From NCBI RefSeq assembly GCF_035083965.1, contig NC_089738.1, positions 9,946,734 through 10,010,733 of the forward strand: a stretch of DNA of 64,000 nt, in the 5' to 3' direction. The DNA comes from Branchiostoma lanceolatum. Lineage: Eukaryota; Chordata; Leptocardii; Amphioxiformes; Branchiostomatidae. Position 1 is the first letter of the stretch; each line of letters starts with the position of its first letter. The position numbers and the translations under genes were made by a program. Positions 1 to 64,000 of the stretch are shown here, piece by piece. The notes under the pieces are model-generated. The model was given only the letters and a program-made list of their open reading frames with translations. It was not told the DNA's origin and did no database searches.

Positions 1-571
1 GTATTTGTTATAGTGTTTGGTTGGCATTGTTGGTATACATTCTGCTTACATATACATGCCACATAACAAAAGTACATAACATAAACCAACAACAACAAAG
101 TATAAATCAATGATTATGACTATATGTTGATTATTTTATCAATTAGTCTACATTACCTCATCTGAGAAGTTGGGTTGGTTGTTGTATCCTTGTTTAACAC
201 TGGTGGCTGTAAGCTCATCCTGTATGATGGGAGAAATGAAAAAAATGTCATAAGACTTATCATCATCAGCTGTTACATAATACCAAGGAGGTTCAATATC
301 TTATTTTAACCTCCTTGATAATACTGTCTTGAACATAAAGATTAATGTAGAAATATTGGTGTTGAGCTGTATTTTCTATAAAAAGATATCTTCATCTCCA
401 AGCTGTTCAGCTAAAATAATCGTAGGACCACGCTTTTACTTTGTCCGAGACTACATGCATGTACACTTACATGTAGCTAAACAAAACAGATATGCATGCG
501 TAATCTAAATCAATTTTCTACTTTCGTGACCTGCTGATCGCATAAAGTTGACTTCCTTTTTATGCCAAATA
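1..571. other. AT-rich stretch without a recognised gene
   Basis: No open frame with family resemblance was seen on either strand. The segment is AT-rich and precedes the 3' end of the LINE fragment that follows. I see no splice-linked exon and no clear repeat structure. Confidence 0.5.
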
Positions 572-2043
572 ATACCTTGATACCTTGATACTGTGTCCAG
601 GAAAGTAGGCTCCGCCTGTTATGTCCTGATCTTGACTTCGCTCTCATGTGACATACTTTTGGCAATCCCAGTGTTTGTCAAGTCTGGATTTAAACTGGTT
701 TACACTATCCGCTGAAACCACTGACTCAGGTAGGGCGTTCCAGCTCGACACGGTTCTAACACTGAAGACCTGACTCCTCGCCCTAGTCTTGGCTAGGGGA
801 ACTTGTAATTTAAGACTGTGACCTCTAGTGACTGATTGCTCGACTGGAGCAAAGAAACTTTGTACCGGGATTCTATCGATTCCATTCATGATCTTAAAAA
901 CTTGTATCATATCACCTCTCAGTCTCCTATACTCCAGGGATGGGAGTTTGAGTCGCTGAAGTCTAGTGCTATAAGGAAGCTCTCTTAGACTAAGTTAGAG
1001 AAGGGACCATTTTTGTGGCCCTTCTCTGGACCTTTTCTAACTCTTGCTTGCCCGCCTTATAGTGTGGTCCCCAGATTACATTTCCGTATTCCAGGTGTGG
1101 CCTCACCATTGTTTTAAAGAGAATTGGCAAAGTTTGTTCATCCAAGTTGGCAAAGGACTTTTTAATCAACCCCAGCATCTGATTTCCCTTGTTCTTCGCT
1201 TGTGCCGTATGCGTATGGAATTTGAGGTGATTGTCCACTGTCACTCCCAGGTCTTTCTCTGCCGTGGTCTCCTCCAATACCTGATCCCCTAAGGTGTAAA
1301 TCTGCCTGTTGTTGTTGTTCCCCATGTGCAACACTTTACACTTGCCCACGTTGAAGGGCAACTGCCAGGACGCAGACCAGTCCCTCAAAGCTTCTAAGTC
1401 CTTCTGTAAGTTGACCCGACCTTTGTTGTCCTTCACACCCTGGTAGAGTTTACTGTCGTCGGCAAATATTCTGACCGTGCTACTGACAGCCTCTGGTAGG
1501 TCATTAATGTATACTACAAACAATACCGGGCCCAGTACACTCCCCTGCGGGATGCCACTCCTCACAGGGGTCCATGAGGAACTAGTTCCATTCAGCACCA
1601 CCCTCTGTTTCCTTGATGCTAGGAAGTCTTTCACCCAGTTGTACAGGTCTCCTTTCACACCGTACGACCCCAGCTTACATAAGAGACGCTGATGGGGAAC
1701 GGCGTCAAAGGCTTTCCTGAAATCCAAGTAGATTGCGTCAATAGCTTCCCCCTTTTCCAGTAGTTGGGTCCACTCCTCCAGTACCACCAGAAGCTGCGTC
1801 ATGCAAGATCTCCCTGGTACAAAGCCATGTTGCGCGTCTGTGAAGTGGTTTCCAGCAGACATATGCCCCACCAGTGCATCCCGGATGATGGCCTCCATCG
1901 TCTTCCCAACCACCGAAGTCAGGCTCACCGGCCTGTAGTTTCCTGCTTGGGTTCTAGCTCCCTTTTTATGGATTGGCGTTATGTGCGCCACCTTCCATTC
2001 CTCAGGCAGCTTGGCTGACTTTAGTGACTTGTTGAATAATGTA
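572..2043 (-). mobile_element. 5'-truncated CR1-like non-LTR retrotransposon (LINE)
   Basis: Reading on the minus strand, this segment enters in the middle of a reverse transcriptase and runs to the element's 3' end. The 3' terminus carries short direct repeats of an 8-bp unit (ataccttg on the plus strand at 572-579 and 580-587, then a partial third). Such short tandem tails are typical of CR1-clade LINEs, which use their 3' tail for target-primed insertion. The 5' edge near 2043 cuts the coding region, as expected for incomplete reverse transcription. I could not identify a target-site duplication. Assignment to the CR1 group rather than another LINE clade is inferred from the protein and the tail. 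Confidence 0.85.
644..2043 (-). pseudogene. Broken LINE reverse transcriptase ORF2 (C-terminal half)
   Basis: The encoded protein is the catalytic and C-terminal part of a LINE reverse transcriptase. Visible motifs are NYRPVSLTSVVGK (palm entry), YLDFRKAFDAV with the motif A aspartate, SGIPQGSVLGP (motif B) and FADDSKLY (motif C with both catalytic aspartates). The thumb region follows, then a C-terminal block ending near SRLDKHW. The frame is open from the truncated 5' edge down to about 990. It then hits a stop and resumes in another frame around 985-910, so a small indel separates the thumb from the C-terminal 88 residues. The endonuclease domain is absent. The copy cannot make an intact ORF2 protein, although the palm motifs themselves look unmutated. 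Confidence 0.9.
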
Positions 2044-3537
2044 TACTAACTTACCGTTCCGATAGCACCATCGCATACATGTTTATGATTTTAGCATCAT
2101 GCATATCCATAAAATTATTCGAAGAAATTGTATCAAGATTCCATCAACTTTGACTTTCATGACTCGAGTCAAAATGTCTACAATACAATGGATAACCGTA
2201 TTAAAAAAATACGAGAAATTGTGCAAAATCATATTCTTGCCTTTCTCTCCTTTTATCACCAAGAAACGTATTCCTACATAATAAATTGCTCAAGGTTTCC
2301 GCTTTGTTTTTTGTTGTCGTCTAGAAAGGCCGGGTTTTGGGACGCCAAAATCACCCTTTCTAAACCCTCCCGAACACCAACGACGCGTTTAAGTGTATCC
2401 CTAGTCTTTCCTCCTTACCTCTCTTTGTTTTGGATCTTGTGGATAGACGTCTGGAGGTCCTAATCTTGGTCTTTTTAACGGGCGGTACTCGTAACAAACA
2501 GTCGCGCCCGCCATGACGGGCTGACGGTGATGACGACCTCACGCCTCCCTGGAGGACCACCGGCACAATACACTAAAAATAGGGATGTTTTTAATACTTT
2601 TCAAATCATAAATAATTCTTTTGTTTTTAGATATGTGATAGTTGTATTCAACTTAAAAAAGTATATTCTAAGCTATATTATATACTACCATACGATATTT
2701 GAGAAACTTAGGGCATTTGAGATGAAAAAATATTCCCTATTTGATGATTGGTTTCACCCATATTGACGTAAAACGTGGACAAGCTAGCAACACTCAGGTT
2801 CAGTGTTGCTCTTTAAACTTTTGTTTCTGTCTCTTTGACGGTCTTCATTTTCTTCTTATGGGTCTAAAAGAAGGACTTGGACCTCCTACGATATCAGGTA
2901 ACTGTATTGAACACACTGTTTTGCGTAACAGTCTCATGACATGTAAAGAAAATATTTATTTTGGCAACGTTTATACAACAGTTATTTTGAAATTATGCTG
3001 AGAACTAATTATAAAGAGAGTGAGAATCTGAATATCTATGCCTCTCTGCAAAATGTAGTTTTTACCTCCGCCATGCTTGAAAAGTATGATTTAACTTTGC
3101 GATATCGCTTTTATTAATTAGTCGCATAGTACAAAACAGACATTTTTGTGATGGTACCAAGAACCATAAAAACATATCGAAATTTGCAAGAATTGCAGTA
3201 GATATCGAGTCCCTTTCAAAAATGAGAAGCAAATACCTTGACAATGTATGTTTTATATATAGCATGGCCTTCAAGTGATCCAGACACACGTACAATTTTT
3301 TTTTTTTTTTTTTCTTTTCAAGCTTAAAGTTACATTAGGCCTACAGCTATTTCAAGGTGTAACCTTTTCAAAGTTGTCTAACAACATTCATGGCTTTCTG
3401 ACCTATCGAATTCTCTATAATTTACTAGTACGATATTTCTGTATATGCCCTCCAGTACTTTTTGAACCACCGGTATTTGAGGTCAGATGATGCATCATTA
3501 AATTCGAGACTGCGTGAAAAGAGCGACTTAAGCGAAG
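2044..3537. other. Intergenic stretch upstream of SLC35A5
   Basis: No gene is recognised here. The segment 2310-2570 is richer in GC than its surroundings and is open in several frames on both strands, but no protein family is evident; it may be an old repeat. A poly(T) run lies at 3297-3313. The last 50 bases before 3538 presumably hold the 5' UTR of the SLC35A5-like gene. No TATA box was seen. Confidence 0.4.
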
Positions 3538-6104
3538 ATGAAGGGTTTCCTGGCACAACTCCGACCGCAGCGTGATACGGTCACTACCGTTCTGCTAGGA
3601 GCGTGGTTCATTACGCTTGGAGTGCTGAAGATTCTACTCATGAAGTTCTCAGAGAATGACAGTGAGTATACATTTTGAGATGTAACTATCCTCAAACACT
3701 CCACTTAATGTCTTATCCATGGGACGTCCCTAACCAAAGCTTGGCACTCATTTCCACTTCAGTGAAGTGAGGAAAGTCGTGTTAGGTGCCATTTCCAAGG
3801 GGACAACATCATTGACTTTGTAAAAGTTTGTATTAACAAAGAAACAAACAAAAGTTGAATAGCAGCAAGTCCTTAAACTAGCTAGCTACAGTCTAACTTG
3901 GACTAAACCCAAGCTAAACTGAGTCAAGGGACTGAGGAATACTAGTAATGGTTGGTGACTGGCCGTGATGGTTGCTCCAGACAAGTTGATAATGTAGAAT
4001 TGGACTTGACAGTTTTATTGTGGCTGGTTTATGGCTGGTGGTGATTAATTGTGCCAGGTGGTTGGCTGGCCAGGTTTTTATTTCATTTTTTATCAATTTT
4101 TGGTGTGGTCCCTTCAGTGAGCTGAGTAACTGATTTCCAGGAGCCCTAAAGTTTTAAGATTGGTAACGTTCTTGAGGAAATTGTGTGCAAAGATGTCGTA
4201 CATGTACATTAACACAATCTCAATGTCATACATGTTGTTATTTCAGATGGAGGGTATGACTATTTGCCAGTGACTGTGAATGTGTGTGCAGAGCTGCTGA
4301 AGCTATTGGTATGTGGGACCATAGCAATATGGGTCAAGTACACAGGTGAGCAAGACTGGTGACTTTGATATTTAAAAAAAATCATTCCTATAGTTCTATT
4401 ATTTTACCAATGCTTTGTGCTTTCAATAATGAGAAGTGACTACTAACAGTAGTTTTTTGAAAAAAATTACCTATTTGCCCTGAAACAATTTAAATTCCTG
4501 CCCCCCTCCCCCTCCATTTTCAGAGGAAGGTTCGTTTAAGGACAAGTTTAGGATCACCAGACATGACATGTTGGGACTGCTGCGCTGGTCAGTACCAGGT
4601 CTGCTGTACTTCATGGACAACCTCCTACAGTTCTACATCATCACATTCTTCCATCCTGTGAGTGCCCATCAACTCACTAACAACAAAAATTTGACAGTCT
4701 AAAAGTACATTTGTAAGGTATTTAGCAGTGACTGTCATCCTCCATAAAGGTAAAGCATATTCTATTGTACCTTCACTGCCCAATTTTCGTTTTGCTTACT
4801 AGTAGTAATGTCCATTTATATCTATGATTGTGTTAAGTTAGGCTGTTTTGTTTGTTGTCAATAGATACTAAGTTTGTAATTTTTTGTTTGTTTTGTTTTG
4901 CAGGCAATGGCAGTTCTGCTATCCAACTTTGTCATCATCACCACATCTCTGCTTTTCCGACTAGTATTGAAGTGAGTACATGTTGTATTGCTGAATGTCA
5001 CTGTTTTGAAGAAAAATTGCTACTATTATATACATAACCGAAGCTATAGGTACTAATTTTTCCAAGTGAAGTGAAGAAATTTATGTTTAGTGCCTTTTTC
5101 CCATGGGCACAACATCGAGGCATGTCGGGATTTGAACCTCTGTGTTCATAGCCAAACACCCTAACCATTACACCACATGATGTCATACCTGTATGGTAAG
5201 GTTATGGATACTTTTCATCTTTTTCTTTTTAACTAATTACAATTATGTCTTTTTATCTTACAGGAGGGTTCTTACATCCATTCAGTGGGCATCCTTGGCT
5301 GTCCTGTTCCTGGCTATTGTGTCCCTGTCCAGTCAAAGTCACCATGTAGGCCCAGAGTCCAGCACCGTCCAGAAACCCCACGCTATCGACCACGTCGTCG
5401 TGGCGAGTCTAAACCACCACGACCAGATCTGCATGGCCGGACAGACCCTCATCAACAACGAAACGCACACCGACCACGGTCTCACCTCGAACTTGCCATT
5501 TTCGCTGAACATGGGCCACATTTTTGTGATAGTGCAATGTTTCATCGCCTCTTCTGCTAACATTTACAACGAGAAAATCTTCAAGGAGGGAAACGGCATG
5601 CAAGAAAGCATTTTCGTCCAGAACTGCAAACTGTACATGTTTGGTGTTCTATTTAACGCCATCACCCCCCTGATTATACCAAGTTACAGGAGGAGGCTAT
5701 TTGAATGTGGCTTCTTCTATGGGCACAATAGTTACTCTGTCGCGCTACTCTTTGACGTCACATTATTCGGACTCACGGTGTCCATCATTTTGAAATTCAG
5801 GGATAACATGTTTCACGTGTTGGGCGCACAGGTCACAACGGTGATCGTAATCACGTCGTCCATTTACCTCTTCCATTTCGTACCGACACTGCAGTTCTTC
5901 CTGACTGCGCCAATTGTCCTCCTGGCGGTTTTCATCTACAATGCAGCCAGGGTGAAAAATACGAAACCGAAGCACGGCACCTCGTTGGTAAGAAGTCATG
6001 ATCAGGAAGAGAGGAGCAGGCCAGAAGGAATGGAGCTTCTCCCCAGACAGCGGCACAACAGTGCCAGCAAAACTTCAGATGAAGAAACAGAAGAAGAACT
6101 CTGA
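3538..6104 (+). CDS. SLC35A5: SLC35A5-type nucleotide-sugar transporter
   Basis: This is a multi-pass Golgi/ER membrane protein of the nucleotide-sugar transporter family (SLC35A group, probable UDP-sugar carrier). The five coding exons are 3538-3661, 4247-4345, 4524-4657, 4904-4971 and 5264-6104. All introns are GT/AG, and the phases join into a 421-residue protein (human about 424). Residues 16-36 form the first membrane helix. Motifs shared with vertebrate SLC35A5 include YDYLPVTVNVCAELLKL, MAVLLSNFVIITTSLLFR, SIQWASLAVLF, ANIYNEKIFKEGN, GFFYGHNSYSVALLF and DNMFHVLGAQVTTVI. The C-terminus is cytosolic and acidic (SDEETEEEL). The ATG at 3538 is chosen because it begins the hydrophobic N-terminus directly and the frame then continues through exon 2. 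Family assignment is strong. Substrate specificity is not visible in the sequence. Confidence 0.95.
3743..3826 (-). repeat. SINE fragment in SLC35A5 intron 1
   Basis: The stretch with paired aagtga motifs, a 'gtgcc' block and 'ggacaacatc' matches the non-tRNA tail of the tRNA-derived SINE at 5057-5186 in the same gene. The tRNA-like head is missing, so this is a truncated copy. The boundaries are approximate. Confidence 0.5.
5057..5186 (-). repeat. tRNA-derived SINE in SLC35A5 intron 4
   Basis: On the minus strand this segment carries an RNA polymerase III A box (TGGTGTAATGG) and a B box (GGTTCAAATCC) at tRNA-like spacing. An unrelated tail containing 'gttgtgcccatggg' follows. That arrangement is typical of a tRNA-derived SINE. 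It lies wholly inside the 4972-5263 intron. The D- and T-arm pairing is imperfect, so a functional tRNA gene is unlikely. Confidence 0.7.
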
Positions 6105-6120
6105 GACAAAATTTGTATAG

Positions 6121-6345
6121 TTGTGGTGTGGAATAGCTGAGTGGCTTGGCTAGTGGACAGGAGATGGGTTTTATTCCTGGCATTTCTTTCTTGACATGTT
6201 GTGTCTTTGGGAAAGGAACTTTACACGACTTTCCTCACTCCATCCAGGTGTAAAAATGGGTACCTGACTTTGGTTAGGGAGGTAAAAGGCGGTGGAAAGA
6301 TAGAGAGGAATGGGCTCCGCCTTCAAATACTGTGCCCTAGACACA
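6121..6345 (+). repeat. SINE-like repeat in the SLC35A5 3' region
   Basis: A TAGCTGAGTGGC motif resembles a pol III A box and is followed by a degraded B-box-like GGTTTTATTCC. The tail reads through 'ctttacacgactttcctcac', 'aaaatgggtacctgac' and 'ggaatgggctccgcc'. I recall this tail as a dispersed amphioxus repeat but cannot verify that here. The edges are approximate. Confidence 0.5.
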
Positions 6346-6951
6346 TGGAGTATCGGGCTACCTATACCTTTACAAACTTTATATGCATCAGCCACTGTTA
6401 TCCTAAAAGGGAAATCATATTGTTGGAATACTATTGCCAGTACTGCTTTATTGTTGGATATTATATGATTCATAATTAATTTCTTAGCTGGGCCAGATAG
6501 CTTTCATTCAAACACTGAAGGTGGGCTAAATTTTAGAAGTTTGAAGTTGGAAGTGAATGGGCTGGGCTTTAATTTGGGAGAAAGTCAACTAACTTCTCAG
6601 GTACAGAATCTGCATGATAATGCAACAGAAAATTTTAGATGGAAAAGTTTCTTGCAATGCAATCATTTTGGTACTATCTTTTATGTAAATGAATTTAGAG
6701 TGTCTAAGGGATTGAAGTAAAACAATGGTAATTTATGTCTGTCTTTAATTCATTCCAGCAAATGATATATGATATATGAAATACAAAATTTATTTCACAA
6801 AAAGAAAAAAAAAGTGCACTAGTTGCCAAATGATGTCACGTAAAGCATATCAATTTTATCAGAGTTTAACTTTAAATATGGTGATTTTTTTTGACTGCGG
6901 AGAAAACTGACTACAATGAACACATGCGCCATGTATAGTAGATAAAAAATC

Positions 6952-7190
6952 ATGACCATAGCATGTCCAGACAACAATATATCAAAACCGGAACTTCTGT
7001 TACAGTACTGCAACAAGTTGCTAGGGGGTCCAAAATCTAATTGTTTTGAGGTCTCATCAAGACCTAACCACACACCAAATATCAAGACAATCCATCCAGC
7101 TGGGCATTCTCAAGTTATGCTGTTCATCCACATACATGCAAACATATATATATAAACGCTACCAAAAACATAACCTTCTTGGCGAAGGTA
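6952..7190 (-). repeat. Short copy of the TACCTTCGCC DNA-transposon family
   Basis: Read on the minus strand, this copy begins TACCTTCGCCAAGAAGGTTATG. It then runs through an 'agcataac' block, a 'ggacccccta' block and 'tctggacatgctatgg' in the same order as the first 230 bases of the 1.1-kb element at 21744-22860. It therefore represents one end of that element, truncated on its inner side. Confidence 0.7.
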
Positions 7191-8509
7191 AATATATGTG
7201 TATTTTGCCAGGCTACATGTAGCTGAAACTTGTGTCTAGATATTTGCAGCAGCTGAGACAAGTTTGAATGATTTCTAACATATTTGCTTATATGGAATTG
7301 TGGAGCTAAATTCCATTACACAGTCCTTTAACAAATGTGCCTTGCAAAAGGTGACTTTTATTACTAAATCATATTTTTATATCATATTGATATAAGATTA
7401 TATCTTGATTATATGAAATTATATATTATGATATAGAGCCTGTGGTTCTTTCTCAGGTGGTACACAATACTGTAAAAATACAAAAAAATCATGTGATATG
7501 TAACAAAGTGAGTCTTTAACAATCATGACATAATTTAACTGTAGAGGTTGCTAAAGCCTTCAATAGTGCCACGTTTATGCTGATTAGGTTTAGGATGATC
7601 AGGTTTTTTTCCCTTTTTGAGGAACACTTTTTTTTTCGAAAAAATTCACAGTGCAGGGCTAGCCAATGTTTTAGTCTTGTAAAGTTTAAAAAGGATTCAT
7701 TGGAGTATGACTTCCTTGAAAATTTTGCTCTCGACTTACTTGTGCCAATGGAGGAATCTACTTAATTAGTGTAGATGCCTTAGGACTTAATGTTGTTGTT
7801 GATTGAAAGTGGTACGAAAATCAGCAGATTAAAACATCGTGTCATGTTCACTTTATAAGGAATATCTTTGATTGAGTCAAGTTTTAACTTAGCTTATATA
7901 TGCTTGATTTTTGATAGTATATTTTCTGAATGTTAGAAAAATTACATCACTGGTCATGCTGTATATAACAAGGTCGAAGCCTTATTTGGATCAAGTTGGA
8001 TGTTTCAGAAAGGAGTATGATGTAATATCCTGTTGTTGTAAGACTTTTGGGCGACGCCTCAGGGGCGAGCCAAATTTTTATTGTGTATGCCTGTAGTCCC
8101 TGCCATTGATTTGACAGTGTGTAATATACAGATCCTAACCATTTTAGACATCTAAAACAAAGCTGTGAACAATTTATTAACTTGTGGGCTAGTGTGATTG
8201 ACCGACAGCAATACATCAATTCAACACTTTGTGATGTGTATTTTATTCATGAGGAAAAAGTATATATGTACAACTTTTTACAATGGCTCAGCCTATAAGT
8301 ATAACAAGTGTAGAACCATTCAAATTTGTGTGCGAGAAGGTCTTGAGAATGGAAAAACTTCAAAGGTTTTCCAATGGTAACTGTTAAAGATGTCAGAGTT
8401 CAATTATATATATATATTTTGTCAATGTCTGCAAAACGAAATGTTTTTTTGACTGCGTACGTTCATAGTAACAGTCAATGCTTATCAGTTATTAAAAGAA
8501 AGAAAATCT

Positions 8510-8515
8510 TTTATT
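8510..8515 (-). terminator. IQCG polyadenylation signal
   Basis: TTTATT on the plus strand reads AATAAA on the minus strand, 51-56 bases past the IQCG stop codon. The position suits the cleavage signal of a short 3' UTR. Confidence 0.7.
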
Positions 8516-8565
8516 TTACAAATTACATAGACCCCTGCTTTCTGTAGACTCTTGATGTATATAGT

Positions 8566-11500
8566 TCACTTCTTCTTCTTCTTTCCCTTCTTCCCAGACT
8601 TCTTTTTGCCCTTCTTCCCTTTCTTGCCCTTCTTGTAAGGTCCGAGCCCCTTGCGAACCATGACTCCCCTCCACCAGGCTTGGAGCTGTAGAAGACAGAA
8701 GTTGTCATGTTAATGCGGGATAAAACTTTGCAATAATCCTGTCTATCGTGACACAAAATTTTGTAATAATCCTGTACAAACTATCTTGGTCAACCCAAGA
8801 CCACTTTTCCAATATCTTGTTACAAAATACTAGTACATTTTCATCCATTTTTGAATAATATAAAGCAACTGCAAGCTTGATTCTACAGATTATATATGAA
8901 TATCTCCCTCCATGCATGATATATTTTACCATGTTTCCCCTCCTAAAAAGAGATCTCACTTATTCAACATATCCAGGGGTGCCTCGTATGAATTCCGTAA
9001 AATTTTTATGAATACTTAGGCACCCCTTATATTGGCAATAATACACTAAAAAGTTCATATTCAAGTTGTTGAAAATCACAAAGTGAACCCTTCATAACAG
9101 CCAAAAAATATATGTTGTAACTGTCCAAGGTTGAAAATGGTTTACTCAGATTCAAATGGAAGCATAATAACAGTTTCAGCACCACAGACAGGCACAGACT
9201 GATTCAGTAGTTATACTAACCTTGGTGGCACACTGCAGCTCGATAGCCTCCTGCTCTGCCTTTCTCCTGGCCTTCTCTTTCTCAATCCTGTCTTCAACAA
9301 CAACCTGCTCATATTCACCATACTGTGGGAGAGAAAGAAGTTGTTTTGTGATTTTGATCATATAAAATATAACCAAAGACCATTTTCCCACTAGCGCATG
9401 CCAGAAACTCCTTCACACAAGCAAACCACTAGGTAGTTAATGATATTAACTGCTAATATCAATACATACAATTTATCAATTCAGTTGCTAGTTACTGGCA
9501 AACAGCATACCACTATCTTGAAAATGTTTAACAAATGATTCAGCATGTCAAACGAAGGATTGGAAAGCAAAAACTACAAGCCAAGTAATGAATGCAAGTA
9601 CAAGCTGATTGAAGTGTAAGTAGCTGAACAAGTTTATCAACTGACCATTTGGGAAAGCTAAAAACTAGCTAACTCTAAGTTGACATGGTGCACAGTCTAG
9701 CTAACTTACGAGTTTGGTTAGCTCCTGTAGCCTGGCTAGGTCCTGTGCCTTGGATGCCTTCAGTACATCCAGCTCATGCTGCTTCGCATCCACATCTTTG
9801 TCATACTTCTCCATCCAATACTCCACCTTTTCCTCAAGTTCCTGCAAAATTATTTCAAAAGGGAAATATTTATGTCAACAATTGTTCACATTTTAGGCCT
9901 TTATAATTTCAGGAAATTGAAAAATCTTGTGGCGAAATTGATGTTATATTTGCTTACCCTTTGATGTGTTTTGAGGAAAGATTCAATTTCTCCGTTCACT
10001 CTCACTTCCTCATCGATCTTTACCTTGAGCGCCTGTGAAAAAAAATGGTACAAATTGTAAGTAAACCACAGTATATACATGTATGACACAAGACAGCTGG
10101 AACTTGTCTCCTGTATGCACCTGTATCTGTATAGCCCGTACAGCCAGCCTTCAACATAACGCACGCGGCAGCAGCTGGTTATATTACACTGAACGACCTG
10201 TCACACCTAACCTTCGCATGTCCAGCTGCAAGCGTTGTTTAAATCTATCTAATGAGGATGCCCTTCCTGTACTTGGTCGCAACGAGTTCTACTCTACATC
10301 ATAGTTACTCTGACAGTTAGGACATTCAAATTTGTGGAAATTGTTACACTTGACCTTCTCGGTGCTTCCTAGCTCTGTAACCAATTGGGAATTGGGTACC
10401 AAACGGCTACTTCGGTGTGCTAAAGCTAAGAAAAGATTGCAAACCTCAAGTTCTTCTCGGAGGGCCTGTTCGGACATGCTGCAGTGCTTCTGTGTCTGGA
10501 AGACTTGAACCTCAGTGTTCTTCTTGACGTACTTGCCCTCCATGTTGGTCTTGGCCTTCATCTCCTGAAGCTGGTCCTTTAGATGTGCAATCATCTCATT
10601 CCGGTTCTGTGGAAGGAAAAATTGTGTCTTAGTCTTTCATCTTAGCATGTCATTGAAATGTCTTCTAGGCATTAAGCTATATAGGGTTTAAGAGAATAAC
10701 AAATCTCATCAAAAAGATAAAAAATCTAATGAAAAACAGATAGTACATGTTTTGCAAATTTGTCACAATTAAGGCTAGGTCAAAGAAAACAAAATTACAT
10801 ATACTGTACTTGAGAATACTACATGAAAGGTTCTTAGTTTCAAATACATGTACTGTGAATCTTGAAATGTGTGCAGCGGTTTTATTTTTGCAGTTCTCCC
10901 AGTGAACTTTCTGCCATAATTTCATGACAATGCAAATATGCGGTTCCAGTGTATTGCTACAGTATTGTTTCAAGTACGTACTTGAAACACCACGAAAACC
11001 TCATTTCCTTCTACCATGAAATTAAGTCTGCCCCCCAAAGAATGAACTTACAGTACTTCATTCTCATAATCACATATGATTCAAAACGTATGACTTTCTG
11101 ACCTGTATCTCCACTTCCTTCTCCTTGCGGACCTCCAGTTTCAGCCTCTGTAGCTGTTTGATCCTCTTGCGCCCCTCCTCCTCACGGAGGATGGTCTGTT
11201 GTAGGTTTGCCTTCTTCTCGCGCTCAGACAGCACCGATTGTAGAAGGGACAGGAACGTCCCTGATACGGCTAGCTCCGACTGCGCTTCCACCATCACTGA
11301 CTCTACAAATGCCCTGTAGTGAAGGATAATAAATTCATGAGCTTTCAAACACTAAGATATAGCATATAGCACTGGAATTGAAAGAACTCATTTTTGAAGT
11401 CCAGCAACAACTATACTTCAAACATTGTCAAGCAAGAATGTGACTATACAACATGCTAAACAGATTTACATGTAGATTTCTAGCAAAAATGTAGCTTGCT

Positions 11501-13058
11501 GATTATTTAAGTTAGGGCCAATCATGCAGTATTGAGGTCAACCAGGTAAGCTCTGAATGGCTCTTGGAAGCTTTATTATTGCCTGTTGTTTGACTGAACT
11601 AGATATGTACAATCCAAAAAATACCAGAAGGTGCCCCCCTCCCCCATTCACAAACACCCACCTGTCTGCCTGAATCTTCTCCAGGTTGTCAGATGTCAGC
11701 GGACTCTGCTTGAGACTGCGGCTGAAGAACTGGTTGCTTCCCTTCAGACCACCTGATACGGCTGTGATGTCCTGGTCCAGCTGCATCAAGCGGTTTGTCT
11801 TGCCGATCGCGCCGGAGAATTTTGTGTCCTGCCGAGCCGTCATCAGCTGGGAGAACTGCTGCTCCAACTGGCGCTGGCTGTCCACAATCCTGCCGATTTC
11901 ATCACCAACGATCTGTATCAGAAAAAAAAAATCATTCAACCGATGAGGATCTAAATGTATTACCTGGATAGTTGTACAGCGTTATAAACTTGTTTTTCCG
12001 AGAACAGAGAGTTGAATTCATTGTCACCAAGGATTTAGGGCCATTCTTACTAGATGTTTCAGAACAATGTACATGTAACATTGGGAAAGGGCTGGGACAA
12101 TTTATTTCATATCAACTACATTTCTAACTATCACACCGCATTTAAACAGAGAGTGCACTGAATTTTAATCGATTGTGATGTTACATGAATTCTTTAATAA
12201 CTGATGTGACTATCTTAGAGGTTTTGTGGAACACTGTAAAAAGATTTTACATGTTCAGGTTTTCTACCAACCTCATCTTCATCCTCACTGTCACACTCCT
12301 TGTGGCACAAATAATCAAACAAGGCATTTAGGTGAAAATTGCATGAAGAAGAATTGTGTATCATGACTGTATGTTTATTTTTTCATATGAACCAAGGGTT
12401 AAAACATCCTTGTCTGCACTATGAGATTTAAGAGAAAACATGTTGTAAAGCAGATATCAGATATGTCACAACATGATTGCCCAGGGTTGGCAGAGCCTGC
12501 ATTTTGTTAATCAACTCAAACTTTTCTCTGTAGGTCCTGGAAATAGTCTTTTCCGTAAGGCACTAAGGCAGCCTATTTTGATTTCCCATTATTTGTTGGG
12601 AAAGCCATCTTATTAATGTAATTCGTACAGGAAGGCTGACCAAACTTTTCGTAATTGTCTCCCTTGATTTTAATAGCGTAATACAAAGGGGGTACCTGAC
12701 AATGCTTAATGCTGAATTTAGAAGAACCAGGTTCTTCTAAATTCAGCGTAAAGCATTCTTCTTCTTCTTCCGCTAATGTCCATCGGCCGACAAGTCGGCC
12801 ATTACTGACATGTCTCGGGTCAAAGGTTGAGTGCAGCATCTAGACGGAGCCGGTCACCCTGGAACCTTAAAGTAAGACATGTTTTATCATATCACAGTAT
12901 GAAGGATTCCATCATACCTCGTCAGCATCAGGTCTCCCTTCGTACGACACAGGCATGATTTTCCCCAGCACGACCAGCTGGTCCACACAGTCCTCCAGTA
13001 CTGTGGCCACCTGCAGCACGTCCGCAGGCGTGGACAGACCCATGGAGTCCGGGTCCAT
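8566..13058 (-). CDS. IQCG: IQCG / DRC9, nexin-dynein regulatory complex subunit
   Basis: IQCG (DRC9) is an IQ-motif coiled-coil protein of the nexin-dynein regulatory complex, which controls dynein in motile cilia and flagella. Coding exons in transcript order are 12918-13058, 11662-11912, 11103-11313, 10445-10606, 9958-10032, 9710-9841, 9221-9322 and 8566-8685. All introns are GT/AG and the frame is continuous for 397 residues (human about 443). Matches to human IQCG include [11 protein letters not shown] near the N-terminus, [52 protein letters not shown] and the IQ segment [16 protein letters not shown] lysine/glycine-rich tail follows. The ATG at 13056-13058 follows an in-frame TGA in genomic sequence and a TTTTGAG acceptor. 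A noncoding first exon with a GTAAGT donor lies at about 13556-13620. A 27-nt optional exon is listed separately. Confidence 0.95.
10851..11055. mobile_element. MITE of the TACTGTAAATGCA family (IQCG intron)
   Basis: The ends are TACTGTGAAT and an inverted TTACAGTA. Between them are the family's 'gcggttttat', 'ccacga' and 'accatgaaatta' blocks. The element sits wholly inside the IQCG intron between 10607 and 11102. Related copies are at 14429, 20393, 41046 and 52928. Confidence 0.65.
12272..12298 (-). other. Candidate 27-nt acidic microexon of IQCG
   Basis: Between IQCG coding exons 1 and 2, the minus strand shows a pyrimidine-rich tract ending in CACAAG, then 27 bases encoding ECDSEDEDE, then a GTTGGT donor. 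Both neighbouring junctions are phase 0, so inclusion adds nine residues without disturbing the frame. The donor is weak, and no homologous peptide is known to me. Its use as an exon is an inference. Confidence 0.4.
12701..12757. repeat. Near-perfect 57-bp palindrome in an IQCG intron
   Basis: The core 12711-12728 (gctgaatttagaagaacc) is exactly complementary to 12730-12747, with a one-base centre. The flanks aatgctt/aagcatt extend the pairing imperfectly. This is probably a minimal MITE end pair. A second small palindrome (ggccgac-aa-gtcggcc) follows at about 12784. Confidence 0.7.
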
Positions 13059-13555
13059 GGCGAGGTGTTCCACTCAAAATCACTTATGTATTAACAAGAG
13101 TGTTCAAATAGTTCTCAGGGTTCCTTGTGGTGCAGTCTATCCTCTTCCCATCTGGAATTTTCTGTAAAACATATAAAAACATTGCTTCGTTTAGTTCATT
13201 ATAAAACTTTTATTTTCAAATCAACAAATAAAAAACTCAAACTTCTCAGAAATCACAATCTCAAAAAGCATTACGAATGCAAAGTGTCCATGTCAATTCT
13301 GATAGCTTGATAGGTGAACTAATCTATGGCATGATTTCATTGATGTCCTAATCGAGAGTTGTACAGTATATATGATACTCAAGATCAAGACGACATTAAA
13401 ATCTACACTGCTACCCTCCCCCTTTTAGTTTTACCTTTACCTTTACCTTTAAAGAAAACCGTTCGAATACAGCTCACGAAAGGACTCTTTGCTTTTAGTA
13501 ATGATGCATATGATTAAAGATGATATACTGGAGCAGTTGGTAAGGCCAAACTTAC

Positions 13556-13730
13556 CTAGTAGACGCTGAAAATGCAACAAAACACTGAAAATCAGACAGT
13601 CCTTCTCAACAACACTCTGTACACTGTCTGTTTACGTTGGTTCCCCACGCAACGTCATGGCGGATGTGACGTCAAGATATGTCCCACAATCCTTCCTACT
13701 TCCTTTTCGCCATTTTGCTTTCTGGAGAAG
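13556..13730. promoter_or_regulatory. Shared head-to-head promoter of IQCG and RPL35A
   Basis: A minus-strand GTAAGT donor at 13551-13555 closes a putative noncoding IQCG exon. A plus-strand GTACGA donor at 13731 closes a short noncoding RPL35A exon that starts in a pyrimidine tract (cttccttttc) resembling a 5'TOP. Between them lie TGTTTAC at 13629-13635 (forkhead core), GTTCCCCACGCAAC at 13640-13653 (X-box-like, imperfect), ATGGCGG at 13657-13663 (YY1-like) and a perfect CRE, TGACGTCA, at 13667-13674. Forkhead plus RFX sites are typical of motile-cilia genes, and CRE/YY1/5'TOP sites of ribosomal protein genes. The two start sites appear to be about 100 bp apart. Transcription start positions are inferred. 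Confidence 0.7.
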
Positions 13731-14305
13731 GTACGAAAATTGCAATATACTGATGTTTTTTACCGATATTTGTACGTTATATATCCACTGTTGTAAAACT
13801 ATGGTTCCCAAATCAACTCTAAATATCTTAACTCTACTTGAATACATTCTTTGTCTCCCGATGGCCACTGTAAAAGTGAGATTTAGACTGGATTTTTAAC
13901 GAAGTCGTGACATTACCTGATCGTCTGGCCTCTGGTCGAGCCAACAAAATTCATGGTGCAAGATGTCTCTTTATCATGCAAGCTAATAAACCTTTTCTAG
14001 TTTATTCGAAGGGACTAAGAGCGATCGTTTAGTTATAATGAGGTCACCTTGTTATACCATTGATATTTTTGACACAATTCTTAACTTTTTACAAGCATCA
14101 AGTATAAATCTAGTGACTTGGGTATGTACTTGGGGAGGGGTAGGCTTCCAAAAATCATGATTTATTTATTTGCAAATTCCATAATTTGTATGTCTACTGT
14201 TTGACATAATACTATGACATATTATATTTCAACATATCACTAGATTCTTGATCAACATTGCCTTTCCATGCTGGTTTCAGATCAGAAGGCGGCAGACTAG
14301 CCACC

Positions 14306-16101
14306 ATGCCTGGAAGGTAAGTTACTGTAAATCCATTTACTTTGGCTGTCGTTTTCTTCAGTCGTGAAATATAGTTTTCGCTGTATTTTGAAAGTCACGG
14401 TTTAAACAATTTTTTTGCACTGTATAATTACTGTAAATGCATTCAAGTTCGCGTGGTTTTTATTTTGCGCTGAGGCGAAAATGGAGTGTTCGCGGTGGTT
14501 TTTAAGTTTGTGGCAGTGCTATAGTTACATACTGCAACAGTATTGCACCAAAATGTTCCCAGTAAAATGGTTACAGCGAAAACTGCAAACATAAAACCAC
14601 CGCGAACAATTCTGCATTTAGAGTATTGTACAAAACACATATTTTTATGATGTTATGATTTCAAGTTAATGGGTCGCTGCGAAAATAAAATCACAGCAAA
14701 CATAAGAAAATCTACAGTAGCTGCTCATGTTCATTAGTATGAATGATGTACTATTAACTGTGTTAAAAATACTTTATTTACATGTTCATGGCATCATAAT
14801 TCAATTTGTAATTGTTAAGTTGTCTAGCCACGTGACAATAAGAAGTTCCTTGTCAGTTTACCAACGTTTTCTTTTAAATCCCAGGTTATACAGCAAAGCC
14901 ATCTTCACTGGCTACAAGCGTGGTCTCCGTAACCAGCGGGAGCACACTGCCCTTCTGAGAATCGAGGGGGTGACTTCTCGCAAGGACACTGAGTTCTACT
15001 TGGGCAAGAGGTGTGCCTACGTCTACAAGGCAAAGAAGTAAGTCATGTTCTCATAAGAAATATGAAAGATCTCTGGTAACAAAATGATAAGAGATGTGTA
15101 CATTGCCTTAAATGTCATGAATTTGCCTAGCCTGAGTGTCATCCTGTTTCAGGTAGATCCTGGAACTGAAACAGGATGACACTCAGGCTAGAATTTGCCG
15201 GCCAGCCCATATTTTACCATTTTTTTAAAACCATACTTCCCAATTTTGAATTGTTTATAATGATAACAGGTTATGGGAAAGCAATTATATTTATAAAGAA
15301 AACTTAACATGCAACATGCTCCAACTGAAGTTGCCATGTAGTAAAAAGGCACATATTGTACGATGCTACGAAGCGACTATCAATGCAGGTTGCTACGTTT
15401 CAGCTTGTATGTTACAATTCAGTTCAACTAATGTGTAAGAAGTGTAGGTTACGCCAAAAGTCAGTTACTCAGACAGCAATGTAGGTTGATTTCTTCTTAT
15501 TTTTTACTTGATTGATATAAACACAAGCATGGATTTTTTTTGTGATGAGTGTATTTTTTGTCCTTTAAACAGGAAGACAGCTACACCTGGTGGAGCACCA
15601 AGCAAGATCCGTGTCATCTGGGGCAAGGTCACCCGTGCCCATGGTAACAGTGGAGGTGTGAGGGCCAAGTTCCGCAAAAATCTGCCAGCAAAGGCCATGG
15701 GACACCGTATCCGAGTGGTAATTACATTTGTGTCTTGTTATGGCTAGTGATAGTGAGAGCTAGCTTTCTTTTTGCACACAAATTCATCATTTTAAAGAAC
15801 AGTATTTCAGCCCTGAAAAGAAGTAGACTTTTGTTCCAGGAGTCATGACAAAACTTAATTGCAGAGAAATTTCTAGGTGGAAAACATTGCTAAGCTCGTT
15901 TTTTTTACATACATTTTTTTTATGGATTGATGAACAATTTGCAAAGAAATGAAACTGTTACCATGAAGTATGTTACTGTCATTTACTTGTAAACCAGATA
16001 ATTGATTAGGTACAGAAGTGATGTGTGGATTTACATATTGATTGACATGCTGACAAGACGTTTCTTTTCTGTTTCAGATGATGTACCCATCAAGAGTGTA
16101 G
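14306..16101 (+). CDS. RPL35A: 60S ribosomal protein L35a (eL33)
   Basis: eL33 is a structural protein of the cytosolic large ribosomal subunit. Coding exons are 14306-14316, 14885-15037, 15573-15717 and 16078-16101, all with GT/AG introns. Together they give exactly 110 residues, the length of human RPL35A. The start is the ATG in a strong context (gccaccATGcc) three codons before the first intron. Diagnostic blocks are [46 protein letters not shown] and [12 protein letters not shown], with the terminal MMYPSRV on its own short exon. A noncoding exon with a 5'TOP-like start lies at about 13700-13730, so growth-linked translational control is likely. Introns 1 and 2 carry MITEs. I looked for C/D-box snoRNAs in introns 2 and 3 and found none. 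Confidence 0.97.
14429..14625. mobile_element. MITE of the TACTGTAAATGCA family (RPL35A intron 1)
   Basis: The left end is TACTGTAAATGCATTC and the right end is the inverted 'gcatttagagta'. The inner blocks 'ttcgcggtggttttt' and 'aaaaccaccgcgaa' are inverted repeats of each other. The element lies in the intron between the three-codon first coding exon and exon 2. Confidence 0.75.
15128..15190. mobile_element. 63-bp palindromic MITE with 9-bp target duplication (RPL35A intron 2)
   Basis: The terminal inverted repeats begin TAGCCTGAGTGTCATCCTG and pair almost end to end, leaving a loop of about 12 bases. The flanks are identical 9-mers, gaatttgcc at 15119-15127 and at 15191-15199, a clear target-site duplication. 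A longer copy of the same family is at 21102-21178. Confidence 0.9.
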
Positions 16102-16116
16102 GAAGACAGTCTGTGT

Positions 16117-16122
16117 AATAAA
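16117..16122 (+). terminator. RPL35A polyadenylation signal
   Basis: A canonical AATAAA lies 16 bases after the RPL35A stop codon and is followed by a GT-rich stretch (tgctgtgtgtctctgg). This fits the very short 3' UTR normal for ribosomal protein genes. Confidence 0.85.
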
Positions 16123-17084
16123 ATACAAAACACGTATCTACAGTATTGCTGTGTGTCTCTGGTTTTATTGTGTATTCATTGTGTAGTTACATATTCTTAC
16201 CTGCATTCAAGTTCTTACAACATATTAGGAATGACAATGATTTGATCCATAAAACCAATTCAATGAATTTTTAAAGCCTAAAAAAAAATGTGCAAGTTGG
16301 CACTTATATTAAATCATAGCCAACTGCTTTTAATTTATATCCATATGGTGGCCACTGGCCACCAAGAAAGTATGGCCTTTATATGTCAAGCTTTATAATG
16401 TTATTGTACTACTTTGAATGCTTTTGAAACACTCATATTGCCACAGCAACTTAACAAAGTAACATTTATCTATGCTAGGTCAAAGGAGCCAAGGACAGTT
16501 GACATTGGGCAAAGATGTTTCCCACAGGATTTAACCTTGCATGTAGTATTTGTCTGAGTCAATTTATTAGAATTACATCATTTGACCGAATCAGAAATAC
16601 TTACATGCATGGTATGATTAGAAGTACATGTACATAATCAAGTGGGGTTACATAGAAACGAAGTGAAACAGTTTGGCTGTCAACTTAGATAATCAATGAA
16701 TCCTTAAAAGCTTACTACAACACATGATTGATAGGTCAACTAGCCATCAATTGTAAATGGGGTCAGGATCAATAAAAGTCAATAGCTAACAAGGGTAATC
16801 TGAATTACTGGCATACCGGTAGTTCACATTTGCTTCGAAGCTACATTGAACACAAATCATAGAGCTGCTTGGACTAGTTGAACAAAAGCAAGTAAAACAC
16901 AACCTTACACCTACTATAAGCACAACTTTGGTTGCTTCATAACTTTAAACTTTATTTCTTGTCTTACTCAAGCCTCCTCCCAAAGGACCTCTACAAACAA
17001 TGAAATAAAGACTCAGACAAAAAAGCAGTAAGTTAAAATCCTCTAAACATGTCCATGGCAGCTCATATCAACTTGTATCATCAT

Positions 17085-17580
17085 GAATGAATGAACACCT
17101 TTATTGCACATTTCTGCCACACTTGGCTAAGTACAGGTCGCAACAAAACAAAATAACAAGTACAGTTTACGTATACAAAAGAATACTAGTATGGCTATCA
17201 TTGGACCTCCTCCCCCCCTACTTTGCCCCTAGCGGGGTTATTTGGGGGTAGCCGAAGTTGAAGTTGAAGATAAATTCTACTTCTCCTCGCTTTACGGTTA
17301 TAGTAGATATAAAAGAACAGACGTGTTTTTCAATGGGAGGTTTGTCTAGTCGCATTAGGAATATAATTTTTGTACAGTACTTAAATGTGTGAAGTAGGGC
17401 AATAGGTTTTCTACAAGCTTATACAATTCATTTCTTTCTTTAGTATATAATTCACATTCTACCACAAAATGACATTCGTCTTCTATTCAAAGTACAATGT
17501 TTACATAATCGTTGTTCTAGAGGAGTGCGGGTATGTCTTCCCTTCATGGTAGGGACAAGGCTTGTGTTTTCAGCCTCATT
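17085..17580 (-). mobile_element. Decayed 3' fragment of a LINE
   Basis: Translating the minus strand gives RHTRTPLEQRLCKHC near 17540, then, after a frame slip, EDECHFVVECELYT and ERNELYKLVENLLPYF before a stop near 17360. The Cys-x-x-Cys followed by E-D-E-x-H-F is the familiar C-terminal domain of many LINE ORF2 proteins. The 3' edge ends in a short ATTCATTCATTC-type repeat on the minus strand at about 17085. The copy is only the last few hundred bases and is frameshifted. Confidence 0.7.
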
Positions 17581-17941
17581 CTATCAAATGTACTCCAAAC
17601 AAACTGTGGTATTAGAATAGATACTCTTGCACCTACTGTCATAAATTCTCCAATAGTGTACGCAGAAATTGTACAAGTGGTCATTTAAACTTTCAGGGTA
17701 GAAAATATAGGCATAGTGGGATTTTTCCCTCGAACATCTCAGCTCACTTTATAGTCTGGTTTGCGATCGCCCCCAAATTGTGGGTGCGTAGACTATTGGA
17801 GAATAAACAGTACTCACCCATATCAGGTAGTTGAATCAAGGGGTTTCAGTGTTTGAAAGTTCTTGCTTAGATATAGTCATTTATGAAGCTACCACACCAC
17901 CGACCCCCTGACAAAAATTTGTGGCAAGGAAGGACTACCAA

Positions 17942-18054
17942 TAATCTCCAAGCAGATCCACACCGGGCGCGAAAATCGTATATGCTAGCCAGAGAAGGTC
18001 CAGTCAGCCAGAGAGGGCGATTTTCGCGCCCGGTGTGGATCTGCTTGGAGATTA
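17942..18054. mobile_element. 113-bp palindromic MITE with 9-bp target duplication
   Basis: Perfect terminal inverted repeats of about 36 bp begin TAATCTCCAAGCAGATCC and end inward at 'gcgcgaaaatcg'. The unique centre is about 40 bp. The element is flanked by identical 9-mers, gactaccaa at 17933-17941 and 18055-18063. The inner CTCCAAGCAGA motif recurs at the ends of the elements at 28819 and 29872. Confidence 0.9.
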
Positions 18055-18498
18055 GACTACCAAGGCAAGTTATGATATCGGTAAAAGTAAGAGCTTCTTA
18101 TGACATTTGCATACAATAAAATGTCCTTTTCCATGAGTCTGAAAGGTTCGAGTAAATCTCCGAGTAACAGTGAAGGCTGATAAAAATTTGACCAATTAGA
18201 CTCAATAGCATTTCGCAACCTTGGACAAAGCAACCAGCATTCAAATTTCGCGCCACGTCGTGTATGACGTCATCTGAACGAGGTTTTAAAGCGAGGCTTA
18301 CTGATCTCGTGTCCAAGATTTTCAGTAAACATATTCCTTACAAAAGTGCTGTGAATATCACTTACAGAACTGTAGCTTTAACTTGACATCATCATCATAT
18401 TTTACCATTTTGTATGAATATTTTGATAAATCACCGCAGACTAAAACTTATGGTATAGTGTTCTGGGCACGAGAGTGAAAGCGTGGTGGGAGGAAGCC

Positions 18499-18509
18499 AA
18501 GATGGCGGC
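18499..18509 (+). promoter_or_regulatory. YY1-type site in the JMJD6 promoter
   Basis: AAGATGGCGGC is a perfect match to the extended YY1 consensus. It lies 113 bases upstream of the JMJD6 start codon in a GC-richer, TATA-less stretch. In such promoters this motif often overlaps the first transcribed bases. Confidence 0.6.
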
Positions 18510-18621
18510 GCGCTGCTAAATATTTTTCTTCGCCATGTTCTGGAAAATTCCTTACCGTAAACAATAATATTATCTGTTCACGTGAAGTAGTAAACACGGT
18601 GTCAAAAGCGTAATCGTCGAG

Positions 18622-21600
18622 ATGAACCACAGGAGTCGTAAGCGGATTCGGGAAGCCAAGAAGGCGGCACGACCCGAGCTTCGAGGCAGCCGAGAATGGT
18701 CGTCGGAAAACCTCTATGAGACGTTCGACCTTTCTCACGAGACGGTCAACGAGAATGTCGAACGGGTAGACGTGCGATCTCTGACCGCAGAAGAGTTTGT
18801 GGAGCGCTACGAGAGGCCGTATAAGCCCGTGGTGTTGACCCACGCCCAGGACGACTGGCGGGGCAAGGAAAAGTGGACACTAGACCGTCTGAAACGGAAA
18901 TATCGCAACCAGAAGTTCAAGTGTGGCGAAGACAACGACGGCTATTCCGTCAAGATGAAAATGAAGTACTACGTAGAGTACTGTGAGACTAACAAGGACG
19001 ATAGTCCACTGTATATTTTTGACAGCAGCTTTGGAGAGCATACCAAGAAAAAGAAACTATTGACTGACTACGAAGTCCCTACCTTCTTCAGTGACGACTT
19101 GTTCAAATACGCAGGTAGGCACGGCAGGTGGACAAAATATCATCCATGCATCTGCTTGGAGATTAATCTATTTACAATCTTACAGAAATGGTTCATAAGT
19201 AACAAATATGCAAATATAAGTAACTACTAATTGACGTAATAAAATGAGTTCATAATAAATTATATACATGTATCGAATATGTATAATTATGATATCATGG
19301 TATTTTTGTAAATACCACAGATTCCTAGGGCAAGGTTTTATGTAGTATTCTTTGGGACTGCAATGTCAACGTCATTGTTGACAGAAAAATCTTTGTTAAT
19401 GAGAGAAATGAAAAAAATATTGCATAAACAATAACAGATTTGTTGTTTTTCCAGGTGAACCCAAACGACCTCCCTACAGGTGGATGGTGATTGGTCCAGG
19501 TCGATCGGGTACCGGCATCCACATCGACCCGCTGGGTACGAGCGCGTGGAACGCCCTGGTGGTCGGACACAAGAGATGGTGTCTCTTTCCCACAAGTGCA
19601 CCACGCGAACTTGTCAAGGTGATTGGAGTTAAAGCCTTCTAGATGCAAAGAGGTTTTGAACTTGAATTCAAGTTAAAGGAAATTGACAGGAAAAACTACT
19701 AACTAAAACTACTATGCTACTAGTGAATGTACCCCATGGTGTCAAAAGTATTACACCGATTCGTCCTAATTTTCGACTTCCGTAGGAGTTTGGAAATCAC
19801 ACCATAAGGGACAGAAATGGTCTACTAGTACTAGTAGTAGGCTACATGTCCCAGACGTCACTTAGGAATTCTGGCCCGTGCCAAAACGCCAAGATGGGAA
19901 GTATTAGCACTCTGTGTCACCATGCCTGCTTGTATGGCTTGTAAAAATCCTACCAGTAGCCACAGCAAAGCTATGTTCTTTTTCACGTTCCAAAAGGATG
20001 ACAACAGGCTCAACAGAATGCTTTTGCTCCCCTTCCCCATCTCTCTGTTTTCTGACAGCTAGTTTTGGCAAGGTTTGGCAATTCTTGTAACAAAGTCTTT
20101 TGTGTGATGCCAAAAGGCAGTTATAGTTATTCATACCACTAGTTAGGGCATGTACTAAGTACTAACCTTTATGAAAATTCATTTGTGGGTTTTCTCAAGG
20201 TGTCATCCCAAGACGGTGGAAAGCAGCAAGACGAGGCCATCACATGGTTCAGGCAAGTCTACCCCCGCACACAGCAACCCACCTGGCCACAACAGTACAG
20301 GTATGCAACAGATGTCAACACTCTTTTCAATGTCTCTTGTAAAGAGGAAGGACATAAAGAAATGTAACTACAATGTGTAGATTACTGTAAATGTTGACAT
20401 TTTCGCGTTAATCTCTTCACTGCAAACTTATAGAAAATGTTTGTTAAATTAACGTTCTGTCTTCTGCCTGCCTATCCCCTTGTTTCAACCAGGAACACTC
20501 CATTTTCTCCCTACCGCAAACTTAAAGGCATTCACAGTATACTGATGGTGATTTTTCTCACACCCCAGACCCCTGGAGATCCTACAGAGACCAGGAGACA
20601 CAGTGTTTGTACCAGGTGGCTGGTGGCACGTTGTACTTAACCTGGACACAACCATCGCGGTCACACAGAACTTCTGTAGTCCCGTCAACTTCCCCATCGT
20701 CTGGCACAAGACAGTACGGGGCAGGCCCAAACTCAGCAAGAAGTGGTACAGGTAGGTAGAGATGCAAACCTTCTTAGGCAAGCTTTCATATATACAGTTG
20801 GAAGGGTACATTGTATATCCTTACTCTACAGTTACCTAAAAGTTGTGTTAGTAGAATCTAGATTTTGTACACTGCCCATTAGACTATACTGTATGTACTT
20901 CTCATGAATATGATAGGCAATAGGCATAAACCTGAGGATCTTAACAGAAATAATACAGTTGCCAACAAAGTAATCATGAGTTCATCACAATCACATGTAC
21001 TTTGCTGAAAACCTTTTTTTTTCAAAGTTGATGTTGAAATGATTATGAAAAAAGAGAGGAAAAATAGCGCAATATCTATGAGCCTTGAAGTTAGTATTTA
21101 TTAGCCTGAGTGTCATCCTGTTTCAGTTCCAGGCATGAAGGTAGAGCCTGGAACTGAAACAGGATGACACTCAGGCTAAGTATTTATTGGCAAGATTCAG
21201 TTGTGAGAGTGAAGAGGAGTAACAGATTTTTAATTCAATCCGCCTTGCTGATGAAGTCTATATGTCATTGTGTTGCATTGTAGAGCTCTGAAACAGCATC
21301 GTCCGGAGTTGGCAGAAGTTGCGGATGCCGTTGACCTGAAGAAGGACACAGGGTTTGCGTCGGACAGCTCATCAAGTGACAGCAGCTCTTCAAGCTCGGA
21401 CTCCGTGTCATCATCATCCTCCGATAGTGACTCCGAGGAAGAGCGCGGGAACAGCAGGAAGAGGCAGAGACGCATATCCAGGTTGGTCCTTCTGAACATG
21501 TTTTTAATCAGGTACTGGCATCCACCTGATTGGCTGGTTTGAACATGTTTAAAAGAAGCTAGCTGATTGGCTGGTTTGAACATATTTCTAACAAGCTAGC

Positions 21601-23645
21601 TGATAGACTTTGTAGTTATACTAAAAGAAAACATTAACTTAGAATAAAGCAGACCTCAGCTACTAGCTGTATTTGAAATCTTTACTTACATGTAGATAGA
21701 TCTAGAAGCCAAGCAATTTGTATTGTGTACATTGTATATATATTACCTTCGCCGAGAAGGTTATGCAGAGGGTAGCGTTTGTATGTATGTATGTGTGTTT
21801 GTAGTGGCACAGCATAACTCAAGAACGCCTTGATGGACTGTCTTGGTATTTGGTATGTTGGTAGGTTTTGGTGAGACCTGAAAACGATTAGATTTTGGGC
21901 CCCCTAGCGGCTTCTTACGGTACTGCAGCGGAACTTCCTGTTTTGATATCTCGTGTTCTGGACATGCTATGGAACTGATTTTTAAGTGGTAGATAGATCT
22001 TTGTACAGAGAGTTAGTGGTATGGGTTTGGGCCCCCTAGCGGCTTTTTTTGGAACTGCAGGAGCAGGTTTTGGGTCTGACTTTGAAAGGGGATAACTCAA
22101 GAAGGGCTTGATGGATAGTAATGATTTTTGGTAAGTAGATAGCTTGAGTGATGATGTACATGATTAGATACCTCTTATGCAGATCACTATCTAATTTGCA
22201 TAATTAATGAGGAAAGTTTGTACATCCGCCAAATTCCATGATAGGACTCTGAAACATGTGTCCATTTGTAACTGAGGAAGAGAGAAATATTAATTGATAT
22301 GAACTATGCAAATGAAGACCTCATTTGCATAATTAATCAGAAAATACTATAACAAGATGGTCATGATTTTTTGTGTGTTGATAGCTTGTGTGATGCTTAG
22401 TATGGTTGGACGATAATTATGCAAATCAGATTCTAATTTGCATAATTAATGAGGCAACTTTAAAAAATCTGTTTTGTTCCATGATATGACTTCAAATTGT
22501 AACTGAGGAAGAGAGGAATGTTGATAGATAGACAATATACAAATGTGGGCCTAATTTGCATACTTAATGAATAACTTCTATAATTCCTGGCAAATGACGG
22601 TAATTTCATACATTTAATATTTTTTTGTGGCATCAGGAATTTATGTGACTGTGAACATCGTTGAGTGAAATTATGCTAATAGGGGCCTCATTTGCATAAT
22701 TGATAAATATTAGCATAACCTTCTTTGTTAAGCTCATAATTTGATAAGCTCATACTTTGGACATGTTATATTTCAAGACAATCAACTGGTATGATTTATA
22801 ATTGATGAGAAACACTCCTAATACGTCAGTCATAAAGGTTAAAATCATTTGGCGAAGGTATGAGGTCGTGGAACTCTAGTTGTTTCTGTGATAAAGTCTA
22901 CAACTTGTTGTCAGCATTGTATTCTTGTTGCTGTATGTATTTATCATTTATGTCTACATTTGTATGTGCTACTGCTTTTTGTGAGTCCCTTTCATCCCCT
23001 ATCACTCACTTATCTATTTGTCATTCATTCATGCATTCATTCACTGAAAGTGTGGCAAAGCGATTTTTGTGCGGTGTCTGTCTTGGTTTTCAGGTAATTT
23101 TGTGTGACCATTTTTGGTGTGTTACTGACTTATGCAATAGTCTATCTGTTTTACCAACCATGTCTTGACGAAAGGACTCTCTTTTTTCCATTTTGCAAAG
23201 TGTGTCTGTATTACTAGTATTTCTAAGAGGAAAGAAAAGTTAAGCAATGAGGCCTTGATGAAATCCAGATTCACCCAATAAGATCTACCCAATATGGTAA
23301 AAAGCTGGTTTTTTTAGTCTTTGTAACAAACACCAGTAGTGTAATGAAATGAAGTCAGAGAAGAATTCAATCTTACTAATTCTTAACAGCCCTGTTTAGA
23401 TGGGTAGTTAAACTCACAATGCCTTTTTTCCTACTCCTTACGTATCAAGAAACAGTATGACCAACTTCAAGACCAAGTGTACTGGGTGTATATAAGTTTT
23501 AAAGAGTTTGGACAAATTTTCATCGGACAATGTTTTCCTCAGGTCGCCTGTTAGCCGACGGCGCTGTGGTTGCGGAGAGGACACCGCGCGTGACGTGTGC
23601 GAGAATAAGGAACACCACAGCCACTCGGGCAGCCCTAGGAGATGA
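18622..23645 (+). CDS. JMJD6: JMJD6, JmjC-domain arginine demethylase and lysyl hydroxylase
   Basis: JMJD6 is a nuclear Fe(II)/2-oxoglutarate oxygenase that hydroxylates lysines in splicing factors and is reported to demethylate histone arginines. Coding exons are 18622-19114, 19455-19618, 20200-20300, 20569-20751, 21284-21481 and 23543-23645, with GT/AG introns and continuous phase. They give 413 residues (human 403). Nearly invariant blocks include [67 protein letters not shown] and [21 protein letters not shown]. The iron ligands His187, Asp189 and His273 keep the human numbering. The C-terminal serine/acidic tract and the basic KRQRR cluster match the vertebrate polyserine region. The last exon is poorly conserved (an arginine/cysteine-rich tail), so the terminal 34 residues are less certain. 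Confidence 0.95.
20393..20539. mobile_element. MITE of the TACTGTAAATGCA family (JMJD6 intron 3)
   Basis: The left end is TACTGTAAATG and the right end is 'ggcattcacagta'. The inner right block 'cattttctccctaccgcaaa' closely matches the copy at 53080-53100. The element ends only 30 bases before the acceptor of exon 4. Confidence 0.7.
21102..21178. mobile_element. 77-bp palindromic MITE with 9-bp target duplication (JMJD6 intron 4)
   Basis: The 33-bp terminal inverted repeats are exact (TAGCCTGAGTGTCATCCTG inward to 'ttccaggc') around an 11-base loop. The flanking 9-mers agtatttat at 21093-21101 and 21179-21187 are identical. This is the same family as 15128-15190. Confidence 0.92.
21744..22860. 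mobile_element. 1.1-kb non-autonomous element with short inverted ends (JMJD6 intron 5)
   Basis: The left end TACCTTCGCC and right end GGCGAAGGTA are exact inverted repeats. The outermost TA on each side could be the target duplication or part of the repeat. No open frame of note is present. The left 230 bp reappear, inverted, at 6952-7190. The AT-rich right two thirds contain degenerate copies of an ATTTGCATAATTAAT block spaced about 110-130 bp apart, next to a recurring 'aactgaggaagaga' block. Confidence 0.75.
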
Positions 23646-25366
23646 CGACGCTGTTCCCAACGACTTCCCAAACAGTGTTTATCTACTCGGAACAAAGAAA
23701 CCCAGTAAAAGATCCGTAGAAAACTGCAAAACAGATAGAGAACAGACTCTGTGCTTATAAGATGTTACAGTTTGGAGTTGCTGTCTTTATTGGTAGCCAT
23801 GTCCTATAGATGCCATGTTCATTAACTACCATCATGAAATACCTTTACTTCTCCAGCTTTGAGTTTGCGTAATGCTTGAACTGTGACAAGTGCTCTGCAT
23901 TTGACATTAATTCTTTCAAGAAGAATTCTTATGGACATAAGAATGACGCTGTGCACCATTTGGTGTCATACTTTAATCTGTTACATTTAAATGAGAGCAA
24001 ATGTTTTCTTCATGAAAAGTTTAAGGTTACAATCAAATTATGCCACTTCTTAGTAATGGTGCTACTGGGTATGTCTAAGTTAAGTTTTAGTTCAGCTTAC
24101 ACTAACACAATGAAAACTCAAAATAGATTCTTTAGAGACTTTATGTTGTACAATAAAATACAGTCTATATATGTTAAAACGAAGATATGGGTAATGAAGG
24201 TTTTAATTTTGAGATCATTTTGGTACAGAAATGATAGCATAATGATTGAATGGTTTTCACAAGATCAATCTATTCATTTTGTGAACTTGAATGTTACAAT
24301 ACCTTTTAGTAGTAAATGTTACCAAATGATTCTTTCTGCAATTCACTAACATTGACACTTTTTATTAATCAGTTGGTGCTCTATTAGAAAGGTACATTTG
24401 TATCTCATCACCTTTGTAAATATGTAGAAAATATAGTGTCTTTCGGTGAAGTCCCTCTCACTTGCAACAAATTACAAGCAAGGTGTAACGTTACAGATTT
24501 TTCTAGGATTGAAGATAGACCGATCCCATATCCCTGCGTACTTCCGCCAAAATGTAGAAAGGCAAAATAAAAAGACAAAAATGCAACTAATCGACAGACA
24601 TGCAGCCACTCTCATTGGTAAAACCACTAAATATCATTCATTGGTTGTACTGCTAATTGTGATGGACAGTCAGGGTCGGTCTATTGGGTAATCTTGAACT
24701 ATTAAGTCAGAAGAGCTAAATCTTGAACCTCTCAGCTATAGAAAAGTGTTGAAATAATTACTGTTCTCTGTATGATCTGAGTAATATGGATTGTTGGTAC
24801 AGCCATCAAAACATTCAAGGGCTTATGATATAAGTGCTAGATTCATGTTTTGTGCCATGTAAATGCCATTGAAGGAATTTGCAACTCCGTAGACTGCAAT
24901 AATTGTGGAGTTTTAGGAATGAGACTTAAATGATCGGTGTATTTCATGGGTATGAACTTGTACAGAAAACGAATTTTGAAGACATTGCCCGAATAGTTGC
25001 TGTAGCTGCTAGGGAAATATCCCGCCTTCGAGCTGCCATGCAGTTATAACTGTGGGAACTATCAGAGATATTCTGGCATGGAATGTAATACAGTAATTAG
25101 CTGGGCAATACACATAGCATATTAGACCCACATGGTTAATGTTACTTTTGTTCAATTTAATGCAGTGGGATTGTTACAAAGATGTTACCACTAACAATAT
25201 AATGTCCTTGTACATGAACTAACTTAAAAGAACTAACGTTACATAGATGTTGTCATTTGCAGTTCTGCAGAAAGTATGACATATAACAGAAAATTAGCCT
25301 TGAATGATGAATAGATGGTAGCATAAATGTTTAATTGTATTTTGTTGGACAGACTTCAGTATTTGC

Positions 25367-25372
25367 AATAAA
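25367..25372 (+). terminator. Candidate distal JMJD6 poly(A) signal
   Basis: AATAAA is followed within 30 bases by a GT-rich stretch (gcttgtgttgtc). The Penelope-like element's target duplication starts 36 bases after the hexamer, so the insertion lies immediately beyond the presumed cleavage site. Confidence 0.5.
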
Positions 25373-25407
25373 GGAGATTTTATCGTGAACATGCTTGTGT
25401 TGTCAAA

Positions 25408-25422
25408 TATTTGTTATTATAC
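25408..25422. repeat. Left copy of the 15-bp target-site duplication of the Penelope-like element
   Basis: tatttgttattatac is repeated exactly at 28739-28753. The two copies bracket the retroelement and define its ends. Confidence 0.9.
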
Positions 25423-28400
25423 GCCAAAAATAATTACTCAAGCAACTGGATAAAGTTTTGAAACAGTCAGACGTTTCAGACAGCATCCACTGTCTTTCTT
25501 CAGTGACTAACGATAGGACTGAGAACACCAGGTTTTATACCAAAACTCTGAATGGGTATGTTAATGAGGTTAAGACAATTTAGGATGTCTTGAAGTAGTC
25601 TTTAAAAGAAGATTAATTCAAGACAAAGTTATGTGCCAATAGTTCAATTAGCTACTGTTGATTTTAGTACAGTAACTAAATGTTGTTCGTCCGGGGGTGG
25701 GGGGTGGTGGGCAGTACATTATCCCAAGTGCCTGAAAGTTCAACGCGTAGACCCCCTTTCCTGTTGAGGGCGGGGTTGTACATCCTCTCATATCATAGTA
25801 TTGCTTCTCTAATTCCCCGTTCGAACCAGCGTTCTTCACGATCTAGGATGTCCGTGGATTCGAGATTGAATGAGTGTCCCTGGTTGTTAGTCACTGACGA
25901 AAGACAGTGGATGCTGTCTGAAACGTCTGACTGTTTCAAAACTTTATCCAGTTGCTTGAGTAATTATTTTTGGCGTATCTTACTACCTGGATGTCTAACT
26001 TTCATCAACGTATTAAGGATCAATATGGCAAGCTTTGCCTAAGCTCAGTGAGGGATCTGGAGAACACCAGCAGGAAGATTGCAGACTACCGGAACCATCT
26101 ACGCTTCAGTTTACGGTGCCTCAAGGTAAGTGTCACTCCTGTCAGTTTGCGCCTAAAAACTTCCATCAGAGGCTTCAATCATTGTCAACGCCGAAAGGAA
26201 GCTACTAAACGAGAGGGTAAGGCAGATCAACTACAAACTGGACGGTCTCAACGCGAGAAAATCAAACCTTGTACAACTACTAAGGGAACAGCTGTCAGAA
26301 GAGACCTTTGCTGAAACCGACAACTTCATAACACATGGGCAGCTCTCTCAACACGAGAAGGGGAAAGTCAGACAGAAAAACACATTTGAACGGCTACAAC
26401 ATAAAGAAGTGTATAGTGCGGCAGATAGGGACCAAAATTGGAGATCTAGCAGTTCCAAACAAAAAACCGCAACACCAAGTAGAACAGACGAGAGGTGGGT
26501 CAAGAACCTGAGTAGTCACACTCTTACAGAACCAGAGAAATCCCTACTTTCCAAAAGACTAAATTTCGCAGTAGCCCCTAACAGGATTCCTAACATTGAC
26601 ATTGTCACAGAAACTGAGTCGGCGATTCGTCGTGCCCGCATACCTTACAGACAGGCTGAAGCCTTACGCACCAAAATAGCTACCACTCTGAAAGTCGCTA
26701 AACCCCCTCCTAGCAACATCACCCGGGAAGAACAAACCGCGCTCAAGGATTTGGCCACTAATCAAGACATTTTGATCCTACCTGCGGACAAGGGCAGGTG
26801 CACAGTAATCTTCGACAGGGAACAGTACGACAAGAAGGTTCAAGACCTATTGAGAGACAAAGACATCTACATGCCCTTGAAAAGGGATCCCACAAGCAAA
26901 TTCAAAAAGGCAATCCATGACGTTCTCAAGAGATTGGAAGAGAAAGATAAAGTTCTGGATCATCATGTCACTTATCTAAGGCTTAATCCCACTACAGAAC
27001 AACCCCCCTCATTCTACGGCCTTCCCAAAATCCACAAACCAGGCGTCCCTCTACGACCCATAGTCTCCAGTATAGGATCAGTCACTTACAACCTAGCAAG
27101 TCATCTGGCTCAGATCTTGGGACCATTAGTGGGGAAGTCTCAGCATCACGTACAGAATAGTGCAGAGTTTGTCCACAAAATCAAAGACATCAATGTAGCA
27201 GAAGATGAAATCATCACTTCATATGATGTGTGCTCGCTTTTCACTTGCATAACCCCCAAGGAGGCTGTCGCAGTAGTTAGGGAAGCCTTGGAGGCCGACG
27301 ACACCCTTGCAGATAGAACCAACCTTTCCGTTAAACACATATGTGAACTACTTTGCCTAGGGTGCACATACTTCACGTACAAACAACAGTTTTTCCAGCA
27401 AGTGCACGGCTGTTCTATGGGATCACCAGTTTCACCCATTGTAGTGAACCTGTACATGGAGAAGTTTGAGAACAAAGCCCTCAGTACTTTCAATGGCCCT
27501 CCCCCAGCAAACTGGTTTCGCTATCATACGGTAGATGACACTTGGTGTAGGCTAAAAGAGAGAGTAGCGGACGACTTCTTTGACCATATAAACCAGGTAG
27601 ATGACAACATCAAGTTCACACAGGAGTCGTGTCAAAACAACAGACTCCCCTTGGATGGCAACCTTCAGTTCGAAGTGTACAGGAAACCGACCCACACTGA
27701 TCAATATCTGGCCTTTGATTCCCATCACCCTTTGGAACACTGCAAACTAGCAGTGATCAAAACTCTCTTCCATCGGGCAGACAACGTCATCACCTCAGAC
27801 GAAGCGAAAACAGACGAACACAGGCATCTCCGTGCGGCCTTAGCCAAGTGTGGCTACCAAAATTGGACCTCAACAAAGCCCTCAAACCTTCTGACCAGTC
27901 TAAGAAAACACTCAAGTGCAAACCATTGACCAACAGAAGCAAGGCCAACATTACCATTCCCTACGTCCAAGGAGTATCGGAAAAACTCAGAAGAATCTTC
28001 CAACTTTTTTTAAAACTTCAACATTGCCACTAACTTCAAACCTCACTCAACTCTCAGGCAGAAATTGGTCCATCCAAAAGACAGGCCGGAAAAAGGCATC
28101 AAAGCCAATGTCATCTACAAACTGAAATGTGAGGAACCGAACTGAAATAACATGTACGTTGGGGAGACAAGTCGACCACTAAAAGAAAGGTACAAGGAAC
28201 ATTGCAGAAAGAGCGCTAACCGCTATTCCTCTGCCATTTACCACCATCTAAAACACAACCAGGGACACTCATTCAATCTCGAATCCACAGACATCCTAGA
28301 TCGTGAAGAACGCTGGTTCGAACGGGGAATTAGAGAAGCAATATATGAGAGGATGTACAACCCCGCCCTCAACAGGAAAGGGGGTCTACGCGTTGAACTT

Positions 28401-28738
28401 TCAGGCACTTGGGATAATGTACTGCCCACCACCCCCCACCCCCGGACGAACAACATTTAGTTACTGTACTAAAATCAACAGTAGCTAATTGAACTATTGG
28501 CACATAACTTTGTCTTGAATTAATCTTCTTTTAAAGACTACTTCAAGACATCCTAAATTGTCTTAACCTCATTAACATACCCATTCAGAGTTTTGGTATA
28601 AAACCTGGTGTTCTCAGTCCTATCGTTAGTCACTGACGAAAGACAGTGGATGCTGTCTGAAACGTCTGACTGTTTCAAAACTTTATCCAAATTATTTTTG
28701 GCGTATCTTACTACCTGGATGTCTAACTTTCATCAACG
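25423..28738 (+). mobile_element. Penelope-like retroelement with inverted/direct terminal arrangement
   Basis: The element is bounded by an exact 15-bp target duplication. From left to right it has three parts. First is an inverted copy of its own 3' region (25423 to about 25888), including the end of the GIY-YIG coding region. Second is a direct copy of the 3' terminal block (about 25889-25990; it matches 28626-28738 apart from 11 bases, gttgcttgagt, missing on the right). Third is the coding body, followed by the 3' terminal block. A partial inverted copy joined to a direct repeat is the well-known 'pseudo-LTR' layout of Penelope-like elements. The coding region carries several frameshifts, so this copy is not autonomous. 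Confidence 0.93.
25970..28460 (+). pseudogene. Frameshifted Penelope-type reverse transcriptase with GIY-YIG endonuclease
   Basis: An N-terminal segment from 25970 (SNFHQRIKDQYGKLC) is frameshifted near 26175 into the main frame, which then runs to 27929. Penelope-type RT motifs are ILPADKGR, FYGLPKIHKPGVPLRPIVSS, TSYDVCSLFT (motif A Asp), QVHGCSMGSPVSPIVVNLYM (motif B) and EVYRKPTHTDQYL. Motif C reads RYHTVDDTW where the family has R-Y-V-D-D, so six in-frame bases (27525-27530, catacg) appear inserted next to the catalytic aspartates. A frameshift near 27900 and further breaks lead into a GIY-YIG endonuclease domain (MYVGETSRPLKERYKEH from 28152; ALNRKGG near 28370). The RT is probably inactive for both reasons. 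Confidence 0.93.
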
Positions 28739-28753
28739 TATTTGTTATTATAC
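28739..28753. repeat. Right copy of the 15-bp target-site duplication
   Basis: Identical to 25408-25422. The flanking sequence on its right (ataggaagactgacc) should be the continuation of the pre-insertion locus. Confidence 0.9.
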
Positions 28754-28818
28754 ATAGGAAGACTGACCAAGCATACTGTTTGTTTGTTAGTTAGTTTAAT
28801 TATTTTTGCATTCTCATA

Positions 28819-28887
28819 CTCTCCAAGCAAAGGTTGTTTGAGGGAAAATTGTGACAATTTTCCCCACCAACCTCTGCTTGGAGAGTA
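28819..28887. mobile_element. 69-bp palindromic MITE (TACTCTCCAAGCA family)
   Basis: The ends TACTCTCCAAGCA and TGCTTGGAGAGTA are exact inverted repeats, extended inward by 'aaggttg'/'caacctc' and a near-palindromic centre (gaaaattgtgacaattttc). The terminal TA could be the duplicated target. No longer duplication is seen. Confidence 0.8.
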
Positions 28888-30140
28888 TAATCTCGTTCCC
28901 AGTCAATGACGTCCAACGATACCCTGGGCTCGAGATCTTGGTGAAGGGCATCACGCAGCCAAAAATTAACATAATTTAACAGGTTTTACATCATCTTTTA
29001 AAGTAGATACATGATATGAGTATTATTTAATTACATAGATTTATATGTAGGTATAAATTTTGCATATGCAATCAAAATGTCACCGTGCGCAAAATATTGA
29101 TGAGATTTACATTTTGTCGCCCTGAAAAAGAGGTGTGCACAGTTCGTCTGCTGCGCGGGCAGGTCGAAGACTGGACGTGAGTTCGCCGGTAAGGTCTCAA
29201 CTAAACTAGCTCGTAGTCTCTTGAACGAGCTTTTACAGACTTCTTATAGAGTATGAAGCGTGTTACTGACGCCCGGGTAACTTAAGACACGTCACTTGTG
29301 GATTGTTTGCGGAAGGAATGAGCTAAAATTTCACGTTTAGACAACGCAGAATGTAGAAGGGGGAGGGGGGCGAACTGTCAGTGATGACATTACTTTGTTT
29401 TGTCTTCAAAAGTAAGCTGAGGAGCTTTATCAAAAGTGGCATTTTATGACATGGAATACTTGCCTTGAAATCTATGTCACTAGTAGTAGTACTATATTAA
29501 ATTTATTTGACGGCATGTATTATATCGATCATATTGCTCTGTTTAAAGAGACAGCATAAGCCCGCTGCGCTATGACATTTAATTTTGTCGAAAGATGCAC
29601 AGGACAACATCCCTGTTTGGAAAAATGGGACAAACGATGTTACAAACCAAACTCCCTCCCTACACTTACATTCCTATTTTGCCATGTAACACGCCTATCT
29701 CCGTCTCGCAAGATTCAGGGACAGGTATGGTGACATATTGGGGTCAAAATTAGCATATGAAAACCTTACCCTAATTTAAGCAAGATAAGCTGTAACAGGT
29801 TTATGACTCTGTTTATCACGACCTGGACTAGTCTTCCCTGTGTAAAAAGTTGCACATTTCATCTCACAACTTACTCTCCAAGCAGAGGTTAGTCTCTGGC
29901 TAATGTTTTGGACTTGGACGTCTTAATAGGTCGTTATCGGTTATCAGGCTTTCTATTTTGTCAGGTTTTTCAGACAATTAGACAGAAAAAAAACCTGACA
30001 AATTAGAAAGCCCAATAAAAACGTCTGAAAAAGACGTCTTAAACAAGCATACTTTACCTTTGCTCGGAGAGTACGTTGTAACTAGAAAATGTTTACCACA
30101 CACTGCAAGCTGATTAAGCCAACTTACTTGTGTTTTACAG
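28888..30140 (+). other. GLS 5' flank and probable 5' UTR intron
   Basis: An acceptor (tgttttacag) at 30131-30140 precedes the first coding exon of the glutaminase gene, so a noncoding exon should lie upstream. A candidate ends in the GTAAGG donor at 29190, within a GC-richer patch (29150-29200). The interval also holds a 201-bp MITE (29872-30072). I saw no other gene. Confidence 0.45.
29872..30072. mobile_element. 201-bp MITE of the TACTCTCCAAGCAGAGG family with nested palindrome
   Basis: The terminal repeats are TACTCTCCAAGCAGAGG and CCTTTGCTCGGAGAGTA. Inside is a second inverted repeat (gctttctattttgtcagg against cctgacaaattagaaagc) around 29948-30012. The element ends 68 bases before the acceptor of the glutaminase coding exon. 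Confidence 0.75.
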
Positions 30141-30150
30141 ATTGAGAACC

Positions 30151-33100
30151 ATGCATCGCCTGTGGCCAGCCCTGTACCATGGCGCACAACGACAGTATAG
30201 ATTCTTCCCAGTGTGTCAGCAGATCACCTGCCTCATGTCAAGTAAAGCAGGTGATCCTACGAAGCCATCTGACCATCTGACAAAAAATGAGACTGAAAAT
30301 GGAGAAGATACGTCTACGTCTGTGCCCCCTAGTCGACCAAACGCAATCTCCTCCCTCCCTCAGTTGGAAGATTGGGTCTTCCGTCTGCTGTCCAATCAAC
30401 AGGGTCGCGTTCCCGTCTCGGAGTTCCATAAGGCGCTACGAGAGGTGGGTCTGTGGGAAAACGATCCCCGCTTGAGAGAAACCATGGCCAATCTCCGAAA
30501 GCTACAAGAGTCCCACAGCTCTTTTCTAGACCGCGAGACCTTCAGCAAGTGTATAACGGAGAATATCGTACTTATTGGCCGAGCTTTCCAGTCCAAGTTT
30601 GTTATACCAAAGTTTAGTGAGTTCTCCAGCTATATTGACAAAATGTACTGGACCTGTGTCTCGCAGAAGAAAGGTAAAGTAGCGGATTATATTCCGCAGC
30701 TTGCACGTTTCAGCCCCGATTTGTGGGGCGTGGCATTGTGCACCGTAGATGGTCAACGACATTCAATAGGAGACAGCGACAAACCGTTCTGTCTGCAGTC
30801 GTGCGTCAAGCCTCTGGTGTACGCAACCGCGGTCAGTGAGCTCGGGGACAAAACTGTCCACAAATATGTCGGAACTGAGCCAAGCGGGAGGTCGTTCAAC
30901 GAGATTGCTTTGAACAAGTACAACCAGCCATTCAACCCCATGATCAACTCAGGTGCCATCCTGCTGTGTTCTCTCATCAAGCCCGAGGAACATCAGTCAG
31001 ACAGGTTTGACCACATCCTGAAGGTGCTGAAAGCAGCCGCAGGTGACGACTTTGTGGGCTTTAGCAACACCACTTTCCTGTCAGAGAAAGCCACCTCCTA
31101 TCGCAACTTTGCCTTAGCTTACTACTTAAAGGAGAACCAGTGCTTCCCACCAAAGACAGACCTCATGGAAGCTCTGGATCTATACCTCCAGCACTGCTCA
31201 GTTGACATAACGTGCGAGTCCGGCGCAATCATAGCGGCTACGCTAGCGAACGGAGGAGTGTGCCCGCTAACGGGAGAGCTGGTGTTCCATCCGGATGCGG
31301 TCCAGCACACGCTGTCGCTCATGCACTCCTGCGGAATGTACGACTACTCAGGACAGTTCGCGTTCCAAGTCGGTCTCCCCGCGAAGTCTGGAGTTAGCGG
31401 TGGGATCATGTTGGTCGTGCCCAGTGTTATGGGCATCATGTGTTGGAGCCCACCGCTAGATAGTACAGGGAACAGTGTCCGAGGTCTGCACTTCTGCAAG
31501 GAACTGGTCTCAACCTTCAACTTTCACCACTACGACAATCTCAAGTACAAGTCTAAGAAACTGGATCCAAGACGGCACAGGTTAGTATCTAGTTAATGGA
31601 CACATTAACCAACAGGTTTCTTAGAGGTAAATATAAAATCAGTAATTATTTATCAGTAAAATCAGTAGTATTTTATAATTTATTGTACATCTCAGCTAAA
31701 TTTGAGGGATTGTATACATGTAAAATTATTATGCTGACTGCATATCAGTTATCACAATAGAATTTTTGACAATGACACATGTTCATCAATATTTTTAAAT
31801 AAATAAGAAGTCTGATAATCTGATGATGACAATGTCAGATGCACTTTTGATATTTGATTATATAAAGCCTTTGAAAGCTTCATAAGACTAAATCCATGTT
31901 ATCTTGGGAATAGATACTAGTAGTCTCTTAACAAATTTGTCCTTTCAAGATGGAGACAGAATTTAGGAGACTTATTTTGATACGGTTAAAGTTTGAAACT
32001 AGATCTAGAGGTCACAAAGTTTCATCTCTATAAGTTATAGTATAAGATATCTTACAAAAATTGTCCCCTGTTGTTAATGATAGACTGGCTTGGTGATGTT
32101 TTTTCCTTGTACTAATCATTGAACACTGGTCACTGTAAATTTGGAAAGACACTGGCTGACTGGCAATTAGGGAAATCCAGTCAACTTAGACCACATGTGA
32201 TTATGTTTCATATGCAACTTGTAATCTAGAGTATTCCCTCAAGGACATAAATATTGGTCCTACATAAGATTAAAAAGGCTTCATTTAAGTTGATTTTGCA
32301 AATCTGGAGTGTCTTTCCAATTTTAAAGTTATCAGAATGAATATGATGTGTATGTGTGTGTGCATTTTTGGAATTTAGCCTATACACTATGAGAGGAAGA
32401 TCGTTCAGGTAAGTAAGAATTATTGATGCCTTCTAGAGGAAACCCTTTTCTCTTGTATTTTTCCTTTTTGTTTGCTTTTTTATTGTTCTTTTATTTCTTT
32501 TGGGTATTGTTTTCTTTCCCTTAAATTTCTTTCTTACAGATGTAATAAAGTTTATTCAAATCATTTCAAGTAAAAACAGCAGAGTCCTCAAGTACTAGTA
32601 ATGATTTAATTTGGACATTGGAGTCAGTGTATAATTGTGCGGATTGCTTGACTGTTCATATGTGTTGTACTGCACACACATTTTAGCTTATATTATATGG
32701 ATTGTATGTGACAGAAAAAGTCATATTTTGGAAAGCAATATACATTTGTACTTTAATTCAAAGAATAATCATATTCATAATGTTTGCTTTGTATTTTGAT
32801 TTGAACTGCAGTACCTACAGATTTTCTCATTGAAACAACTTTTCTTAAAAGTTTTAGCATCAAGCTATTATATACAGTTTCTTTTTATTTGAGCACAGTA
32901 ACTTCTAGACTGTTCAATGTATTATAGTAACCTGGTGAATAACTGAATAACAAAGTTCTTTGTTAACAATCAAGGAAGTGATATCAGCTGATGTTTTGAT
33001 GACTGTCATCTTCAGGGCAATAGTGACTGGTACACTTTGCTCTGCAGCTAGGTGTCACTGCTAACAATGCGGTACCAAACGTACAGTATTATCATAGTTA

Positions 33101-33470
33101 CCGTATATTGTATCTGTTGCAAGTTTGATCGATTGATTGATTATTTTTCCTTCCTATGAATAGGGATGAAAGTCGCAGTCAGCAAATCATCGACATCCTG
33201 TTTGCTGCGTACAACGGTGACGTGACAGCCCTGCGCCGCTGCGTGATGCTGGGAATGGACATGGAGGTGATGGACTACGACGGTCGCACGGCGCTGCACC
33301 TGGCGGCATCGGAGGGTCACGTGCAGGTGGTCCGGTTCCTTCTGGAGAAGTGTGGGGTACGGCACGACCTTCGGGATCGCTGGGGGCAGGTCCCGCTAGA
33401 CGACGCTGTTCGCTTTGGACACAAGGAAACTGAGGAGATTCTACGCAAGGCTCAAGAACAATCTGGCTAG
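30151..33470 (+). CDS. GLS: Mitochondrial glutaminase, GLS type with ankyrin repeats
   Basis: Glutaminase hydrolyses glutamine to glutamate and ammonia in mitochondria. Coding exons are 30151-31580 and 33164-33470 (GT/AG), giving 578 residues. The first 25 or so residues are basic and hydrophobic, like a transit peptide (MHRLWPALYHGAQRQYRF). Residues 65-145 form the helical EF-hand-like region (EDWVFRLLSNQQGRVPV). The serine-dependent beta-lactamase-like glutaminase domain follows, with the catalytic S-x-x-K as Ser217 and Lys220 (QSCVKPL), then MINSGAILL and PAKSGVSGGI. Exon 2 encodes ankyrin repeats (DGRTALHLAASEGHVQVVRFLL). The start is the first ATG after the acceptor at 30140. The whole catalytic region is one exon, unlike the many-exon vertebrate gene. 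It cannot be assigned to GLS over GLS2, since amphioxus predates that duplication. Confidence 0.95.
32379..32408 (+). other. Candidate 30-nt cassette microexon in the GLS intron
   Basis: A tract of T and TG (tgtgtgtgcatttttggaatttag) precedes 30 bases, which are followed by a consensus donor (CAG then GTAAGT). The upstream exon ends in phase 2 and the downstream exon starts in the matching phase. Insertion adds ten residues (S-LYTMRGRSF) and keeps the ankyrin frame open. It would lie between the catalytic domain and the ankyrin repeats. Use as an exon is inferred. Confidence 0.55.
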
Positions 33471-33480
33471 ATACATATAG

Positions 33481-33618
33481 AATACAACACTGTGTATTCC
33501 GTATCACCCGAGGTCCCAGCACAACCGGTCGGATCGCCAGACGGCCGTTGGCTGGAGGGCGATCAGACCCACGAGAGGGCTGGGACCTCGGGTGATACGG
33601 AATACACCGTGTTGTATT
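33481..33618. mobile_element. 138-bp palindromic MITE just after the GLS stop codon
   Basis: Terminal inverted repeats of about 40 bp (AATACAACACTGTGTATTCC inward to 'gaggtcccagc') differ at one position. They surround a centre of about 58 bp with a further imperfect inverted pair. The element begins 10 bases after the glutaminase TAG, so it must lie in the 3' UTR and could form a long hairpin in the mRNA. No clear target duplication was found. Confidence 0.85.
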
Positions 33619-34408
33619 TCATTTATGTCATACCCACCGGAGAAAACACACATTTTACTGCAAAATGCTCCAGAAGTTGAGAAAATTTGGTGTCCTCAAA
33701 CAAAAAATTGTAACAGACGAAATTTCAACGTCCAAATCCTGTGATAAAATTATCAGCAACGGTGCACTCAGTGCACTCAAAATGCATTCGAAATGCATTC
33801 GTAATATTCTATGGAAGCCTGTGTGATAAAAGTAGAAGCCCATGTGATAACCCAAGTTATCACCCGGACCGGAACACCCATATCAAACGTTTTAGCAGCC
33901 CAGGTATGACATTATACAGTGTAATTATAATTACACATAACACACAGTTTTGTGTGTTTTCTTGTTTACATGCTTCACCAAAATGAAAACTGTCTGTATT
34001 CACTTCTCAGAGATGAAGTAAACAACAGATCAAACAGAAAATCTCATCCCAAGGTGCTTAGAATATAAAGGTAAAACTGCTTCATCTATAGACGGATGCC
34101 TACTAGTAGTAAATCAACCTGAAATTTGCAATACCATGAAGCTATGGAAGAGGGTACTGTAACAGGACTTAACAGAGCAGTTACTGTAAGAGGGCCCTTC
34201 ATAAGAGAACTGTTGTTAAAAGTTTATCAATCTTGCACGTGGCCTCTGTGTAGTGTATGAAATCACATGTAGTGTAAAACAGTGAAGCCTGTCATGTGAT
34301 ATCAGTATATTAATGCTGTTTGGAGGAGCGAAACATTGTTGACAGGAAGTTATCAGATCACATTATAATGTGTTTTGTTCTCTTTTGTTTAACTGTCATG
34401 AAAATACA

Positions 34409-34975
34409 ATGTCTATGGTTTGGTCATGTTAAACATTGGGATAGTTGGCGCTATTTGACTGTATATTATACCAAAGTAACAGTATGATGTTTTTGTTATT
34501 TATTTGGGTCATGCCAGTCGGTTAAAAGATGATGTCTATATGGTTTGACCATGTTATGATAACTGGGATAGTTGGTGACTGTATATCATACCAAAGTATT
34601 ATTACACTATAATGTTTTTTTGTTATTAATTTGGGTCAAACCATTTGGTAAAATGGAACACTCTTGGACTTAGAGCTTGTGCACTACTGGCATGTCTGTA
34701 TTGTCTAGTCGCTCAAAACTTAATGCTGAAAAGTCCCATGTCTATGAATTTTTGTCATGTTTCCCAATCTTAATGCTGAACTTAATGCCGAAAGTCCCAG
34801 GTTCATGAATTTGTGTCATGTTGCTCAAACTTAATGCTGAAAAGTCACAGGTCCAGGGACTGTTGTCCAGTTGTTCAAACTTGAACGTTGTAAAGCCATG
34901 AATTCTTGTCATGTTGCTCGAACTTATATATGCTGAAAAGTCACAGCTTCATGAAGTCTTGTTTATGTCGCTCAA
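34409..34975. repeat. Two degenerate tandem repeat sets downstream of GLS
   Basis: The units 34409-34530 and 34531-34655 share 'ttggtcatgtta'-like starts, 'gggatagttgg', 'gactgtatat', 'ataccaaagta' and 'tttgggtca' in order. From about 34712 a second unit of roughly 65 bp (cttaatgctgaaaagtc, then a tgaattt-tgtcatgtt block) recurs four to five times with decay. Confidence 0.7.
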
Positions 34976-35927
34976 TCGTAACCTTCTCCCTGCTGCCTAA
35001 CTCTGTAACCAATTGGGAATTGGGTGCCAAGCAGCTACTACAGAGTGCTAAGGATTACTGCTGAAAATTTGCCTTAAACGGAAAACGCTCGAAATACGCT
35101 AAAAGATGGTACTTAAAGAATATATTAACAGTATGTATTGTAGCATCCGTTGGAATGTTCATGTATTGGTGGGCCATTGGACTGTGTGTTACTTGCATGT
35201 CAGCAAAGCCATAGCATAATGGAGAGTACTGTAAAGATATTGTATTCTTGTTTATAAAAACATTCAAATATATATATTTTGTTACCATTATGTGGCAAAG
35301 TAAGTTTACCTTGCATGCCCTCTGTTGATTGTGTTTGGGACTGCAGTCTTCTTCGCTTTCCCAGCATGATGTTGTTGAAACCATTGTGAAAAATTTCAGT
35401 ATTTATACAAATTATGGAAATGAAGGATTGCAGACTTCATCATTTTCTATTTTTGTTCATAACACAATAGACATTTTTATTATACACTCATGATCTAGAT
35501 GAAGCAACTGAATAGAAAGAAATACGAAGACAGCATTTATGTTATGACAAAAAATTGTTTGAAATATCATTGAACATATACTAAAACATTTCAATGTTGA
35601 ATATTCTCATCAATATCAATGATTTCCAATAGATTTCCAATAGATCTATTCTCTTGCTGCATATGTGTACCAGCACATAGATTCTTCTTTTTTCCTTAAC
35701 TGAAAGAAAAGGAAACAAATATTGTTTTAACCATGTTGGCATGTACCATTTGTTTGCCTGGTAACAATGTAATCAACAATATAGCTTTTGCTGGTCAGAT
35801 TTATAGATAACATTTCCTCGACAAATATTAGAATCATTTGTTCATTTCTATAGTATGTATTTTTACACAGGGTTTGTTACAAACTTTTGATATAAAGGAA
35901 ATATGTATTTATGATATCATTCATAGG

Positions 35928-36200
35928 GCTGTCCCTGTGGCTCAACTGGTAGCAGCCTCATAGTTGAGCTTCTGGTTCTAATTGGTAACTTGGAGACCCT
36001 GGTTCAAGTCCTGGGGTCAGGACATCTCGGTTGGGGCTGCACACATCTTTTGGAAGGGAAATATAATGGGGGTCTCTTTTTTGAGGAGGTGCCTCGATCA
36101 CATTGAAAGGGAAGGACTAACAACCCCTTTTTGTAAAGATACATTTTGTATACCCCGCTACATAAACAGCAAGGAAACTTGCTGCCCTATGTGCCACTAG
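35928..36200 (+). repeat. tRNA-derived SINE
   Basis: An A box TGGCTCAACTGG at 35938-35949 and a perfect B box GGTTCAAGTCC at 36001-36011 lie in tRNA order. An unrelated tail runs through 'aagggaaatataatggggg' to 'gccactaggcac'. The A-to-B spacing is longer than in most tRNAs and the arms do not pair well, so a SINE is more likely than a tRNA gene. Confidence 0.65.
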
Positions 36201-37092
36201 GCACTAAAAGGGTCCAAAAGAACGAATATCAGTGGTACAAATAATTATTCAGCAAACATAATGCTCCAGTAGATTTGCCCACCAAAACTATGTGATTTCA
36301 TCCAATATAAAGCTTGTTCAATTTTGTTGCAAATTTCAAATCTGGTACATATCAATATGCTAACTTGTATTAAAACTTGGTCGTATCCCAAAACACATAG
36401 CAGCATATTCTATTCATTAGCATAGAAAATTTTTTTCTTGTAAATTTCACCTTACCAGCTTTACAAAGTCTACAATGAATATTAAAGCCAGGCCCTAGCA
36501 GTCCTCATCAGAAATATTAGCAGATCTCCTAAACAGATAAACAAATAATCTAATATTTGTTATTATGGTAAAACCTAAAAAGATCAACCAATTGGAGTAC
36601 TTGTGACATGACAACAGGATCAAGTGAACATTATCGACACAGATGTAAGGCCCTTTGTCATTGGCTACTAGTACTAGCCTATCATTTGAACTTTTTAAAC
36701 ACAACACAAATAGCACTGGCATAGGAATTGTAAAGAACTATCAAAGACAGGTTTTAGTAAAGTAGTGGAGGTGAGAAGTTGTGCATCGCAGCAGTGCTCT
36801 TGAGGTTGTCGTTCTGCAACGGTGACCAGGTACTATTGCTGGTCACACATACTTAAATATCATATCTATAGTCACTTATCTTTAGAAATATATCATTATC
36901 AAAGTGATGCGTGAGCAGTCAAAGTCGTAGAATCATGGAGACATTTTCTTAGATGATTCCTCAGTGGTTTCAGGAAAAGGTTGAGAAGGTAAGAATCCAC
37001 GCACGAGTTCCGTCATACGACTTTCCGAACCGATCTCTTCGGCGCAGCTCGGTCACCTTCGCGAAAGCTCGGGTTTTACGTCTGTTTCCGAG

Positions 37093-40000
37093 TCAAGCGT
37101 TCGACGCACGCGAGGGTGAACAACTGTGAATTCTGCGCAAACTCCTTGAGGTGAAGAGCTCCTCCTGTGGCGGACCCTTTTTCTTGCAGGGTATCACCTT
37201 CCTAACCTGAAACATAGAAACAACAATGAGATTTCTGTGGTGTACACTTGCCTATATCTTAACCCAAGGGGGATGTTATAGTTCGAAAAGTACACATCTT
37301 TTTCTAACTAGAATTCTATTACTTGCTCTTTTTATACTATTGCCCCTCAATTTCTGGTCTTGATACATTTATTGCATGGACTATAACAAGCTAGAAGTAT
37401 CACAGAGTGGACCTCGTTGTCACCAAGTACATTGGGGCATCCTCACTTTAAACGACTTTGTGGTAATATTTTACATAGGCAATGAATCCATCTATAGTGG
37501 CTGATTTGATTGGTTCTTTGATATGTACATTTCTGTACAATTAAAAACACAATATTAAGTCAGGTTACATGACATTTACACAGTAGAATTTGGATGTTTG
37601 GAAGGTGCATGAATTGGGTTAATGATTAACTCTTCCTAGCCTAGGCCTCCCACAAATAGTATTTAGCATCTTCTTACGATACTACTGAAGTCAGAGGTAT
37701 CAACAGAAAATCCTAGCCTCCACCAGGTAAAATTGTAAAAATTGTCCAAATAGGGTGAATAGTATGCTACGGAGGGAGCGACAATAGGTGACCCACGGAG
37801 CCTGTGCGGACTTGGTATCTACAAAGAGTATCAAAGGGTATCCGTTGGAAGCCTATTGCCCCTCTCTCCGTAGCCGACTCCCTTAGCATATACTATTCAC
37901 TCTATATGGACAATTTCTCCCTTTTTCTAGTGATCTACGGAGCCTGGTGGAGGCTAAGAAAATCCCTGACCTGTTCCTCCCAGCCGTCCGGTAACAGCAG
38001 CAGTAGAGAGGCCATGATGAAGATGATGATCGCCATGACCTTGATGGCGCTCACCGTCTTATTGTGCACAATGGCGTCCACAGCTGGAACAATGTGTGGA
38101 TAATGATAACTTAATTGCACAACAATTGTACAAGGTACAGTGTATTGCATCCACTGATACATAACTACAGTTTCATAAATTAAATGCTAATCTACCTTAT
38201 GCAAGAGTGTGTAGAATGGGTTGAGAATGAGCTTAAGCAAACATTGGAGGAATTTCTATCGTCTAGACACTCTTTGATACATTTTTCTATGTATACCCAA
38301 GTATACAAAGGACACTATATAATGTCCTTGGTATACCATGCAGGGGTTGTCACATGTGCAATACTGTGTTCTTAATGTATGTGTACGTGTCCAGGGACAC
38401 CTGAAAAACAGGCCGCAGGCCTGAGCTGTGATTTCCCTGGTAAAATAAAATAAAATGAAATGAAATGATGTCTATTTAAGTCCATTGAGATAAATCCTGG
38501 TATATTAGATTATAGCCTTGTGTACTACGTATATCAAAAAATTGGGACATACAATCAAAAAAGGATAGGAACAAAATATTACACATGTATTTCAACGTAA
38601 AATTTCCTGTTTCGATGCTTTAGATCATAAATACATGTACTATTTTCTAACTTTTATCAGTTTTCTTCAGCTCTCTGACGCAACTTTGGTCAAAAAATTC
38701 CAATCTTTTTGAGATGGAGAAAGTTAAACCTTTTCTATTCTCTCAATGTGTCCGTCCCAACACAAAGATACTAAACTTATCAGTAAGGAATCGCGGTGGT
38801 AAGCTTAGTGGGAGCGTCTACATTATGACAGAGAAAATGTGCCAGTTTTGTCCAGTTCATATAAAGTCATGTATTACCTGCGTTAACCGGGACTGCGACG
38901 AGGATGCCAACTGAGATGAAGATGGGGAATGTGAAGGCAGCTCCAAAGTTGATCAGCTGTATAAAGGCTGCAACGAGATCGTTCAAAGTGAACCAATATA
39001 GCAGAGGTAAACTTTGCGCTATCTAAAGCGCCATCTAGCGATTTAAAACCATTATGACAAGCTTGTAACTTGTCTGTGCTGTCCTTAGTGCTGAAACCAT
39101 GATTACTGATGCTCGTAGCTTTCACTTGGCGGTTTTGAGTCATGTGTCACTGCTTATGTTTTTAATGTCAACCAAACTCATATGTCTGTAATACTAAGAT
39201 AAATTTTCAATAATGCATACATGATTTATCCATTCATATACATAAACACCCACCGAAGTTGAATCCGGCGGTGGCGCACAGGTATTGCCAAGGTAGTGCG
39301 TGTAAGCCCCATATTTCTGCCCCCGTGAAGTACAGAACCAGTCCGACTGGCCACAGAAACAGCAGAGTGCATAGTCCTAGTAACGTCATGAACAGCGCCA
39401 CCTGGCCAGAGTCCGCCTCTCCCAACAACCACTTAAACAGCACCTGGGGAATGTCAAGACAAAATAACTTGTGAGTGGATCAAACCTTACAGTTTGGGGC
39501 GGTGTCACATCTTGAAAAGGTGATAGTCACCTGTTATGCCAAATCCGAACGAATAAAAAAGAATTAAAAACAAAAAAACTTAGCAGTCAATACGTAAATA
39601 CTTTTGTACATGTAAGTACTTTATGTATACTTTTGGGACCGCATCTGTAAGCAGCGACACCTGTAGCTGCAGTGCAAAATGATCCAGTCAAAATTGCCCA
39701 GAGGTAAAAGACGGTCACTGAAACTTCGGTTGACTAAAACACTTGGTTGTGAACAAAGAGTCTTTTAATTCAATGACTTACACACATGATGAACAAATTC
39801 ACAAACTTAGAGGACACAGAGGCATTGAAGAATGTCCTCAGACAGTACAGTGGAGTAAGTAGAATTGAAAATAATCCCATATTTACAAACCATTGCTTCC
39901 CTCTCCCAACAACCGCACTTAAACAGCACCTGGGTGCCAAAACGACAGCGAATATCGATTCCTTCATTTCCTTGTATGAAGATCTATGTGCGAGTAATTG

Positions 40001-43000
40001 ATACGAAATGGCAATGACGCAAGTGGGGATTATATGCAAAATTGTGAAAACCTCAGCGGTGGCATTTATCTTGATAGATGATGCATACAAAGGACTATGA
40101 AAGTTTTGAAAAAGTATATCTTTATTTTTTTTTAAAGCAGGATAAATTCGTGAGAGACCCATATGCCAACAATCCCATGTATTCTATGCAGGTATATTTA
40201 CTTGATGACACAAACGCAGTATATTTCTGACAATCTATAAGTGTAAAGTTAGATCGTCTTGTACATGTACATGTAATTTCTTTCTTTGGTAGATGAAAGT
40301 GATATACTGTTGACAAGAACTTTTGACATTACCCCCGCCCTAATGGGTATATAAGAAGCCCTCTCAAGAAGGCATTAAGCATATTTTTCTCTCACGCTTT
40401 CAAGGAATTAACGTTAAATCGTAACTCTAGTGAGTTTTTCTGTAAGGCAGCCATATATAAACCCAGACATCCATCTTAATGGACTAGATATACTCCGAAT
40501 GTCTCTTCCGATTATTGTAACGGCTTCCCTTAATGGTTTGCGAGGTGCAAGATGCCATCCAGTATATATCGTTATCCAGGCTAAACCAAATAGACTGTTA
40601 CGTTTGTGAATATTGGTCATCCATGGCAGGAAATTGAATAATAGAATTTTGATTCAATATATACCACTGGATTACATCCGACATCTTTCATCAGTGATTA
40701 TAAAAATTAGAATAAATATTTACCTAAGACTTTACGGAACATAGCGACATAATATCAATGTTCCAAAGAGACAAAAGAAATGAATATTCAGAAAACTGAT
40801 ATTTTGTCGCTATGTTCCATCAAGTCATAGGCAAACATCTGTTTTCAATCACTGAAGAAAGATATTGGAAAGACATCTGAAACGTTTGATATTTTCATAT
40901 TGTAATTATAGTGGTATAGATTGAATAAAAGTTCTGATAGACTTCTTTCAATTGACTGTTGTAGGGGTGTAGTCTAAGCCCGGTAAAAATTGCCTTTTTT
41001 TCTACATGATAAACCTCTGAGGAAAAAAAAAACTGATCTAAATGATACTGTAAAAGGGGAAATGTTCGCAGTGATTTTAAGTACGCGATGAAGAGGTCAC
41101 CGTAAAAAACACAAATATGAAAACCACCGCGAACATGTCTCGTTTGATAGTATACAGGCATGCTATTTGTGAAATGGCCTAAAGCAATAACATAGAAACG
41201 TTAACGTTCTCAGGACTTAAGGCCTCTGCAGTCATGGCATCATTGCACACTACTATCGGATGTTATATCGGTCAGTAAGTCAAGTAGATTATAGATAAAT
41301 CAGGAAAAATAGGACGGATATATCAGTCAACTAGTGTTTTAGGTCAGTTAGTTGATCGTGCAATGTTTTCTCTCTTTGTTCATGAAATTTAAATCTTTTT
41401 TTGACACAGCAAAAGTACAGCGACTTTCGTAAGGTCTTCTAGAACTACATATACATACGCACAGTGAAGTGGATACAAGTGAATTAACCTCTACATAAAT
41501 GAATATGGATAGATATGAGTAAATCAACATGTTGAGTCCAACTCTTATATTGAATTTTTTTCTAACACGAAAAGCCACAACAAATCTTATGGATGACACA
41601 TATTGAATTCCACAATCTATTAATAAATTGGAGTATTTTGTTCCAGTTTCTGTCCCTTTATTAAAACTGATTTGTTGCATTTTTCAAATTTCCCTAATGT
41701 ATCTGTCCAATAACATCTTGTCTCCACACATTTCCGATCAGTCCATGAAATAGTTTTCCGGTATGACATTATCTATGGTCTGTAAGTCATCTCATAAAGC
41801 GTGACTTGAATCTAATTATAAATGGAATTGATGTCATGAAATGAATTGAGGTGGCTATGGTTGCTTGCCATGAATATGGAAGAGTAGCGTTTTAAGACAT
41901 AAAGTAAATGTGTGGATGATCAGCGATACTTTTTTGTAATGATGCTCACGATGATATGTAACATTTCATTTTCAGCGTATATGTAAGTAGATATCCATTT
42001 TTCTTGTATCATGAACTAAAATCAGTATTAAACAACTTCTGCTGCAGTACCGTATTAAGCCAGTAGGAAGCTCATTCTCTAATTTGACCAACGTCTTACC
42101 AACACCTACCCACCTACCAATTTTCATGAACATTTATCCACAGTTTCTTGAGTTAAGTAGATTACATCAAACACGCATGCAACCACAGCCACTCCACAAT
42201 AACGAGCCAGAAAACATGGCGAAGGTACGTAATAACTCACCTTGTACAAAGCATGCCCAGCCGACGCCCCCACCCCCAGCGCTACCCCTAAAAGAGAGGA
42301 GCCGCCAAACCCGTCGGAGTAGGACATCAGCACAATCCCAGATATCCCCAAAATCACCGACATGATCTGGAACGTCAGGCACAACAAAGGTCATTCGGGT
42401 CACCACACAAAACGCATCAGGTCGTTACTTGTCGTACAGACTGACGTATTGAGTACAACATTGGGTCATCAGGCACCGCATCTGTATTCGGGTCATCCGT
42501 AGGATATTGGAGTAAAACGTTGATTGATAGATTTGTGTTGGAAAGATGTCAGATGAATAGGATAGGCTGAAATGTTAAGTCCAGTCATAACTATAATGTA
42601 CATCGTAACATAGTGGGTAAGACCACGGGTGATTTTGCGGATGACATCCTATAGGTATGGACCCTTCAAAACGTATGCGAGCGCACGTGCAAAGAAATAA
42701 TGCATAATTTCTATGATATGAGTTATGACGAATGTTGTAGTGTATTAGAAGTAGTTGAGCACACAGAACATGGTAATATTGCTCTATCTTCGGGAGGTAG
42801 TTCGTCTTGTTTAGAAGATCGTGTAACAAACGAATTTATAGACTTGATTAATGCTTGCTCTTTCGGGAGATTCGTTTTCTTGTTTTGGAAAACGGGTGTA
42901 ACAGAAACAAAGCCCAAATGGCTCTCACGGCGCCCAAGGTTGTATTGCATCGTAACGTAATGCGCACACCTTACATAATCTTGAAATGAAAATTAAGTTG

Positions 43001-46000
43001 ATTGAAAGGCAAACAGATGAAAATACAAAGTGGATGTCATTTACAAAATGCACACATTTTCTCGGATGGCAAAATGAATAATCATAACAGTGGAGCAAGT
43101 TGCAAAAAAAAATGATCCCACATCTGCTGAACTGTCCCCGACTGACAAGTGACTGGTTACGACTGGTGGTTAGAAACACAATGATTCTTAAAAAGGAAGT
43201 TCTAATAGCATGGTGCTACAAACAAAAAGGCAAGCTTGCTGAAGAGAATCAAGTTTGAAACGTTTGCAAATATCTCTAGCCCTCCAATATGGCGGTCGCT
43301 CAATGACGTCATAGTCATGTGACCAACACACTGTACTCACCCCGGCAGAAGCGAACTTTTCCCTGAGCAGTATCCAGGACAGAAGGTACACGAAGGAGAC
43401 GTTGGAGACGTAGAGTGCTGAGACGTCTGTGGCGGGGAGCAGACTGAGGGCCAGCACGAACATGTAGTGCGCCGCCACGGTCAGGACGGAGAACGGCGCC
43501 GCCCGCACGAAGAAGGACCGCACGGTCAGACCCTGCTCCCCGAACACCTTAGCACACTCCCTGCGGTGGTAATGACGGGGGGAGGGAGGTGTTAACGTTA
43601 GTAGTATGCCAGGAGGTTGGCGAGTGTCATTTTTCAGAAGGCGCAATGGATTGACGGAAAAAACACACGCTTTGCAATAACGTTTATAGATTTAGGTCAC
43701 ATTAGCTATAAGGAGCGGAAAATATATGTCATAATCGCAAATAAGTTAGTTCCGAAGTAGCTTTGATTAGATGTATAGCTGTTGTAAGCCATTAACCAGA
43801 ATTTGGAAATTTTGTAAAGATATGATTTTAATTTTTTTTAAGATATGATTTTGGCTGATCGCTCTTATAGGCGTGATTAAGACTCACTTGACGGTTGTTG
43901 CCAGCGGCTTGTTCTCTCTCGAACACGTGCGCACGGAGGCGAAGTACAGCGGGAAGGTGGCCGCCATCCACACGCTGCAGAACCACACCACCAGGTAGGG
44001 GGCGTGAAAGTACGGCTGGTACGTGGCCTGCGCCAACTGGGTTGACGCCACCCAGGACCCGCCGATCCCCAGGGTGGCGATCCCACCCAGAATGGTCTTT
44101 CTCCTCGTGTCGGTAAGGCAACAGCAGGTTTCAGCGGACGGTGGTTCCTCCGTGTTCTCAACCACTTCATTGGCGTCTGTAAGGTAAAAAGGTAAAGCAG
44201 TCATCCTCAATTGTAATTTTTTTCAAGAAGCTAGTAGTAGTTCAATGCTTGGGCACGTGTACGGCTCACGTGATTAGCCAAGCGCACCGGGTCACCCGTA
44301 CTCTTCTCGATAAGTGTGCTGGGTTCTTTTACATGCAAAGGTTTGATGAGGCTTACGCCTGCTGATGCTCCCTCATAACGACTTTACGTCACCATCCAAA
44401 ATGATATTTGTAATCCCTTACAGCATGTCCGAGCTTGGGCCATCTCTAGGATCGAACTCCGGGCCACGGATCCACGGAATTCGATCCAGATGGCCACTTG
44501 CACCACGGGGACATTTCTGTACAAGGACATAGACAGAACCCACGATTCCCTCTTTGTCTCTACATTTTTTTCCATCTGTACAATACCTAAAACACATTAA
44601 ATTGATCAAGCATTAACCAAAAGATATTGCTGTAGCGCTAGTTGTGTTGGAATCATGAAGGGCCCATCAGTCGGACGCATGCAGTTACAACAGCGCGTGT
44701 CCGTCTCGTTAAGCACCTATCTCACTGGACCCGCGGCACGTGGGCGGCCTCGCTGCGTTCTAAATTGGATTTTTGCTAGCCTTGACTTTATATATGGGGA
44801 ATATCATCCAAAACGTACAAGTGTGAATGAAAAGAAAAGAAAAAACACAAAGCGTAAAAAGTCGTATTCTATCGATGAAATTTGCTAGGTCATAGGGTTC
44901 GAACCTGAGACAAAAAGCCTAAACTCTGATTCCTAATCAACTACGCCACGAAACATCACGGTGAGGATAGAGCAAGCTGATACTGTAACACTAAAAGTCA
45001 CGGAACGTGCTAATACATGTAAAAAGTCGACGACCGTTTAAAAAGGCGACGACCGTTTACGGGAGGGGAAATTAGCGGAGGCTAGGCGCAGTACTTGTAG
45101 ATCGGGGCCCCACAGGTTTGGAGACGGCGGGGAAAAACACATTTGGGATTGATATGTTTGCGGTAAAGTATGTTACGGCCTTCGTAGGGCAGAGGTTACC
45201 CTCATACTGCGCAATTCCGAGAATGACAAATGCGTTCCCCATAATTGTCCGACCTCGAGGTCTCGCGACAAATTGTGCACTAGAATACATGACTATCATG
45301 TCAAACATCCCTCTGAATCAAACTATAGCAACGATTCGCAAAAGAGTTTATGATACGTTAAAAAAACGAGCGACTCCAAAATGTTGCTGAAGTCTTTTCG
45401 AATTGTGTGGGCCAAGGGAAGACCAAGTATAAATTTCTACCATTTCGCTATGATAACATGCATGATATGCAGTCAAACCTGGATTCAGCAACCGCTCAAC
45501 GGACTGAGGAAAATGGTTGCCGAGGACAGGTGGTTGCTCAGTACAGGTTGGGGTTGACTATATAAAAATGGACGGGACTGTTTTAATATGGCTTGTAACT
45601 GTAGGTGGTTGCCTGCGTCAGGTGGTTGCCCGACCAGGCTTGACTGTATAGTACCCGAAGGCTTTTGTTATTTGTTCAACAAGCGACCTGGAAATGTTGC
45701 TGACGTGTTCCCGAATGAATCAAAGGGCAAGAAAAGCCCACAAACAATTTCTTGCATGTATTTCATCAAGCGCACGCCTGTCCCATTAGTACTAACCCAC
45801 CTGTCAACAATGATTTGTTTCGACCTATCATTATCAATCATGTTCACTTTAATCGATTTAAATATCACAGGCTGGCAAACATATCTAGACCTTTTGACGA
45901 AAAATCGAAAATGTGCGTGTCAAGATTTACTCAAAATATCAAACATTGATCGTTGCTAGATTATACAGTTGCATAGTGGTAGATTAGCATCATTATTATG

Positions 46001-47069
46001 ATGATAAAAACGCACATTTAAGAGGCGTTATACGTTTTGCTACAATCTTTGTTGAACTATTTTGTTTCCGTTTTTGTCGTTTACTTTCGTATAAGATATG
46101 AAGGGCGTAACAGAAAATAACGTGGTGTAAAAGCAAAGAACGAAATGTGCCTTGAAAAATATAGACTATGCATTCTTACTTTACTTCGAAGATGACACCC
46201 ATGTAACTAACTGTTATAAGAAAAGTGGCCAAGGAAGAAACGTATCAATCACACCTTGATCACACCTCACATATTGTTATTCAAACAAATAGAAAATGAA
46301 TCATTCTTACAACCAAAACAGGCAAACGTAAATATTCTCTCTTGGCTTATCAAGTTGCCGAAATTTACTATGATGCCTTAGGATGTAAAACATACATGTA
46401 AACCTGTAGCGTGCGGTAGATATCATGATTAACAGCATGGAAAACCTTGACGGAAATTGCAATCGGCAAGTGCTCTCTTGTGCAGCCATAAATAACGAAG
46501 ACGCGGAGAGAAAGGGTTCCTGAGGTAACTCCGAAGACGTGTCCTAATTTCCTGGCCTCCTTCTTTAGCATTCTCAGCACTCTTGACTCCAAGTTCCCTC
46601 ACCTTAAGCACCTTAAGGTGGTATAGATAGCAAAGCACGTCTTCAAGATAAACCTATCTCTCTAGACTTAATGTAATTTTCGCAGGCGGCCTTGATATTT
46701 TTGCAATTTGATGACACCTTCATTTGCAAACCTAGAAAAGCCATTCCAAAAAAATAAACGCTAACGGGTAGAAGCAAATATGGTAGTTTGAAATCATTCT
46801 TCGTATGTTTCTTCCAAAAATCATACTTCTGCATATTTTGCAATTTCAGCGGGTGTGTTACGCCGAATGGTGGTTATGTTGGCTTTTTACATACAAATGT
46901 TAAAACCTCCGTCTCGTATCAGCCATACGGTGATTTACACCATTCAGCCGGACGGGAGAACTAGCGCATCCCCGTCTTGTATGACAACTAACGAAAGGGT
47001 ATGTCACCCCGTAAAAAGGGCGGTATAACCCCGTGGTAGCGAAAGCACGTCGATTGATGATGGTGATGG

Positions 47070-47108
<39 letters not shown>

Positions 47109-47844
47109 CATACAGACATAGACAGATACGGATACAGGCTGTAGACCTTAATTGGTATACGTCCCCATATTTCTTTGCCATAGCAGTTCAGTGTATCGTC
47201 CACAAAATAAAGACATTAGCGAACTAGGCATATGAGAATATAAGATTGGAGTAACCACTGGAATGAAGTAAAGTACAAACCAAAAATTAAATCAACAGGA
47301 AAATACTCTTGAGTGGATTAAGCGATCGTGTTGCGCATGCGGGGAAATCAGCGCAGAGGTCTTGTAGCAGGTTAGGGAGTATTTGTTTGTGACCTGTACA
47401 GGGTAATCATTGGATACTCTTGCGTATAGCATCATCGTGAATGTAACTATAAATTGATGCTGACTGATAAATCTCTCTCTTTATCTATCTCTCTCTCTTT
47501 CCCTCTCTTTACACTGTAGTATGTTACTCGTATGTATAATGCTATACATACTAGTGTGTGTGTTTGTGAAGGTTACACATCCAGGTAAACAATATATAAG
47601 GAGAAATTCAAACTCTACAATTGGATAAAAATTCGGAGATTTATTTCCGCACGTTTCGAGTGACATCCGTCACTCTTCTTCAGCGTCACTAAAGTGTACT
47701 TTTATACAATAACAAGAAAAAACGGTTTTTACATGGCAAATCGCACAGTCATGCATAAGCGACATTGTAATGTAAAATAAGTTAGGAAGGTTCCTATGAT
47801 AAGACAACACCATAGGAAAAGTTATTGTACTAGTGCGTGTGTTT

Positions 47845-47883
<39 letters not shown>

Positions 47884-47896
47884 TATGTGTGTTTGT

Positions 47897-47950
<54 letters not shown>

Positions 47951-49695
47951 TAATATGCCATTTCAGCATGTAACTATCGTATTCCTTTCTTGTTGCACGA
48001 ACTGAGCAGCCCTTTTGTAAAAGTAAATTCCATCAAGTGTTTAGGATTCAACTGGTCACACAATTAGCATGTAGCACGTATCATGTTACACGGACATCTA
48101 GAGGACACTCATGCGGTACTTCAATCGCATATTCATAACCCTCCTAGCGGACGACATAGCGGCATTTTCCTCAAGTACAAACTACTGATTGGAAATGCTA
48201 CAACTTCATAAATAGCTGAATATCCTGACCTTTAGATTTCTTCTTTACGGTCGGTAGAAAATTATTATCCATGATCTTTAACTTTTTAACAACATTATCT
48301 ATGCGAAGCAACTGGTGCTAGTCTTAACGCCAATCAACAATTATCAGGATCATATAATTTCTGTGTTCATTATATTCTGTTTAAAGCTTGAGATTGATCC
48401 TTTCGTTTTTTAGCCTGTTTGTCACGCAAAAACATGCAAGTTTGCCAGCACATAACATGAAAAAAAAGCTCGGGGTTCCATGCTGGCAGTCATTCTTGGG
48501 CAGCGTTATTTCGTTTCTTTGGGACCCTCTCAAAACGCAGTAAATGCTCTTTCAGAGGGTTGTGCTTTCACAATTCTCTGGGGTAGCATGCCCCCGAACC
48601 CGCCTTAGAAAACGCGTCTTCAGCACTCGCTAGTCCCAAAAGTCTACAAAAGAACCCCCCAAAACAAAATCGTGACTACAGGCATGTGAATAGATTTCGC
48701 TGTGTGTTTTTTCCTGGTAACATGAGACGTTCCCCGAACGTGTCAGAGTGAATCTAGTCGCTCTTCATCCCCTGGCTCTACTTTTAAGCCGTGACAGGTG
48801 CGGGACAACAATGTACTTAGCGATAAATGGGTACGGAGGGTTCGGCGTACACAAGCAGTAATCCAATCCGCAAAATTGAAATTGGTCTCCAAGGTACCTC
48901 AATATTCTCCGCACGCCTCTCACAGTAAATAGATCCACGAGCTTAGAGAAGACCGAATCACTCAAAGGTCAAATGATGTTTATGTATACGTGTATGGTAT
49001 GCTGTTCATTCGAAGCATCATTTTGGAAGGTTACATTTATTGAGGTACATGCCATGTCGAAAAACAAAATTTTTCTTTCAAAGTCATCTCGCTCTGGGCG
49101 TTCTGATTATTAATGGTATTTGAAATAAAACAGCGCTGCGTCCTACCGTTTTAATGTCATGGTAGAATAAACAAAAATAATAAAAAAACGAAGAGAAGAA
49201 ATTGTTCAATTTACCATCCACACCAAAAGGCACGTATGGCTGCACTACCCGAATAGAAAATTTAAAAAGTAATTATACCAAATTTTCTTGGAAAACTAGA
49301 AAATCAATGCACCCGGATAGCTCTAACTTCCGAAAACGAAGCATCTTCCCTCTCCCGATGATGAAGACCGTGAAAACCATGCCTGGGTCCATTTGATAAA
49401 GAGGTGACGTTCCGTGCAGTAAGTAGAGCTGACCAATTTTCTGGTGCGATGACCTTTCCGTCATTCCAATCTCTCTCTGTGTGTTCCAAGCGTGACTACA
49501 ATAACATGGCAGGACAGCGCCCGATTCTGTAGTCATTGGGTGCCCGTATCGGACTTTATGGAATAGGGGTCTGGGTGTGTCCTCGGAGTTCTGATAACTT
49601 CATCCGTAGTCCAAACAGTTCCCCCCCTCCGAAAAGGGTAATGAAAATCTGTCCATAACTTCTTGGGTTATTCGGTTCGAGGATTAAAGCGGGTG

Positions 49696-49769
<74 letters not shown>

Positions 49770-52524
49770 AACACACACACGCGCGCAAAGTTAGGTATCA
49801 TGCCATATATAACCGTTTAATGGCCTTGCTTTCTGATTTTGAGTTGTTAGTACTTAGAGTTATCCTGATTTGCATGTTTTATTACTCCTTTGTTTGATGG
49901 TTACTACTGCATGTTATATCATTGTGAATTAATAGTGATTAGTCCATCCAGTTTATGTTAAGTTATCTTTTTTTGTATCCTGATTTGTAATGATGTGGTA
50001 AGCGATCCCTTCGAAATCAGTTGCTGATTTAACTGTAGGAACCAACCTAAAAATTCATAGATGTATAAAAACAAATGAATGAATAGATTTAAAAGTACAT
50101 TGTGTCCTGCCTCTGCTAAATATAACAACGGTTGAATTTGGACGAACACCCATCGTGTTTGACAGTCTCAATGGCCGTAAATAACTCGGTCTTTCTAAAG
50201 TTAATGATGATATGATACAGATTGATCTATCAATCGATAATGACGAACGTAAATCACAGAAGTTGGACAAAATGGCGGTCCTAAATAACGATCACCTTTA
50301 GTTCGTGATGGGCTTCCAGCATTGATCTTAAGCGAGGTGATTTCCCTCGGCACATGAGAAAAACCTGGAACTCGATATTTTAAACGTGGAAGATTGGAAA
50401 ACCTTTATTCAATCCCACTCATGTTTATCTTGATAGAAAATATAGCAAAATCATTAGGTTGAATGACCTCCTTGTCAATAATCGACTGACTTTCTGCAGG
50501 TCAAGTCTCACCTGAAATCTCGCGAGAAATGGAAGTGATCATAAGGGTCAGTTGTGATGAGATCCTTGGCAAACCTTCCTGAGAAAGTCTACCCAAGAGG
50601 AATTAGCTTAGGGATATTCTCTATACTATAGGGGATATAATCTGGACGATAACGATTATCACCCTCGCTGTACCTAGCTCTCGAGAAGATTAAATGTCAA
50701 TGTAATCCACTTTCGTACGCATGATAAAAGGAAAGACAATATTATGATATCGCTGTGGGCGATTTTGCTTTGACGGGCCAATATTCAGTTATTCAAAATT
50801 TTGATTACATCTTCTGAAGAAAAGACCAGAAAGGAGACGTGAAAAGCACATCAAGAACTCGTCACACACTTCTTTGTTCCTTTCTTGTTTCCCCTCATGC
50901 TCGAAGGGATAAAGTGTAACAATGCGGTATCTTTTGTTCATTCCACCGTTGCATTGTAGTTGGTTTCACGGAACTTGAGGAGTTCACAAATTGAGCAGTA
51001 TTTCACAGGCGCACCAACTATTTGATCGATGTAAGATTAAACGTAAAGCCAATCAGACGAAAGACAAAACAGTTGGCTTTCAAATGACTTGGCGTGGATT
51101 CAAAAGAACTGCGATTGGATCATACAAAACCTTGATTGATTATAGGGATGGTGCAATCATACTCCTGAGGGAGGGGTCTGAGAAAGGCACATCATCAGAA
51201 TAGCTTATAATCAAATATCATTACGTAAGTCGCAGTCGTTGTTATTCAGTCATTCAACAGCCTGATGATATAACATACTGGTACATATTATCTAAAGGTA
51301 TATCATACAGCTACAAACGTATAGCTAAATCTGACTCTTCACGGTTTGACCAACCAATATGGCGACTGTGACGTAACATGTAAATATCGTGTGTTTGCAC
51401 AGTTTGGTAAACCCAGGATGATAACTGAACTACCCTCACTCGTGATATTAATCACGAGATGAGGGAACGGCTCTAAATCTGCTTACATGAAATCTAGGCA
51501 TGATTCTATTACCGTGTACTTGAATAATTCAACAAGTCAAATCCCTAGAATCCTTGGTATCTAGCTTGCTATCGGCAGTGTTATGTAGGCCACCAATTGC
51601 CTTTCCTGTCCGTTTCTTTTATTGATTCAAATTTAGCCACCAAATGGTAATGTGTGACCTAGTAGTTAGTATCTAGGTAAACCAATCGTTCAAATTTCTT
51701 GTTTATCGATGTTTTCTGGTTCCTTAAGCTTTGCATTTGACATATACGTACATATACAACATAAGAAATACACGGTGGTATTGAATACAATTTTGAGGTA
51801 AAGAAATTGTAATGATTTTAAAAATACATTTATTTATTTATTGGTTTGGCTGTTCAGGTGTTCCTGGAAGGAAAACAAAAGGTAACTGTAACGTGATAGA
51901 AATAATAAGATAATTTCGCTTATGAAATAAACAAAGTAATTTATACAAGGATCACGGTTCTGATTAATTATGGTAATGATTTGGCAAGCTGATTTTGAAA
52001 GCAACGGCTTCGCAGAACAATGCCCGAACTACGCCGTTTTAAAGATAATTGTTGCATAAAAGTTACATACAGTTACAAATATTCTACACAAACATGACTT
52101 ACTTTCATAATCATAACATCAACCTCTCACTGAAATATTTTGAAATACTATTAGAATATTTAAAGGTTTCTTTAACATTGGTGTACCTTTTTGTTAACGT
52201 TGATAATCTATTGCAGTGAAAAGGTCATAACAAGGTTAAAACACAATCAAGTGTTATGGATCAAATTGGCAGTAAATGAATAATCACCAGCCATGATATA
52301 TACACAAACGATCGCTGATACCGCCATTTGTGAAGGGTTTTGGCAATGAATAATGGTGAACCATCTCCGGTAAGCGTTCGCTGAAGTAAAGACTACAGCA
52401 CGGTTTAGTACTCACCACAAGCCAGTTTTCCCCCGGCCGTAGGCAGTGCGGCTGCGGCCCTCCTACAATTGTGGCCGTTGTTGTTATTATTCGCCGTCAC
52501 AACGTAACGCTGTGTACTGCTCAT
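37093..52524 (-). CDS. SLC35F3/F4-type solute transporter
   Basis: This is a ten-helix drug/metabolite-transporter-fold protein closest to vertebrate SLC35F3 (reported thiamine carrier) and SLC35F4. Exons in transcript order are 52416-52524, 43888-44176, 43341-43560, 42241-42366, 39254-39443, 38878-38967, 37971-38083 and 37093-37206. The phases join into 416 residues. Family blocks are GSWVASTQLAQATYQ, FGEQGLTVRSFFVRAAPF, LPATDVSALYVSN, VYLLSWILLREKF, ISGIVLMSYSDGF, HALYKVLFKWLLGEA, INFGAAFTFPIFISVGI and ASLLLLLPDGWEEQ. Exon 1 is asparagine-rich and starts at the first ATG. Exon 6 uses the GTTGCAG acceptor because only that keeps the frame. The last junction uses a weak donor (GTCAGG); otherwise the protein would end 12 codons later inside a MITE. 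The first intron is 8.2 kb. Confidence 0.9.
37714..37956. mobile_element. 243-bp MITE with 9-bp target duplication abutting SLC35F exon 7
   Basis: The ends TAGCCTCCACCAGG and CCTGGTGGAGGCTA are exact inverted repeats. Imperfect pairing continues inward (attgtccaaatagggtgaat against its right-hand partner). The flanking 9-mers agaaaatcc at 37705-37713 and 37957-37965 are identical. On the minus strand the element starts 14 bases after the last base of exon 7, just past the putative donor. Confidence 0.9.
39899..39935 (-). repeat. Duplicated fragment of the start of SLC35F exon 5
   Basis: The 37 bases cctctcccaacaacc...cacctgggtg nearly repeat 39415-39450, which covers the acceptor and first codons of exon 5. 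This copy has two extra bases (gc) that break the frame. It lies within the intron between exons 4 and 5. Confidence 0.6.
40640..40930. mobile_element. Imperfect palindromic element, possibly derived from Penelope-like ends
   Basis: The outer ends attcaatatataccact and agtggtatagattgaat are inverted repeats. An inner pair (ggaacatagcgacataatatca against tgatattttgtcgctatgttcc) is nearly perfect. The right arm contains 'cactgaagaaagatattgg...catctgaaacg', which resembles the 3' terminal block of the Penelope-like element at 28630-28670. Confidence 0.6.
41046..41152. mobile_element. Short MITE of the TACTGTAAATGCA family (SLC35F intron 4)
   Basis: The left end is TACTGTAAAAGGGG. The blocks 'aaatgttcgcagtgatttt' and 'aaaaccaccgcgaacat' are inverted repeats as in the other copies. 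The right end has decayed. Confidence 0.6.
44884..44960 (-). repeat. tRNA-like sequence, probably SINE head
   Basis: On the minus strand an A-box-like TGGCGTAGTTGATTAGG is followed at tRNA distance by a B box GGTTCGAACCC. The flanking stems pair only partly, so I call it a tRNA-derived repeat rather than a functional tRNA gene. The anticodon arm is not convincing. Confidence 0.5.
47055..47109 (+). repeat. (GAT)n microsatellite
   Basis: About 18 near-perfect GAT triplets with two GGT interruptions on the left side. Confidence 0.95.
47640..47700 (-). repeat. Remnant of a Penelope-like element terminus
   Basis: 'ccgcacgtttcgagtgacatccgtcactcttcttcagcg' has the layout of the terminal block of the full element (gaaacg, an inverted short repeat, then cttcttcag) in the opposite direction. 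Only this short piece is recognisable. Confidence 0.45.
47834..47949 (+). repeat. (GT)n microsatellite
   Basis: About 115 bases of GT repeats with a few TATGT and TTTGTTC interruptions. Confidence 0.95.
49698..49786 (+). repeat. (AC)n microsatellite
   Basis: About 90 bases of AC repeats, with two 'aaacac' interruptions near the right end, followed by a short GC alternation. Confidence 0.95.
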
Positions 52525-52927
52525 GGCACAACTCCGGGCAAGACATCACAGTAACACGAAAATTGAAGGTACTGCCGACTACAACAACCTATTCGTAGTG
52601 GTGCATATCCTCCCTTTGCCCGTGCCTAATGCTCGTAGTCTCTAGTGGTCGACCAACGGATATGGAAACTCAAGCTTTCAGGAGATTGCTATCAGATCAC
52701 GGATACGCACCCCGTATTACGCGTAATAATCTCGCCTGAGATACGTGTGTGACTAACGTAAGAACGCGTCACAACACCTCCGTTACCAGGCAAATATCCC
52801 TCCGCATTAGGGCCATTTGTAATCCGATTAGCAATGACATTGGATTTGCGTTTATAGCTATATGACCTTCAAAGACAGCTGTGTTTATGGTTTATCCACT
52901 AACCCACGAAAGGACACATATTGAGAG

Positions 52928-53139
52928 TACTGTAAATGCAGAAATGTTCGCGATGGTTTTATGTTAGCGGTTTTCGCGGTAATCTCTTCGCCGTGAACTT
53001 GACACCACCGCAACATTTTTTTGCCCTCCTACTCCCTTGTCTACTATTGTCTCAAACGCGACTTAAAAACACCTCGAACATTCCATTTTCTCCCTACCAC
53101 GAAATTAAAACCACGAGAACATAAATGCATTTACAGTAT
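52928..53139. mobile_element. 212-bp MITE of the TACTGTAAATGCA family (best-preserved copy)
   Basis: The ends TACTGTAAATGCA and TGCATTTACAGTA are exact inverted repeats of 13 bp. Imperfect pairing continues inward (gttcgcgatggttttatgtt against aattaaaaccacgagaac). The centre has no coding potential. The terminal TA could be the target duplication. Confidence 0.85.
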
Positions 53140-53762
53140 ATTGTTGTGATATTTGGGTAGTGTTTGTTGACGTTAAGCCCGACACCCCCCCCCCCCGTTT
53201 TTCGTAGTGCTTCAGAACAGCTGGTTAGACAAAAATTGACAAACGAAATCAAGAGAGGCACCTTGAACTCATCTTTGTAACGAGCGGACATTGAATTAAG
53301 ATTGGCGCTTCTCTAGAGCCTCCTTACTGCTGGAAACTTAACTCACTAGCTTTATGTGCTTTCATTATTAGAGTCGTCAGGCCATGAAGTGTTCCTCTCC
53401 CGCCCTGTGGTAGGTTATACTGGGCAGATGACGCCCATCGATCGACAACGTTGTGGCGCCAATTTGGGAATCCCTCCACCCCATCTCACTATGTTACAGA
53501 ATACCAAACACTCTCAGCTACAGTCTATCACAATACAGTATGTTCACTCGAATATCATACTTTCTAACACCCTTTGTTTAAAAACAAATGATACACATGT
53601 AGGTAAAAAAACTTCCCGGCACTTTTGATCAATAGCTGACATTTCCATAAGGTTTTGTGTCCCCCGAGTGATTTGATTATTTACAACCACGAGGAAGGCG
53701 GCAATAGGTTACCCGAAAAAGCCTCATACTCAAGCTGATAAAGGTGTATGTGTGCAAGAACT

Positions 53763-53817
53763 AACCAACCAACCAACGAACCAACCAAACAACCAACCAA
53801 CTACACACACACGCACG

Positions 53818-53875
<58 letters not shown>

Positions 53876-53922
53876 AACACACACACAAAACACACACACG
53901 CACACACACATGCACACACACA
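53763..53922 (+). repeat. (CCAA)n followed by (CA)n microsatellite
   Basis: CCAA-type tetramers occupy 53763-53800. About 120 bases of CA repeats with GCAC and AAAC interruptions follow. Confidence 0.95.
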
Positions 53923-56018
53923 ATAACGAAAAATTGAAACGGTCGATTACGCCTTGCAGAGAGCTTGCAGAGACACAGACGGACCAACACGCCCTCTAAC
54001 AATTCATAACTCCCTTGGGAGTAAAGTAACAACTGTTTGATTCCCAGGGTGCACTTTCTGGCGTTGCCTCCTCTCACCGGAGACCATCTGTAGAACAGTT
54101 TCACCTGGGAACGTTTTCACCCGGCGGAAACGATATTGGACCTGCTTAATTAAAGTGTCTTCTCAACCTCATCTGTCTCTGGTGTCTGTAGATGATTGCA
54201 ATCATCAGTCTTCCTCTTCCCCCAGCCTGGCCGGGCATCAATACGAGACAGTGGGATCGATACGAGGCGGCGCGACTGTGGCATACCGCCCACGTTTGTA
54301 CCTTTCATTTCACTGATTTTTCGAAAAAGACGCCGATGTGTCTTGCTCAGAGTCAACGGAACATAAGAATTTTTTTACAATATTTGTTTACAAGTAATAC
54401 AAAATCCATCTAAAAAATACAGAATTTAATTCAATTATCTGCGCTTAAGGTTCTGATTACCGTAGTTGATATATATCTTAATTAGTAGGTATGGTAATGA
54501 GGGGCGAAACAAAAGGGACCATGGATCGAGTTTTATATGAAAATGTTTTCCACTTAGTTCTAGTAAGGTTAGGTTTTCTCTTGGCTTTTTGTATTTTAGA
54601 TTTCTAGTCTATGTTCGGGAGAATAATCAAAGCTTGTTGCAACAAAATCAAAGCTTGTTGCAACAATTATTATTTTGGATTCGCTTGAAGTTAATTTGAC
54701 TTCAATAGGTTGGTTGATTCTACTATGACCTTGATAATACGCTTGTCTTGCTTGCTGAATACTTGTATGTTGATACGTTGTTCTATGTATATAAACATGG
54801 TGAGAATTGATCACCATTCTTTCACCGGCGCCATTTTGAAATTGCATAAATGGATGGCCTAAAGACGCCGGAAGTAATGGGCACCATTCCTCATACTGTA
54901 CCTGACGGAAACCGTTGGAACTCAGTACGGAAACACGTTTGATGGAACACAATCAATCGTTCGCAGCAAACCTGCTGCATCGTCAGTTAGTCTATATCTT
55001 AATACTGTATGTCTTCCATTTTGATGTCCTGATATTGCATTTCATCTTTTAAAAATGATTGCGAGAATTGCATTCTAGCTCTATGTTGTCTGTAGGAAAC
55101 TTAAGGTTGAAATTCGGTCAAATGTTCCTTTTTCTAGTAGGTACCTGGAGAAAATGGGGGTGGTTGCATTCACATGACTGTGACGTCAGTATTGTCCGCC
55201 ATGTTGGGTGGTTAAACTAGTAAATTGCCAGGTACATTCGAATTTGTGGATGCAATTACAGTGACGCAGTTATGACGGCATGCACATTCAAGTTTTTATT
55301 TCTTACTCTTTTAGGTTTTACTAACCGACATTGCGACTGTGGCTTCATGTGCAAATTATGAGAATGACAAAAAGGAATATTTTCATGCATTGGTCGTCAG
55401 ACGGTGCGATGTTATATTTCCCATGTAGTTCTCTAACATAGACGTGATCAATTTTTCATCGGATCTAGAATGAGATCCGGATCAGGGATTGTGCACCGGA
55501 CATTTGAGGGGAAACAGTGTCGTCTGCAAGATCCTCAGACTGATACTCACTGCGCATGCTTAGATCAGCCTGTCAGACCATTGGAATCACCTGCTTTCAG
55601 ACAAAGGAATAACCAAAGGTGCTGACTTCTAAGACCTAGACCTCATATCAAAGAATACGACGATTCGTGGGAATGCCTGTCGTTGATATATGTATGTATT
55701 CCTGACAGCTAGTGGCAAGTTACGACTTTTTAGTTGTGTGACACAGAATATGTTTAACGAAGAAAAATACGGGCTACAGGTGTCTCAAAATTGATTTATT
55801 TCGTAATCCATTTTCTCGGTGACACAAATGAATTCCATTAACCGTAGAAGATGAATGATATGTAAGGCTCCCTCCCGGCAACATTGAGTTTGTGCCGTGC
55901 CCTCAAATGACTCTAAACATGATATTGCCCAAGAGATACTCGTCAAATCTCGTCTTACTTGGCTAAGTTTCAGCCCAACTAATCAAAGAAAAACAACCTT
56001 CGAAGGGCAAACTAAGGG

Positions 56019-56475
56019 TATATACGGACTGTAAAATAAGCTTATTGAGAACTTGGCTCTAGGTAGCAAACGTAATAAAAACATAAGGAACATATGACCG
56101 TTTCAGGTCATAATAATAAATCAAGGGACCGTAAAAAGGTGTTATTGCTCAAACATCAGATTGTAAGAAGAGATAAGACGTTAGATATTTTTACAGGTTT
56201 CTAAGACTTGGCAGCAATATAGTGTTTTTGAGTTAAAATCCAGGTGTATATACGGACTATAAAATTAGCTCCTTGAGAACTTGGCTCTAGGTACAAAACA
56301 GCATAAACATCAGCAACATGTCAGCGGTTCCTTGTCGTAAGAATAAATCAAGAGACCGTAAAACGTGCAAATGGTCAAACATCAGATTACAAAAAGAGAT
56401 ACGGCGTTAGATATCTTACAGGTTCTTAAGACGTTGCAGCGATAAGTTGTTGTAGAGCTAGAATCTACGTTGAGG
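56019..56475 (+). repeat. Tandem duplication of a 228-bp unit
   Basis: Units start at 56019 and 56247, each beginning tatatacggact. They share in order 'ttgagaacttggctctaggta', 'aataaatcaag', 'gaccgtaaaa', 'caaacatcagatt', 'gcgttagatat'-like and 'ttacaggtt' blocks. Divergence is visible throughout, so the duplication is not recent. Confidence 0.85.
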
Positions 56476-58145
56476 AGGTCAATATCGATGGCGTTTGGTG
56501 CAGTGGGTCGATGACGTGATAGATAGGTATTGTTAATACTATCATGTTATGTATGTTATTTACGGTTCACAGTTGATGGATGATCTTGGTTAAGGTGTGC
56601 ACATTCTGGGCACGTAGGCGACTTTGTATCAGTTACATGTCTCATGCGTTAGGGACGGAAATTAAAGGGTGTGATTGTAGCCAGATGTACTTGAGTCTGC
56701 TTCCTGTCTTTGCTGCTATGGTATAAGTAACGCAATGTGTGACTTCTTGCCAGAGACATGGTCGAAGTAGGTAAAGTAGGTAAAGACATAAAAGCCATAA
56801 TGGAGATGAAGGATATACGACCAGGACATAGATTTGTTTCAATCAAAAGAGCAATGTCAGCGCGTCTATGTATGCCATCTACCACATGTGCACATAGTGT
56901 TCAGATTTTTAAAAAGTGAAATATGAAGAAGTCTTTTTTTGGACAAAGTTTAGTAGAATCTGCGGTACTCCCTTTGCAATGACTAAAAACCAGCAGCTTC
57001 ATTTTTGTTATGAATCTTTCATTGATGATAGATAGATGTTATAATAATGTTTCATTATTGATATCTTTCAATATAAATCATTTATCTTGATAACTGTGTT
57101 TTGTCTACTGAAAAACAAAAGCGTGCACGTCCTCTTTCCGATGGATTGTATGTTGTGACTTTTAAAGACATATCAGCGACCCTGTCACATCTAAAGCAAG
57201 GTCAATACATCTCACAAAGGCAACAGAAGAAAAACGTTTATCTAAACAAATCTACGTCCCCAAGGATATACCATTACAGATCCTTGATGAAACCCCTTGA
57301 GGCTGCTCTACTAATAGGTTGTTTAGGTTGAACTTCGCTATCGTCTTATTAGAGCAGAATGTAACAAATTGGAGCTCAATTCACCGTAATGCCTCAGACG
57401 CAAACTGAAACGAATCGAATTGCGAGGTAATTACATGTAGGATGGTGAACTTCAGAGTTCGTTGCACTTGCACTTGAAATCAGTGACGCATCAGGATTCG
57501 AAATTTTCCGGTGGAGTCATGATCAGGTTGTGATAGCAGATGATTGATACTGCTTAACGAGAGAATTGAACTGGGAACGAACGTTTCGGGGTTAAGGTGA
57601 ATTTACATTTTCCACGACTAATGGGGCAATTTGGGAATGAAATATCTTTATTGCTGTCTCCTCTAATTGTTTTGCCGAGCTAAATCCAACGTTTGCTCGC
57701 GTGGGATATGGTATCGTTACCTTAATATCAGTTTACAACGTCGTAATCAGAACAAATGACTACTTCCGTCTCCACGACTCTAAGTTACAGCAATTTATTC
57801 AGCTTCATTGCTAGCTAATATCTAGTCGCAACGGTAAATCAAATGGTATTAGTGATCATTCGCTTGTCAAATATTTGCAAGGGTGTTTTGTGCCACATCT
57901 CTTCAACGCTAAATGCCCCTGTTTCAAAAGATACGTCTTAAGCAATTGATTATCTTTTTTTTCCAAGAATCTGAATGGTGTAATACTCGTAGAAGTCACG
58001 TACCGGAAGGATGGACTGTTGCCAAAGTTTCGCTTAATTGCTCTTAAGGGCCTTAAGTATCCCAGAGTACCGAAAGCCGTAGCAATAGTACCCCAGTGGT
58101 GCATTTGATATATAAGATATAAGAAAGGGGAATAACATAGGAACT

Positions 58146-58255
58146 TAATGAAGAAATAAACTATTCTCCATCGCATAGGGTTTGACTCAACGGTCGACGT
58201 CAGTTCCGTTGAGTAAAATCCTTTGCGCTGTAGAGAATACCTTATTTCTTCATTA
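58146..58255. mobile_element. 110-bp palindromic MITE
   Basis: The arms taatgaagaaataa...tattctc and gagaata...ttatttcttcatta are inverted repeats, extended inward to 'gactcaacgg'/'ccgttgagta'. The loop contains 'tcgacgtc'. The terminal TA could be the target duplication. Confidence 0.8.
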
Positions 58256-59056
58256 TGTAATTCATCAACTCGATATGAACTTTTGTGCTAATATGAAATA
58301 GGAACATATTCCCTTTATATTCATTACCATAAGATGTTCATCATGTATGGCTATATGTAGTATGATAGCAATTGGATTTTTGGCCAACGATCTAGTGGGT
58401 ATTTTTGGATGGTGAGATTGCTCAGGGCAAGAGGTGATTTTTAAAATTTACTGGAAAAAATCTCATCAAGTCACAGACATGAACGTAAGACTCTGGTAAG
58501 GCATCCTCTGTGAAATATTGAAACATAAGCATATCTACTTTTCAACTAGGACTACCAATCAATATTAGGTCCACCCCTTTCCTATGTGGAGTTCATTCGA
58601 ATAACCCTCATTCGTTATTTTCAGCGCCATTGTTATTGATTTTGGTAGCTTTAGAAAGTACAAATTCCTTGTCGGTAGTTTTGATCCATAGGATTTTAGA
58701 CTGGACACGTTTGATCCATCCTAGTGTGCAGTATAGGTGATTTCTAATCTGTATGCTTCATAAGAGAGAAAAAAATATGACAAACTGTCACGCTAAGAGC
58801 TAACACTTTGTACACGCTAAGAGCTAAGACTTTGTACACGTTCCACTTTGAAAAAAAACTGTTCGTCTCGACAAATGGCTTGCATATGGTAAGAAATCAA
58901 AGCGATGCGATTTACCGACTCTGTGTGATATCTGAAGCATTGGGGACAACGTCTGTTCTATTCGTAGCTTTTTATGCCTCACCTTTTTACAGGTTTGCGA
59001 TAGCAAAACCTGTTCTGTTTTTGCATCCAAGGATGGGGGCGGCCATGTTGGATGTG

Positions 59057-61398
59057 ACCATTTTATTGGGAGGGGTGTTTCTTTTCGCTAATGTTGGGTG
59101 TGACTATTTAGACGGAGGGGTGTTTTTCTTGCTAGTTTTCTTTTTTTGGTTTTCTTGCTAATTTTTTCTTGCTTTGGGTTGGGTGTGACCATTTTTACTG
59201 GAGGGATGTTGTTTTCACTAATGTGTGGGTGTGATAGATGGAAGTTATTAGTGTGGCGGTGTTGTGACCTTGCCGTTGGCACAAATGGACACAAGGCCCA
59301 CTGTACTAAAGGACGAGCAAGGTCCACTGAGCATCATGTTGTTGAGGTCTTGTCGAAAAGTAGGGGACGACAAGATCCCCAACGATAGAGGGTTAATAAA
59401 GATTTGTTATTTAATGTGATGTTGGATTAGAAAGTGTTGGAATCAATAATATTGGGGGTGGTTTTTGTCGCTAATGTTGGTTCCCTATATTTTGCCTAGT
59501 TTTGAGTTGGGTGTGACCATTTTGACCGGAGGGGTGGTTCTTGCCACTTATGTTAGGTGTAAGAGATGAATGTTATTAGTGTGGTGGTGTTGTGACCTTG
59601 CCGTTGGCACAAATGGACACAAGGCCCACTGTACTAAAGGACGAGCAAGGTCCACTGAGCATCATGTTGTTGTGGTCTTGTCGAAAAGTAGGGGACGACA
59701 AGATCCCCAACGATAGAGGGTTAATAAAGATTTGTTATTTAATGTGATGTTGGATTAGAAAGTGTTGGAATCAATAATATTGGGGGTGTTTTTTGTCGCT
59801 AATGTTGGTTCCCTATATTTTTCTTAGTTTTGGGTTGGGTGTGACCATTTTGACCGGAGGGGTAGTTTTTGCCACTAATGTTAGGTGTAAGAGATGAATG
59901 TTATTAGTGTGGTGGTGTTGTGACCTTGCCGTTGGCACAAATGGACACAAGGCCCACTGTACTAAAGGACGAGCAAGGTCCACTGAGCATCATGTTGTTG
60001 TGGTCTTGTCGAAAAGTAAGGGACGACAAGATCCCCAACGATAGAGGGTTAATAAAGATTTGTTATTTAATGTGATGTTGGATTAGAAAGTGTTGTAATC
60101 AATAATATTGGGGGTTTTTTGTCGCTAATGTTGGTTCCCTATATTTTGCTTTGTTTTGGGTTGGGTGTGACCATTTTGACCGGAGGGGTGATTTTTGCCA
60201 CTAATGTTAGGTGTAAGAGATGAATGTTATTAGTGTGGTGGTGTTGTGACCTTGCCGTTGGCACAAATGGACACAAGGCCCACTGTACTAAAGGACGAGC
60301 AAGGTCCACTGAGCATCATGTTGTTGTGGTCTCGTCGAAAAGTAAGGGACGACAAGATCCCAAACGATAGAGGGTTAATATAGATTTGTTATTTAATGTG
60401 ATGTTGGATTAGAAAGTGTTGTAATCAATAATATTAGGGTTGGTTTTTGTCGCTAATGTTGGTTTCCTATATTTTTCCTAGTTTTGGGTTGGGTGTGACC
60501 ATTTTGACCGGAGGGGTGATTTTTGCCACTTATGTTAGGTATAAGAGATGAAAGTTATTAGTGTGGTAATGTTGTGACCTTGCCGTTGGCACAAATGGAC
60601 ACAAGGCCCACTGTACTAAAGGACGAGCAAGGTCCACTGAGCATCATGTTGTTGTGGTCTTGTCGAAAAGTAAGGGACGACAAGATCCCCAACGATAGAG
60701 GGTTAATAAAGATTTGTTATTTAATGTGATGTTGGATTAGAAAGTGTTGGAATCAATAATATTGGGGTTTTTTTGTCGCTAATGTTGGTTCCCTATATTT
60801 TGCTTTGTTTTGGGTTGGATGTGACCATTTTGACAGGGGTGATTTTTGCCACTAATGTTAGGTGTAAGAGATGAATGTTATTAGTGTGGTGGTGTTGTGA
60901 CCTTGCCGTTGGCACAAATGGACACAAGGCCCACTGTACTAAAGGACGAGCAAGGTCCACTGAGCATCATGTTGTTGTGGTCTCGTCGAAAAGTAAGGGA
61001 CGACAAGATCCCAAACGATAGAGGGTTAATATAGATTTGTTATTTAATGTGATGTTGGATTAGAAAGTGTTGTAATCAATAATATTAGGGTTGGTTTTTG
61101 TCGCTAATGTTGGTTTCCCATATTTTTCCTAATTTTGGGTTGGGTGTGACCATTTTGACCGGAGGGGTGATTTTTGCCACTTATGTTAGGTATAAGAGAT
61201 GAAAGTTATTAGTGTGGTGATGTTGTGACCTTGCCGTTGGCACAAATGGACACAAGGCCCACTGTACTAAAGGACGAGCAAGGTCCACTGAGCATCATGT
61301 TGTTGTGATCTTGTCGAAAAGTAAGGGACGACAAGATCCCCAACGATAGAGGGTTAATATAGATTTGTTATTTAATGTGATGTTAAATTAGAAAGTGT
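59057..61398 (+). repeat. Satellite array, seven units of about 326 bp
   Basis: The anchor gaccttgccgttggcacaa occurs at 59267, 59593, 59922, 60248, 60576, 60899 and 61227, giving periods of 326, 329, 326, 328, 323 and 328. A partly degenerate lead-in from 59057 precedes the first anchor. Each unit has a core that is identical or almost identical (the anchor to 'gagcatcatgttgttg') and a more variable linker with G-run and T-run differences. Open frames across the array are incidental. Confidence 0.97.
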
Positions 61399-64000
61399 AG
61401 GAGACGTGATCTTAAACAACATGGCAGTTGTGGTCTTGTCAGAGATGTAGGGACGACAGCCACAAAAACAATGAACGATTAGTTTGTTTAATGGTGAGAT
61501 GGCCAATTAGCTTTTGGAATAAAATTAAGTCAATTTTGAAATGGTGAATACTTAAGACCCTTTCCTTCTTACAATAAAGAATGGCCGATGTATAAATACG
61601 GTTTCTTTTAGATGCCGATTTGAAGAGGACCACATCAAGGATAAAGAAATGACACAGAGACAAGGATCCCCGCATACTTACCAAGGGAGACGTAAACGTT
61701 ATAACACTGACTGATTATGACCTCATAATGTTGGCTTACTACGATCCTTATTAATTACTGAATGTCTCTATTGCTCTCTTGACCTTAATTTCCTAGTTTT
61801 ACAAATCTCTCGTCTCCTGTCTTACTCTGCTCACACAACATTGATTACTTTATCTCTTCGCTGCAGTTCACTTAAACAAATGAATAACCGTCAAAGAATT
61901 ATAGCACAACAATTAGCAGACTAATTCTAAAGTAACCGTTCCAAGTTTGGTAAGGAGTTGCACTGTAACTTCTTGGACGTAAGTGACGGAGTGAAATGTT
62001 ACTGCAGCTTGCAGTTGCATACACATTTGTATTGGGTTTCTACCATTCGTACATCCGGTTTGATTTTAACGAGGTTAATCACCTGTATTTTCTTTCATAA
62101 CGTTATACATGCAAAATCAGCTTCTAAAAGTTGCACACTAAAATAAACAACAAAATAGACAATACGTATTCGTTTGAATCAAATAAAGTGGACAACATGT
62201 GCACGCCAGTGTGTGGATTCTCTAAATCGTGTCAGGTAATGTCTGGTTGTAACAGCACAATCATTGTAACACGGCTTTGATGCTGGTCCGGCAGTGGAAG
62301 GTCTCCGGCGACCTCCCCTGCTGCGGTTAGAGTCTGTGTGGGAAACGGCCAGATTGTTCCAGGCCTGGATTGTTCCTCCCTAGTGCACGTGGATACCGGG
62401 TGCCCCGGATGACCTTGTAGTCCGGTATAGGGGACCTGTGCAGGGATCGAGAAAAAAACATTCAGAAACATATCAACCTGAATGCTCTCTTCTTTGGTTC
62501 TTGTCGTCTCTGAAGACGGTAGACAGCTTCGGTCGATTTAACCTCTTGAATTATTGACTTGAATTAGACTATCCCAAAATCATGATTGGCTTTTCTTTTT
62601 CAAAGTAGTTGGCGGTGGCGTGTTAGTCATGTAGTTGCTAGGTCCTACAGCCACAGGGAAACAAAATTTAGAATGTATGTGACACTGATAAGCTGTTTGA
62701 CATATTTCTTAGTACCTACGAATATGGCGTGTTATACTTACTTCAAGGTTTTGGAGTTCGATTAAAAAAATAGGGCTCGAAATTCGCATTTTAGTACAGG
62801 TAAAATTGTACTAATTTTATCTTTAGCTAGGAAAACAACATTTGGAGTTAAATATGCGTGAAACTGATAAGCAATTTCACAATTTTGGGTCGGCACTCTC
62901 ACGGCGATCTGGTCAATTTTACGTTTTTTTAATGGTATTTATTATATCTTCGAATTATTGTTTTATTGATTACAAATCTTTATAAGTATTCATAAATGTT
63001 TCTAACAAAAGAAAATACGAGAATACTATGTTTCAGAAGTTGTTCTGATCATTTGCAAACATTTCGAAAGTGACTGTCAAAAGAGATTTTTTTAATAGAT
63101 TTTAAATATAGATAGCCAGATAGGTTTATTTCATATTTCGAAATATTTCGAACTAATTATATAAAGATATGGGTCATTTGCCCCCCGTAACCGTGTTGTG
63201 ACTTGGAATGGGGTCCTTATGTCGCCGTGAGAGCGCGGCGAAAGCGCCGTCCAAGTGGAATGGGGGTATAACTGATACTTTAAGAATTGGACGAATGCGC
63301 CGTATCCTTTTTTTTTCTACATTTGTAATTATATTGAGCCCAACATACTGTTGGGCGCAATATATTGTGTTCGTATGGTTTCTTTCTCCTGTCAAATCTT
63401 GTTATCGACTCAGCTCGGTCGTCCCTGCACCAACTGAGCTGAAATTTGGTATACATGTAGAGTGGGTAAATACCCTGGGAGCATTATTTTTATTTTTTTC
63501 GATATTGACCTTGAACGTGAAATTATTGAGGTTTTTCTGACCAAAAACGTACATTTTGGCCTCCTGTGCTTTGGAAATACATCCAAATGACCTGAAATTT
63601 GCTATGGTGGTACATTGAACAAATATTTAAAGAATCCCATCGCACTTTTGGCATACAATACTTCGAAATGCGATTTTAGAGGGTGTTTTGGATCGGCTAT
63701 TTTCCTCATATGGGGTCACTGACCTAAAGGTCACATCTTTATTCATCTGGCCGGGTTGACTAATTCGGTCAGCCAATGAGAGAGCGCAGATTTATCAAGC
63801 TCAACCTGATTGGTTGAAATAGTCAATTTAATTAGGGGCACTACTAGTACTCTGACAGGTACAGACACAACTTCACTACTCCCTGGCTCACATCCTTGTG
63901 TTGTAAGTTATTGTTGTGTCCTACTGAAGTTATGTAAGTGCAATTGAGAAGGTTCAAAACTTTTCTGGTGGTATTTTTCGACACACACGGTGTTTTTCTT
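61399..64000. other. Right end of the window, no gene recognised
   Basis: A short array remnant (tggtcttgtc...gggacgac) lies at 61430-61455. The segment 62226-62470 is GC-richer and looks like a decayed retroelement piece without a clear domain. 63170-63700 contains repeated 'tgaaatttg' blocks and 'gagcgcggcgaaagcgccg', likely a dispersed repeat. No splice-linked coding exon was seen. Confidence 0.45.

Follow-up and report, generated by a model that had tools for sequence, protein, structure and literature searches.

A candidate compact bidirectional promoter between the ciliary gene IQCG and the ribosomal protein gene RPL35A in Branchiostoma lanceolatum

Does the short gap between a motile-cilium gene and a ribosomal protein gene in the amphioxus B. 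lanceolatum serve as a single promoter for both, and how far back does the pairing of the two genes reach? We addressed this question for positions 13556-13730 of a 64,000-nucleotide stretch of DNA, referred to throughout as the window, in which an initial annotation had proposed a compact bidirectional promoter joining IQCG and RPL35A. A shared promoter at this position would provide a testable case of one open region serving both constant and cell-type-specific expression. Human RPL35A is linked to Diamond-Blackfan anaemia, and the locus may bear on the interpretation of regulatory variants near that gene.

We rebuilt coding exon models on both strands, which place IQCG/DRC9 (minus strand) and RPL35A (plus strand) as divergent neighbours with their 5′ ends facing each other. 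Both models match solved homologues, bearing out the head-to-head arrangement that had been proposed. The 397-amino-acid IQCG model aligns with PDB chains of DRC9 (dynein regulatory complex protein 9), and among the 8 distinct sequences matched the best two have E-values of 3.8e-96 and 8.2e-90. The RPL35A model represents a complete eL33 protein of 110 amino acids, matched by Pfam family PF01247 and by 52 distinct PDB sequences at E ≤ 0.001 (best E = 3e-60). The start codons of IQCG (13058) and RPL35A (14306) are separated by 1,248 bp. Coordinates of the gene models and of the elements between them are collected in Table 1.

A number of other elements accompany the two genes. The IQCG leader carries a four-codon upstream ORF (13137-13151, minus strand, ATG at 13151) ahead of the main start codon, and a nucleotide-sugar transporter exon (5181-6101, plus strand, PF04142), SLC35A5-like by eye, lies tail-to-tail with IQCG. 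Within RPL35A, the intron separating exons 3 and 4 contains a palindromic insert (15127-15192) with sub-threshold matches to the miRNA families mir-3927 (33.3 bits, cutoff 90) and mir-1910 (19.6 bits, cutoff 70), which is probably a small transposon remnant.

To place the two transcription starts we relied on initiator and splice signals. YYC+1TTTYY is the polypyrimidine initiator consensus, and TCCTTTTC is its sole plus-strand match in 13556-13760, there being 49 plus-strand matches across the window as a whole; this match predicts a start for RPL35A at C13703 and backs the 5′TOP-like tract initially noted on the RPL35A side. For IQCG, a stop closes the frame ahead of the start codon and the exon holding that codon begins at an acceptor (13161), so that a noncoding first exon is expected. 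The 5′ limit given for this exon in Table 1 (13628) is assumed, the start being placed anywhere from 13628 to 13556, and no convincing IQCG initiator was found, a loose minus-strand pattern matching only at 13586 and 13573 and also at 13667. From C13703 to the donor of the IQCG first exon is a distance of 147 bp, and the two starts are thus predicted to lie 75-147 bp apart if that of IQCG falls between 13628 and 13556. The start spacing of about 100 bp in the initial annotation is compatible with these gene models, in which both first exons are predicted.

Table 1 Features of the IQCG-RPL35A locus (positions refer to the window)
Feature	Position	Strand	Remarks
IQCG/DRC9, coding part	8566..13161	-	397 aa, start codon 13058; PDB DRC9 match and Pfam IQ motif
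IQCG exons (eight)	13161-12918, 11912-11662, 11313-11103, 10606-10445, 10032-9958, 9841-9710, 9322-9221, 8685-8566	-	
IQCG optional ninth exon, 27 nt	12298-12272	-	left out of the 397-aa model
IQCG noncoding first exon, putative	13556..13628	-	3′ end at donor TAG/GTAAGT (13556)
Forkhead-type site TGTTTAC	13629..13635	+	
X-box-like (RFX) site GTTCCCCACGCAAC	13640..13653	+	2/12 mismatches to GTTGCC-N2-GGCAAC
YY1-type site ATGGCGG	13657..13663	+	
Perfect CRE TGACGTCA	13667..13674	+	
TATA-like A/T-rich stretch AGATAT	13675..13680	+	23-28 bp upstream of predicted RPL35A start; weak, direct reading
RPL35A polypyrimidine (TCT) initiator TCCTTTTC	13701-13708	+	YYC+1TTTYY match; predicted start C13703, 5′TOP-like CTTTTC
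RPL35A noncoding exon 1, predicted, 28 nt	13703..13730	+	initiator and donor AAG/GTACG
Second YY1-type site GCCATTTTG	13709..13717	+	just downstream of predicted RPL35A start; direct reading
RPL35A exons 2-5 (four coding exons)	14281-14316, 14885-15037, 15573-15717, 16078-16101 (to stop)	+	

Four motifs had been read in the gap, namely TGTTTAC, an imperfect X-box, ATGGCGG and a CRE, and all of them (TGTTTAC at 13629, GTTCCCCACGCAAC at 13640, ATGGCGG at 13657 and TGACGTCA at 13667) are present at exactly the positions first reported. We take ATGGCGG to be a site for YY1 and TGACGTCA a site for CREB/ATF. The second YY1-type site, GCCATTTTG, was absent from the initial annotation and differs by one mismatch from the YY1-bound GCCATCTTG of lancelet ProtoRAG. 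The CpG observed/expected ratio reaches 1.03 in 13620-13705 compared with 0.68 for the whole window.

We gauged the rarity of these motifs using 12,000 dinucleotide shuffles of the 86-bp core (13620-13705), an interval that, like the motifs themselves, was picked after sight of the sequence. The X-box palindrome is GTTGCC-N1-3-GGCAAC, with RYYNYYN1-3RRNRAC as the degenerate X-box consensus, and a shuffled site was scored as X-box-like at ≤ 2/12 mismatches to the palindrome. With the post hoc choice borne in mind, an X-box-like site was reached in 83 shuffles (< 1 %), TGTTTAC in 255 (2.1 %), the CRE in 58 and ATGGCGG in 86 (each < 1 %). The X-box-like site and TGTTTAC occurred jointly in 2 of the 12,000 shuffles and the CRE with ATGGCGG in 0 of 12,000, and on these joint counts a chance origin of the four motifs together is rejected. 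Across the window, 12 of 12,783 overlapping 86-bp segments contained both the X-box-like site and TGTTTAC, and all 12 overlap the 13620-13705 locus.

The looser definitions are far less discriminating. Neither strand of 13620-13705 matches the degenerate consensus exactly, which rules out GTTCCCCACGCAAC as a strict X-box; what stands of the imperfect X-box proposed at 13640-13653 is its position and its two mismatches in 12 to the palindrome. Two control sets of 2,000 sequences each, shuffles and random segments of the window, contain the degenerate consensus with one mismatch allowed in 67 % and 70 % of cases, respectively, and a broad forkhead consensus in 21 % and 28 %. The one-mismatch X-box form is thus expected by chance, and this, together with the failure of the strict consensus and the prediction of the IQCG first exon from one splice donor, a point against a shared promoter, would suit an arrangement in which the gap is the promoter of RPL35A with chance forkhead- and RFX-like matches and IQCG is transcribed from elsewhere, for example near exon 2 (~13161-13550). 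However, among the 8 X-box-like sites in the window (≤ 2 mismatches, spacers 0-3, including 13640) the nearest others are at 7204 and 16348, and with the frame closed upstream the acceptor at 13161, if used, demands an upstream noncoding exon. We regard a separate IQCG promoter of this kind as unlikely.

The reading that we favour, and hold to be probable, is that 13556-13730 is a compact bidirectional promoter under shared YY1/CREB-ATF and RFX/FOXJ1 control, with the gene pair descending from a chordate ancestor. The gap would be short enough for no nucleosome to lie between the two starts, and YY1 together with CREB/ATF would keep one region open from which RPL35A could be transcribed constitutively, starting at C13703. 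Through the same open region, RFX and FOXJ1 would increase IQCG expression in sperm and ciliated cells. RPL35A would in this way be sustained by a housekeeping block (YY1, CRE and TCT initiator) and IQCG raised by a ciliary block (the X-box-like and forkhead-type sites), a division of motifs between the two genes that we infer. Forkhead and RFX input to IQCG is a reasonable expectation, because the zebrafish FIGs (Foxj1-induced genes) include IQCG, which is required there for motile cilia function. The zebrafish data are reported in PMC4199137, and a co-expression network of the airway also lists IQCG under ciliary GO sets (PMC6825243). No paper joining IQCG to an X-box and RFX in cilia turned up in the literature search.

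The same anatomy is accepted by a further explanation, in which two independent core promoters abut, the YY1/CRE/TCT block belonging to RPL35A and the X-box/forkhead block to IQCG, without shared regulation, and the pair survives because breakage would damage RPL35A. The motifs are indeed split in space, with ciliary-type sites at 13629-13653 on the IQCG side and housekeeping-type sites at 13657-13717 on the RPL35A side. Amphioxus has many such pairs, and housekeeping functions are over-represented among them (PMC6292497). Only 3 bp separate the two blocks (13653 to 13657), however, making a single open region likely. We consider independent abutting promoters quite possible, though not probable, and our confidence in the favoured reading and in its alternatives is not mutually exclusive. 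As far as the initial interpretation is concerned, the head-to-head pair, the predicted compact gap, motifs in excess of chance and the linkage in human, rat and chicken speak for it, and the strict X-box consensus speaks against it.

The age of the linkage was assessed from published gene lists. It had been suggested that the human genes are also neighbours on opposite strands and that the pairing has been kept for more than 500 My. We assume that IQCG and RPL35A lie on opposite strands in human, rat and chicken; human IQCG presumably has a further first exon, lying more distally beside LMLN, and the arrangement there may be head-to-head only in part. RPL35A and IQCG stand side by side, flanked by LRCH3 and LMLN, in two human lists that differ in the order of the pair (PMC4776409, PMC3760796), which supports the human neighbourhood, and the accessible portion of PMC4763861 lists the two genes apart and is silent on adjacency. 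On a rat promoter array one 681-bp region (chr11:69550989-69551670) is assigned to both Iqcg and Rpl35a; since the coverage of the array extends from ~3.9 kb upstream of each start to 1 kb downstream, this common region shows closeness and not a shared promoter (PMC3440412). In chicken, a SNP on chr9 is annotated with IQCG, LOC121111469 and RPL35A (PMC11779831).

Taken from these amniote tables and the window, the linkage may be very old, and retention for more than 500 My may likewise hold, its basis being the human, rat and chicken listings and the lancelet window. The comparison covers amniotes and the lancelet window with no intermediate lineage, a sampling that would accommodate independent origins of the linkage on the two sides. 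Against such origins, the human, rat and chicken listings name the two genes together and the pair stands head-to-head in the window, and 372 putatively ancestral chordate bidirectional promoters have been reported, although the majority were lost in vertebrates (PMC6292497); we judge independent origins very unlikely. The accessible text of the literature naming both genes yielded no discussion of a conserved IQCG-RPL35A promoter, and that of a sponge microsynteny paper (PMC5429095) nothing on the pair. Pattern searches gave no match for IQCG in viral contigs, and for RPL35A gave 7 matches in viral contigs and 58 in prokaryotic genome contigs, none of them confirmed by tblastn; neither search says anything on animals.

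The least ordinary feature of the window is the YY1-CRE composite. ATGGCG followed after 4-9 bp by TGACGTNA occurs at four sites in the 64 kb, at 13657 (+), 43289 (+), 51359 (+) and 55202 (-), while the opposite order, TGACGTNA before ATGGCG with spacers of 2-12, is found 0 times in the window. With spacers of 2-12 the composite, a pattern defined after sight, averaged 0.01 occurrences in 200 window shuffles with a maximum of 1. Exact ATGGCGG falls within 20 bp of TGACGTCA at 3 of the 5 CREs in the window compared with none in 200 shuffles, a surprise that is overstated since the shuffled windows are poorer in both CRE (mean 0.9 vs 5) and ATGGCGG (2.74 vs 9). The copies at 43284-43322 and 55170-55207 are alike in 32 of 39 alignment columns (82 %, counted by hand). 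It is improbable, in our estimation, that the YY1-CRE block of the gap is itself a copy of a dispersed composite, a mobile or repeatedly recruited module supplying bidirectional starts.

A longer CCAAY-ATGGCG-spacer-CRE-like composite can be read at 43284-43322 (+), 51354-51376 (+) and 55170-55207 (-), in two copies with GTCATGTGA following. The copy at 43289 appears by eye to sit just inside an intron, next to a donor-like sequence, and the ORFs adjoining it have no Pfam family match. A perfect CRE at 18265 and AAGATGGCGGC (ATGGCGG at 18502) lie 237 bp apart (18265-18508), upstream of the coding start of a JMJD6-like gene, which we named from reading the protein, its Cupin_8 match being below the Pfam cutoff. 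Upstream of the same gene is a perfect inverted repeat of 37 nt, its arms separated by 39 nt (17942-18054), and part of one arm recurs near 19150.

Lancelet YY1 binds GCCATCTTG of the transposon ProtoRAG, both terminal elements of which were bidirectional in reporter assays (PMC7481187). YY1 repressed transcription in the same study, a point against the favoured reading of the gap, and work from 1995 cited there concerns repression of c-fos by YY1 via direct interaction with ATF/CREB (PMC7481187).

Elsewhere in the window, a long uninterrupted ORF (30118-31596, plus strand) encodes Glutaminase and EF-hand_14 domains, both above their Pfam cutoffs, and could represent a glutaminase gene that lacks introns or arose by retrocopying. 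Retroelement-like reverse-transcriptase ORFs are located at 990-2045 (minus strand; RVT_1, E = 1.9e-34) and, more weakly, at 26157-27929 (plus strand; E = 6e-05, below the curated cutoff). No Rfam match at gathering score and no tRNA by ARAGORN were obtained in the 64-kb window.

Three known kinds of promoter invite comparison with the IQCG-RPL35A gap. Like the ciliary X-box promoters controlled by RFX and FOXJ1, it has an X-box-like and a forkhead-type site close to where an axonemal gene is expected to start, but the X-box-like site fails the strict consensus. With the TCT promoters of animal ribosomal protein genes it shares the YYC+1TTTYY initiator match, a short noncoding exon 1 and a YY1-type site just downstream of the predicted start, and differs in that RPL35A faces a divergent ciliary gene. 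The third kind is amphioxus bidirectional promoters mapped by CAGE, in which 3,950 of 15,884 neighbouring protein-coding genes (25 %) are found (PMC6292497), a commonness that the initial annotation left out of account. These promoters are most common among ubiquitous promoters and some have 0 nucleosomes between their starts, with which the predicted spacing of 75-147 bp is in keeping; YY1 was scored as an amphioxus promoter motif, and RFX motifs appear in an amphioxus-zebrafish comparison of adult tissues (PMC6292497). The IQCG-RPL35A gap resembles them in its head-to-head coding pair, short predicted gap, expected ubiquitous partner and YY1-type motifs, and is plausibly a member, possibly an ancient one, of this known class, set apart by its pairing of a housekeeping gene with a motile-cilium gene.
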